From NCBI GenBank assembly GCA_021648485.1, contig JAKISS010000019.1:1-47991 (forward strand): DNA of 47,991 bases, in the 5' to 3' direction. Positions 1-47,991 of the stretch are shown here, piece after piece (the first letter of the stretch is position 1; every line of letters begins with the position of its first letter). This DNA is from Gammaproteobacteria bacterium (GTDB taxonomy: Bacteria > Pseudomonadota > Gammaproteobacteria > SZUA-152). The notes beneath the pieces were generated by a model. It was given only the letters and a program-made list of their open reading frames with translations, had not been told where the DNA came from and did no database searches. Both the position numbers and the translations under genes were made by a program.

Positions 1-395
1 TGGCGGGTGATGCCAAAGTGATTTCACTGATCATTGCCGATGAAGGCTGTGTGCTGACCGCGACAGAAAACGGTTATGGCAAACGAACCGCCGTAGATCA
101 ATACCCCAGCCATGGTCGTGGAGGGCAAGGTGTTATATCCATTCAGGGCGGTGAGCGTAATGGTGCTGTGGTGGGTGCAGTGCTGGTGTCTGAGGAAGAG
201 CAGATTATGCTGATTTCCGACGGGGGTACGTTAGTGCGTACCCGTGTCACCGAAATTTCGGTGCTGGGGCGTAACACTCAGGGTGTGCGGCTTATTAAAT
301 TGTCCAATGGAGAGAAGCTGGTGGGCATTGAGCGTGTTGCTGAAACTGAGGAAGATGATAGCGATGAAGTCGCTGAGGTTTCATCAGAAGATTAG
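1..395 (+). CDS. gyrA: DNA gyrase subunit A, C-terminal end (5' truncated)
   Basis: This is the last ~130 residues of GyrA, the subunit of DNA gyrase that cuts and rejoins DNA; its C-terminal beta-pinwheel wraps DNA so that the enzyme can introduce negative supercoils. The frame is open from base 3 through the window edge. It shows pinwheel-type repeats (ENGYGKRT, VLVSEEEQIMLISDGGTLVRT, RNTQGVRLIKL) and the acidic tail TEEDDSDEVAEVSSED that is usual in gammaproteobacterial GyrA. The catalytic tyrosine region lies outside the window. The next gene begins 175 bases later, and the usual neighbour serC is displaced by a four-gene insertion. Identification is firm; only the 5' end is missing. Confidence 0.95.
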   Translation, partial: AGDAKVISLIIADEGCVLTATENGYGKRTAVDQYPSHGRGGQGVISIQGGERNGAVVGAVLVSEEEQIMLISDGGTLVRTRVTEISVLGRNTQGVRLIKLSNGEKLVGIERVAETEEDDSDEVAEVSSED

Positions 396-570
396 TTGTG
401 GTGGATTATTGGTTTTTTGGGAATTATTGACACAGAAGTCACAGAAAAAATGAATATTTATTATCTGTGAATTTTGCATTAAAGCTCAGAATGAGAAATA
501 ACCACTATGTCAGCATGAACAATAAAACACTGACTACTTGTTATGCGTAATCGTGTGTCAAGGATAATAG

Positions 571-1059
571 ATGTTTGAAGTAATAAGAAGTTGGTTTGTG
601 AAAATACTTGTTAAGGTTGTACCGTTTGTATTTAGACGAATCTACTCACATGAGAAACTGGTTGGGCTGATTAATATCACGATTAGCAGCGAAAATGGTG
701 GGATTGTAATTAATTGTTCAGAGTTGCCAAATGCAGTAGCCTGGATAGAAATAACAAACTTATCGCCTGTTAAGCTTAAATTGGTTGGAGTGGAAGCCAT
801 TTTATATTGGCCTGGAAGAGTTGCAGAGTTTAAGAAAATGTCGCGTATGGAAATATCACCCCATTCAAAAAAATCTTTTTGTATCGAAAGCTCACTAAAT
901 GAATTGCAAGTGGCACATGTTCGAAAAAATCAAAATAAGCGAGACAATCTTAGACTGTATGTAGAGTTATCTTTCGAGTCTTCTATTAGAGATATAGAAA
1001 AACAAGAAGAAATACAAACAACGAATATTAGGTTGTTAAATTGTAAAGGCGTTGATTGA
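571..1059 (+). CDS. Unknown 162-aa protein, first gene of the Hcp cassette
   Basis: I do not recognise this family. The 162-residue product starts with a basic-hydrophobic stretch (about residues 1-25, FVKILVKVVPFVFRRIY) that could be a membrane anchor or an amphipathic helix. The rest is predicted mostly as beta strands (GLINITISSENGGIVINC, AWIEITNLSPVKLKLVGVEA), suggesting an Ig-like or C2-like sandwich. The start ATG at 571 has an AGGA six bases upstream. Its TGA overlaps the ATG of the following hcp gene by one base (TGATG at 1057-1061), so the two are translationally coupled. The base composition is clearly more AT-rich than gyrA and serC. By position it could be an adaptor or immunity protein for the cassette, but nothing in the sequence proves that. 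Confidence 0.75.
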   Translation: MFEVIRSWFVKILVKVVPFVFRRIYSHEKLVGLINITISSENGGIVINCSELPNAVAWIEITNLSPVKLKLVGVEAILYWPGRVAEFKKMSRMEISPHSKKSFCIESSLNELQVAHVRKNQNKRDNLRLYVELSFESSIRDIEKQEEIQTTNIRLLNCKGVD

Positions 1060-1541
1060 TGGCAATTTATCTGGACTATGAAGGTATTAAAGGAAGTGTT
1101 ACCGCAGAAGGGTATCAGGGACATATCGAAATACAGTCATTTGGTTATAAGGTTGCGCGGAAAATTTCTATGGAAGCGGGTCATTTGTCCAACCGTGAGT
1201 CTTCTCGCCCTAAAATTAGCGAAGTAACATTACTTAAATATTTTGACAAATCAAGTGTGGGACTATTCAAGGAATCGCTTGCAGGTTCAATGGGTAAAAC
1301 GGTTGTTATCAAATTTGTGCGCACTGGGGCAGATCAGCTACAGGAATATATGGTTTGCACACTAGAGAATTGTCTGGTCAGTCGCTATGCAATAACTGCG
1401 AGTATTTATACTAAACCTTCGGAAGTGATTATGCTGAGTTTCTCAGAGATTATGATGGATTATACGGGGCGCGATGCAGCAAACAAATCCGGTAATCCAC
1501 TTCGTGTGGGCTATGATTTGGTTGCCGCAAAACCATTATAA
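1059..1541 (+). CDS. hcp: Hcp family type VI secretion tube protein
   Basis: The 160-residue product has the hallmarks of the Hcp family, whose hexameric rings stack into the inner tube of the type VI secretion system and carry small effectors in their lumen. Visible signs are the start MAIYLDYEGIKGSVTAEGY, the strand ending HIEIQSFGYKVAR, the ISEVTLLKYFDKSS stretch typical of Hcp, and the late motif VIMLSFSEIMMDY. The ORF can be opened at a TTG (1056), but the ATG at 1059 overlaps the upstream stop and is preferred. No T6SS sheath, baseplate or ATPase gene lies nearby, so this is an orphan hcp, of the kind that often travels with effectors. The gene downstream begins 25 bases after its stop. 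Confidence 0.9.
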   Translation: MAIYLDYEGIKGSVTAEGYQGHIEIQSFGYKVARKISMEAGHLSNRESSRPKISEVTLLKYFDKSSVGLFKESLAGSMGKTVVIKFVRTGADQLQEYMVCTLENCLVSRYAITASIYTKPSEVIMLSFSEIMMDYTGRDAANKSGNPLRVGYDLVAAKPL

Positions 1542-1566
1542 ACTAAGTGGTAGGAGAAGCCAGAGA

Positions 1567-2022
1567 ATGGTTAAAATACACATATGGATGCCTGATGGAA
1601 GTCATGTTGGTCACACCGCAATGAGTGTAAGAAATGAATATTTTAGTTTTTGGCCCGATGGTGAAGCGGGCGCAAAAGATCTTAAAATAAAACGCAGTCA
1701 ACCGGGGATGCTTATGGACAGCCTTCAGGATGATGTTCGTAATGAAGGGAACCGACCGCCTGCCACTATTGAAATAGAAAACCTGGATGAAGATGGCATT
1801 ATTGCTTTTATCACGGATGTGCAAGATGACATGCCACGCTATCAATTGGCCAGGAATAATTGTTCTCACATGATTGCAAACATACTTATTAAGGGCGGTA
1901 ATTGTAAGCCATCATTTACGCCCCATGCCGGACATTATGGTATTGCTGGCCGTGTTTTAGGTGTGGGTATTTGGACGCCGGATCAAATTCTTAAATTCGC
2001 TCAGGAACTTTCAAGGTCATGA
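1567..2022 (+). CDS. Putative permuted papain-like (NlpC/P60-LRAT type) cysteine hydrolase, candidate T6SS effector
   Basis: The 151-residue product carries an early histidine in VGHTAMSV (H16), followed by EYFSFWP, and a later cysteine in RNNCSHMIANILIKGG (C99). A His-before-Cys order, with NC-x-H at the start of a helix, matches circularly permuted NlpC/P60 folds such as LRAT and YiiX, whose members hydrolyse amide or ester bonds in peptidoglycan, proteins or lipids. This assignment comes from motifs alone. The ORF is open from 1474, but the ATG at 1567 has a good Shine-Dalgarno (AGGAGA) and is the likely start. It follows hcp by 25 bases and overlaps the next gene by ATGA. Small size and hcp linkage suggest a cargo effector passing through the Hcp lumen. 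No signal peptide is seen. Confidence 0.65.
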   Translation: MVKIHIWMPDGSHVGHTAMSVRNEYFSFWPDGEAGAKDLKIKRSQPGMLMDSLQDDVRNEGNRPPATIEIENLDEDGIIAFITDVQDDMPRYQLARNNCSHMIANILIKGGNCKPSFTPHAGHYGIAGRVLGVGIWTPDQILKFAQELSRS

Positions 2023-3002
2023 ATATATATTATCATCCGCAATACAATATCAGCCTTGGATTGTTGAATTATTTGCATCCTTTTGATGGGCGAAAATTTT
2101 CCAGAGTCTTTAAAACCATCAAGGGATTGAATGACATTAACATCAAGCAACCTGAGTATCCGGTATCACAAAAAATCATCAATAATTTTGTGGGTGAAAT
2201 ACAACGAAGGTTGTTACACAGAAAACGTTATATCCTGCGGGCATTGGAAATACCTTATATTCCCTTGCTACCTTTTTCCATTATCGATAAACGTATTTTG
2301 CTGCCCATGCGCTGGGGTGTGGGAGGAACCATTGCTGCGACGACAGACGCACTAAAAGATAATAATGCGTGGAATCTGGCAGGCGGATACCATCATGCAA
2401 CCCCTAGAAATTCCCAGGGGTTTTGTATCTATAACGACATTGGTATCGCACTACAGGAAGCATCAGCCGCTGGTTTGATCAGTGAGACAGATAAAATATT
2501 AATTGTTGATGTTGATGCTCACCATGGAAACGGGAATGCCTATACCTTTATGGATAATCAAAATGTGACCATTCTGGATATCTATAATAACGATGTTTAT
2601 CCACAAAATAATCTTACCAAAGAACGGGTGAATATTAATGTTCCTCTGGCCGCAGGCGCAGAAGGGTCTCAGTATAACGAAGCATTGAAAAATGCATTGG
2701 GTGAATTAAAGAGTGATTATCGCATTGCCTATGTTATAGCGGGTACAGATGTTTTGGCATCTGACCCGTTAGGTGGATTAGGGCTTTCAGTTCCCGAGTG
2801 TGTTGAAAGGGATAAAATGGTCTATGAAAAGTTGCTGTCACTTTCTATCCCCACCGTCTTTGTGGGTGGTGGCGGTTATTCAAGTGAGAGTGCCCAGGCT
2901 ATTATTGAAAGCATAAAGTGTTTACATCGCCTTGATGAGCCTGAATCAACCAGAGTCAGCGGCATTCACCCATTCTCCGGGTTTCAGTTTATGCCTGAAT
3001 GA
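2019..3002 (+). CDS. Histone deacetylase superfamily protein
   Basis: The 327-residue product is a full-length zinc-dependent deacetylase of the arginase/deacetylase fold. The active-site set is intact: tandem histidines in AGGYHHA (H125/H126), zinc ligands in DVDAHHGNGN (D166, H168), the third ligand in GTDVLASDPLGGLGLS (D249) and the transition-state tyrosine in GGGGYS (Y287). The overall pattern looks closest to class IV (HDAC11-like) bacterial members. Family enzymes remove acetyl or longer acyl groups from lysines, polyamines or small molecules; the substrate here is unknown. The ATG overlaps the upstream hydrolase stop (ATGA, 2019-2022), so it is co-translated with an hcp unit, which is an odd setting for this family. 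It has no signal peptide. serC follows 58 bases after the stop. Confidence 0.9.
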   Translation: MNIYYHPQYNISLGLLNYLHPFDGRKFSRVFKTIKGLNDINIKQPEYPVSQKIINNFVGEIQRRLLHRKRYILRALEIPYIPLLPFSIIDKRILLPMRWGVGGTIAATTDALKDNNAWNLAGGYHHATPRNSQGFCIYNDIGIALQEASAAGLISETDKILIVDVDAHHGNGNAYTFMDNQNVTILDIYNNDVYPQNNLTKERVNINVPLAAGAEGSQYNEALKNALGELKSDYRIAYVIAGTDVLASDPLGGLGLSVPECVERDKMVYEKLLSLSIPTVFVGGGGYSSESAQAIIESIKCLHRLDEPESTRVSGIHPFSGFQFMPE

Positions 3003-3060
3003 GGGTGGCGATATCTCAGGGTGCTATTGGCAACAACAATATAAATGAATGGGAGTTTCA

Positions 3061-4146
3061 ATGAGACGAGTATTTAACTTTAGTGCAGGCCCTGCGGCAT
3101 TACCGCAGGAAGTATTGGAAAAAGCCCAGGCTGAAATTCTGGACTGGCATGGTGCCGGTATGTCGGTGATGGAAATGAGTCACCGAGGCAAGGAGTTTAT
3201 GTCTATCGCGGCGCAGGCCGAGGCCGATTTGCGTGAAGTGATGGCGATTCCTGATAATTACAAGGTGTTGTTTTTGCAGGGGGGCGCATCCAGTCAGTTT
3301 GCCATGGTGCCATTGAACCTGCTGCGGGGTAAAACATCCGCTGATTATTATCGTACCGGTTCATGGTCGAAAAAGGCCATTGCCGAAGCCAAACGTTATT
3401 GTGATGTCAATGTTGTTGCTGATACTGAAGTCGATGGAAAATTTACCACGGTGCCGGAAGCAGGCAGTGTGATATTTAACCCTGATGCCGCCTATGTGCA
3501 TTACACACCCAATGAAACCATCGAAGGTGTGGAATTTCCTTACGTGCCGGATACCGGGGATGTGCCTCTGGTGGCTGATATGTCTTCAACGATTTTGTCG
3601 CGACAGATTGACGTATCCAGATTTGCCGTTATCTATGCGGGTGCGCAGAAAAATATCGGTCCCGCCGGTCTTACCATCGTTATGGTGCGTGACGATCTGA
3701 TCGGTAATGTGAAAGAAGGTACGCCGGCCATGTTTGATTATGCCGTGCATGCCAAAAACGATTCCATGTATAACACACCACCGACCTATGGCTGGTATTT
3801 GGCTGGACTGGTATTTGCCTGGATCAAGGAGAAAGGGGGTTTGGCAGCAATGGGTAAAATCAATCAGCGTAAGGCGGAAAAGCTATATGCTGCGATTGAT
3901 GCGTCGGGTTTTTACGCAAACCCTGTTGCCAATAATTGCCGTTCCTGGATGAATGTACCATTCACATTGGCCAATGCTGATCTGGATGCCACGTTTCTTG
4001 CTGAAGCCAAAGAGGCAGGCCTGGTGACCTTAAAGGGGCATCGTTCAGTGGGGGGTATGCGTGCCAGTATTTATAACGCCATGTCTGAAGCGGGTGTGGA
4101 TGCACTGCTTGCGTTTATGGCGGACTTTGAAAAACGCAATGGCTGA
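3061..4146 (+). CDS. serC: Phosphoserine aminotransferase
   Basis: SerC transfers an amino group from glutamate to 3-phosphohydroxypyruvate in serine synthesis, and in many bacteria also acts in pyridoxal phosphate synthesis. The 361-residue protein starts MRRVFNFSAGPAALP, has the family motif LFLQGGASSQFAMVP, and the PLP-binding lysine in YAGAQKNIGPAGLT. Its end HRSVGGMRASIYNAM is also typical. The ORF extends to an ATG at 3049, but the ATG at 3061 has GGGAG seven bases upstream and gives the usual N-terminus. Length is normal for class IV aminotransferases. It is followed by a short hairpin and then serA, so two steps of the serine pathway are adjacent. Confidence 0.97.
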   Translation: MRRVFNFSAGPAALPQEVLEKAQAEILDWHGAGMSVMEMSHRGKEFMSIAAQAEADLREVMAIPDNYKVLFLQGGASSQFAMVPLNLLRGKTSADYYRTGSWSKKAIAEAKRYCDVNVVADTEVDGKFTTVPEAGSVIFNPDAAYVHYTPNETIEGVEFPYVPDTGDVPLVADMSSTILSRQIDVSRFAVIYAGAQKNIGPAGLTIVMVRDDLIGNVKEGTPAMFDYAVHAKNDSMYNTPPTYGWYLAGLVFAWIKEKGGLAAMGKINQRKAEKLYAAIDASGFYANPVANNCRSWMNVPFTLANADLDATFLAEAKEAGLVTLKGHRSVGGMRASIYNAMSEAGVDALLAFMADFEKRNG

Positions 4147-4164
4147 GAAAAGACCGAACGTAAG

Positions 4165-4190
4165 ACGCCAGGAAAACCTGGCGTTCTTTA
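4165..4190 (+). terminator. Hairpin between serC and serA (weak terminator)
   Basis: Perfect 8-bp arms ACGCCAGG and CCTGGCGT enclose an AAAA loop (4165-4184), followed by TCTTTA. The U-tract is poor, so this may act as a partial terminator that lowers serA expression relative to serC, or as an mRNA-stabilising hairpin. Confidence 0.55.
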
Positions 4191-4214
4191 GTGATGAAAC
4201 TGTTGAGGAGCAAC

Positions 4215-5378
4215 ATGTATAAAATTTTAACCTTGAACAATATCTCTGTCGCCGGCCTGGAGCGTCTGCCGCGTGAAAACTACGAGGTGGCTTCGGAGAT
4301 TCAACATCCTGATGCCGTTCTGTTGCGCTCTTTCAAAATGCATGACATGGATATTCCGCCGACGCTGAAAGCAGTAGGTCGTGCGGGTGCGGGTGTGAAT
4401 AATATCCCGGTGGAAAAAATGAGTGCCGCAGGCATTCCCGTGTTCAATGCACCGGGTGCCAATGCCAATGCTGTAAAAGAATTGGTGATTACGGGTATGT
4501 TGCTGGCTTGTCGTAATATTTGTCAGGCTTGGGAATTTGCACGTGAGTTGGAAGGCGATGATGCGACAGTCAACAAACAGGTTGAGGCGGGCAAGAAAAA
4601 TTTTGGTGGTTTTGAACTGCCTGGTCGTACTCTGGGGGTGATTGGTTTGGGGGCTATCGGTCGTCAGGTAGCCAATGCGGCTGTGGCGCTGGGTATGAAG
4701 GTCGTTGGTTTTGATCCGGGTATTACCGTAGAAGGTGCCTGGGCTTTGTCGGCGAATGTGAAAAAGGCGGCCACGGTGGATGAGCTGTTAGCACAAGTAG
4801 ATTTCGTTACGTTTCATGTGCCGCTCATCGAAGCCACTAAGCATATGATTAATGCAGAGCGTCTGAAAAACATGAAAGATAATGTGGTCATCCTTAATTT
4901 TGCCCGTGGAGGCATTGTGGATGATGAGGCTGTGTCTGAGGCGATCAAGGCTGGTAAGGTTTATGCCTATGTGTGTGACTTTCCGACCAATTTATTGAAA
5001 AAACATGAGCGGGTTATTACTTTGCCGCATTTGGGGGCGTCCACTGTAGAGGCAGAAGATAACTGTGCCATCATGGTGGCGGAGCAGGTGCGTGACTATC
5101 TGGAGAATGGCAATATTACGAATTCAGTGAATTTTCCTGAAGTGAATATGCCGCGTAACGAAGGTGTGCGTATTACTGTTGTGAATTCCAATGTACCCAA
5201 TATGGTGGGGCAAATTACCACGGCGTTGGCCGAGGGTGGTTTGAATATTATTGATATGCTGAACAAATCCCGTAATGATTTAGCTTACACTCTGGTGGAT
5301 GTTGATCAAGATGTGCCGGATACCGTGCTGGATGCTGTGCGTGCTATTGATGGTGTATTGGCCGTGCGGGCGATATGA
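4215..5378 (+). CDS. serA: D-3-phosphoglycerate dehydrogenase with C-terminal ACT domain
   Basis: SerA oxidises 3-phosphoglycerate to 3-phosphohydroxypyruvate with NAD, the first step of serine synthesis, and supplies the substrate of the SerC encoded just upstream. The 387-residue product has the substrate-domain motif GRAGAGVNNIP, the NAD-binding LGVIGLGAIGRQVA, the catalytic arginine in NFARGGIVDDEAV and the catalytic histidine in LPHLGAST. The final ~75 residues form an ACT domain (ITVVNSNVPNMVGQITTALA), consistent with serine feedback. The ATG at 4215 is preceded by TGAGGAG; the ORF's earlier ATG at 4191 lies in the hairpin region and is unlikely. Placement between serC and pheA differs from the common Pseudomonas order. 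Confidence 0.93.
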   Translation: MYKILTLNNISVAGLERLPRENYEVASEIQHPDAVLLRSFKMHDMDIPPTLKAVGRAGAGVNNIPVEKMSAAGIPVFNAPGANANAVKELVITGMLLACRNICQAWEFARELEGDDATVNKQVEAGKKNFGGFELPGRTLGVIGLGAIGRQVANAAVALGMKVVGFDPGITVEGAWALSANVKKAATVDELLAQVDFVTFHVPLIEATKHMINAERLKNMKDNVVILNFARGGIVDDEAVSEAIKAGKVYAYVCDFPTNLLKKHERVITLPHLGASTVEAEDNCAIMVAEQVRDYLENGNITNSVNFPEVNMPRNEGVRITVVNSNVPNMVGQITTALAEGGLNIIDMLNKSRNDLAYTLVDVDQDVPDTVLDAVRAIDGVLAVRAI

Positions 5379-5483
5379 AAATGGCAGAGCACACTGTGAA
5401 AAAATAAAAACCACTGGGCTTAGCGAACGCATCAGCAATGCCATTTAAGTTAAGCCGGAATTCCTGCTTGGCGCAGGTTGGTG

Positions 5484-5535
5484 GTGAGCTTGCGCACCCC
5501 AACAGCATTAGCAGCGTTGGGGTTCGCAAGCTTAC
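5484..5535. repeat. REP-like imperfect palindrome upstream of pheA
   Basis: Two ~20-bp arms, 5484-5503 (GTGAGCTTGCGCACCCCAAC) and 5516-5535, are reverse complements at 18 of 20 positions and surround a 12-base centre. The style (GGGGTT/GCGCAAGC blocks) resembles dispersed REP palindromes of gammaproteobacteria. The neighbouring bases from about 5450 (CTGCTTGGCGCAGGTTGG) look like part of the same unit. No second copy is seen in this window. Confidence 0.5.
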
Positions 5536-5580
5536 CGCTAATCTACGCTATACTGCGATTTGTTAACTTAATGACATTGA

Positions 5581-5646
5581 ATGTATCAGGTTGAAAAACA
5601 GCCTGAAAATAACGATCAGTTGCATGCCGTCTACGAAAGCTTATGA
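5581..5646 (+). CDS. Possible 21-codon upstream ORF coupled to pheA
   Basis: ATG at 5581 opens a 21-residue reading frame (starting MYQVEKQPEN, ending AVYESL) whose TGA at 5644-5646 overlaps the pheA ATG at 5643 as ATGA. It contains two tyrosines and no phenylalanine, so it does not look like a classical pheL attenuator peptide. No strong ribosome site precedes it. It may be a chance ORF, or it may couple translation to pheA. Confidence 0.2.
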   Translation: MYQVEKQPENNDQLHAVYESL

Positions 5647-6722
5647 CCAATAAACTTGACACAATCCGACAAAAAATTGATGCCCTGGATAAAAAACTCC
5701 AGAGCCTGATTAGTGAGCGCGCGCGTCTTGCACAGGAAGTGGCACAGGTAAAACAGGCACAGGGTGATGAAGCGCTTTATTACCGTCCTGAGCGTGAGGC
5801 AGCTGTGCTGCGTGAAGTGCTGGCGCGTAATGAAGGCCCGTTATCCGGTGAGGATATGGCGCGATTATTTCGGGAAATCATGTCAGCTTGTCTGGCGCTG
5901 GAACAACCGTTGCGAGTGGCTTTCCTTGGTCCTGAAGGTACGTTCACCCAGGCCGCTGCACTGAAGCACTTTGGTCATTCGGTACATACTGTGCCGATGA
6001 CAGCCATTGATGAGGTGTTCCGCGAAGTGGAGTCTGCTGCGGTAAATTATGGTGTGGTGCCGGTGGAAAATTCCACTGAAGGCGTGATTAATCATACTCT
6101 TGATATGTTTATGCAGTCTCCGCTGACTATTTGTGGTGAGGTGGAGCTGCGCGTGCATCATCATTTTCTGGGTAAAAACCAGGATCGCAGCAGTTTGAAA
6201 CGTATCTATTCGCATCAGCAATCACTGGCACAGTGCCGTGAGTGGCTGGATATGCATTTGCCCGGTGTGGAGCGGATGTCGGTCAGCTCCAATGCGGAAG
6301 CGGCACGGCGTGCGGCCAATGAAGAGCAGGCCGCTGCTATCGCCAGCGATGTCGCTGCCGATATTTATCATCTTGAAATATTGGAATCCAATATTGAAGA
6401 TAACCCTGATAATACCACGCGTTTTTTGATTGTTGGCCGCCAGCCAGTTCCCCCCAGTGGTGATGACAAAACATCTTTGCTGGTTTCCACGCCCAATAAG
6501 CCGGGTGCATTACATCAGATGTTGGAGCCATTCGCGGAAAATGCGATTTCCATGAGTCGTATTGAATCCCGCCCCTCTCGTTTAGCTAACTGGGAATATG
6601 TTTTTTTTATCGACATTAATGGCCATATAGAAGATAAAAAAATTATCCGCTGTCTGGACACATTGCGTGAAAAAACCGCCATGCTCAAGGTGCTGGGCTC
6701 TTATCCCCGTGCGGTTTTGTAA
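5643..6722 (+). CDS. pheA: Bifunctional chorismate mutase / prephenate dehydratase (P-protein)
   Basis: PheA converts chorismate to prephenate and then to phenylpyruvate, the committed branch to phenylalanine. The 359-residue product has the N-terminal AroQ helix bundle (residues 1-90; LDTIRQKIDALDKKL, ISERARLAQEVAQVK), the dehydratase domain starting RVAFLGPEGTFT, the NSTEGVINHTLD motif, the catalytic TRF signature (DNTTRFLIVG) and a C-terminal ACT domain (TSLLVSTPNKPGALHQML, with the ESRPSR phenylalanine-site motif). This is the normal length and order. The start ATG gives the usual N-terminus, although its ribosome site is weak. hisC starts 25 bases downstream. Confidence 0.97.
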   Translation: MTNKLDTIRQKIDALDKKLQSLISERARLAQEVAQVKQAQGDEALYYRPEREAAVLREVLARNEGPLSGEDMARLFREIMSACLALEQPLRVAFLGPEGTFTQAAALKHFGHSVHTVPMTAIDEVFREVESAAVNYGVVPVENSTEGVINHTLDMFMQSPLTICGEVELRVHHHFLGKNQDRSSLKRIYSHQQSLAQCREWLDMHLPGVERMSVSSNAEAARRAANEEQAAAIASDVAADIYHLEILESNIEDNPDNTTRFLIVGRQPVPPSGDDKTSLLVSTPNKPGALHQMLEPFAENAISMSRIESRPSRLANWEYVFFIDINGHIEDKKIIRCLDTLREKTAMLKVLGSYPRAVL

Positions 6723-6747
6723 CCGGGTCACAGAGAGCTGTATTATT

Positions 6748-7860
6748 ATGAATCAATTTGAAGCGCGAGCGACACCCGGCGTTAAAGGTCTGCATCCCTA
6801 TCAACCCGGTAAACCTATCGATGAGTTGCAGCGTGAGCATGGTGTGAGCGATGTGGTAAAGCTTGCCTCCAATGAAAATCCGTTAGGGCCAAGCCTCGCA
6901 GTGTTGGCAGCGTTGCAAAACAGGGTTGCTGAGCTGGCACGTTATCCCGATGGTAACGGGTTTGAGTTGAAACAGGTACTGGCAGCTAAGCACAGTGTTG
7001 ATATGGCGAAAATTACCCTGGGCACAGGTTCCAGTGATCCACTGGAATTTGTAGTGAGAGTGTTTGTGCAGCCGGGCGACGAGGTGGTGTTTTCTGAGCA
7101 CGCCTTTGCTATGTATCCCATTATCAGCCAGGCCGCCAGCGCCAGGGCGGTTGTTACGCCGGCAAAAAACTGGGGGCACGACCTTGATGCCATGCGCGCT
7201 GCGGTGACTGATCGCACCCGGGTGATTTTTATCGCCAACCCGAATAACCCGACAGGCACCTGGCTGAGCAGCGAAGCGCTGCAAGCTTTTATCGCTGCTA
7301 TTCCCGAGCGGGTGATGGTGGTAGTGGATGAGGCATATTTTGAATTTGCCAGCGATTCTGCATTGGGTGCTGTGGATTATCCCGATGCTACGCAATGGTT
7401 AAATCGTTTTCCCAACTTGATGGTGACCCGTACTTTTTCCAAAGCCTACGGACTGGCAGGGTTGCGTGTGGGCTATTCGTTGTCCCATCCGGATGTGGCC
7501 AATTTGCTGAACCGTATTCGCCCCCCCTTTAATGTGAACAGTCTGGCATTGGCAGCTGCCTGCGCCAGTCTGAACGATGAAGGTCACATGCGTCGCGGGG
7601 TAGCACTCAATGCCGAGCAAATGCATGTAGTGACTGCGGCAGTGAAAAAAATGGGCCTGGATTTTATCCCTTCAGTAGGTAATTTTGTCTGCATTGATGT
7701 GGGCGAAAATGCCGCAGAGGTCTATGAAGCGTTGCTTCATGAAGGTGTGATCGTACGTCCTGTGGCCAATTACGGCATGCCGCGACACTTGCGGGTGACG
7801 CTGGGTCTGCCGGAAGAGAATGCGCGGTTTTTAACTGCGCTGGAGAAGGTGCGGGCGTGA
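6748..7860 (+). CDS. hisC: Histidinol-phosphate / aromatic aminotransferase
   Basis: This fold-type I PLP enzyme moves an amino group between glutamate and imidazole-acetol phosphate in histidine synthesis; copies placed between pheA and tyrA also commonly serve phenylalanine and tyrosine synthesis. The 370-residue protein has the start typical of the pheA-linked HisC2 type (VKGLHPYQPGKPIDELQRE), KLASNENPLGPS, FIANPNNPTGTW, the VVVDEAYFEF segment and the PLP-lysine motif TFSKAYGLAGLRVGY. The ORF is open from 6667, but that start lies inside pheA; ATG 6748 matches the family N-terminus. It is 25 bases after pheA and probably on the same transcript. Confidence 0.95.
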   Translation: MNQFEARATPGVKGLHPYQPGKPIDELQREHGVSDVVKLASNENPLGPSLAVLAALQNRVAELARYPDGNGFELKQVLAAKHSVDMAKITLGTGSSDPLEFVVRVFVQPGDEVVFSEHAFAMYPIISQAASARAVVTPAKNWGHDLDAMRAAVTDRTRVIFIANPNNPTGTWLSSEALQAFIAAIPERVMVVVDEAYFEFASDSALGAVDYPDATQWLNRFPNLMVTRTFSKAYGLAGLRVGYSLSHPDVANLLNRIRPPFNVNSLALAAACASLNDEGHMRRGVALNAEQMHVVTAAVKKMGLDFIPSVGNFVCIDVGENAAEVYEALLHEGVIVRPVANYGMPRHLRVTLGLPEENARFLTALEKVRA

Positions 7861-7879
7861 AGGTTTTTGATGATGGTTG

Positions 7880-7976
7880 TTCACTGCAAAACATAAATTT
7901 ACCGCCATGGAGGCGAAGGCGCGCAACGGACTTAATATCTGATTCCTTTGCGCTACTTCGCAGCCCTTGCGGTGAA
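7880..7976. repeat. Small dispersed-type repeat with terminal inverted repeats, hisC-tyrA gap
   Basis: The 97-bp stretch starts TTCACTGCAA (7880-7889) and ends TTGCGGTGAA (7967-7976), a 10-bp inverted pair with one mismatch. Its interior (CCTTTGCGCTACTTCGC) resembles the non-coding 'TTCACCGCAAAG' family of intergenic repeats seen in many proteobacterial genomes. It fills most of the 132-base gap between hisC and tyrA. No other copy is recognised in the window. Confidence 0.4.
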
Positions 7977-7992
7977 AAACGGGTTTAAGGAT

Positions 7993-8853
7993 ATGATCAA
8001 ACAACTCACCATTATTGGCGTCGGACTCATCGGTGGTTCCCTGGCGCGGGCACTGAAGCGTGCGGGCGTTGTGGGTGAAGTAGTGGGTGCGGGACGTGAT
8101 GTGCAACATTTGCAACAGGCGCTGGCACTGGGTGTTGTAGATCGTATCGAAACAGATTTAGCGTTAGCGGTGCAGGGGGCTGATATTGTGGTGGTGGCGA
8201 CACCAGTGGGTGCAGCCGAAGCGGTTTTTCGTAGTATTGCCCCCGGTTTATCTGCTGACACCATTCTGACCGATGTAGGTTCCACCAAGGCCAGTGTTGT
8301 TGCCGCAGCTCGGGCGGCCTTTGGTCAATTGCCTGAAAATTTTGTGCCTGGCCATCCCATTGCCGGAGCAGAAAAAAGTGGTGTGGAGGCCTCGTTTGCC
8401 GAGTTGTTTAAAGGGCGTCGTATCATTTTAACGCCGACGAAAAACAGCGCACCACAGGCAGTAACGCGCGTGCGGACTATGTGGGAAAAGGTTGGCGCTA
8501 ACGTGGTGGAAACCGGTGTTGAACATCACGATGAGGTGTTGGCGGCCACCAGCCATCTGCCGCATTTGCTGGCTTTTTCGCTGGTGGATACGCTGGCCAA
8601 GCTTGATACCAAACAGGAAGTTTTTGAGTATGCAGCCGGTGGTTTTCGGGATTTTACCCGCATTGCCTCCAGCGACCCGGAAATATGGCATGATATCTGT
8701 CTGCATAATAGTCCGGCCCTGTTGCAAATTCTGGCGCGCTTCGAAGCTGATTTGGACAAGTTGCGTCAGGCCATTGCTGATAGTGACAGTGAGTATTTAT
8801 TGCAGGTGTTTACGCAGGCCAAGGCCGCCCGCGATCAGTTTTGTGAGGGCTAG
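7993..8853 (+). CDS. tyrA: Prephenate dehydrogenase
   Basis: TyrA oxidatively decarboxylates prephenate (or dehydrogenates arogenate) on the tyrosine branch. The 286-residue protein begins with a Rossmann motif IIGVGLIGGSLARALK, has VVVATPVGA, the DVGSTKASV segment, the substrate-site motif PGHPIAGAEKSGVEA and the helical dimer domain (AATSHLPHLLAFSLVDTL, GGFRDFTRIASSDP). It is the stand-alone type, with no chorismate mutase and no ACT domain. The ATG at 7993 has AAGGA two to six bases upstream; the ORF's earlier start at 7948 lies in the repeat. Cofactor preference (NAD or NADP) and arogenate use cannot be told from motifs alone. Confidence 0.95.
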   Translation: MIKQLTIIGVGLIGGSLARALKRAGVVGEVVGAGRDVQHLQQALALGVVDRIETDLALAVQGADIVVVATPVGAAEAVFRSIAPGLSADTILTDVGSTKASVVAAARAAFGQLPENFVPGHPIAGAEKSGVEASFAELFKGRRIILTPTKNSAPQAVTRVRTMWEKVGANVVETGVEHHDEVLAATSHLPHLLAFSLVDTLAKLDTKQEVFEYAAGGFRDFTRIASSDPEIWHDICLHNSPALLQILARFEADLDKLRQAIADSDSEYLLQVFTQAKAARDQFCEG

Positions 8854-9026
8854 TTTTTCCAGGGTGTGGGGTCACCGTCAACCTGCGGGCTCACTACTCT
8901 GTTAACTTAATGGTAGTGACGCGGAGCATGGGAATCAGAATGGCCTTTACGTTTATTCCCGGAAAAGTTAATTAAAGCCTCTGTGAGGCAACATTGAATA
9001 CAGGATTGAAAGTGAAAGAACAGAGC

Positions 9027-10334
9027 ATGATTTTTACCGTTGAACCCGGTGGCGCATTGCGTGGTGAACTGCGTGTACCCGGTGACAAGTCCATTTCCCA
9101 CCGTTCTATCATGTTGGGTTCGTTGGCCGAAGGCACCACCGAAGTGACCGGGTTTCTCGAAGGCGAGGACGCACTGGCCACTCTGCAAGCCTTCCGTGAC
9201 ATGGGTGTCAGCATTGAAGGCCCGGATGATGGCCGGGTGATTATTCATGGCGTGGGTATGCAAGGGCTGAAAACACCAGAAGGCCCATTAAATATGGGTA
9301 ATTCAGGGACTTCAATGCGCCTGCTGTGTGGCTTGCTGTCGGGACAGTTGTTTAATACCACTCTCACGGGTGACGGCTCACTTTCCGGTCGGCCCATGCG
9401 CCGTGTTACCGAGCCATTAGCGGAAATGGGGGCGGTGATTGGCACTACCGAGGCGGGTACTGCACCGCTGAATATTTGTGGTGATCAACCCTTACGCGGC
9501 ATTCGCTTTGACATGCCAGTGGCTAGCGCACAAGTCAAATCCTGCCTGCTGCTGGCGGGTCTGTATGCTGCGGGACGAACGTGTATTACCGAACCTGCGC
9601 CCACCCGAGACCATACCGAGCGTATGCTGACTGGTTTTGGTTATGCTGTGGAGCGTGACGGCAGCACTGTTTGTATCGAAGGTGGCGGTAAACTTATTGC
9701 CACACCTGTGGAAGTGCCTGCTGATATTTCATCGGCAGCCTTTTTTATGGTGGGGGCCAGTATCAGCGAAGGTTCGGATATTGTATTGCAACATGTGGGT
9801 GTTAATCCCACCCGCATTGGTGTCATTAACATTCTGCGTCAGATGGGGGCCGATATTACTCTCAGTAACGAGCGCGAAGTAGGTGGTGAGCCAGTGGCAG
9901 ATATTCGTGTGCGTTCGGCGCAGTTAAAAGGCATCGTGATTCCTGAAGACCAGGTACCGCTGGCCATTGATGAATTTCCAGTGTTGTTCGTTGCCGCTGC
10001 CTGCGCCGAAGGTGAGACGGTGTTGACGGGAGCAAAAGAATTACGGGTAAAAGAAAGTGACCGTATTCAGGTGATGGCTGATGGACTGCATATTTTGGGT
10101 GTGAATGCCCGGCCCACCGAAGACGGTATGGTGATTCAGGGTGGCGGAGCGGGTTGTCAGTTGGGGAGTGGCCGCGTGGAAAGTCATGATGATCATCGCA
10201 TTGCAATGGCTTTTTCCATGGCTGCGCTACGCACCAGTGGCCCGGTGGTCATCAACAATTGCGCCAATGTAAATACCTCGTTCCCGAGGTTTGTTGATTT
10301 GGCACAAAAAACGGGGCTTAAAATACAACGTTGA
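9027..10334 (+). CDS. aroA: 5-enolpyruvylshikimate-3-phosphate synthase
   Basis: AroA joins phosphoenolpyruvate and shikimate-3-phosphate, the sixth shikimate step, upstream of chorismate used by PheA and TyrA nearby. The ~435-residue protein shows PGDKSISHRSIMLGSLAEG, the PEP-site GNSGTSMRLLCGLLSG, SRPMRRV-type SGRPMRRVTEPL, LTVKESDRIQ-type LRVKESDRIQ and DDHRIAMAF. It is of the class II-like, non-enterobacterial type (VEPGGALRGELRVPGDKS), whose members often tolerate glyphosate. The start is uncertain: ATG 9027 gives the conserved N-terminus but has a weak ribosome site, whereas GTG 9012 has AGGA six bases upstream. No cmk/rpsA follows, unlike the Pseudomonas order. The next gene is convergent. 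Confidence 0.96.
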   Translation: MIFTVEPGGALRGELRVPGDKSISHRSIMLGSLAEGTTEVTGFLEGEDALATLQAFRDMGVSIEGPDDGRVIIHGVGMQGLKTPEGPLNMGNSGTSMRLLCGLLSGQLFNTTLTGDGSLSGRPMRRVTEPLAEMGAVIGTTEAGTAPLNICGDQPLRGIRFDMPVASAQVKSCLLLAGLYAAGRTCITEPAPTRDHTERMLTGFGYAVERDGSTVCIEGGGKLIATPVEVPADISSAAFFMVGASISEGSDIVLQHVGVNPTRIGVINILRQMGADITLSNEREVGGEPVADIRVRSAQLKGIVIPEDQVPLAIDEFPVLFVAAACAEGETVLTGAKELRVKESDRIQVMADGLHILGVNARPTEDGMVIQGGGAGCQLGSGRVESHDDHRIAMAFSMAALRTSGPVVINNCANVNTSFPRFVDLAQKTGLKIQR

Positions 10335-10370
10335 GATTGCAGGCTTAAACCTAAATTAATCAGTTAAACC

Positions 10371-11024
10371 TTATCTGTAGTGAATATTTACTTCTGATTC
10401 CACCAGTGTTTGCAGTTGTTCAAAACCAAAGCTGGGCAGTGGTTTTCCGTTAACAAAGAAGGTGGGTGTTTTGTCTGCTCCCAGCAACCGGGCATCGGCG
10501 AGATCCTGCTGGATTATTTTCATAATTGCGGGGCCGTCCATATCCTGCTGGATGCGTGCAGTATCAACACCTGCTTGCTTAATAAATCCCCAGAAAATAT
10601 CCGGCTGCGCCACATGATTGATGGTCCATTGTGACTGGGTTTCAAACATCAGTTCCAACACTTCCCAGAATTTATCCTGTTTTCTGGCACCTTCCAGCAT
10701 TGCGACCATTTGATCCGAGCCTTGATGCAATGGCAGATAGCGCACCACCAGATTAACTTTGCCGGAATGTTGCTGCATGAGTTGTTTTACAAAAGGATGA
10801 AAGCGGGCACAGGTTTCACAGGCAGGGTCCAGGAATTCGACGATAGTGACTTTTGCCGATGGATTGCCTGCCTTGACCGAATAATCCTTGATCAGTGCGG
10901 CGCTATTGTCTGCCGCGCGCTTTTCCTGTGCCTGTTTTTCTCCGGCGTCATGAAACAGGGCCGCGATGACAAAGGCAAGCACCAGCAAGAATAAGGCGAT
11001 CAGGGTAAAGTGACTCTGTTTCAT
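10371..11024 (-). CDS. DsbA-like periplasmic thioredoxin-fold protein, membrane anchored
   Basis: The 217-residue protein has an N-terminal membrane helix (residues 7-24, TLIALFLLVLAFVIAALF) and a thioredoxin fold with the active site DPACETCARFHP (C69-x-x-C72), followed by an inserted helical domain and the cis-proline region KTPTFFVNGKPL. These are features of DsbA/BdbD-type proteins, which form or shuffle disulfide bonds outside the cytoplasm. The gene start overlaps the stop of the DsbB-like gene (ATGA, 11021-11024), so the two form an oxidant/reoxidase pair resembling BdbC-BdbD. CETC differs from the canonical DsbA CPHC, so redox potential may be different. aroA is convergent, 36 bases away. 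Confidence 0.88.
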   Translation of the reverse strand: MKQSHFTLIALFLLVLAFVIAALFHDAGEKQAQEKRAADNSAALIKDYSVKAGNPSAKVTIVEFLDPACETCARFHPFVKQLMQQHSGKVNLVVRYLPLHQGSDQMVAMLEGARKQDKFWEVLELMFETQSQWTINHVAQPDIFWGFIKQAGVDTARIQQDMDGPAIMKIIQQDLADARLLGADKTPTFFVNGKPLPSFGFEQLQTLVESEVNIHYR

Positions 11025-11503
11025 GTTGTGTTCCTGGTTTGATTAATACGAGATTTATTATTGCAATTCAAAAGCCGGTGCGCTTTAAGCAGCAGGATAA
11101 TGATAGCGACAAAGGCGGCCAGTGACAGTAGCGGGATGGGCAATATGTCAAACAATACCATACCGTCATCGGCGCAGGATATTCCCTGGCGACAGGGTTG
11201 CAGGTTTTCCGGGATAAGGCCGTAAAACAACAGGCTGTGATAAATGGTGAACAATAGTCCGACGGCTGCAATGGGCAGCGCATATTTTGTTACTCGAATA
11301 TCGAGAGGATGCAGGCCAAGTAATAGAATGATCGCTAATGGAAACATAAAAATGCGTTGATACCAGCATAGCTCACAAGGAATCAATCCCATTATTTCAC
11401 TGAAAAACAGACTGCCCAGTGTGGACAGCATTGCAACCAGCCAACTGATAAAAACCAGCCACCAGCCAGTGGTGTTTGTTTCTCTTTGCTCAGCGGCATG
11501 CAT
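11021..11503 (-). CDS. DsbB-family disulfide oxidoreductase
   Basis: The 160-residue inner-membrane protein has four predicted membrane segments, a first periplasmic cysteine pair in LIPCELCWYQR (C43/C46) and a second in LQPCRQGISC (C104/C110). This is the DsbB/BdbC arrangement that passes electrons from a DsbA partner to quinone. The WYQR motif following CxxC is characteristic. It lies immediately upstream of, and overlaps, the DsbA-like gene, which is presumably its substrate. A plausible client set in the same window is the c-type cytochromes and other secreted proteins, but that link is inference. Confidence 0.9.
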   Translation of the reverse strand: MHAAEQRETNTTGWWLVFISWLVAMLSTLGSLFFSEIMGLIPCELCWYQRIFMFPLAIILLLGLHPLDIRVTKYALPIAAVGLLFTIYHSLLFYGLIPENLQPCRQGISCADDGMVLFDILPIPLLSLAAFVAIIILLLKAHRLLNCNNKSRINQTRNTT

Positions 11504-11816
11504 TTTCGTTCGGCCTCATGAAATGTGTGGGCGAGAAGCTATGATGAAGCACTGTATGTTGTGTCCTTGAAAAAATACTGAAATCGTCAGGAATTGTATT
11601 GCATAGCAGATGAAAAATCACCAGCGGAGTTTGGTATCAGGTGATGTGTGGTATTTCTCTCAACCCCACCTTTTTTGATGTTTGGCTGAAATGTGAATTA
11701 AGCGCTCAATCGCTTCGTTAACGCTTTTTATTGAAAATATCGGTATTTTGCCATGCTTTTAGCCGGAACTCAGGCGTTAAATACTCATTGTTTTTAAGGT
11801 GAGGGTATTTCAGCGC
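11504..11816. other. Gene-free gap between prmA and dsbB-like gene
   Basis: The 313 bases hold no ORF with a ribosome site. It should contain the promoter of the dsb pair (minus strand). A loose hairpin near 11779-11812 (AAATACTC ... GAGGGTATTT) just downstream of the prmA stop could be a weak terminator, but it lacks a U-tract. Confidence 0.5.
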
Positions 11817-12710
11817 TTAATTGACACTGAAGCGTTGGCCGTTGAGCCGCACCCAGCCATCTTTGAGTGTGGCAGGTTCCATGGCAAACCAGGGCGCGTA
11901 GCTGGCTGCAACCTGTGCGGCCTGTTCGGCCAGAATCCCCGATAATACAATGTGGCCGCCGGGGGTGACGTGTGCGGCAAAACGTTCAGCAAAGTCCATC
12001 AATGGTTGAGCGAGAATATTAGCCAGCAACAAAGAAGTTTGCAGATCGGGCAGGGCATCAGGCAATACGGCATCGATAGTGTCGGCAACAGCATTTTTTT
12101 GTGCATTGTCATGCGTGGCAATGAGTGCTTGAGGGTCATTGTCCACAGCCCATACATGGCCTGCACCCAGCTTGGCAGCCGCCACAGCGAGAATGCCTGA
12201 ACCGCAACCGTAATCGATGACTTCATTATGGCTTGCGCCATGCTCATCCAGCCATTGCAGACACAGTGACGTGGTGGGGTGAGTGCCCGTGCCAAAAGCC
12301 AGCCCCGGGTCTAACAAAATATTGATGGCTTCGGGTTGCGGTGCCGGTGTCCAGCTGGGCACGATCCATAAACGGTGACCAAAGGGCATGGGTTTGAAAT
12401 TATCCATCCATTCGCGTTCCCAATCTTTGTCTTCCAGTGGCGAGATACGATGGTCTGGCAGGTGATTGGGTGTTATGGCATCGCTGATCTGTATTAGCAC
12501 TGCATTCATATCGGTAGCAGCATCGAATAAACCAATGATGCGGGTGCGTGACCACAAGGGTGTTTCACCCACGGGTGGCTCGTACAGCGGTTGGTTTGCA
12601 CTATCAAGAAAAGTGACAGCGCTGGCACCGGCCTCACTAAGCAGTTCAGAAAACTGTTCAGCATTGTCTGGAGTGGTTTCCAGAATGAGTTGTAGCCAGG
12701 GCATCGCCAA
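11817..12710 (-). CDS. prmA: Ribosomal protein L11 methyltransferase
   Basis: PrmA trimethylates ribosomal protein L11 using S-adenosylmethionine. The 297-residue product has the family's N-terminal substrate-recognition domain (MAMPWLQLILETTPDNAEQ), the linker motif DPGLAFGTGTHPTTSLCLQWL, and the SAM-binding motif VIDYGCGSGILAVAAAKLGA, followed by AVDNDPQAL and the LLANILAQPL motif. Length is normal. Two in-frame ATGs (12710 and 12704) are possible starts. It stands alone: the dsb pair lies downstream after a 313-base gap, and a long AT-rich gap lies upstream. Confidence 0.96.
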   Translation of the reverse strand: MAMPWLQLILETTPDNAEQFSELLSEAGASAVTFLDSANQPLYEPPVGETPLWSRTRIIGLFDAATDMNAVLIQISDAITPNHLPDHRISPLEDKDWEREWMDNFKPMPFGHRLWIVPSWTPAPQPEAINILLDPGLAFGTGTHPTTSLCLQWLDEHGASHNEVIDYGCGSGILAVAAAKLGAGHVWAVDNDPQALIATHDNAQKNAVADTIDAVLPDALPDLQTSLLLANILAQPLMDFAERFAAHVTPGGHIVLSGILAEQAAQVAASYAPWFAMEPATLKDGWVRLNGQRFSVN

Positions 12711-13241
12711 TTCTCAGAGTATTTTCAAAAATATTTATTGAACGAGAGTATAAGTGCAATGCCTGAAAATTAATACTCAAGTATTTTTTTGCGGGTAGTA
12801 ATGTTGTGATTTTGAAATAGGGCAACAGGAAGTTATCGGTAAATATGTGAAGTGAGTGTTATATGAAAATATTCATAATGATTGAAGTTTAGGTGTTAAA
12901 TGTGTGTCTTGTTGCTCCATGCTGTTGCCAAAAAATCTCTTGCCAGAGAAATAAAATAATAAGTAATGGTAGAAATTTTTATTCTGAATCTTCAATTCAG
13001 GAGTATGAAACAGGTTTGTTCATGCAGAAACGAATTTACCTTTTGAAGGTGTGTTTGTTGATTTTCGGGGGTATCAGTGGTCTGTATATTTTTATTTTAG
13101 CGTAAATATAGTTTTAAAATTATTACTATTAATGGCAATAAGTTATAGGTTTCTATCTTTATAGTTAATTAGTTAAATTAGTAATGCTAATATTAATAAG
13201 TATGGATATTGTGAGTTTAAATTTAACGTTAATAAACAACC

Positions 13242-13360
13242 TCGCAGCAAGCTGACGAGGTATTAACGTCACACCGGCGAAGGCAGGTGTCCAGGAGTTT
13301 CAACCTCTGGGTTCTGGCCTGCGCCAGAATGACGGTATTCGCAGCAAGCTTCGGGGCATT
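13242..13360. repeat. Dispersed intergenic repeat flanked by direct copies of CGCAGCAAGCT
   Basis: Two direct copies of TCGCAGCAAGCT (around 13242 and 13339) flank an imperfect inverted centre (ACCGGCGAAGGCAGGTGTCCAG ... TTCTGGCCTGCGCCAGAATGAC read as short arms). The 'CCTGCGCCAGAATGACG' style matches a widespread class of proteobacterial intergenic repeats. Confidence 0.45.
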
Positions 13361-13418
13361 AAACCCAAAGAGATTAAATTATAAAAAATTACAGATTTAA
13401 TTATTTTAAATAAACAAG

Positions 13419-13444
13419 GTAAAACTATTGAATAATAGTTTTAC
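13419..13444. promoter_or_regulatory. Perfect palindrome, possible operator
   Basis: GTAAAACTATT, loop GAAT, AATAGTTTTAC: 11-bp arms without mismatch. It lies ~310 bases upstream of the PKD/FG-GAP gene. There is no U-tract after it on either strand, so a protein-binding site is at least as likely as a terminator. Confidence 0.35.
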
Positions 13445-13751
13445 GCAGGAGTGTGGGGATTTTTGCGGATATGAAAACTTTTGGTCTTGGTCTAAAGTTT
13501 AATTTCGATTGGTGGAACATTATTTTTAAAGAAGGTGAGCTTTCTGAAGATGATTAAATTTTCGATTTTTTTATACCAAGAAAAAATCAGACACCAACAT
13601 CTACGATAAGCTCAGAGCATTAACTGTCTATGGAACTAAGGAATGAGTTTTATTCTTTTAAAGAATGGACCAGTATCAATGACATTCTATTTGTTCTGCC
13701 ACCCTCATAAGTATGAAATCGACTACTTCACTTCACAAGGACAATGATCTC

Positions 13752-16700
13752 ATGTTAAAGAAATCGGGCGCTATGGTTTTCTCGCAGCACAAGAAACTGT
13801 ACGGTATTACATCGCTTGTCGTCTTGGGTTGCTTTACTCAAAATGTACTCGCTAATGCAGCGTTTGAACCACAAACGGAATACGCAATTTCTGGAACCAA
13901 CCCAGCCAGTATTATTTTGGGTGATTTTAATAATGACGGTATTGACGATATTGCAACAAGCCTAGCCGATGGTGCTACGGGTGGCAGCATCTCAATATTG
14001 TTTGGTACGAATATCGGTACATTTACCGATCATCTTCAGATGTTAATAACTGACGGAAATGGAGCAGGTTATGTTCCGGCTGGTTTGGCTGGTGGGGATT
14101 TTAACGGTGATGGTCGTCTGGATCTGGCCGTTACAGCAGGCGGTTCTAATCTTGCTGACGTGCATGTGTACCTCAATACGGCTTCTGGCGCTGTGAGCTT
14201 TTCATACTCGACAACTATTGTGAGCGGAGGAATACCCGCCGTAGCGGTTGTCGCTAAAGATCTTGATAAAGATGGTAATCTGGACCTTAGTGTAGGTAAT
14301 AACGTCGGTGCTACAGGTGTTGGTGTATCGATATTTATGGGCAACGGGGATGGCACATTTTCAGCTGCTCGGAATATTGTCTCGACAGAGGGTGTGGAAG
14401 CCACTAGCATTATTGCCGTTGATATTGATAAAGATAACGATTTTGACCTGGTGATGCCAAGACTGGTTTTGCATAACGATGGAAGCGGTGGCTTCGATGT
14501 GAGCAATCAGCTAGAGCGGCAAGGTACACCATTGCATATCATATCCGTTGACCTTAATCAGGATACCTGGCCAGATATTGTCCTGAGTGGAGAAGGTGGG
14601 ATGGGTACCTATACAAATGACCAATCAGGAATTTTTAGTGCTGTGGATCGGGGGTTTGAAGACGGTCCTCTGCGTGGGCACACAGCAGGTGATTTTACTC
14701 TTGATGGTAATGTTGATGTTGCTCTCGTTAGGGAAGATACGGATGACCTGCGGATTTTTCTCGGTGATGGTGCTGGTGTATTGGCACGAGACACGCCACT
14801 CCTTTTTCCCGTAGGTGATGAACCGCAAAATATTGTCAGCGGTGACTTTAATAATGATGGTATGTTGGATATTGCCGTCTCTAATCGCAACGCCGGATCT
14901 CCCACAGTTTCCGTGTTGTTACAGCATGACCCGAACGCTCCACCTAATGAACTGCCTGTTGCAAACCCTGGTGGTCCATACAATGGTACCGTTGGTGTTG
15001 CTGTACAGTTTGATGGTTCCGCCTCGTCTGATCCGGATGGTACTATTGCGTCCTACAGCTGGGATTTTGGTAATGGTACAGCTGGCACGGGCGCAACGCC
15101 GAGCGCGACTTATGTCGAAGCGGGCACATTTAATGTGACTCTGACCGTCACAGATGATACGGGTGAAACAAGCTCGGCGAGTACAACCGTGGAAATTGTT
15201 GCCGCAGCTAATCAGCCTCCAGTTGCGGATCCCGGTGGCCCCTATAATGGCACGGTTGATATTGCCGTACAGTTCGATGGTTCAGCCTCATCTGACCCCG
15301 ATGATGCTATTGCATCTTATAGTTGGGATTTTGGTAATGGCACAACCGGTACGGGTGCAACCCCGACCGCGACCTATACCGAAGCGGGCACATTTATTGT
15401 GACTCTGACGGTCACAGATGATACGGGTGAAACAAATTCGGTGAGTACAACGGTGGAAGTTGTTACCGCAGCCAACCAGTTGCCGGTTGCAGATTCTGGT
15501 GGTCCCTATAATGGAACGGTTGATGTTGCCGTACAGTTTGATGGTTCGGCTTCATCCGATCCCGATGGTACGATTGCTTCCTATAGTTGGGACTTTGGTA
15601 ATGGCACAACCGGCACGGGTGCAACCCCGAGCACGACCTATACCGAAGCGGGTACATTTAATGTGACCCTGACGGTAACGGATGATGCCGGTGAAACGAA
15701 CTCGATGAGTACAACTGTGGTTGTTACCGCCGCTGCGAATCAGTTGCCGGTTGCAAACCCGGGTGGTCCCTACAACGGTACTGCTGGTATTGCTGTACAG
15801 TTCAACGGCTCTGCTTCGTCCGACCCCGATGGTACGATTGCTTCCTATAGTTGGGATTTTGGTAATGGCACAACCGGTACAGGCGCAACGCCAAGTACGA
15901 CGTATACCGCAGCGGGTACATTTAATGTGACCTTGACGGTAACGGATAATGCCGGTGCAACAAACTCGGTGGGTACAACCGTGGTGGTGGTTGCCGCTGC
16001 GAATCAGTCGCCGGTTGCAAACCCGGGTGGCCCCTACAACGGTACTGCTGGTGTTGCTGTACAGTTCAACGGCTCTGCTTCGTCCGATCCCGATGGTGCG
16101 ATTGCTTCCTATAGTTGGGATTTTGGCAATGGCATAACTGGCACGGGCACAACTCCAAGCGTGACTTATACCGAAGCCGGTACGTTTAACGTGACTTTGA
16201 CGGTAACGGATAATGCTGGTGCAACAAACTCAGCCAGTACAACGGTAGTGATTGGCGGGGTCGTTGTTAACCAACAACCGGCCGCAGATTCTGGTGGTCC
16301 CTACAGCGGTACTGTTGGTGTTGCCGTACAGTTTGATGGTTCAGCCTCGTCCGATCCCGATGGCACCATTGTCTCGTATAGCTGGGACTTCGGTAATGGT
16401 ACAACCGGCACGGGTGTAACACCGAGCAACATTTACACCGAGGAAGGCACATTTGATGTGACTCTGACGGTAACGGATAACGTTGGCGCAACAAACTCAG
16501 TGGATACGACTGTGGAGATTGTCGTTTCCGACAATCAGTTACCAATTGCGAATCCGGGTGGTCCCTATAAAAGCTCTGTTGACAAGATTGTATTGTTCAA
16601 TGGGTTCTTCTCATCCGATCCCGATGGAAAAATTGTTTCCTATAGCTGGGACTTTGGTGATGGTGGGGTTGGTGAAGGTATAAGCCCTATTTACACTTAC

Positions 16701-16904
16701 ACCGAAGAAGGAACCTATGACGTTACATTGACAGTAACGGATAATGTCGGCGGCACTAGTAGTGCCAGTACCACTATTGAGATTAATGAAGCAGGTGGTG
16801 GTGCCTTTGGTCCCTTCGCTGGCCTTGCGTTGTTAATGATGATGGGTTTGCGAGCTCGCAGGCATGGTAATGACAAGCATGATGATGGTGATATTAATCA
16901 CTAA
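13752..16904 (+). CDS. Secreted FG-GAP (VCBS) propeller protein with seven PKD domains and a C-terminal sorting-type tail
   Basis: The ~1050-residue product starts with a signal peptide (KK then LYGITSLVVLGCFTQNVLA, cut near ANA-AF). The N-terminal third contains seven calcium-binding-type motifs (for example DFNNDGIDD, DFNGDGRLD, DLDKDGNLD, DIDKDNDFD, DLNQDTWPD, DFTLDGNVD, DFNNDGMLD), fitting a seven-bladed FG-GAP propeller. Seven PKD domains follow, beginning at 14955, 15219, 15483, 15747, 16011, 16278 and 16542, each with GGPY and SYSWDFG(N/D)G. The tail has GGGAFGPF, a hydrophobic helix and RARRHG, a GlyGly-CTERM-like tripartite signal. ATG 13752 has AAGGA ten bases upstream and directly precedes the signal peptide; the earlier ATG 13713 lacks one. 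Probable role: surface adhesion or matrix binding, by analogy only. A strong terminator follows. Confidence 0.85.
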   Translation: MLKKSGAMVFSQHKKLYGITSLVVLGCFTQNVLANAAFEPQTEYAISGTNPASIILGDFNNDGIDDIATSLADGATGGSISILFGTNIGTFTDHLQMLITDGNGAGYVPAGLAGGDFNGDGRLDLAVTAGGSNLADVHVYLNTASGAVSFSYSTTIVSGGIPAVAVVAKDLDKDGNLDLSVGNNVGATGVGVSIFMGNGDGTFSAARNIVSTEGVEATSIIAVDIDKDNDFDLVMPRLVLHNDGSGGFDVSNQLERQGTPLHIISVDLNQDTWPDIVLSGEGGMGTYTNDQSGIFSAVDRGFEDGPLRGHTAGDFTLDGNVDVALVREDTDDLRIFLGDGAGVLARDTPLLFPVGDEPQNIVSGDFNNDGMLDIAVSNRNAGSPTVSVLLQHDPNAPPNELPVANPGGPYNGTVGVAVQFDGSASSDPDGTIASYSWDFGNGTAGTGATPSATYVEAGTFNVTLTVTDDTGETSSASTTVEIVAAANQPPVADPGGPYNGTVDIAVQFDGSASSDPDDAIASYSWDFGNGTTGTGATPTATYTEAGTFIVTLTVTDDTGETNSVSTTVEVVTAANQLPVADSGGPYNGTVDVAVQFDGSASSDPDGTIASYSWDFGNGTTGTGATPSTTYTEAGTFNVTLTVTDDAGETNSMSTTVVVTAAANQLPVANPGGPYNGTAGIAVQFNGSASSDPDGTIASYSWDFGNGTTGTGATPSTTYTAAGTFNVTLTVTDNAGATNSVGTTVVVVAAANQSPVANPGGPYNGTAGVAVQFNGSASSDPDGAIASYSWDFGNGITGTGTTPSVTYTEAGTFNVTLTVTDNAGATNSASTTVVIGGVVVNQQPAADSGGPYSGTVGVAVQFDGSASSDPDGTIVSYSWDFGNGTTGTGVTPSNIYTEEGTFDVTLTVTDNVGATNSVDTTVEIVVSDNQLPIANPGGPYKSSVDKIVLFNGFFSSDPDGKIVSYSWDFGDGGVGEGISPIYTYTEEGTYDVTLTVTDNVGGTSSASTTIEINEAGGGAFGPFAGLALLMMMGLRARRHGNDKHDDGDINH
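14955..16800 (+). repeat. Seven tandem ~264-bp PKD-coding repeats
   Basis: Repeat starts are spaced 264, 264, 264, 264, 267 and 264 bases. Units 1-6 are very similar at DNA level; the seventh is more diverged (SSVDKIVLFNGFFSS). Such arrays expand and contract by recombination, so copy number may vary among strains. Confidence 0.85.
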
Positions 16905-16926
16905 TAATTAGTTATGTTGGCAGAAG

Positions 16927-16955
16927 TGGTGCAGGGTTACCCTGCACCATTTTTT
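16927..16955 (+). terminator. Rho-independent terminator of the PKD gene
   Basis: Perfect 9-bp stem TGGTGCAGG / CCTGCACCA with loop GTTAC, followed directly by TTTTTT (16950-16955). It lies 23 bases after the stop codon. Confidence 0.92.
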
Positions 16956-16990
16956 AAGTATAAATTTATTGTTATGGAAAATTCTATCTA

Positions 16991-17150
16991 TACCCGTAGC
17001 GTTTGAGATTTAGGTGTTCAGTGTGCGTCATATTCATTTCATGGCAAGGCGAAATGACGAGTAATAGCCGGTTTATTGTGAGGAATTTCAACGCAGCCAT
17101 GGAATGAAGAGGGCGTGCAATGAGTGCCTAAATTTCAATCGCTGCGGGTA
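16991..17150. mobile_element. MITE-like 160-bp imperfect palindrome
   Basis: The left half, from TACCCGTAGCG at 16991, is the reverse complement of the right half ending CGCTGCGGGTA at 17150. Over the outer 55 positions 42 match without gaps. Both ends are bordered by TA (TATACCCG ... CGGGTATA), compatible with a TA target. It encodes nothing. This is the structure of a miniature inverted-repeat element moved by a transposase elsewhere. It sits between the PKD gene terminator and the sulfur operon promoter. Confidence 0.65.
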
Positions 17151-17260
17151 TATATATAGGTTGACGTATAATGTGATTTTTAAAAACATATAAAAAATAT
17201 CTGTGTGGAATTTAATCTAATTAAGATAGGCCAAAGGAACATGTTGTATCTTTACAATTA

Positions 17261-17289
17261 TTGACAGACTCTTAGTTTAAAAAAATAAT
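17261..17289 (+). promoter_or_regulatory. Sigma70-type promoter of the sulfur operon
   Basis: TTGACA (17261-17266), a 17-base spacer and AATAAT (17284-17289, five of six matches to TATAAT). The predicted transcript starts near 17296, about 40 bases ahead of the first gene. It lies 110 bases beyond the MITE-like element. Confidence 0.65.
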
Positions 17290-17334
17290 ATGAAAGGCTG
17301 CTTCATAGACGTAGCTTTTATAAAGGACATTGAT

Positions 17335-18159
17335 ATGAGGTTGAGTGATAATATTAAGTGTTCTTTAGTTTCCTGGATAACAAAAATATCAATATGGAAA
17401 TTTTTTTTATTGTTGTTAGCAGTATCATTTGTTATTTTTCTCGTTCAATCAGTATTACCGGTTTTTTCTGACTCTCATGATTTACATCGTTTGGCCGGAG
17501 AAGAATTGGCGCTAAATGGTCGTGGTAAAATTCCTTCTTGTGTCTCATGTCATGGTCTCCAAGGACAGGGAGATGCTAAAATAGCGAGCCCCAGACTGGC
17601 CGGGTTACACCCGAGCTACATTAAAAAACAATTAGAAGACTATGCACGGGACCCTCTGAAAACACGGGCCTTTGTCGAACCCATTGCTCGCGACTATGTT
17701 AAAACTCCTCGAACTTATGGTGATCTGACGGTATTCACGCCGGGCACTCGCTACGACCCTAAAATGAATGGGTTGGCCAAATTGTTGAGTGCTGAAGACC
17801 GGCATAATTTAGCGATTTATTATAGCAAGCTGGCTTTTGTGGCCAGTCCAAAGGCATATGATTTTGAAACTTTGGAGCGAGGTGAAGATCTGGCCTTGCG
17901 TGGAAAGCCAGAATATGGATTACCCTCCTGTGATTCCTGTCATGGCCCTGGCGGTCAGGGTTTTGGTGCAATTTTCCCTCCCTTGGCTGGCCAGCCCGTC
18001 ACGTACATTATTGCACAAATTAATAAATGGCAAGCTGGGAAAAGGGATAATGATCACCTGGCATTAATGAGGAATATTGCCGATCAACTTACCGATGGAG
18101 ATAAGGTCAACGTAGCTGCGTACTATGACAATTTGTCATACTCCGTTAATAGTGAGTAA
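17335..18159 (+). CDS. Di-heme cytochrome c, TsdB-like
   Basis: The 274-residue protein has one N-terminal membrane helix or uncleaved signal (residues 21-42, WKFFLLLLAVSFVIFLVQ) and two class I cytochrome c domains, each with a heme site: SCVSCHG (C69, C72, H73) and SCDSCHG (C199, C202, H203). The double GxGxxxxP(R)LAG pattern resembles cytochrome c4 and TsdB, the di-heme electron acceptor of thiosulfate dehydrogenase. ATG 17335 has AAGGA seven bases upstream; an earlier ATG at 17290 overlaps the promoter. It is followed after five bases by a TsdA-like gene, which supports the TsdB role. A generic c4-type electron carrier is the alternative. Confidence 0.85.
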   Translation: MRLSDNIKCSLVSWITKISIWKFFLLLLAVSFVIFLVQSVLPVFSDSHDLHRLAGEELALNGRGKIPSCVSCHGLQGQGDAKIASPRLAGLHPSYIKKQLEDYARDPLKTRAFVEPIARDYVKTPRTYGDLTVFTPGTRYDPKMNGLAKLLSAEDRHNLAIYYSKLAFVASPKAYDFETLERGEDLALRGKPEYGLPSCDSCHGPGGQGFGAIFPPLAGQPVTYIIAQINKWQAGKRDNDHLALMRNIADQLTDGDKVNVAAYYDNLSYSVNSE

Positions 18160-18164
18160 TACAA

Positions 18165-19082
18165 ATGAAGAGAATTTTGTTGAAATGGGTTTTTATTTTC
18201 AGTTTTTACCATGTAGCTGTATTGCCTGTTGCAGCACAAGAGCTTGGGCAAACCCTGGATAGCCTGGAAGTCAGGCCCAGTCTGGTAAATTCACGACTCA
18301 GTTTGCCGACGCAATTAACCCAGGTACATGTGATCAGTCCTGGTGAATATTTTGCGCCCCCTCTGGTAGCGGATATTCCCGATGACAGATTTGGTGACAT
18401 GGTGAGAATGGGGCGAAATATTTTCATTAAGACCGGTGTATATGCCAAACGTTATGCAGGTAACGGGTTAAATTGTTCCAGTTGTCATTTACAGGAAGGA
18501 CGTAAACCACACGGCATTCCTTTATGGGCAGCTTACGGAAGATACCCAATGTATCGCCACAAAACCCGCACAGTGGTAACACTTGAAGAGCGTATTCAGG
18601 ATTGTTTTATATACAGTATGAATGGCATTGCGCCCACGCTGGATGCACCGGAAATGAAAGCTCTGGTCACTTATACAAAATGGCTTTCAAAAGGCGCACC
18701 TGTGGGCGTAGACCTCCCGGGGCGCGGCCTTCCCAATATAAGTCGTACGCAGGATTTGGACCCAAAGCGTGGAAAAATTGTCTATGAAACCCGTTGTGAA
18801 CTTTGTCACGGGAAGGATGGTAAAGGACAAAAGCATACGAATGGTGAAGGTTATATGTTTCCGCCACTGTGGGGGAGAGACTCTTATAATAAAGGTTCGG
18901 GATTACAGCGTGTAAGGACGCTGGCAAAATTTATCAAGGGGAATATGCCGCTGGGAGCCAGCTTTAGTTTGACAAATCAGGAATCACTGGATGTGGCAAT
19001 TTACATTTGGCTGCAAGATCGCCCCAGGAACCCAAAGATGAGTCAGGCGATGGATTTCTTTTTTCCAAACATGGCGCGCTAA
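18165..19082 (+). CDS. Di-heme cytochrome c, TsdA-like thiosulfate dehydrogenase
   Basis: The 305-residue product has a signal peptide (residues 1-24, ending VAAQ) and two heme sites: NCSSCH (C104, C107, H108) and CELCHG (C211, C214, H215). Between them is ERIQDCFIYSMNG, with C147 in the position of the cysteine axial ligand of heme 1 in TsdA and SoxA. M261 (GNMPLG) may ligate the second heme. TsdA joins two thiosulfates into tetrathionate in the periplasm, and some members run the reaction backwards. Direct linkage to a TsdB-like cytochrome and to sulfur genes downstream supports the assignment. Direction and substrate are not proven by sequence. Confidence 0.85.
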   Translation: MKRILLKWVFIFSFYHVAVLPVAAQELGQTLDSLEVRPSLVNSRLSLPTQLTQVHVISPGEYFAPPLVADIPDDRFGDMVRMGRNIFIKTGVYAKRYAGNGLNCSSCHLQEGRKPHGIPLWAAYGRYPMYRHKTRTVVTLEERIQDCFIYSMNGIAPTLDAPEMKALVTYTKWLSKGAPVGVDLPGRGLPNISRTQDLDPKRGKIVYETRCELCHGKDGKGQKHTNGEGYMFPPLWGRDSYNKGSGLQRVRTLAKFIKGNMPLGASFSLTNQESLDVAIYIWLQDRPRNPKMSQAMDFFFPNMAR

Positions 19083-19088
19083 ACAGTT

Positions 19089-20987
19089 ATGGCCACTAAA
19101 ACAAACTGGATTTACGCAGTGTTTCCTTTCTTGCGCTGGATGTCCATGCTTAACCGGGAGGTTGTTAAAGCAGATATTATTGCAGGTGTCACTGCTGGAG
19201 TGTTGATATTGCCACAAGCGATTGCGCTTGCGACATTAGCAGGTTTGCCACCTGAATACGGACTGTATACTTCGATATTTCCTGTTATGTTTGCTGCTTT
19301 GTTTGGCTCATCCTGGCACGCCATGTCAGGCCCTAATACAGCATTAAGTATACTTATTGCGTTCACCATCGCCCCGTATGCCAGCATTGCCTCGCCCGAA
19401 TGGATTCAATATGCTATTACCCTGGCATTCATGGCAGGCGTTATCCAGATTGCGCTAGGCTTGTTACGCCTTGGCATTATATTTAACTATTTCTCTCAAA
19501 CTGTGACAATTGCACTGATTACCGGTGTTGGTATTATCATTATTGTCTCCCAGCTGGGTAATTTTATGGGTGTCTTGATGAATATCGCTGAGCCTATAGA
19601 AGATGCTATCCCCCAAATTATTTACGGTATATCAAGAGCTAATGGATTTGCTGTTTCTGTTGGTGTTGTTACCGTACTTTCGGGATTGTTGATCAAACGC
19701 TACTACCCAAAGCTGCCCTTTCTTATTATCGCGGTTATCGTAGGGATGTTATTTGCGGCTGGGTTGGAATTAATACTGGGTGAGTCCAATGTAGGCCTGG
19801 ATAAACTGGGCACCATGTCATTATCCGCATTGCCGCTTTCTTCCCCGGATTTTAGCCCGGAAAATTTTGCTGAAGCCTCTCAGGGCTTATTGCCCGCAGC
19901 CTTTGTCATCGCATTTTTAGGTTTGATACAGGCATCTCTTATTGCCCGTGCCATGGCAATTAAATCAGGTCAGTGTATCGATATTAATCAGGAGGTTTTG
20001 GGACAGGGCATCTCAAACCTGGCAGGCAGCTTTGTTTCCTGTTTTCCCAGTTGCAGTTCTTTTAACCGTAGTGCATCCAATTTTGAATCAGGTGGGAGAA
20101 CGCCTTTATCTGCGCTGATATCTGTTATTACTCTGGGAATTCTCGTTGTATTTGCCGCTCCTCTTATCGCTCATATGCCAATTTCTGTGATGGCTGCCAT
20201 ATTATTGTTAGTAGGTGCAGGGCTCATCAAAAAAAATGACATTAAAAAAACCCTTTTGGAAAAAAGAGAAAATCAGTTTATTTTTGCCCTGATTTTATTT
20301 TCTACAATTTATGGCGGTGTTGATTATGCGGTATTTTTTGGTATAGCGTTGTCGATTATTGCTTACCTGAAAAATGTATCCAAACCTGAAATAGAATTAT
20401 TGACAGGGAAAGATGCACAGCAATACTTTCCCCGGTCTGCTTCAGGACCGATTGTACAGAGTGGCGGACCCGAAGGCGGTAAGAAACTCTATCAATCTTT
20501 AGAAAATCAGCGCCTTTCACTCTCTTCCGGAAGACAGAAATATAACGAGTTGAGCGTGGAAATACCCAAACGGTTTGACCACGTTACAGTATTGCAGATT
20601 TCGGGTAGTTTGTTTTTTGGTTCTGTGATGCGTTTAGAAAGCGTTTTGACAGAATTAAGAAAACAAGATGGCGGAAAAGGGGATTTAATTATCTCAGGTG
20701 AAAACCTTCAGTCGATCGATGGCACTGGTGCAGAAGTTCTGGTGCGAGAAGCCCAAAGCCGCGTAAAGGCAGGTGCCCGAATGTTATTGTGGTTGCGGAA
20801 CCACAACCACGATGCAGTGCTGCATTCCAGTGGGCTGAAAGAAATCATTGGCGAAGAGAATATTTATTACTTGAAAGAAAGTAATAACGGTGACCATCAG
20901 GACCATCAGGACCATCAGGACCATCAGGACCATCAGGACCATCAGGACCATCAGGACCATCAGGATCATCAGGATCATGTGGCATAA
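19089..20987 (+). CDS. SulP-family anion transporter with STAS domain and (Asp-His-Gln)9 tail
   Basis: The 632-residue inner-membrane protein belongs to SLC26/SulP transporters, which carry sulfate, bicarbonate or other anions. Signs are the SulP signature region (GVTAGVLILPQAIALATLAGLPPEYGLYTS, shown in part: PQAIALATLAGLPPEYGLYT), about ten to twelve membrane segments to residue ~440, and a STAS regulatory domain (about 505-610; VLQISGSLFFGSVMRLE, SIDGTGAEVL). The C-terminus is unusual: nine Asp-His-Gln triplets followed by DHVA. Six bases separate it from tsdA-like, so it is in the same operon, and thiosulfate or sulfate movement is a reasonable guess. Specificity cannot be read from the sequence. 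Confidence 0.9.
   Translation: MATKTNWIYAVFPFLRWMSMLNREVVKADIIAGVTAGVLILPQAIALATLAGLPPEYGLYTSIFPVMFAALFGSSWHAMSGPNTALSILIAFTIAPYASIASPEWIQYAITLAFMAGVIQIALGLLRLGIIFNYFSQTVTIALITGVGIIIIVSQLGNFMGVLMNIAEPIEDAIPQIIYGISRANGFAVSVGVVTVLSGLLIKRYYPKLPFLIIAVIVGMLFAAGLELILGESNVGLDKLGTMSLSALPLSSPDFSPENFAEASQGLLPAAFVIAFLGLIQASLIARAMAIKSGQCIDINQEVLGQGISNLAGSFVSCFPSCSSFNRSASNFESGGRTPLSALISVITLGILVVFAAPLIAHMPISVMAAILLLVGAGLIKKNDIKKTLLEKRENQFIFALILFSTIYGGVDYAVFFGIALSIIAYLKNVSKPEIELLTGKDAQQYFPRSASGPIVQSGGPEGGKKLYQSLENQRLSLSSGRQKYNELSVEIPKRFDHVTVLQISGSLFFGSVMRLESVLTELRKQDGGKGDLIISGENLQSIDGTGAEVLVREAQSRVKAGARMLLWLRNHNHDAVLHSSGLKEIIGEENIYYLKESNNGDHQDHQDHQDHQDHQDHQDHQDHQDHQDHVA
20892..20972 (+). repeat. Nine tandem 9-bp units (GACCATCAG) inside the SulP gene
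   Basis: Eight exact copies of GACCATCAG (20892-20963) and one GATCATCAG (20964-20972), then a partial GATCAT. The unit length is a multiple of three, so gain or loss of units changes the length of the His/Asp-rich tail without a frameshift. Confidence 0.95.
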
Positions 20988-21001
20988 ACGGGAGAGTAAG
21001 G

Positions 21002-21427
21002 ATGAAAATTCGAAAATGGCTGCCAGGCATCATGTGTTTGATGCTGCTTGTTGGTACGGTATGGTCCAGTGAAGCACCACGTTATAGTCTGCTGATACAG
21101 GTTAGTGAGGACAGTCTGGATAAACTGAATCTTGCTTTAAATAATGCCAAAGATGCACAAAAATCTTTCGGCCCTGAAAATATAGAAGTGGAAATAGTGG
21201 TATTTGGTGCTGGTGTTCATACATTGAAATATTATGCGCCGGCACCGATATCTGACAAGGTAAAAGCAGCTACATACAGTGGAGTACGTATTGTGCTTTG
21301 TGAAATTGCTATGCGCGCGGCTAATTTGCGTCCTTCTGATATGCTGCAATCTGTACGTTATGTACCTTCGGGTGTTGCCGAAATTGTTGAGAAACATACC
21401 CTGGGGTGGACTTACATCCGCCCTTGA
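21002..21427 (+). CDS. Periplasmic DsrE-family protein
   Basis: The 141-residue product has a signal peptide (residues 1-23, IMCLMLLVGTVWSS) followed by a DsrE/F-like domain: strand SLLIQVSEDS, helix KLNLALNNAKDAQ, strand IEVEIVVFGAGVHTL, the conserved cysteine in VLCEIAMRA (C100) and the end motif VRYVPSGVAEIVEKHTLGWTYIRP (19 residues of it being VPSGVAEIVEKHTLGWTYI). DsrE-fold proteins bind or transfer sulfane sulfur through that cysteine. Being exported, this one would act in the periplasm, near the TsdA-like and SoxB-like proteins. It starts 14 bases after the SulP stop. Family is secure; biochemical role is inferred. Confidence 0.85.
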   Translation: MKIRKWLPGIMCLMLLVGTVWSSEAPRYSLLIQVSEDSLDKLNLALNNAKDAQKSFGPENIEVEIVVFGAGVHTLKYYAPAPISDKVKAATYSGVRIVLCEIAMRAANLRPSDMLQSVRYVPSGVAEIVEKHTLGWTYIRP

Positions 21428-21443
21428 TGCTCAGAAATTGAAA

Positions 21444-23198
21444 ATGAAACTAAAACTAATAATCAGATGGGCATGTCTGGTATTCTTATACAGCATATTT
21501 TTTTCGTCGGTACAGGCTGCTAACAATACCATCACACTGATACACATGGGTGACATCCATGGGCACCTTATACCTCGCCCGAATATGCGGGACAATGAAT
21601 CAACCACAGAATACAAGGTGGGTGGGCTTTCCTATTTATACAGCGCAATAAAAGAAATTCGTGAAAAAAATACCCATACATTATTGATTAACACGGGGGA
21701 TACCATACAAGGATCTGCCGAAGCCCTGTTTTCCCGTGGCCAGATTATTGTCGATATACTCAATAAATTTGATATCGATGCTTTTGCGCCAGGAAACTGG
21801 GATTTCTTATATGGTACAAGGCGTTTTATCGAATTGTTTTCAGGGGATAATCCAAAAGCCAACTGGAATGCTCTGGCCGCTAACCTCTACTATGTCACTC
21901 TCTATGAATATCCCCTCACACCTTATCCAGAAAAAGCAGGGCGGCGGGTTTTACCGTCGCATTTGATTAAACAAGTGGGTGATATAAAAATCGGTATTGT
22001 CGGCCTTACTGCTGAGCGTGGCCCACAATCTGTGAGCCCGTTTTTAATGGATGGGTTCTATTTAAGCCCCGGTGAGGAGGAGCTTGAAGAAGCCATATCT
22101 CTGCTGAAAAAAGAAGACAAGGTTGATCTGATCATACTGATTTCAGAGCGTGGCCTGGCTGCCAATCTTGATATTGCAGAGAGAATCCCAGGTGTTGATA
22201 TCATATTATCTTCAGACATGCATGAAGAAACCCGGGAGGTTTTGCAAACAAAAAATGGTACATTAATTATAGAAGAAGGCCAGGATGGCACTATGCTTGG
22301 AGAAATCACTCTGACGATTACGGATAAAAAAATCAGCAGCTGGCATTGGAAACCCCATTTTATCAATACCCGTGACTACAAACCTGATCCGGAAATACAG
22401 GCAATGATAGAAAAATACCGACGTCCTTTTATAAAAGGGCCGGGTTTTGTATCCCATGTTAATCCTATTAATGCGGCAGTGTTAAGAACGCCGATCGATA
22501 CTATTATTGGTTATACAAAAGTTGCCTTGCACCGTTCCAATTTTTCCGATGCTGCATCGATGCCCGCAGTGGTAGAAGGCTCATCCCATAATTTTCTTTC
22601 TGATGCATTCAGGCTGGCTTGTAATGCTGATGTGGGTGTTATTCGCGGATTTCGTTATGGCACACACATTGCTCCGGGGCCAATCCGTCTTGAAGATATC
22701 TATCACTATATTCCCATTGGGCCACAAATTGCCTGCGGTAAAGTGTCCGGTGACAATTTATACCTCGCTATTGAAAAATCTGCTGATGATGTTTTTAGTG
22801 GTTGGGTTGCCAATTGGGGGGGGGGCTGGTTACAGGGGTCTTCAGGTATTACGTACACCCTTGACCCGGGTAATGAATATCGGGTGAGGGTATCAAATAT
22901 GCGTATTAATGGTGAATTACTGGATACTGCACGCATGTATACTGTTGCGGGCTATTGGTATCTCGATAATTCACATAAAATCAATGGCATGCTCGCTCAG
23001 GAAATCAAAGTGTTAAAAGACAGGTATGGCGGTATCGTGGATGCAACGGAAATTGTTGCCTATTATTTACAATCCTTGCCGAGTAAAACAGTTGATCCGG
23101 AAAAAAACCGTATTCACTTGTTAAACCCTTTGCCCAAGTCCATCAGTAACAACAAAGAAATACAACCATTGCGAGGAATACCTCGTCCGGATTATTGA
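21444..23198 (+). CDS. SoxB-like / 5'-nucleotidase-family periplasmic metallohydrolase
   Basis: The 584-residue product has a signal peptide (residues 1-25, ending SSVQA) and the two-domain 5'-nucleotidase plan: a metallophosphoesterase domain with HMGDIHGH (D37, H39), NTGDTIQGS (D86), APGNWDFLYG (N118) and SSDMHE (H260), then a C-terminal domain (GSSHNFLSDAFRL, GDNLYLAIEKSADDVF). GNWDF..YG is closer to the SoxB motif GHWEFTYG than to GNHEFD of nucleotidases, and the surrounding sulfur genes favour SoxB, which hydrolyses sulfate from the SoxY carrier. No soxXA or soxYZ is present, so the substrate may differ. ATG 21444 directly precedes the signal peptide. A run of ten G at 22816-22825 lies inside the gene. 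Confidence 0.8.
   Translation: MKLKLIIRWACLVFLYSIFFSSVQAANNTITLIHMGDIHGHLIPRPNMRDNESTTEYKVGGLSYLYSAIKEIREKNTHTLLINTGDTIQGSAEALFSRGQIIVDILNKFDIDAFAPGNWDFLYGTRRFIELFSGDNPKANWNALAANLYYVTLYEYPLTPYPEKAGRRVLPSHLIKQVGDIKIGIVGLTAERGPQSVSPFLMDGFYLSPGEEELEEAISLLKKEDKVDLIILISERGLAANLDIAERIPGVDIILSSDMHEETREVLQTKNGTLIIEEGQDGTMLGEITLTITDKKISSWHWKPHFINTRDYKPDPEIQAMIEKYRRPFIKGPGFVSHVNPINAAVLRTPIDTIIGYTKVALHRSNFSDAASMPAVVEGSSHNFLSDAFRLACNADVGVIRGFRYGTHIAPGPIRLEDIYHYIPIGPQIACGKVSGDNLYLAIEKSADDVFSGWVANWGGGWLQGSSGITYTLDPGNEYRVRVSNMRINGELLDTARMYTVAGYWYLDNSHKINGMLAQEIKVLKDRYGGIVDATEIVAYYLQSLPSKTVDPEKNRIHLLNPLPKSISNNKEIQPLRGIPRPDY
22816..22825 (+). repeat. G10 homopolymer in the SoxB-like gene
   Basis: Ten consecutive G encode part of NWGGGW. 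Loss or gain of one base would shift the frame in the C-terminal domain, so it is a slippage hotspot or a site of sequencing error. The frame as given is intact through 23198. Confidence 0.9.
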
Positions 23199-23309
23199 GT
23201 GTCTTTCTTTGTCCTTAGATATCCTGTATTGACTTACTCAATCTCAGCTTAACTCAAGTCACTCAAATGCCAAATAAACAAAATTATGGTTAACACCCCC
23301 TGGGGGATA

Positions 23310-26300
23310 TCAATTATTACGAATGTGATTTAGCGTTAGCAGAGCTGCCTGCTCTACTGTCGCGCCACTCATGATATCCAATATTGGCATCATGAGGCCA
23401 TATTTCTCACCCATACTTCCAGAGAACTCAACGGCCATAAGGGAGTTGACGCCGATATCCACAATTCGTGTATGCATGTCAATTTTTTCGGCGGGCATTT
23501 TTAATAATGCTGAAAGCTCATTTCTCACAAGTTCTTTGAAAAAATCTTGCTGCGCTTCTTCGTCAAGGTCTTTAATACAGGCCTTGGTTTGAAGGAGTGC
23601 ATCAGAGTTTCCCCCTTTAGCATCATTCATAACCTCTTCATATATTGGTGGCATCCAATCGGTGGGTAACATTGCATTCCATTTTGTCCAATCCAGGTCA
23701 AAATAAGCAATTTGTGCGGGCGATGTTTGATAAGCAAACTGTAAAAATTCACCGATCTGAACGGGCTTGATACCCGAGAATCCTGCATTGGCAAAAAAAT
23801 CTTCAACCTCTTTTCGTTCAGAAACGATGCCACTATCAGAAACCACGCCAAGATTCACCGTTGTTGCGGGCAACCCCAGGCCTTGGCGGTAATGGGAGAA
23901 AGCATCCAGAAAACAGTTCGCTGCAACGTAGTTTGCCTGCCCGGGGTTTCCTATCAAAGAAGATACCGATGAAAGGCTAAAGAAAAAGTCCAATGGCATG
24001 TCCAGGGTCAGTTGATGAAGGTTCCAGGCTCCACGCACTTTGGGTGACAGCACTTTATCCATACGTTCTGGCGACAGCGATTGCAAAAAATCGTCATCCA
24101 GGACCATTGCACCATGTATCACACCTTTAAGCACAGGAATGTCACCACTAACAGTATTAAAAGCTTCTTTTAGTGTTTCTTTATCAGCAATGTCCACGGC
24201 TATTATTTTTACCCGGCAACCTTTGGCCTCAATCTCCTTTACTGTCTTTATGGCATAATCACTTGTCAAACCCCGTAAGCTTAATAAAACCAAATGTCTG
24301 GCACCTTGTGTTGAAGCCCATTTTGCAAGCTCCAGCCCCAGTCCTCGGGTTCCTCCGGTAATAAGATAGCTGGCATCTGCGACAAATAAGGATTTTTCCC
24401 TATAAGGGATATTGGCTTCAACCATAGCATCCGCAGGAAATGTCAGTAAGCCCGGTGCAATATTATGCTCGCTATTTAAAGTATTGAAGATATCTGATAA
24501 CTGGTTGTGCGTGTAACGGGTTAATGAGTGTTCATAATCAAACTGAATAGATGATTGTGCCATGAATGTTTTTGCCCGTAATAATATCTCTGATGCCTGT
24601 GGTTTATTCAGGCTTTTAATGCTTGATGACAGGTAAGTAATATTTCGCTCTGATAATACTTTCCAGAGCGTTTCGTCATAAGTGATATTCTCACCCAATG
24701 CCAGAAATTGGCCATAATATTTAATTTTATGGTACGTCGAAAAGCCAGTGTTGCTGTTACCGCAATCAATCAATATGTCATAAACTGTCTGTTTCTGAGC
24801 ATCAGTATCCAGAACATCAAAATTCAACCCTTGATGTTGAAGCAAAGCACTGACTAATTTACCCGTTTCGCTATGTTGATCTGAGAGTAGAATTGACCGG
24901 GTTGTGTCTAACGGAAGTGTATCAAAAGCGGCACATACCGATAATGTTAATGATAGCGGTGCCCAACATTGTTGCGATTTGCAGGGTACCAACCATTTTT
25001 TGTCCACTGCCAAAAATGTACTCAGTTTCTGGTCAAAACCAAGAAAACTGACCTTATCACCGGGCTGAAACTCAGCCTCTGCGTTTCTGCCAGGCACAAT
25101 AATTTCACCCCAGCCTTCCCATTGCCCCTTGCCGGTACTGCGATCAACGGTTTGTTTCGTCATATCACCGATATAGTAAGAGATAACACGTACAATACAT
25201 TTATCAGGATGAATGACAGGCGCTGGTATTTTATTGAACAAGGCTGATTCGGGGTTATAGCTTAACGGGTTTTCTAACGCTTCTTTTGCCAACCGGCCCT
25301 GAGGTTGTAGAGATTTTTCTTTCACCCGCTTTAAACGATGGATGTAGCGTTTTCCGTCGCGATAAGCAATTTCGGACTCCTCATCTTCAAACAGGAATTC
25401 TTTCACCAGTAAATCAATTTCATGGGCACTGTGGTTGTTTGCCCGATCAAAATCAACAGATTTACAGTATTTTGAAACGATTTCACTCATCAGTACACGT
25501 TGAATACCCCAAAGCGTGGATAAACCCAGTCCTTCACATTTATCAGAGTGGACAACATGATTCGCATGACTCACGGCCAGCCCTATCTTGAATTGTCTGT
25601 GGAGAATATCTTCCCGCGACATGGAAAATAGCGACAACAAGAGGATATCACCATTTTCATAATGATCCACTGGCGTGTTTTCTCCCAAATGCCACAAATA
25701 AATCATGGCGGAGAATTCAAAGCCAGACAAGTCTTGCCATAATTGTTTCCAGTGTTGCTGATTTCTGGGGTTAACAGAATAATTATTTTCGCCAAGAACA
25801 TTATAATTATCATCCCAGAAAACCTGTATACAGCCAGGGTCCTGTTCTCTCCAGGCCTGAGAAATACTTTTCTGGTTATGCCTTAAAAAAACAATAGCAT
25901 TTAGAGCATCTTTTTTTATTTTTATTTCGTTGTTGTCTTCATGCCAGGCCATTTTATACAGGTTTCCGCTATATCGCTCATCAGTAGACTGCAAGGCAGG
26001 TACTTCGCGACAAATAATACCTTTGATCTGAACTAAAGGTGTTCCATGTAGATCAAAAATATCAAAGTCAGCTTTCAGTTCTCTTGCTGTTCTTGATACT
26101 ACTTTCAGGTGACACCAGAATTCCTCTGGCGGGCTGTCTTTAATGATGAGTTGTTCAAGTGCAGTGGGTAAATAGGGGCGTTCTGAATCAATTTGGAGAA
26201 TGGCCAGGGTTTGAAAGCAAGGGTCAAGTTGGCAGGGGTGTAAATAATAATCCTCGGCTAATAGCCCTGTAGGTGTTTTGATTTTCACCAATGCCTCATC

Positions 26301-29300
26301 ATTTCCAACGTGAATTTCCTGTACACCCTGGAAAGAGGGGCCATATTGCAATCCCACATCTGCCAGCATGGTATAGAAATCATCCACATTATAAGACTTG
26401 CCAAGTTTGTTTTTTAAAGCAGTAATGTCATGTCTGGTTTTTCTGAAAGCCCCCTTATATGTCTGTATTTTTGAACCTGCATGATAAGTCCATGTGTGAT
26501 TTGCCTGATGATTCTGGCTATAAACGGAAAAACGCTGACTCTCATGACTATAGTGTATTTGTATTCTTTGACTGTCTTTTTCACGATAAACAAGAGGCGT
26601 GTTGAATTGAACATCTTCCAGAATACAGGATTTGTCGCCAAATATTTTTTTGCACAACATTAAACCGGCTTCAATATATGCAGCACCGGGGTTTATAACC
26701 AAGCCTTCTATTTTGTGATCGGTTAACCAGGGAAAGTAATTCAGATTAAAGTCCACTTCCCAGGCAGGGTGGGGTAGGCGTAAATCCAAAGCAAAAACAG
26801 GGTGTTCAGCATTTCCTAAGCGATCTTCCCGGGTATAGGGGTCCTCACCCCAGTAAATTTCTTTGTCCCAACAGTACATCGGCAAGTTGGTCAGCTTTCC
26901 ATTATTACCGCCGAATTTTGACCAGTCAATGTCGTAGCCTGTGCAATATAATTGTCCCAGGCTGAGTAACATATTTTCTTGTTCAGGTTTTTTGCGAACC
27001 AGGGAGCTGACCGTGTGCCCACGTTTTTGTTCTGCCTGTAAACACTGTTTGATAGCGGAACCCAATACGGGATGAGGACCAATCTCCATAAATATATTGG
27101 CACCCTCTTTAATCATCGCAATGGTGCTTTGTGCAAAAGAAACAGGGTGGCGAACATTTTTCCACCAGTATTCCGTATTAAACCAACAGCCTTCTTCAAG
27201 CTTTCCAGTAACGCTGGAGTATAGTGGCTTCGTTGTGTTGGCGGTTTGAATATCTTTTAAACTTTCGAGTAGCTCGATTTTCAGGCCGTCCATAACAAAA
27301 CTATGGAAACCGGTTTTTACATGGAGTTTACGGTGGAAAATTCCCTCATCTTCCAACGTTTCTGAAAGCAGGGTAATCGCTTCCAGATTGCCGGAAAGAG
27401 TAACAGCTCCCGGGCTGTTGATGGCTCCTATACACAGGCGTTCGCCATAGGGTTCGATATAATCAGCAATATCACTTGCGCTTAAGCCCACAGCCAGCAT
27501 ACCGCCTTCACCGTCAGTGTGTTGTTGTAATCGGCCCCGGTGATAAATAACTGTTAGTGCATCTTTCAGGCTGAGAGCACCCGCTGCGTGGGCTGCGGCA
27601 ACTTCTCCCAGACTATGACCTACAATCAACTCGGGTTCCACCCCCAGTGACTGCCAATAGGCGGTTAATGCATACTGCAAGGCAAAGTTGGCTGGCTGGG
27701 TAATATCGGTCTGTGTGATATTGGAGGTTTTTTCATCCCGGGAAAGCGCTTCAATCAATGACCAGCCGGAAATCGGTTTAAATGCGGTATCGCAGGCTTC
27801 CAGTGCATGTCTGAATACAGGCTGTGTTTCCATCAGCTCACGACCCATGGCCCACCATTGTGGGCCCATACCGGTATAGACGAATGCGATTTTTACATTT
27901 TCTTCACTGTCCCCAGAGATGATATGGGGTGAAAATTCATCCCTGGCATAGTCGTGCAATTTATTTTGCAAGTCTTCCAGATTTTCAGCATATATGGCCA
28001 GTCGTTTATTGTAATGGCTGCGTCTATACCGTACAGAATAATAGACATCGTCGAAGTCATTTGCGGATGCAATTCGGTCTGCCATCATAAGGGCGCTCTT
28101 TTTTAACGCACTTTCACTACGGGCTGACAAGGGGAATAAAATAGGCCAATTGATAGTGGATTCAGGTTTTTTTACTGTTGGTGTTACCGCAGGTTGATAT
28201 TTTTCAACAATGACATGTGCATTAGTGCCGCCAAAGCCAAAGGAGTTAATGCTGGCACGCGGGACATCACATTCTGGCCAGTCCTGGTTTTTCAATGGTA
28301 CCTGTACAGCAAGGTTGTTAAAATCAACCTCAGTATTGCCTTCTTTAAAATTGATATTTTGTGGAATAATATCGCTTTGCAAGGATAATGTGGTTTTAAT
28401 CAGGCCAGCGATGCCCGCTGCGGCTTCCAGGTGGCCAATGTGGGATTTAACTGATCCAACAAAGACCTTTTCTTTTTTTTCTGCACCCGTATTGCGTTGA
28501 CTCATTACGTCATGCAAGACACTCAATTCAGTGGAATCACCTGCTTTGGTGCCGGTACCATGGGCTTCAATATATTGCACATCAGAATAACCAACACCTG
28601 CTTCCTTATATACTTTTTCAATGAGTGACTTTTGTGAAGAAGGGTTTGGTAAAGTGATGCCTGCTGTTCGGCCATCCTGATTAACCCCTGTGTTTTTGAT
28701 AACAGCATATATTTTATCACCATCGGCTTCAGCCTCACTTAATCGTTTCAAGAACGCAATACCTCCTCCTTCACCGCGACCATACCCATCTCCGCGGCGG
28801 TCAAAACTCATGGAGCGCCCGTGAGTAGACAAGAACCGGCCTTTTGACAGGGTGATGGTTGTCGTCGGATTTATCATCAGACTTACCCCTCCCGCAATGA
28901 CGATACGGCATTCGTTATTCCATAAACTGTTGCAGGCATAGTGAGTGGCAACCAATGAAGAAGAGCATGCGGTATCCATGCTGACACTGGGCCCCTTCAG
29001 GTTAAGGGAATAGGAAATTCGGTTGGATAATAAAGTGCAGGAAACGGCAGTTGATGATACAGCTGAAATTTCTCTGCGATTGAGGTAATGGGTATGCAGA
29101 CTAAGATGATCCATGAAGAAACCGCCCATGAAAACACCCGTATCACTGTCAGACAGGTCTTCCAGGCGAATGCCGGCATCATCGGCGGCCTCAATGACCA
29201 GCTCCAGTGCCAGACGCTGTTGAGGGTCCAGAATTTGTGCTTCTCGGGGTGACAAGCCAAAAAATAATGCATCAAAAGCAGCGATATCGGTGTCGAGAAA

Positions 29301-29510
29301 AGCCCCTTCACGCATATACATTTTTCCCGGTTTATCGGGGTCAGGGTCATAAAACTTCTTAGTACTCCAGCGATCACCGGGTACTGGAATAACCGTGTCT
29401 TTACCGGCAATAAGATTGTCCCAGAATTCGGTGAGCGTATTGCCTCCGCCCGGTAAACGGCATGACATGCCGACAATGGCGATTGGCTCTTTATTTTTAT
29501 TCCTTTTCAT
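23310..29510 (-). CDS. Type I polyketide synthase, KS-AT-DH-(ER degenerate)-KR-ACP
   Basis: A 2066-residue single-module reducing synthase. Ketosynthase (about 8-435): DTACSSS (C182), EAHGTGT (H317), KSHIGH (H360). Acyltransferase (about 540-840): GHSLG (S633) and TGFHS, nearer the malonyl than the methylmalonyl type. Dehydratase (about 900-1170): DHKIEGLVINP (H932) and QLDPCFQ (D1096). Residues ~1430-1640 resemble an enoylreductase remnant (GQFLALGENITYDE) without the usual NADPH-binding glycine motif. Ketoreductase: TGGTRGLG (1718-1725), S1848, Y1861, N1865. ACP: DIGVNSL (S2023). No thioesterase is present, so release is unexplained. A strong AAGGAG eight bases before ATG 29510 lies in the end of the upstream oxygenase gene, two bases away. 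It is convergent with the sulfur operon. The product is unknown. Confidence 0.95.
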   Translation of the reverse strand: MKRNKNKEPIAIVGMSCRLPGGGNTLTEFWDNLIAGKDTVIPVPGDRWSTKKFYDPDPDKPGKMYMREGAFLDTDIAAFDALFFGLSPREAQILDPQQRLALELVIEAADDAGIRLEDLSDSDTGVFMGGFFMDHLSLHTHYLNRREISAVSSTAVSCTLLSNRISYSLNLKGPSVSMDTACSSSLVATHYACNSLWNNECRIVIAGGVSLMINPTTTITLSKGRFLSTHGRSMSFDRRGDGYGRGEGGGIAFLKRLSEAEADGDKIYAVIKNTGVNQDGRTAGITLPNPSSQKSLIEKVYKEAGVGYSDVQYIEAHGTGTKAGDSTELSVLHDVMSQRNTGAEKKEKVFVGSVKSHIGHLEAAAGIAGLIKTTLSLQSDIIPQNINFKEGNTEVDFNNLAVQVPLKNQDWPECDVPRASINSFGFGGTNAHVIVEKYQPAVTPTVKKPESTINWPILFPLSARSESALKKSALMMADRIASANDFDDVYYSVRYRRSHYNKRLAIYAENLEDLQNKLHDYARDEFSPHIISGDSEENVKIAFVYTGMGPQWWAMGRELMETQPVFRHALEACDTAFKPISGWSLIEALSRDEKTSNITQTDITQPANFALQYALTAYWQSLGVEPELIVGHSLGEVAAAHAAGALSLKDALTVIYHRGRLQQHTDGEGGMLAVGLSASDIADYIEPYGERLCIGAINSPGAVTLSGNLEAITLLSETLEDEGIFHRKLHVKTGFHSFVMDGLKIELLESLKDIQTANTTKPLYSSVTGKLEEGCWFNTEYWWKNVRHPVSFAQSTIAMIKEGANIFMEIGPHPVLGSAIKQCLQAEQKRGHTVSSLVRKKPEQENMLLSLGQLYCTGYDIDWSKFGGNNGKLTNLPMYCWDKEIYWGEDPYTREDRLGNAEHPVFALDLRLPHPAWEVDFNLNYFPWLTDHKIEGLVINPGAAYIEAGLMLCKKIFGDKSCILEDVQFNTPLVYREKDSQRIQIHYSHESQRFSVYSQNHQANHTWTYHAGSKIQTYKGAFRKTRHDITALKNKLGKSYNVDDFYTMLADVGLQYGPSFQGVQEIHVGNDEALVKIKTPTGLLAEDYYLHPCQLDPCFQTLAILQIDSERPYLPTALEQLIIKDSPPEEFWCHLKVVSRTARELKADFDIFDLHGTPLVQIKGIICREVPALQSTDERYSGNLYKMAWHEDNNEIKIKKDALNAIVFLRHNQKSISQAWREQDPGCIQVFWDDNYNVLGENNYSVNPRNQQHWKQLWQDLSGFEFSAMIYLWHLGENTPVDHYENGDILLLSLFSMSREDILHRQFKIGLAVSHANHVVHSDKCEGLGLSTLWGIQRVLMSEIVSKYCKSVDFDRANNHSAHEIDLLVKEFLFEDEESEIAYRDGKRYIHRLKRVKEKSLQPQGRLAKEALENPLSYNPESALFNKIPAPVIHPDKCIVRVISYYIGDMTKQTVDRSTGKGQWEGWGEIIVPGRNAEAEFQPGDKVSFLGFDQKLSTFLAVDKKWLVPCKSQQCWAPLSLTLSVCAAFDTLPLDTTRSILLSDQHSETGKLVSALLQHQGLNFDVLDTDAQKQTVYDILIDCGNSNTGFSTYHKIKYYGQFLALGENITYDETLWKVLSERNITYLSSSIKSLNKPQASEILLRAKTFMAQSSIQFDYEHSLTRYTHNQLSDIFNTLNSEHNIAPGLLTFPADAMVEANIPYREKSLFVADASYLITGGTRGLGLELAKWASTQGARHLVLLSLRGLTSDYAIKTVKEIEAKGCRVKIIAVDIADKETLKEAFNTVSGDIPVLKGVIHGAMVLDDDFLQSLSPERMDKVLSPKVRGAWNLHQLTLDMPLDFFFSLSSVSSLIGNPGQANYVAANCFLDAFSHYRQGLGLPATTVNLGVVSDSGIVSERKEVEDFFANAGFSGIKPVQIGEFLQFAYQTSPAQIAYFDLDWTKWNAMLPTDWMPPIYEEVMNDAKGGNSDALLQTKACIKDLDEEAQQDFFKELVRNELSALLKMPAEKIDMHTRIVDIGVNSLMAVEFSGSMGEKYGLMMPILDIMSGATVEQAALLTLNHIRNN

Positions 29511-29512
29511 TT

Positions 29513-30955
29513 TTATAACTCCTTGTTAATCGTCCTTCTCCAACAGCCATGAAAGGTCAGCGGTATTTCATTTTCAATATGGACCAATGTCAGTGGTCCC
29601 TGGTTTATTTCTCCACTTTTGAAAATGGCCAGATAATTACATTTATTTATTCCGTCATGAATTAATGACATCAGTAAACCGACAGACTCATTAGGGCCGA
29701 AATTCACTCCTTGCATGCCGGGAGCAAGTATTGGCTCAGAGCAATAAACCCCTTCACCAAAACAATGCTCCTGTTGTATTCCTGTTTCCATATCAACTTG
29801 AACGACGGTATTCCAAAAAGGATTTTGAGTATTTCCTTTGACCATGTAACTGAATTTGTTTTTCAAGCCGACACGATCAGGATGTACGGTTGGAAATTCA
29901 TAATTACCTTCAAACAAACGCATTTCATGTAAATTACCGTTGTTTATATCAATTTCGTACCGCCATATTTCACCGGGGGCATAAGGGCCATGAGCTGTGC
30001 CTGTCAGTGCATTTTTATACATGGGCGAAGTTCCCATGAGATGATCAGGTGATGAGTGCCCTACAAAATCCATGACTATTTTGTCGTGCTCCTCCCAGGC
30101 ATTGATTGAATGTAACCACCAGCGTGCCTGTGCGTCATAGTATTTAGGCGCTTCTTTTCCTGATTTGTGGTAGATAACAATCAAGTTTCCTTCTTCGGGA
30201 AGCCACTTTATCGAGTTGATAAAGCTTCGGGTTCCCGCCAATACTGATTGAATGCGTATGAATGCCGGATGCAGGCACATGACGACATAATTTTCAGTCG
30301 TAAAAAAATCATGAACATACACAGCCCGGGGAAGAATCTGTGAAAAGCTGTTTAATAATCTTCCTTCATTGTCAAGAATGGTGAAATAGACTTCCGCCTG
30401 CTTTCCATGCTTTAAACCAAAGTGCAGCCATTGGTTTTGGAATGTATGAATTTTGGAATGTGCTGAAAATGCTGCCTGTGGATCTAACAGTCCCAGTGTT
30501 GATCGGCCAATTGTTTCCAAACTGTTTGGCTCTAGCTCGTAAGGGCTGAATGATTCATCAAACACAAACAGTTTTTTGTGGTGAAAGACCGGTGCGATAT
30601 AAGCCTGACTTTCATATTTAGGAGGCTCAATTTCATCAAACTCGTCCTGACCGGCTCGAAATGTCCAGGTGTCATAAATGAATTCTTTTTTCCTGGATTC
30701 TTCGATGAATTTTTTTGTTCGGACAAAACGGTTTGTATAACAAATGTTATTACCGTTAAAGGCAAAGCTGTGAACCATGCCGTCACCATCAACAAAATAG
30801 GATTTTTTCTGACCGTTTCGCTCAAATAAAGCAGGGCCGCTACGATATAATACGCCGTGAAAATCCGACGGTAATTTATTGCCGGTATTAATGTGTTTCT
30901 TTTTTTCGAAGGGTTTGGCATTTATCCAACTGTCATAGTGCGGTTTTGTGCCCAC
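29513..30955 (-). CDS. Carotenoid-cleavage-oxygenase-family (RPE65-like) iron dioxygenase
   Basis: The 480-residue protein belongs to the seven-bladed propeller family that cleaves double bonds in carotenoids, retinoids or stilbenes with a four-histidine iron centre. The four ligands are visible: FSAHSKIH (H166), VYVHDF (H215), WLHSINAWEE (H282) and LTFHGCW (H469). The N-terminal GVLYRSGPALFERNG and FVDGDGMVHSFAF are family signatures. There is no signal peptide. It starts at GTG 30955 with AAGGA ten bases upstream. Its TAA is two bases from the PKS start, so the two are tightly coupled and probably act in one pathway, perhaps cleaving a polyene made by, or primed into, the PKS. No carotenoid genes are in the window. 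Confidence 0.9.
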   Translation of the reverse strand: MGTKPHYDSWINAKPFEKKKHINTGNKLPSDFHGVLYRSGPALFERNGQKKSYFVDGDGMVHSFAFNGNNICYTNRFVRTKKFIEESRKKEFIYDTWTFRAGQDEFDEIEPPKYESQAYIAPVFHHKKLFVFDESFSPYELEPNSLETIGRSTLGLLDPQAAFSAHSKIHTFQNQWLHFGLKHGKQAEVYFTILDNEGRLLNSFSQILPRAVYVHDFFTTENYVVMCLHPAFIRIQSVLAGTRSFINSIKWLPEEGNLIVIYHKSGKEAPKYYDAQARWWLHSINAWEEHDKIVMDFVGHSSPDHLMGTSPMYKNALTGTAHGPYAPGEIWRYEIDINNGNLHEMRLFEGNYEFPTVHPDRVGLKNKFSYMVKGNTQNPFWNTVVQVDMETGIQQEHCFGEGVYCSEPILAPGMQGVNFGPNESVGLLMSLIHDGINKCNYLAIFKSGEINQGPLTLVHIENEIPLTFHGCWRRTINKEL

Positions 30956-31518
30956 AATGATAACGTCCTTGTTATTGTCTTACATTGTCACTACAGGGAG
31001 TGACAAGCGGGTTATTATATTTATTGATTGTTTCTACTTTATTACATTTAAAGTAGATAAGGAGATAATTGTTTACAATAAATACGAATAACCAAAGAGC
31101 GAAAAGGATGATAGCTGGCAGCTAACAAATACATCAAAGAAGGGATATGATAGAGTAAAACCACCCATTTCTTTGAGGTTGTGACTGTCTTGATAAGGTA
31201 TGCGTTTAGGGATGGAAATTAAATAACTTATTTAATTTCCATCCCTTAGTGGGTTGCAGTGGATATGGGTTTTCTTTAAGACTTGTTTTTTGTGTTAGGG
31301 GGGCATGCCATTATTGGTTCGTTCATTGTGTTGTATGGTTGAGACATTTTTGTTGCAAGCATAACTTGAAACCGTTGGTTTTGTTGGTGAGATGTTTACA
31401 CCGTTGATGTTTTATTCTTGTTGACGGTGATTTTTTCTGGCAAGACACAACAGTGGAAAAAATGAAATACCACAGACGTTGAAATTGTTATATGTCTGGG
31501 CTTCATGGCATGCCCTGT
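30956..31518. other. Gene-free gap upstream of the oxygenase-PKS operon, with a 39-bp palindrome
   Basis: No ORF with a ribosome site is seen. The left end carries the operon promoter. At 31208-31246 there is a perfect palindrome (AGGGATGGAAATTAAATAA, one central base, then its reverse complement), with 19-bp arms and no U-tract on either strand. It could terminate or process transcripts from the gene at 31519-32523, or be a recombination or binding site. Confidence 0.6.
30985..31006 (-). promoter_or_regulatory. Palindromic operator candidate in the oxygenase-PKS promoter
   Basis: Perfect inverted repeat TTGTCACT-N6-AGTGACAA. On the minus strand a TATAAT hexamer (31019-31014) lies eight bases upstream, so the palindrome covers the predicted transcript start and ends 29 bases before GTG 30955. 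This is the usual place for a TetR/MarR-type repressor site. No good -35 was found, which fits a regulated promoter. Confidence 0.45.
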
Positions 31519-32523
31519 TCATACGCCACCGAAGACAACTTCAAGTTTAAATGTTAACGAATGTCGTGAGTGAAAATCCTCGGCTTGTGGATACACTACT
31601 TTGGGGTTGATCTCGAAGAACAGCCAGTCGCGATGAATTTGTTGGCGCAGGCGCACTGACACGACGTAGCCAGTGGTTTGCATTTTTGGTTCGCTGACGG
31701 CGGTCAGCCCGGTACGGTAAATGATGGCACGGTGTTTGTTGATGGTATGGATCAGAAAAAAATCCTGGTTCATATCGAACTGGCGGGTTTTATCCAGCCA
31801 GGTGGCTTTGCTGGTGGCGCGGAACAACCAGGTTTTGGCAAACCGGCGTTCGATATCCAGCCGTGTGGTTGCACCGGGGCCGGTTGAGTCACGCCAGAAC
31901 AGGGTTTCGGTGGCACGCAGATTCCAGTGGCCGAAGTGAAATAGTCCTCGCAGACGAAAACGGACAAAGCTGTCCAGTCCCCCGGAACGGAAACGCACGC
32001 CGACATCGGTATTGGCGCGCAACCAGTCGGTGGAGAGCTGGATGTACCGCAGACCGAGGGATTGCTCCTGTGCTTCCACAGCTTCTGCGATAGTATTGTC
32101 GGCATTTGCATTTTCTTCGGGGTCACTCTCGAATAAAAGCTCTAGTCGTTTTTGTGTATTGGGCAGGGTGAGTTTACCTTGCAGGTTGGCTTCGTAACGC
32201 GGTTGATAGCCTTCTTCGTTAATTTGCAACAGGTTCAGTTTGAGGCTGCTGTTTTGTGATTCATCGTAGATGCGCTCATCACCAAAAAAATTGTCCAGCC
32301 AATTGGCAAATTCGGTGACCTGGTGTGAGACGGCATTGCGTGTGCTGTCCAGCGGTTCCAGCAGGGGGATGCGTGGCTCTGTTGTCCCTTCTGCTGAGTT
32401 TGTGTTTGTTTCTGCGGCGGCATGCAGGGGGGGTGCGCAAAGCAGTATTGAAAAGAACAGGGACGTACAACCGCAGATAAGGTTGAATGGAGGCGCAGCA
32501 TTTGGGGAAGACGGTTGTACCAC
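31519..32523 (-). CDS. Predicted outer-membrane beta-barrel protein, unknown function
   Basis: I do not recognise a named family. The 334-residue product has a signal peptide (LFFSILLCAPPLHA-AAE, cut near residue 37) and an acidic, Asn/Ser-rich linker. From about residue 90 it is made of alternating amphipathic strands (YEANLQGKLTLP, LGLRYIQLST, DSFVRFRLRGLFHFGHWNLRATETLFW, given in part) with aromatic girdles, typical of a barrel porin-like protein. The start is GTG 32523; no ATG is available before the signal peptide. It is separated from tusE upstream by a terminator, so it is probably transcribed alone. A similar 'hypothetical' family occurs in other gammaproteobacteria, as far as I can judge. 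Confidence 0.7.
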   Translation of the reverse strand: MVQPSSPNAAPPFNLICGCTSLFFSILLCAPPLHAAAETNTNSAEGTTEPRIPLLEPLDSTRNAVSHQVTEFANWLDNFFGDERIYDESQNSSLKLNLLQINEEGYQPRYEANLQGKLTLPNTQKRLELLFESDPEENANADNTIAEAVEAQEQSLGLRYIQLSTDWLRANTDVGVRFRSGGLDSFVRFRLRGLFHFGHWNLRATETLFWRDSTGPGATTRLDIERRFAKTWLFRATSKATWLDKTRQFDMNQDFFLIHTINKHRAIIYRTGLTAVSEPKMQTTGYVVSVRLRQQIHRDWLFFEINPKVVYPQAEDFHSRHSLTFKLEVVFGGV

Positions 32524-32630
32524 GTTTTGTGAACTCTCTGATCGTCCGTGCGGGTCTTTAGCCTACGGTGGAATGGCCGCTAATTCAAAGGTTTGTGTTG
32601 TGCGGTATGAGTGCAGAAATGCGTACAGGC

Positions 32631-32664
32631 AAAAAAAAGTCCTGCCAGGTCGGGTTGGCAGGAC
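32631..32664 (-). terminator. Rho-independent terminator downstream of tusE
   Basis: Read on the minus strand: stem GTCCTGCCA / TGGCAGGAC (9 bp, perfect) with an 8-base loop, followed by eight T (plus-strand A run 32631-32638). It lies 52 bases after the tusE stop and would end the purT-dnaJ-tusE transcript. Confidence 0.9.
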
Positions 32665-32715
32665 ATGTCCGCTAAGAACGGTCAGTACATCGTATTAATG
32701 ATTATTAATACCCCC

Positions 32716-33048
32716 CTAGCTACAACCTTTGGGACGTGGCAGTCCGGCAATTTTGTTGGCTGATTTTACCAGACCGTAAGGGAACAGGGAGTAGAGGTAC
32801 TTGCTATCACTACGGTCTTTGCCGTATTTTTTTTTCATGACTTTGGAAAAGGTACGCGGCTCACAGACTTTGCCGTTTTCTTCGAAAAAATGCCGGGCTT
32901 CGTTAATGATGTCCCAATGTTCGGGGGTGAGTTCCACTTTTTCATTTTTGGCGATTTCGTAGGCGAGGGCTTCGCTCCATTCGCTCAGGTTTTCCAACCA
33001 TCCGGCTTCACTCAGTGCAATGATCTTGCCGTTTACTTCTGCCTGCAT
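32716..33048 (-). CDS. tusE: TusE/DsrC-family sulfur carrier protein
   Basis: The 110-residue protein is of the DsrC/TusE/DsvC family: the start MQAEVNGKIIALSEAGWLEN, LTPEHWDIINEARHFFEENG and the flexible end GLPRPKGCS with the conserved penultimate cysteine. The second cysteine of true DsrC, ten residues earlier, is absent (position occupied by KSANKIAG), so it is the TusE type that relays sulfur to TusBCD/MnmA for tRNA 2-thiouridine, not the dissimilatory DsrC. ATG 33048 has GGAG upstream; the ORF's earlier start at 33090 has not. No tusBCD is seen here. The J-domain gene lies 88 bases upstream. Confidence 0.9.
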   Translation of the reverse strand: MQAEVNGKIIALSEAGWLENLSEWSEALAYEIAKNEKVELTPEHWDIINEARHFFEENGKVCEPRTFSKVMKKKYGKDRSDSKYLYSLFPYGLVKSANKIAGLPRPKGCS

Positions 33049-33136
33049 AATTGACTCCAACGGTTCTACGTTGCCGGGTGGCAACAACATTAAGGGACTC
33101 TGTAGGCTATTTTAGATAACCCAGCGTTTTCGTCAA

Positions 33137-33898
33137 CTACCCTTTTGGGGGAGCATGGACACCCCTAAGCAGACAATCTTTGGCCTGATTGATTTTAGTG
33201 GCCAGATAAGTGGAGCCACCGCGATCCGGATGGAGTTTGTGGATTAGCCTCCGGTGGGCCTGAGTGATTTCTTCTTTGTCGGCTTTAGCCTCCACGCCTA
33301 AAATGTCGCGGGCTTCTGCGACAGACATACCATCTTCCGATGGTGTTCTACGGGGTCCGTCGTTGTCAGTTTGTGTACGCCAGCCGCTATGGTGACGATC
33401 CAGGTAAGCTGCGAGCAGGGCGGTGGAGCGTGGGTCGATGCTGCATTCCTGTAGCAGACGCAGCAGTTCATCCAGCGTCAGTTTGCTGAGAAACTGTCCC
33501 TCAAAGGCACCGTCCAGCACTTCACCGTCCAGATTGCCGGTATTGGTGTCCAGACTGACTCGCAGGAAACGGGTTTCCAGTGTGGAGAACGGACTGCCCT
33601 GCTGCCGACCGAAAGCGGCACCCGCCTGACCGGCTGTGCCGCCAAACAGACCCCGCACCATGGGCAGGAAACGCAATAACATAAAACCTCGCCTTAGGAG
33701 GGGCAGGGCTGCTGCGCCGATGACAAAGATCCAGTTAAGGCGACCAGTAAGGGCAAAAAAGGCAAGTACGAGCAGCGCAAGCATCAGTCCGGCACGTTTG
33801 GCGGTGGTGATCACCTGTTTGGGCGGAGTGCGCACAAACCAGCGCACCAGCAGCCAGGCAGCCAGTACAACAGTGATGAGAATGATGAGACGAGACAT
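33137..33898 (-). CDS. Membrane-anchored J-domain protein
   Basis: The 253-residue product has two to three N-terminal membrane helices (IILITVVLAAWLLVRWF; GLMLALLVLAFFALTG; IFVIGAAALPLL), a middle domain of unknown fold (TRFLRVSLDTNTGNLDGEV) and a C-terminal J-domain (about 195-250) with the HPD tripeptide in HKLHPDRGGS. J-domains stimulate DnaK ATPase; the membrane anchor suggests local recruitment of DnaK, as in DjlA-like proteins. ATG 33898 gives the hydrophobic start; the ORF extends to 34003 inside purT. It follows purT by 22 bases. Confidence 0.88.
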   Translation of the reverse strand: MSRLIILITVVLAAWLLVRWFVRTPPKQVITTAKRAGLMLALLVLAFFALTGRLNWIFVIGAAALPLLRRGFMLLRFLPMVRGLFGGTAGQAGAAFGRQQGSPFSTLETRFLRVSLDTNTGNLDGEVLDGAFEGQFLSKLTLDELLRLLQECSIDPRSTALLAAYLDRHHSGWRTQTDNDGPRRTPSEDGMSVAEARDILGVEAKADKEEITQAHRRLIHKLHPDRGGSTYLATKINQAKDCLLRGVHAPPKG

Positions 33899-33920
33899 AG
33901 TAAGACGCAGCGGGTTTTGG

Positions 33921-35135
33921 TTATTTCGGTACAGGCTTGATGAGCGATGCGGCTTGTTTGGCACGCTGGCGGGCATCGTTGGCGCTGTTATTGGCACCAC
34001 CACCGCCGTAAGCCAGAGCTACGCCCATGCGTCGGCGTACAAAGGCTTCAGGTTTGCCGAACAGACGTAATTCGGTTTGCTGAACGCGTAATGCCTCGGC
34101 GATGCCTTCAAAAGCAATGCCAGCCAGTTCATGCCCGCCGTAAATCACCGCGCTGGCTCCGGGTTCGCGTAGGCGGGTGTCCACTGCCAGACCGAGAATG
34201 GCGCGGGCATGCAGTTCAAATTCATTTTGCGCCTGGGTCACCATAGTGACCATACCCGTGTCGTGTGGTCGCGGGCTGACTTCACTGAACCAGACTTCGT
34301 CGCCTTTGATGAATAATTCCACGCCAAACAGCCCGCGACCACCCAGGTTGTCAGTGACTTCTTTGGCGATTTGTCGGGAGCGTGCCAGGGCGATTTCGCT
34401 CATGATCTGAGGCTGCCAGCTTTCCACATAGTCACCTTGCTGTTGCAGGTGACCAATGGGGTCGCAAAAATAAGTTTGTATTTCACCCTGCGCGTTCAGT
34501 GCGCGCACGGTGAGCTGGGTGATTTCAAAATCAAAGTGGAGCATTTCTTCCACGATCACCCGGGTCTGTGATACACGACCGCTGCTGATGGCGTGATCCC
34601 AGGCCGCAACCACATCATCCGGGGTGTGCAGGGTGGACTGGCCTTTCCCCGAAGAAGACATCACCGGCTTGACGATACAGGGGTAACCCACGCCATTATC
34701 AATGGCTGCCTGCAATTCATCGTGCGAATCGGCAAAGGCATAACGTGAAGTGGGTATGTTCAGTGCCTCAGCGGCCAGTCGGCGAATGCCTTCGCGATTC
34801 ATGGTTAATTGTGTCGCTCGTGCAGTGGGTATCACCTGTGTCAGACCATCGGCCTCGATTTCTGCCAGCATATCGGTGGCAATGGCTTCGATTTCCGGCA
34901 CGATGAAATGGGGTTTTTCCTGTTCAATCAGGGCGCGCAGTGCCGCGCCATCGGTCATATCAATGGTATGCGCGCGGTGTGCCACCTGTTGTCCCGGCGC
35001 ATTGTCGTAGCGATCCACGGCGATGACTTCCACACCCAGGCGTTGCAGGGCGATGATGACTTCTTTGCCCAGTTCACCGCTGCCCAGCAGCATTACGCGC
35101 AGCGCGGTATCGGAAAGGGGAGTGCCTATTTTCAT
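33921..35135 (-). CDS. purT: Formate-dependent phosphoribosylglycinamide formyltransferase
   Basis: PurT formylates GAR in purine synthesis using formate and ATP, independent of folate. The 404-residue protein is an ATP-grasp enzyme: start [32 protein letters not shown], the phosphate-binding loop [23 protein letters not shown], and the metal-site end [26 protein letters not shown] (motif [11 protein letters not shown]). Length and motif order match E. coli PurT. It is the first gene of a likely purT-J-domain-tusE transcript ending at the terminator at 32631. Confidence 0.97.
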
Positions 35136-35164
35136 ATGGAGCCCTGATTTTTATCAGCCTGGGT

Positions 35165-36271
35165 TCAGGTTTGAAGTGATTGGAAAAAATGATTGATAAC
35201 ATCAGTCTGTGGTTGAGTGCAATGACTAGCGTCACGCAGGTTGTGTAATTCATCCAGTAATGGCTGGCGCAGACCGGGCATAAACATCAGGTCGGCCATA
35301 ATGTTGTCAAAAGCCTCCTGACCGACATCACAAAGGGCCAGGTTGCATAAAAAGGCGCGGCGGATATCGTTTTGTTCGAGGCAGTGCCAGGCGCGCCCGG
35401 CAATGGTAGCCAATACTTCCACATTGCGTCCGCTGTTGTCGTTCAATACGGTGTGGAGGGCGGTAACGAGTGCCTGTTGGTCGCTGCCGTGTGACAGGCC
35501 ACGAATGGCAGCGGCAACGGTATTGGCAGCAATGGCGGCGTCAGTCTCTTGCAGGGCCGTTGTGATGCGTACCGACAGGGCTGCACTCAGTGCTGGATCG
35601 ATGGTCTCGTTTTCCAGACAGCTGCACAATGCTGCGAAAGGCGTGACAGGTAATTGCGGAATGGCTTTGATCAGCGTCGTCAGATTGTTATTTTCATGGA
35701 GGCGGGCAGCAACATCGGCGATGCCTTGCAGACCGACAAAATTCCATTGCTCAAAGCCATTGCTACCAGTGAAATAATCAACGGCGTGGGCGTAAAACTG
35801 ACTGGCGGGCTGGCCAAGCTGTTTGGCAATCCGGGCGTGAAAGCAAGCCATGCGGTCTTCGCGCGGGGTGAAACCATGGGGGTTGTCTTCCGGCATATCG
35901 GGCGGTGTTTTTTGCGTGGCCTCGGGATCGTGTCTGGCAAGTGTTTGTTCCGCCAGCCGTTCCACTATGCGGCGCAGAAAGTCATCCCGTGCAGCTTGTT
36001 GTAATAGACCCTGTTCATCCAGCGGGAATTTCAGAAACCAGATTTGCTGATCGCTGCTGGCACTGTCACCATCCTCGTAATAAAACAATACGCCCAGTGA
36101 GGCGCTACGCAAAAACGGTTGCGGATAGGCTTGTTGCTGGCGCTCGATGGCTAGCATATTGGCTCCCGGGATTTCCACCAGACGACGGCCCATGTCATAA
36201 AATTGCACCTGGGCCCCGGCCTGTTGAAGAAATTCACTCAGGGTTTGCGGGAAGGGATTGCTGTCAGTCAT
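35165..36271 (-). CDS. DUF3549 family protein
   Basis: The 368-residue cytoplasmic protein matches the DUF3549 family of gammaproteobacteria, recognised from its start (TLSEFLQQAGAQVQFYDMGRRL), the QQAYPQPFLRSASLG segment and a helical-repeat C-terminal half rich in alanine and leucine (AALSAALSVRITTALQ). Function is unknown. It lies 30 bases upstream of purT on the same strand. No catalytic motif, signal peptide or membrane helix is seen. Confidence 0.85.
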   Translation of the reverse strand: MTDSNPFPQTLSEFLQQAGAQVQFYDMGRRLVEIPGANMLAIERQQQAYPQPFLRSASLGVLFYYEDGDSASSDQQIWFLKFPLDEQGLLQQAARDDFLRRIVERLAEQTLARHDPEATQKTPPDMPEDNPHGFTPREDRMACFHARIAKQLGQPASQFYAHAVDYFTGSNGFEQWNFVGLQGIADVAARLHENNNLTTLIKAIPQLPVTPFAALCSCLENETIDPALSAALSVRITTALQETDAAIAANTVAAAIRGLSHGSDQQALVTALHTVLNDNSGRNVEVLATIAGRAWHCLEQNDIRRAFLCNLALCDVGQEAFDNIMADLMFMPGLRQPLLDELHNLRDASHCTQPQTDVINHFFQSLQT

Positions 36272-36328
36272 GGCCCTGATTTTATCAAACGTGCGTGCAT
36301 TCTGCTGGTCTGTTTGGGAACTCCGGTT

Positions 36329-36829
36329 TTATTGTCTCTGTTTTGCTTCGCTGACACGCAAATTACGCTCACAAAATTCCGTGTTATCCAGCTGGGTGAT
36401 AGCTTTGTGCGCGGCATTGCTTTCCATTTCCACAAAGGCATAACCTCGTGGTCGATGAGTGGTGCGATCCATCATAATACGCACGGAATTGACCTCTCCG
36501 TACTGTGAAAATAATGTGTGCAGCTCGTCGCGTTTTGCACGGTAGGCGAGATTACCGACGTAGAGGCTGATGGTGTCACCAGACTCCGGAATGGCAGTAG
36601 TTTGCGGGAAATGATGTGCAGTGGTTGCGCGTTCGCGCTGCTGCTGTGGTGATGATGCCCGGCTGCAAGCGCCCACCAGATGACCGATGAGCAGCCCTGC
36701 CCCCAGTACGAGCAAGCTATTGCTTACCAGGTTTTGTGTTTGCAGAATCCAGTAAGCCAGACCGGCGATAGGCAGTGCAATGAGCAGGCTGCCGAAATAA
36801 ACGGTAAGGGATGGAGTTTTAAAGGTCAT
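36329..36829 (-). CDS. RRM RNA-binding protein with two N-terminal membrane helices
   Basis: The 166-residue product combines two hydrophobic segments (residues 10-28, YFGSLLIALPIAGLAYWIL, and 36-54, SLLVLGAGLLIGHLVGA), a short linker, and one RNA-recognition motif (about 86-163) with RNP2 LYVGNL and RNP1 RGYAFVEM. RRM proteins bind single-stranded RNA; a membrane anchor would place that activity at the inner membrane. The gap to the DUF3549 gene is 57 bases. Confidence 0.9.
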   Translation of the reverse strand: MTFKTPSLTVYFGSLLIALPIAGLAYWILQTQNLVSNSLLVLGAGLLIGHLVGACSRASSPQQQRERATTAHHFPQTTAIPESGDTISLYVGNLAYRAKRDELHTLFSQYGEVNSVRIMMDRTTHRPRGYAFVEMESNAAHKAITQLDNTEFCERNLRVSEAKQRQ

Positions 36830-37002
36830 TGTTAATTACCGCATAAAAAGTATGGAATGAATGAGTGTGTTGCTGGGACGTGCATGCTGGCGCACGCAGC
36901 CACGAGCAGCGCGCTTTATACCAGATGTGAGTGATTTATTCGAGCCCGAACAGGAAAGAAGCACCGCGTTGCGGGTTTCTGTTAGACGAGGGGCGGTGCG
37001 CT

Positions 37003-38262
37003 TTAATGGTGCGTGATTGCTTTTCCGTCGATGGCCAGTGTGAACATAAACGTTGCGCCGCCTTCCCGGTTGGTTTTGTGCGTGAGTTTGCCGCCGTGGT
37101 CTTCCACAATGGTGCGACTGATGGCCAGCCCAAGCCCCATACCATTGGCTTTGGTACTGAAAAAGGGAGTGGGAATTTTTTTCATGTCATCAAGCGGGAT
37201 TCCTGGTCCGGTATCGCTGACAGAAATGCGCACATGTGTTGTGGTGGGCTGATCCAGGACAATATTCAGGTGACGGGTGTCACAATGATTTTGTGGGTCG
37301 CTCATAGCTTCGCTGGCATTACGCAGCAAATTGAGCACCACCTGCTCGATTTGAATGGCATCGGCGGTAATTAATGGCATGTTGGCCAGTGTTTCAATCT
37401 TCAGAATGATGTTATTTGTATGGAATTCAGTGCGCATCATACTGACTGCCAGTTGTACTACGTTACCGAGTTCGGTGGTTTCACGGTGTGAAGCACTTTT
37501 GCTGACAAAATCGCGCAGGTGACGAATGATATTGGCAGCCCGCTGCGCCTGATTGCAGGCCTGTTCGAGGATGCCAGGAACCTGTGCGCGTTTTTTTTCA
37601 TCACCTTCCAGCAGGCGCAAACAACTTCTGACATAACTGCTAATGGCAGTGAGTGGCTGGTTGATTTCATGCGCCAGCCCTGCTGCCATTTCCCCCATGG
37701 TGTTGAGGCGGGCAACATGGGCAAGTTTTTCCTGATGCTGTCGCGATTGTTCTTCCAGCAGTTCACGCCCGCTGATTTCCTTGCGCAGTTTTGCATGGCT
37801 TTTGGCCAGTTCGGCAAGGCATTGGGGATAGCTGGTATTTTCCTGTAGTGAAATACGACCGTGAATCATGCCGGTGGTTTGTATTGTGCTTTTCATCTGC
37901 ACTTTAATGTGCATTTGTTGTGATGTTATTAGCAAGATAGTGCAGTGTGCGCTGGCACCATTTTTATTATTGTCGCGCAGCCAGGTCAGGTGTCGAATGA
38001 AATGGGCATGGTCTTCCGGGGCAATATATTTTCCGATGTGCTGGCCGATCAATTGTGAGCGTTTTACCTGCAGTAAATTGGCCAGCGTCAGGTTGGCCTC
38101 CATAATTTGCTCATTGGTGTCGTGAGTAAACAGCCCCAGAGGAGAGGCATCGAAGAGCGTTTCGAAGCGTTGACGAAGGCCGCTGGATAAACGCAAGGTT
38201 TGTCGCAGCGTTGCGTTTTGTTTTTGCAGCGTCCGGAATTTTTCGCGCAGGACGAAGGGCAC
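37003..38262 (-). CDS. PAS-domain sensor histidine kinase (orphan)
   Basis: The 419-residue protein has a short coiled coil (1-30), a PAS domain (about 32-140; FDASPLGLFTHDTNEQIMEAN), a second coiled coil (150-185), the phosphoacceptor H-box GLAHEINQPLTAI (H198) and a HATPase domain with N-box (VLNLLRNASEAM), SDTGPGIP and FFSTKANGMGLGL. It resembles FixL/DctB/TodS-type kinases (HEINQPL). No membrane segment is present, so it senses a cytoplasmic or diffusible signal. The likely start is GTG 38262, with a poor ribosome site. No response-regulator gene is adjacent, so its partner is elsewhere. Confidence 0.9.
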   Translation of the reverse strand: MPFVLREKFRTLQKQNATLRQTLRLSSGLRQRFETLFDASPLGLFTHDTNEQIMEANLTLANLLQVKRSQLIGQHIGKYIAPEDHAHFIRHLTWLRDNNKNGASAHCTILLITSQQMHIKVQMKSTIQTTGMIHGRISLQENTSYPQCLAELAKSHAKLRKEISGRELLEEQSRQHQEKLAHVARLNTMGEMAAGLAHEINQPLTAISSYVRSCLRLLEGDEKKRAQVPGILEQACNQAQRAANIIRHLRDFVSKSASHRETTELGNVVQLAVSMMRTEFHTNNIILKIETLANMPLITADAIQIEQVVLNLLRNASEAMSDPQNHCDTRHLNIVLDQPTTTHVRISVSDTGPGIPLDDMKKIPTPFFSTKANGMGLGLAISRTIVEDHGGKLTHKTNREGGATFMFTLAIDGKAITHH

Positions 38263-39035
38263 GTCAGAGGACTGTAAGACTTTGTGTGTCCTGTCAGCCT
38301 GAAAAATCCGACGTGAGAGTGGATCATGGGGTGTGAAATCAGGTTTGATAGCAGTGTCCTCCGTGAGTCGCTATTGAGTGAACGGAATCTGGGCTGATTA
38401 TATCCGGTTTTGTCATCCTTGGAAAAACTGGATAATGCGCTGTGTGGTACCCGTTTTTTCATCAAGCATATAAATCAATTTATAGGTCTATGCATTTTAC
38501 TGTTCCGTTAATTTCCATTCCTTCCATCTGGATATGGGTACCCTTCACACTGTATTACGACAAGAAATTTTTAGCTATTAATATTTCATTTGCCATCCAT
38601 CTGGGTGGCTGCGAGTTACAATGCGGATTTATATTTTCTATTGTTGATCACCCTCCGTCTAATGTTATCGATGTTGTACATACGGTTATGACGTAAGAGG
38701 AAGGGAATAGTTCCGATTATTAAGCGGTGTGATTTCACGCTTCCCCTTGTGTCGTTCCACACCCTGTTTATTTCAAAAAATCAGTCTGTTAGCCGTGTAA
38801 CAATATGATGTTAGCGGAGTGGCGATGACATTTTTTCAAGCATAAAACAATACCGCTTTGTTCACTGAAAATACCTTTTGCTTATCGTGTTTGATATCCG
38901 AGTGAAAAGGGTAGATATTCGGGCTTGTTGCGTTACCATCGGTTTGTTTGCAGGGGGTGCAGCGGATAATTATGATGGAACGATGACAAGGTAGCGAGAC
39001 ATTGAAAAAACCAAAGCAGCAAGGAGAAATCGCAC
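38263..39035. other. Gene-free 773-bp gap between divergent genes
   Basis: The gap separates the minus-strand histidine kinase from the plus-strand binding protein and should hold both promoters. ORFs in it (for example 38442-38696 plus) have no ribosome site and atypical composition. No tRNA-like or strong terminator structure was found. An AAGGAG (about 39020-39025) at its right edge belongs to the next gene. Confidence 0.5.
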
Positions 39036-40007
39036 ATGACATTCACGAAAAGACGACTTCCGGCAGTGTTGGCTACAGCTTTCATATTCGCAATGTTTGC
39101 TGGTGAGCCAGTTATTGCCGGGAAAGATGCAGGGCACGGCCATGACTACCGTACCTTTCATATTAATGGCACCATTGACTATGGTGACATTGGAGATTCT
39201 TATCGCTCTGATCTGGTGATGTATCTGGCGGGCAATCAATTTATGGTGATGGAGGAGCTGATCAAGGATTTCCAATCTAAAAACAAGGATATCAAAACGG
39301 TTTATGTGGAAACCATTCCGCCGGGCCAGATACTCAAAAAGCAAATTCTCAAACAGGGGCAAATCGAGGGCCAGGATACCAACCAAACACCGGACTTGTT
39401 TGCCAGCGTAAAAATTGCCCACCTTAAAAAGCTGAAGAAAGCAGGCAAGATGACTGAAGGCATGATTTATGTACATAACAAACTGGAGCTGATGGTTGCC
39501 AAAGGTAATCCAAAGGGAATTAAAGGACCGGAAGACCTGGGGCGTGATGATCTGGTTCAATCGCATCCCAACCCCATTACTGAAGGCATTTTTAAATTTT
39601 ACGGATCTGAAATGCTGAAAGACATGGGCTTACACAGCAAGGTGACAGGCGGTAAGGTTTGCAAGGGTTGCTGGGCCGTGCCGGGCAAGACCTGGTTTAC
39701 TGTGCGCCACCATCGCGAAACCCCGCACCGTATTGAAAATGGTGAAGCTGATGTGGGCATTGTGTGGACTACGGAAGTGGCACATGCCAGGGCCAAAGGC
39801 CGCAAAGTTGAAGGTGTTGCGATTCCTGCGCCACTTAACAAGGAATCTAAAGTGGGGTATGCCATTGGCAAACTGAACAAAGCGAAAAATGCCAAAAATG
39901 CGGACCGTTTCCTGACGTATCTGGCATCGGATGACGCACAAAACATCTATGCCAGCTATGGGTTTTTAAAGGCCACTGCTGAAGAGCTGACGCTGAAAAA
40001 ACTGTAG
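39036..40007 (+). CDS. Periplasmic solute-binding protein (type II, ModA-like), orphan
   Basis: The 323-residue product has a signal peptide (residues 1-28, VLATAFIFAMFAGEPVIA), a His-rich start (GKDAGHGHDYRTFH) and a type II periplasmic-binding fold as in molybdate/tungstate or related extracellular binding proteins (DLVMYLAGNQFMVMEELIKDF, KLELMVAKGNPKGIKGPEDL, NGEADVGIVWTTEV). An unusual insertion contains CKGCW (C209, C212) followed by VRHHRETPHR, which could bind a metal or form a disulfide. A strong AAGGAGA precedes ATG 39036. No ABC permease or ATPase is adjacent; a terminator follows, so it is made alone. The ligand is unknown. Confidence 0.85.
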   Translation: MTFTKRRLPAVLATAFIFAMFAGEPVIAGKDAGHGHDYRTFHINGTIDYGDIGDSYRSDLVMYLAGNQFMVMEELIKDFQSKNKDIKTVYVETIPPGQILKKQILKQGQIEGQDTNQTPDLFASVKIAHLKKLKKAGKMTEGMIYVHNKLELMVAKGNPKGIKGPEDLGRDDLVQSHPNPITEGIFKFYGSEMLKDMGLHSKVTGGKVCKGCWAVPGKTWFTVRHHRETPHRIENGEADVGIVWTTEVAHARAKGRKVEGVAIPAPLNKESKVGYAIGKLNKAKNAKNADRFLTYLASDDAQNIYASYGFLKATAEELTLKKL

Positions 40008-40047
40008 TTGTCAGGTGCTGATTGCAAGGGCGGACAAAATGGATGCT

Positions 40048-40076
40048 GGCCGGGAGCGTATTTCCGGTCGGTTTTT
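40048..40076 (+). terminator. Rho-independent terminator after the binding-protein gene
   Basis: GGCCGGGA / TTCCGGTC form an 8-bp stem with two G-U pairs around a 6-base loop, followed by GGTTTTT. It lies 40 bases after the stop at 40007. Confidence 0.7.
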
Positions 40077-40194
40077 GGGTCAGGAATAGCGCCAGTCCGT
40101 AAGGCGCTGGAGTGATGTCGCCAAAATTTGTGCATGCTGGCTGCGTTTTTCCTGTACAATCTGCGCCCTTTCAATCCAGTAGAGCCGCATTCCC

Positions 40195-42015
40195 GTGATC
40201 CAGAAACTTAGAAACATTGCCATCATCGCTCACGTTGATCATGGCAAGACCACCCTCGTTGATAAACTCTTGCAGCAGTCCGGTACCGTTACCAGTCGAG
40301 GCGATGCCGAAGAGCGGGTGATGGACTCTAACGACATAGAGAAAGAGCGCGGGATTACCATTCTTGCCAAAAACACGGCCATCGAGTGGAATGACTACCA
40401 CATCAACATTGTAGATACCCCCGGCCATGCCGACTTTGGTGGCGAGGTGGAGCGGGTGATGTCCATGGTGGATTCGGTATTACTGCTGGTGGATGCCGCC
40501 GAAGGCCCGATGCCGCAAACCCGTTTTGTTACGGAGAAAGCGCTGGCGCAAGGGCTTAATCCCATCGTGGTGGTGAACAAAATTGACCGTAATGGCGCGC
40601 GTCCGGACTGGGCGGTGGATCAGACGTTTGATTTGTTTGACCGTCTCGGTGCCACCGATGAGCAAATGGATTTCCCCATTATTTACTGTTCAGCCATCAA
40701 CGGCTATGCGGGTCTGGAATCCGATGTCAGTGGTGGTGATATGACTCCCCTGTTCGAGACCATCGTTGAACATGTGAAAGCGCCCGATGTGGATGCGGAC
40801 GGCCCTTTCCAGATGCAGGTCAGTGCGTTGGATTACAACAGCTATACGGGTGTTATCGGCATTGGCCGGGTTACCCGTGGCAGGCTCAAGGCCAATTCGC
40901 CAGTGGTCGTGGTGGATGTCGAAGGCAAGGAACGCCGTGGTCGCATTCTGCAAATTTTCGGTTTTTTGGGGCTGGAGCGCATCGAAAAAACGGAGGTGCA
41001 GGCTGGCGATATTATTGCTTTTACCGGCCTCGATCCGCTGAATATCTCTGACACTCTGTGCGATCCCAATAATGTCGAAGCTATGACGCCGCTGTCCGTG
41101 GACGAACCCACAGTGAGCATGACTTTTGGGGTCAACAATTCTCCCTTTGCCGGGCAGGATGGCAAATTCCTCACTTCGCGGCAGATTCGTGAACGTCTTC
41201 AGCGCGAACTGTTGCACAATGTCGCCCTGCGCGTGGAAGAAACCGAAGACCCGGACAAATTCAAAGTCTCCGGTCGTGGTGAATTACATCTGTCGATTCT
41301 TATCGAAAATATGCGCCGCGAAGGTTACGAACTGGGTGTGTCCCGTCCCGAAGTCATTATTCACACGCTGGAAGATGGCACCAAAGAAGAGCCTTACGAG
41401 CAGGTCACCGTGGACGTGGAAAGCGACCATCAGGGCAGCGTAATGGAAAAGCTCGGTGAGCGGGGTGGCGAACTCAAGGATATGGTACCTGACGGCCAGG
41501 GCCGGGTGCGCGTGGATTACATCATGCCAGCGCGTGGGTTGATCGGCTTTCGCACGGAATTCCTCACCGCCACTCAGGGCACCGGTCTGATCTACAGCGT
41601 GTTCGATCATTACGGCCCAATGAAACCCGGTAATTACGGCCAGCGGCTCAATGGTGTGCTGATCTCTAATGGCAAGGGCAAGGCACTGGGTTATTCTCTG
41701 TGGAACCTGCAAGAGCGCGGCAAATTGTTCATCGGTGCCAATACCGAAGTTTACGAAGGCAGTGTTATCGGCATTCATGCACGGGATAACGATCTGGTGG
41801 TTAACTGCCTCAAAGGCAAGCAGCTCACCAATGTGCGTGCTTCCGGTACCGATGAAAACATCCAGCTCACCCCGTTTATCAACCTGAGTCTGGAGCAGGC
41901 ACTGGAATTCATCGACGATGATGAGCTGGTGGAAGTGACACCCATCAATATCCGTTTGCGCAAAAAAGTCCTCAATGAAAGTGATCGCAAAAAGGCCAGT
42001 CGCGCCGCCAAATAA
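40195..42015 (+). CDS. typA: Translational GTPase TypA/BipA
   Basis: BipA is a ribosome-binding GTPase of the EF-G family that helps 50S assembly and growth under cold or stress. The 606-residue product shows G1 AHVDHGKTT, the switch region [14 protein letters not shown]3 [15 protein letters not shown]4 NKIDR and G5-like CSAINGYAG, then domain II, the EF-G-like domains, and the BipA-specific C-terminus ([15 protein letters not shown]). It starts at GTG 40195, as the N-terminus [18 protein letters not shown] fits the family. Full length. The M48 gene converges on it with six bases between stops. Confidence 0.97.
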
Positions 42016-42021
42016 TAAATT

Positions 42022-43197
42022 TCAGGGCGATTCTGAGGGGAGCGGTTGAGCGCTCCCGTTGGATTTTTCTGCATTCTCAAACCGCGCCATGCGCTCTTTG
42101 GTGAGCGGGTGGCTTGCGAAATAGTGACGGATGTTATTTTTTTCCTGCTGTGTACTCTGATCCGCTCTGGCAGCCTCAATGGTTTTGCGAAGACACTCTT
42201 GTATGTCTGCGTTACGCTTGGCACACTGTTTGAAACCACTCGTATGACTTACCTGTAATTTTTGCATCATGATGGAAAAATACGCTGGATCAATCGCGTG
42301 TCGAAGCATATATTGCAGCGCAAACGTATCTGCTTCTGTCTCCATATCGCGTGAATAACCGGATTCCACCAGTAGCACGGGCAGGCCGGTGATAATGGTG
42401 CTGCTGCTGGCAACATCACCAGCAATCACGGCAACAAATAGCGCCAGACTGAACCCCTGAATAACCCGGCGCAAGCTGTGACGATAGTGCAGATGGCCGA
42501 TTTCGTGCAGCATCACCGATATAATTTCATTATTGTCTGCGGCGAGATTGATGAGACCATCTGTAAAAACAACGGTGCCATCAGGAAGAGCCAGGGCGTT
42601 AGCGCCGATGGCGTCGCTTTTTCTGAAAACGACGCGAATATTGTCCAAGCCCAAAGTGTTGAGCAAAACAACAAACTCCTGTTGCAGGTCTTGCTGGCGT
42701 GCTTCACTTAATTCACTAGCCTGCATAAGGTGTTCATCGAGCGAATCCAGCACACCGGCACCGAGTAGACGGGAGTGTTCATCAGGGATCATAAAGGCGA
42801 TTTCCTTGCTGAAATAAGGAATGCCAAACTGAATAAAACTCCAACCGAACAAAATAACCACCAGCAGTGTTGCAAATACCCACCGTTTCGAGCTTTCGAG
42901 TGTATGCACTAAATTGTGCCAGCGCCGGTTGGACGCTTGTTTGATAATACGATCAATGCCCTCATTGTCCGGTGTTTCAAAGTGTGCGCCGTCGGGGAAT
43001 TCCACATAACGCGGGGTATCGCCAATGCGCGGAGAGACGTTGACGGAGGTAAAAGCCACAGGCTCCTTGTCAATGCCTTCCAGGCTGATGAACCCTTCAT
43101 CGGTCAGATACAAGCGGGTTTCCGTGCAACGGGAGGTTTTACCGTCGGAATATTGCCCGGTAATTTGACTGGCTGAAATCATAGAGCCAACTGTCAT
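42022..43197 (-). CDS. M48-family membrane metallopeptidase
   Basis: The 391-residue protein has a soluble N-terminal domain (about 1-105), a membrane helix (about 108-128, WVFATLLVVILFGWSFIQF) and an M48 peptidase domain with the zinc motif MLHEIGHLHYRHSL, a second hydrophobic stretch (GFSLALFVAVIAGDV) and the third ligand region SRDMETEADTFALQYM. The gene lies five bases downstream of the YjgN-like gene on the same strand. M48 proteins (HtpX, BepA, LoiP-like) handle quality control of membrane or envelope proteins; this pairing of M48 and DUF898 proteins recurs in proteobacteria to my knowledge. Confidence 0.9.
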   Translation of the reverse strand: MTVGSMISASQITGQYSDGKTSRCTETRLYLTDEGFISLEGIDKEPVAFTSVNVSPRIGDTPRYVEFPDGAHFETPDNEGIDRIIKQASNRRWHNLVHTLESSKRWVFATLLVVILFGWSFIQFGIPYFSKEIAFMIPDEHSRLLGAGVLDSLDEHLMQASELSEARQQDLQQEFVVLLNTLGLDNIRVVFRKSDAIGANALALPDGTVVFTDGLINLAADNNEIISVMLHEIGHLHYRHSLRRVIQGFSLALFVAVIAGDVASSSTIITGLPVLLVESGYSRDMETEADTFALQYMLRHAIDPAYFSIMMQKLQVSHTSGFKQCAKRNADIQECLRKTIEAARADQSTQQEKNNIRHYFASHPLTKERMARFENAEKSNGSAQPLPSESP

Positions 43198-43202
43198 TCA
43201 GT

Positions 43203-44429
43203 TTATACACCCAGCCCCATATCAAAGACTTCGCCCATTTCTTCGCCGAAGGCCGATTGCCCTTCGGGGCGTGTGCCCAAAAAGTTATCCAGGCTATCGG
43301 TGCCCACAATGGAGGTCATTTGCGCACGGTATCGCGCCACGCGGATTTTGGACCAAGGGATTAATAAGCCCAGACTGACTGCTATGGCCAGCGTATTGGT
43401 AACATATAAATACAGCATGGCACCGACTTTCAATTCAGATTGCACACGGTGTTCAGCGATGCTCAGATTACCAAAAATGAAATTGGTTTTTTTGGTCTGA
43501 ATATATGCAAACATCCATAAGTATATGGCGATTATCGCGAAAATACCAAAAATGAGGAAGCCGCTAAAAATATCAAACAAAGATTGTAGTGTCGTGACGT
43601 TTTCATCTCCACTTGGCATAAAAACAGCCCAAAAACTGCCTATAACAAGCAGACCCAGCAAAAGTGCTCCCAGAGATGCGCCGAGGTAAATGCTGTACAG
43701 GCCGCGTATGGAGCCATTAAAACTGAAATCTGATTCCCCAAAACAGGCGTGAGTGGCCTTGAACTTGATAATTGTGTATTGCCACAGAGGGAAAAGGCAG
43801 ATGATGAGCAGAGGGAAAGCGATAAATAAAAAAATAACCGCAGAAGTCGGTTCGGTTTTATCTTCTGTTATCGTTGCATCAGTGACCGCATCGGGTTGAA
43901 GATCACTTTGAAAATAGGTGATGAGCAAAAAATATGGCACAACAAACAACAGGGGATAAGCAAAAATAATGTAGGCGCGTTTAACATTTTTTTGGAAATT
44001 AAATTTGATGTTGCGATACGCCGTATTTCGGAGTTGAAACGACATGGACATCACCACCATTGCCGGAATCAGCAAAGCAATGATCACAATAATGATACCC
44101 GTGGCGAGAGGGCTGATCAGTCCGGAGAAATAATAGGCCGCAAAAAATGCCAGAGCGATAGCTCGTCCCTTTAATATTTGTACAGGATTGGCCAGATAGC
44201 GAAAGCTGGCACCCTCCAGGTGAGTATTGCCATAAAAATACTGATAAATACGCACCTTGGCCCAGGGGGAATAAATGCCCAGAGTCAGTATGGTCAACAC
44301 TATGGTGACGATCCAGACCGAAAAAAAATCGTAAGCGTTACCGGTAAATTCAAAGGGTATTTTGTGCTCTGGCGTGGGGTCTGTTGTAAGCGCTGTCGTG
44401 TGTTGGTCGTTATTTGTGTGAGTGTCCAT
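43203..44429 (-). CDS. YjgN/DUF898 family inner-membrane protein
   Basis: The 408-residue product matches the YjgN (DUF898) family: two repeated halves, each starting with a soluble lead (FEFTGNAYDFFSVW and FSFNGSIRGLYSIYLGAS in part), the GIYSPWAKVRIYQYFYGNT motif in the first half and its counterpart LLIPWSKIRVARYRAQM in the second, with about eight to ten membrane helices. Function is unknown. ATG 44429 has AAGGA upstream (AAGGATTGGGG); the ORF's TTG at 44435 is less likely. Coupled to the M48 peptidase. Confidence 0.88.
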   Translation of the reverse strand: MDTHTNNDQHTTALTTDPTPEHKIPFEFTGNAYDFFSVWIVTIVLTILTLGIYSPWAKVRIYQYFYGNTHLEGASFRYLANPVQILKGRAIALAFFAAYYFSGLISPLATGIIIVIIALLIPAMVVMSMSFQLRNTAYRNIKFNFQKNVKRAYIIFAYPLLFVVPYFLLITYFQSDLQPDAVTDATITEDKTEPTSAVIFLFIAFPLLIICLFPLWQYTIIKFKATHACFGESDFSFNGSIRGLYSIYLGASLGALLLGLLVIGSFWAVFMPSGDENVTTLQSLFDIFSGFLIFGIFAIIAIYLWMFAYIQTKKTNFIFGNLSIAEHRVQSELKVGAMLYLYVTNTLAIAVSLGLLIPWSKIRVARYRAQMTSIVGTDSLDNFLGTRPEGQSAFGEEMGEVFDMGLGV

Positions 44430-44640
44430 CCCCAATCCTTTATATGCTATCCGTCGTGCGGATATTAATTTTTATTATCAGGATTATTAACAGCTACCCC
44501 GACTCAGTACTGGAGTTGATTGTTGCACCAACGCCTCAATAGTCTACTGATTTCCAGAAGTAAAAATAAGGTTTTGGTATTATTACCCATTCAGGGCTGG
44601 TTTGACGTTGGGGATGAAGAATGATTGCAATATCGTGTTT

Positions 44641-45390
44641 TTATGCCAAATATTTCTCTTGCCATTGCAAATACATTTTTTGCACATGCTCAGCATAGAC
44701 CACCTTGTCATCAAAATCGGCCGGGTCGATGGCATCAAACACATAATAGTTGGCCCGGTGATTTTGAGTGCGAATGAAATGCCACATTTTATCCACCAGC
44801 GTGTAAGGGTCTTGCCACTCGAAATCTTCCTGCGCTTCGTAATGAATGAATACCGGCACAATGGGTACGCCGGTTTGCAGTGACACATCGAAAGCCCCTA
44901 ACTTGAAGTCACGGGTAATGCGCCGTCCGGTACAGCCACCCTCCGGGTACAAGGCAATATTTTTACCGCTGTCCAGTGCCGTGATCATCGTATCGATCAC
45001 CGCCCGGCGTGAGTCAGGGTTATCGCGATCCACGTACAGATTACCTGCCGCCTCGGTGATGCGTCCCACCAGCCACCAGTCTTTCACCTGTACCTTGGCC
45101 ACTGAATGCACAGGAAACAGTGCGGGAATGCCCACGTCTTCCAACGCCGAAGGATGGTTGGCAATCAAAATGTAGCGTTCAGGCAAGGTTGAGGCATTTT
45201 TTTGATGCAGGCGCAGATCTACTCCCAATGCCCTCACAAAACTACGACACCAGAATCGAAACAGCGTGAAATAAGTACGGCTGTCACGCAGTCTGCGCAA
45301 ATAGCTTAGCCCGTTCATGATCAGGGTAAACACGGTCAGCTCCACGCCGTTGATGATGAAGTAAATGAGTTTGCCCAGCGCCTGAATCAT
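44641..45390 (-). CDS. Lysophospholipid acyltransferase (PlsC-like)
   Basis: The 249-residue protein has the acyltransferase motifs of the PlsC/LPLAT family: block I ANHPSALED (NHx4D), block II-type NLYVDRDNPDSRR, block III YPEGGCTGR and block IV VPIVPVFIHYE. An N-terminal hydrophobic helix (LIYFIINGVELTVFTLIMNGL, in part LIYFIINGVELTVFTL) anchors it in the membrane. It probably acylates lysophosphatidic acid or a related lipid. A monocistronic position; the gap of about 210 bases downstream holds no gene. Confidence 0.9.
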   Translation of the reverse strand: MIQALGKLIYFIINGVELTVFTLIMNGLSYLRRLRDSRTYFTLFRFWCRSFVRALGVDLRLHQKNASTLPERYILIANHPSALEDVGIPALFPVHSVAKVQVKDWWLVGRITEAAGNLYVDRDNPDSRRAVIDTMITALDSGKNIALYPEGGCTGRRITRDFKLGAFDVSLQTGVPIVPVFIHYEAQEDFEWQDPYTLVDKMWHFIRTQNHRANYYVFDAIDPADFDDKVVYAEHVQKMYLQWQEKYLA

Positions 45391-45813
45391 ATGGATACCA
45401 TGTGGTTTGATATGTTTGTGACCACGTTATAATGCTGAGCGGCTCTTTGGAGTAAATATTTAACGTGCATTTTCCCGGTCCTCGCGCATGTCCTCAATAA
45501 TGGCGCAATTTCATAGATGCGTCTTCCTGTTAATGTTGAATCTGCACTGAAGGCCATACGCCCCCCCGGAGTTTTACAACGCCGCAACAAGCGGTTGGCA
45601 TTTTGCCGTAATGAGCAAACTCCCGGCTATCTTTCATCAGGTGGTCGTATTTTCAGTCAAAGCAAGGAGAGATGTGACCATGCCCGGTTTATGAAAGAGT
45701 GACTAAATACCGTGGACATTATAAAAAAGATGTTTATCATCTGTTTCCTCCGAAGAAAGCGCTTAATCGATTTCATTTCGCCTTTCAAAGGCTAATATTA
45801 ATGAGGAAACATG
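45391..45813. other. Gap upstream of the T6SS accessory genes; weak promoter candidate
   Basis: No believable gene. A TTGATA (45407-45412), 15-base spacer, TATAAT (45428-45433) on the plus strand could be a promoter, although the spacer is short. A purine-rich AAGGAGAG near 45665 precedes only a very short frame. Confidence 0.4.
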
Positions 45814-46194
45814 ATGGCACAAACCACCTTCGTCAACAGTCGCGGTATCGTCCACAAAGGCAGCGGTGGTGTCAGCGTCGTTTTCCCTGATGTTTGTAAA
45901 ACCCCGATAGGCTCAGCGGTGGTGCCTATTCCCTATCCCAACATCGGAAAAGCCTCAGACACCAGTGGCGGGCCAAAATCAGTAAAAGTCGATGGTCAAA
46001 TGCCCATGGTCAAGGGCGCTAAATACACCACCAGTACCGGCGATGAAGCGGGCACATTGAAAGGTGTGGCCAGCAGTACCACAAAGGGAGAGTGTGAATT
46101 TATGATGTACTCTGCCGATGTCAAATTTGAAGGTAAAAATGTGTGCCGCATGGGTGACCCCCTGTTTCATAACAAAAAAAATATCATGGGTTAA
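45814..46194 (+). CDS. DUF4150 (PAAR-like) type VI secretion spike-tip protein
   Basis: The 126-residue product matches DUF4150/PAAR-like proteins, which cap the VgrG spike of type VI secretion systems and bind a metal at the tip. Signs are the start AQTTFVNSRGIVHKGSGG, FPDVCKTP...VPIPYPNIG, the DGQMPMVKGAKYTTSTGDEAG stretch (in part KGAKYTTSTGDEAG) and the end GKNVCRMGDPLFHNKKN. Two adjacent ATGs exist; 45814 has AGGA at the better distance (six bases). It carries no C-terminal effector extension. It starts a short cluster with TIGR02270 and ketosynthase-like genes. Confidence 0.88.
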   Translation: MAQTTFVNSRGIVHKGSGGVSVVFPDVCKTPIGSAVVPIPYPNIGKASDTSGGPKSVKVDGQMPMVKGAKYTTSTGDEAGTLKGVASSTTKGECEFMMYSADVKFEGKNVCRMGDPLFHNKKNIMG

Positions 46195-46217
46195 CTTTTC
46201 CCCACAGGAAAGTATTT

Positions 46218-47486
46218 TTGTCATCCTCTTTGCCCCCCATGGATAGCGCCTATCGCGACATTGTTGACCAGCATGCCATCAATGTCGGGCTTCTGTGGGA
46301 GTTTCGAATGGTGGTTATTAATCAGCCGCATTATGCGCCCGAAGCATTGGCAAAACTTGAGCAACGCATTAACCGTCACCTGAACGCATTGTTACTGCAA
46401 CCAGAGCTTGCCTGGGATATCGCGGCAGAAGCGCTGGAAGCAGAAGAACCGGGAGAAACGTTTACGGCGACACTGCTTGCATTCGCTACCCGTGGGAATG
46501 ACGAAAACACCGAAAAAACGGCACAGGTCACCAAAGCAGGCCGGGTGAATGCCAAAACCTTCAAAGGTCTGGTTTCTGCGCTGGGCTGGTTACCCGGAGA
46601 AACCGGACTGAAATGGATTCAACCCCTCCTGAAAAGCAATGATCTTGATGATAACCACCTTGCCATCGCAGTCAGTCGTATCCTCTCTCATGACCCGGGA
46701 GAGCCGCTGGTACATCTGCTTGAGCGTGGCGCACAACACCCGCAACACCCTCTGTTCATTTACTGCCTGCGCCTGGCCGGTGAGTTAAAGCGCGTCGATC
46801 TGAAAGCTGCCTGCCATCAAGCCGCCACCGCAGAAAATCCGGACATACGTTTTTGGGGAATCTGGTCATCCGTATTACTGGGCGGGCACGGCTTCGCGCA
46901 GGCGCTGGAACCCTACATATTGCAAACCAACCCCTGGCAACAAAAAGCCATTCAACTGGCGTTTCGGGTTGTGCCCGACAACGTGGCAGACGCATGGATA
47001 GCGCAGCTGCTTGGTCACCCCGGCCACCATTCTGGCCAACTACGCCAAGGCATAAAAGCCATTGCTGCAAATGGCCGTATCCACGCCATACCTCGCTTGA
47101 TCGTCCTGATGCAGGACGACACACTGGCCCGCATCGCAGGCGAAGCGTTCAGCTTGCTGACCGGCATCGACTTAAAACAACAACAGTTGACCCGCCCCCG
47201 GCCGCCGCTGGATGAAGACCCGGGCGATATCGACAGCGCACTGGAAGACGCCGAACTGCCCTGGCCGGATGCCGCTAAAGTCGCCGCACAATGGCAACCG
47301 CAAGCCACTGATTTTGACGCTGGGCAACGCTACCTCATGGGCCAGCCGATCAACGCTGCGCACTTGAATAGTATTATCGCCTCAGGCTATCAGCGCCAAC
47401 GCCACGCGGCGGCGCTGGAACTCGCGCTGCTCGAACCGTTATCCTCCCTCAATAACACCCACGCAATTTCAAAGGAATTACAATGA
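46218..47486 (+). CDS. TIGR02270-family protein (T6SS-associated, HEAT-like)
   Basis: The 422-residue protein resembles the TIGR02270 family found beside DUF4150, DUF2169 and ketosynthase-like genes in type VI clusters. It is almost entirely helical with repeated ~30-residue units (NHLAIAVSRILSHDP, IRFWGIWSSVLLGGHGFAQ, ARIAGEAFSLLTGIDL) typical of HEAT-like arrays, which suggests a scaffold or loading role. I recognise no catalytic motif. The start is TTG 46218, with AGGAA seven bases upstream; the next ATG (46239) lacks a ribosome site. Its TGA overlaps the next start (ATGA). The gene is more GC-rich than the hcp cassette at the left of the window. Confidence 0.75.
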   Translation: MSSSLPPMDSAYRDIVDQHAINVGLLWEFRMVVINQPHYAPEALAKLEQRINRHLNALLLQPELAWDIAAEALEAEEPGETFTATLLAFATRGNDENTEKTAQVTKAGRVNAKTFKGLVSALGWLPGETGLKWIQPLLKSNDLDDNHLAIAVSRILSHDPGEPLVHLLERGAQHPQHPLFIYCLRLAGELKRVDLKAACHQAATAENPDIRFWGIWSSVLLGGHGFAQALEPYILQTNPWQQKAIQLAFRVVPDNVADAWIAQLLGHPGHHSGQLRQGIKAIAANGRIHAIPRLIVLMQDDTLARIAGEAFSLLTGIDLKQQQLTRPRPPLDEDPGDIDSALEDAELPWPDAAKVAAQWQPQATDFDAGQRYLMGQPINAAHLNSIIASGYQRQRHAAALELALLEPLSSLNNTHAISKELQ

Positions 47487-47991
47487 GCGAACACGCCTGG
47501 GTACAGGTCATCGGCAGCGGAATGGTCACCCCGGTGGGTGGCGATGCCGTAATGACCGCCGCCGCTGTCGCCGCAGAGATTAGCGCCGTTCGGGAAACCG
47601 AGATGCTGAACAAACAATGCATCCCGATTAAAATGGCCCAGGTGCCCGAGGGCGCGCTGCCTGATATTCACCCGGAATACAAAGACAGCACTCTCTCCTT
47701 CCGTCAACGCCGACTGTTACGCCTGTCCGCAGCCGCCCTGGTGCAACTGGCCGATATTCTACCCCCAGGCCTGACCCTGCCGCTCTATCTAACCCTGCCG
47801 GAAGCCCTGCCCAATCACAGCGCTCCCCTGCATGGCAATTTCATCGAACAGCTCGCGCTGCAATCGGGTATCGCCCTGAATATGGCTGACAGCATGATCG
47901 CCAACATCGGGCGGGCGGGTAGTTTTTATGCCATTGAAAAGGCCATTCAATATTTCGAGCAGACCAGCAATGATTATCTGTTGATTGGCGG
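47483..47991 (+). CDS. Ketosynthase-like (thiolase-fold) protein of the T6SS cluster, 3' truncated
   Basis: ATG 47483 with AAGGA upstream opens a frame that runs off the window end (169 codons). The N-terminus WVQVIGSGMVTPVGGDAVMTAAAVAA resembles the first strand-helix of beta-ketoacyl synthases (the stretch VIGSGMVTPVGGDA), and later NIGRAGSFYAIEKAIQYFE and DYLLIGG fit the region that leads to the active site. The catalytic cysteine position is not reached or not conserved in what is visible. Thiolase-fold proteins of this kind are regular members of DUF4150/TIGR02270 clusters, with unknown function. It overlaps the upstream gene by ATGA. Confidence 0.75.
   Translation, partial: MSEHAWVQVIGSGMVTPVGGDAVMTAAAVAAEISAVRETEMLNKQCIPIKMAQVPEGALPDIHPEYKDSTLSFRQRRLLRLSAAALVQLADILPPGLTLPLYLTLPEALPNHSAPLHGNFIEQLALQSGIALNMADSMIANIGRAGSFYAIEKAIQYFEQTSNDYLLIG

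Follow-up and report, generated by a model that had tools for sequence, protein, structure and literature searches.

A carotenoid-cleavage-type dioxygenase encoded beside a single-module polyketide synthase: a candidate two-gene route to cleaved polyenes

A carotenoid-cleavage-type (RPE65-family) dioxygenase (CCD) and a single-module type I polyketide synthase (PKS) are encoded by two adjoining genes in a stretch of gammaproteobacterial DNA of 47,991 nucleotides (assembly GCA_021648485.1, contig JAKISS010000019.1), the whole of which is called the window here. The preferred reading, to which we give a probability of roughly 0.6, is that the PKS works iteratively to make a polyene and that the CCD cleaves this polyene to an aldehyde. 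Iteration, the polyene as product of one enzyme and substrate of the other, and cleavage by the CCD are what we infer from the features listed below, numbered from the first letter of the window.

23219..31430, no strand: presence/absence unit of 8,212 bp, replaced by 50 bp in a related genome (G009)
30966..30970, minus strand: AAGGA, ribosome site of the CCD gene
29513..30955, minus strand: CCD (RPE65 family), 480 amino acids, start GTG
29519..29524, minus strand: AAGGAG, ribosome site of the PKS gene, within the last CCD codons (3' end), 8 nt before the PKS ATG
23310..29510, minus strand: single-module type I PKS, 2066 amino acids, start ATG; KS-AT-DH-degenerate ER-KR-ACP, without thioesterase
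28200..29489, minus strand: ketosynthase (KS), residues 8-437; C182, H317, H357
26931..27890, minus strand: acyltransferase (AT), residues 541-860; S633, H736
25989..26804, minus strand: dehydratase (DH), residues 903-1174; H932, D1096
24396..25328, minus strand: degenerate region in the place of the enoylreductase (ER), residues 1395-1705
23838..24374, minus strand: ketoreductase (KR), residues 1713-1891; GGTRGLG, LDD 1804-1806, Y1861, N1865
23346..23531, minus strand: acyl carrier domain (ACP), residues 1994-2055; S2023

The CCD stop and the PKS ATG are separated by two bases (29511-29512) and the PKS ribosome site lies inside the CCD gene, as an earlier note on this DNA had described; both the coordinates and the AAGGAG motif bear this out. 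The genes overlap by 4 bases in the two other genomes that carry the pair (G006 and G002), with an AAGGAG site identical to that of the source genome. The CCD gene has its own ribosome site and is separated from its upstream neighbour by a 563-base spacer, while the PKS gene meets, on its 3' side, a SoxB-like gene on the opposite strand, so that the transcription unit would most simply consist of the two genes. Successive genes for cytochrome c and for SulP-like, DsrE and SoxB-like proteins form the left flank; on the right lie a gene whose conserved product matches no family, DsrC/TusE, and DnaJ-like and PurT-like genes (the SulP-, DnaJ- and PurT-like labels come from reading the translations). 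No further biosynthetic gene is found among these neighbours, in agreement with the earlier note, and there is no aldehyde dehydrogenase, thioesterase or acyltransferase gene beside the pair. A scan for promoters and terminators did not rise above shuffled sequences (four promoter-like sites, mean 2.2, sd 1.4; no terminators), and composition does not flag the pair. The spacer between the CCD gene and its upstream neighbour contains a perfect palindrome that resembled a terminator; G006 lacks it at this place, and it is therefore not part of the unit. Frames of 480 and 2066 amino acids, with full-length family matches and kept in two other species, point to more than chance. Neither gene is disrupted, and purifying selection acts on both: dN/dS lies at 0.087-0.107 in the PKS gene and at 0.079-0.122 in the CCD gene, the values between the source genome and G002 being rough (dS near 1).

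Within the genus, for which 12 genomes were available (the source genome, G000, is 86% complete and G002 99%), the pair is present in three, G000, G006 and G002, always with both genes adjoining. Identity to the source is 93% (G006) and 85% (G002) for the CCD, and 91% and 84% for the PKS. A conserved neighbour gene (31519-32523) is found in all 12 genomes, cut short by contig ends in G003 and G005. In G009, whose copy of this gene is 90% identical, the sequence runs collinear with 20963-23218 and 31431-34926 of the window; given this clean empty site, the pair acts as a single unit of 8.2 kb. The two-base gap or four-base overlap, the shared position of the ribosome site, joint presence and absence and the empty site together uphold the claim that the genes form one unit. 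In G004, G007, G010 and G011 the pair is absent from the loci fetched around the neighbour gene, and in G001, G003, G005 and G008, which are 73-85% complete, no CCD match was found genome-wide. One pair-less locus (L186) contains a CCD fragment match at chance level (E 0.64). Between the source genome and G002 the PKS (84%), the CCD (85%) and the neighbour gene (84%) are similarly identical, so that old presence with repeated loss appears to fit better than recent transfer.

Conservation of the pair, which the earlier note had proposed as a check, thus holds for three of the 12 genomes of the genus but was not found outside it in partial searches of 369 class genomes, 398 phylum genomes and the contigs of GTDB. 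The GTDB contig scan used one degenerate pattern and returned at least 590 stretches with at least 582 relatives, of which the best 80 (L070-L149) were examined. No PKS lies beside the CCD gene at any of these 80 loci, nor at 26 further loci (L005-L030) and seven more (L191-L197), that is, at 0 of 113; flanks of 1.5 kb or of up to 9 kb were covered, several contigs ending sooner, and since L008 and L079, and likewise L097 and L100, look like the same DNA, the independent cases are fewer than 113. Conversely, no CCD gene was found near any of 25 PKS loci, a result that covers mostly the 5' side, as these loci stop about 1.5 kb beyond the stretch that matched. Plasmids gave 82 records with a CCD match, all below 60% identity, and phages gave none.

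All five domains of the PKS other than the ER match their Pfam models above the cut-offs, and the catalytic residues of KS, AT, DH, KR and ACP, with the functional meaning that we assume for these motifs, are present in the source, G006 and G002 proteins, as had been claimed for the source. The AT motifs GHSLG and GFHS presumably indicate the use of malonyl units. Neither an ER nor a thioesterase family was detected with Pfam (E<=1e-3). The region in the ER place is ER-sized and situated between DH and KR, and it is the most divergent part of the protein (67.0% identity between source and G002, against 83.8% overall); a sequence search of the PDB with residues 1390-1712 gave nothing at E<=10, and the glycine-rich NADPH motif is absent from all three orthologues. 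The description of DH and KR as kept is thereby sustained, as is the loss of a recognisable ER. The protein ends shortly before the KS (7 residues) and after the ACP (11 residues); the order KS-AT-DH-(ER)-KR-ACP in one chain, without docking segments, fits a stand-alone iterative enzyme. The KR and DH residues, combined with a degenerate ER in all three orthologues, are those of a polyene-forming PKS, as far as sequence can tell. The nearest NCBIfam profiles are the general PKS_plus_SDR (1178 bits, cut-off 1740) and Pks2 (882.5 bits, cut-off 2400), and the match to the mycobacterial MAS structure 9d2y amounts to 712.6 bits. MAS is an iterative PKS. The single-module mycobacterial enzymes MAS and Pks2 resemble the PKS in domain order, length and lack of a thioesterase; unlike them, it falls far under the Pks2 cut-off, has a degenerate ER and is accompanied by a CCD. 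All three pair-bearing genomes have a gene for an Sfp-type transferase, by which the ACP could be loaded.

In the pathway proposed, the PKS would work alone and repeatedly, extending the chain with malonyl, reducing and dehydrating each added unit and skipping enoylreduction. Because DH and KR are active, to judge by their residues, and no ER is found, a conjugated polyene would build up on the ACP. The iron-dependent CCD, made from the same message, would then split one double bond of the chain with O2 into two carbonyl ends, and the products would be a shortened polyene aldehyde or an omega-oxo acid. Cleavage may take place while the chain is on the ACP, or only once it has been released or transferred. 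In the former case the distal half would be freed as an aldehyde; a short oxo-acyl thioester stub would stay behind and need separate release, so that the earlier note's point that cleavage would solve the missing release step holds only in part.

The CCD matches the Pfam RPE65 family over residues 27-473 (311.9 bits). The four iron-ligand histidines, 166, 215, 282 and 469, which had been reported as kept, and Glu 407 are identical in all 41 other rows of the alignment (A2), and the second-shell glutamates that also characterise the family are present, Glu 134 being shared with 35 and Glu 353 with 37 of the 41. The predicted model (pLDDT 85.2) matches CCD structures over the whole length, and model and Pfam match together give the seven-bladed propeller fold throughout the protein. 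The fold is closest to apocarotenoid oxygenase (ACO). With the Synechocystis apocarotenoid-15,15'-oxygenase (2biw) identity is about 26%, and the N119, T120 and W positions are occupied by Y, I and D; it also differs in that the CCD has a PKS neighbour and no carotenoid pathway was found with it. Tyrosine in place of asparagine at position 119 departs from all 41 relatives in the alignment; position 120 is isoleucine in all three pair members and threonine in 40 of the 41. This isoleucine belongs to the Thr/Val/Ile class of 'plug' residues at the sixth iron site, described as compatible with five-coordinate iron (PMC12051055). Among the matches listed from the class, phylum and GTDB contig searches, identity outside the genus does not exceed 29%, and the CCD forms an isolated branch. 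With N119 changed to Y, T120 to I and an aspartate at position 133, it has diverged so far that its reaction is unreadable from its relatives.

It is unlikely that an aryl-alkene or aryl-polyene, built for instance on a 4-hydroxybenzoate starter, is made here and cut by the CCD beside the ring, in the manner of stilbene cleavers. An Rv2949c-like chorismate pyruvate-lyase gene occurs in all three pair-bearing genomes, and in G000 and G006 it adjoins the Sfp-type transferase gene; the lyase is also present in three pair-less genomes (six of 12 overall), and a 4-hydroxybenzoate starter was for that reason rejected as a pair-specific feature. The best NCBIfam matches of the CCD are lignostilbene dioxygenases, although at 119.9 bits they lie far under the cut-off of 800, and the fold is nearer to ACO. 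Stilbene cleavers rely on a catalytic Lys-134, and also on Phe-59 and Tyr-101 (PMC8191317); placed by spacing from the conserved Asn-Thr, Asp133 takes the position of this lysine. With the NCBIfam cut-off missed as well, membership of the lignostilbene dioxygenase subfamily was rejected.

Somewhat less probable is a CCD-family protein that does not cleave the chain at all and instead isomerises, hydroxylates or splits a polyene ester or thioester, which would make it in effect the release enzyme of a PKS without a release domain. RPE65, which has the same fold, is an isomerohydrolase acting on retinyl esters. The loss of N119 and the isoleucine in place of the usual threonine at position 120, described above as compatible with five-coordinate iron, are in line with such a departure.

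About equally improbable is a CCD that acts on carotenoids or apocarotenoids and lies next to the PKS without a shared pathway. Family membership and the likeness of the model to ACO speak for it, and the metagenome-assembled genomes are incomplete (86% for the source), while imported carotenoids would be invisible in genomes. Matches to the phytoene/squalene synthase family (SQS_PSY) occur in all 12 genomes of the genus, but those typed, two of two in G000 and two of two in the 99% complete G002, are HpnC or HpnD over curated cut-offs and not CrtB; G006 has three matches of its own. HpnC and HpnD are squalene/hopanoid enzymes. The CrtI family exceeded its cut-off in none of the 12 genomes (the control did so in four of 14); the matches in the genomes with the pair cover just 47-54 of the 504 positions, and full-length weak relatives occur only in pair-less genomes (G009, 146 bits; G007, 111 and 97 bits). 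With SQS_PSY copies typed as HpnC/HpnD and CrtI below cut-off, no carotenoid pathway is found in the pair-bearing genomes, nor was one found in the genus, which makes unlikely the case raised earlier of a CCD acting only on carotenoids made elsewhere. The joint gain and loss of the genes, their translational overlap and the departure at position 119 argue in the same direction.

Very unlikely is a non-polyene product, with an ER acting in trans or few extensions and the CCD acting on an isolated double bond: the module may be used only a few times and the ER loss could be compensated in trans, but in G000, G006 and G002 alike the pair has no ER gene next to it.

The proposed iterative polyene synthesis with CCD cleavage has a parallel within the genus. 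G007 has no CCD; its closest PKS (C155, 2106 amino acids) is followed 203 bp further on the same strand by a 184-residue protein that matches the Pfam family 'Monooxygenase af470-like' with 139 bits (cut-off 25). Fma-ABM, the enzyme that cleaves the prefumagillin polyene, belongs to this family (PMC7020470). In a tree of unnamed PKSs, built from the 36 of 50 candidate rows of sufficient length, the G007 and source enzymes fall in one clade of nine rows with support 0.94. The ER region of the G007 PKS matches the Pfam zinc-binding dehydrogenase by a margin of 0.6 bits (32.4 against a cut-off of 31.8), so it is not a perfect twin of the source PKS. Two unrelated families of alkene- or chain-cleaving oxygenases beside sister PKSs are what would be expected were the PKS to make a polyene for cleavage. 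A more specific proposal is possible but doubtful: the CCD would cut the polyene on the ACP, set the chain length by its cut site and free a polyketide aldehyde with O2, combining processing with partial off-loading, and the Fma-ABM-family oxygenase would take the same seat by the sister PKS, which would amount to a two-gene pathway type with exchangeable cleavers.

The earlier statement that no system of this form is described stands in part. No pair of a CCD or RPE65 protein with a PKS was found in the open-access literature searched; oxidative cleavage of PKS polyenes, by another oxygenase family, is known for fumagillin and proposed for limocrocin. In Aspergillus fumigatus a reducing PKS (Fma-PKS) makes a conjugated polyene (dodecapentaenoyl), which is moved to an alcohol and later cleaved by the separate oxygenase Fma-ABM; unlike the pair, the system employs a small ABM-family monooxygenase and an acyltransferase that first moves the chain to fumagillol, within a large cluster of a fungus (PMC7020470). 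For limocrocin of Streptomyces, Lim18 is proposed to cleave a C18 PKS polyene oxidatively while the chain is bound to the carrier protein; in contrast to the pair, the system involves type II-like separate ketosynthases (Lim11, Lim12), an Fma-ABM-related oxygenase and a cluster thioesterase (PMC11727611). By analogy, either order, transfer first as for fumagillin or cleavage on the carrier as for limocrocin, could apply here. The oxidative cutting of a PKS polyene is thus already known as a class of event, while a CCD-family enzyme in the polyene-cleaving seat and the two-gene format appear to be new.

If the reading is true, the chemistry of the CCD family would extend from terpenoid and stilbenoid substrates to polyketides, and two genes would suffice as a minimal route to polyene aldehydes or to products of the dialdehyde type. 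It would also offer a simple system for the unloading of polyene PKSs without a release domain, and a CCD gene beside a PKS gene should then be scored as part of a pathway and not as carotenoid metabolism.

Measured against G006, one of the two relatives that carry the pair, the synonymous divergence (dS) of the window polyketide synthase (PKS) gene (23310–29510, minus strand) is 0.57 in the ketosynthase domain and 0.21 in the ketoreductase domain, with 0.17 in the neighbouring gene. Divergence along the gene is very uneven, which suggests that recombination has taken place.

The gene at 31519–32523, adjoined by the pair in three of the 12 genus genomes, encodes a 334-residue protein that is conserved in all 12 and has no Pfam or NCBIfam matches. 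Near the pair is located the following element:

31208–31246: inverted repeat whose two 18-bp arms match perfectly around a loop of 3 bases; its folding z is −8.4

This repeat is absent from the corresponding place in G006, and it was found in none of the remaining loci retrieved for comparison. Elsewhere in the window, a 1063-residue protein (13713–16904) matches FG-GAP and also the PKD domain, the latter seven times in tandem, its alignment with relatives revealing unequal repeat numbers, and a SulP-like transporter (19089–20987) ends in a carboxy-terminal tract of about nine HQD units.

On another contig of the same genome (L200, G000:C40, 1447–3004), an Rv2949c-like chorismate pyruvate-lyase (4-hydroxybenzoate), present in six of the 12 genomes, adjoins an Sfp-type phosphopantetheinyl transferase.

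A second two-gene unit of PKS followed by oxygenase occurs in the genus, in G007 (L066, G007:C155), with an oxygenase fold different from that of the window pair:

7352–13672, minus strand: PKS gene, upstream of the monooxygenase gene
6594–7148, minus strand: Fma-ABM-family monooxygenase gene

Also in G007, the gene for a 2424-residue PKS shares its strand with those for a flavodoxin, an adenylation-ACP-thioesterase protein and two proteins weakly related to CrtI (L069, G007:C91, 159–14012). A further cluster, conserved at L065 (G000:C25, 7661–18242), L067 (G002:C9) and L068 (G003:C146), comprises a single-module 2056-residue PKS, a class I/II aminotransferase, an MMPL transporter and a LolA-like protein, with an additional protein of about 400 residues in the G002 and G003 copies. 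It looks as if an amino acid condensing enzyme would offload the PKS chain here, the product then being exported to the outer membrane.
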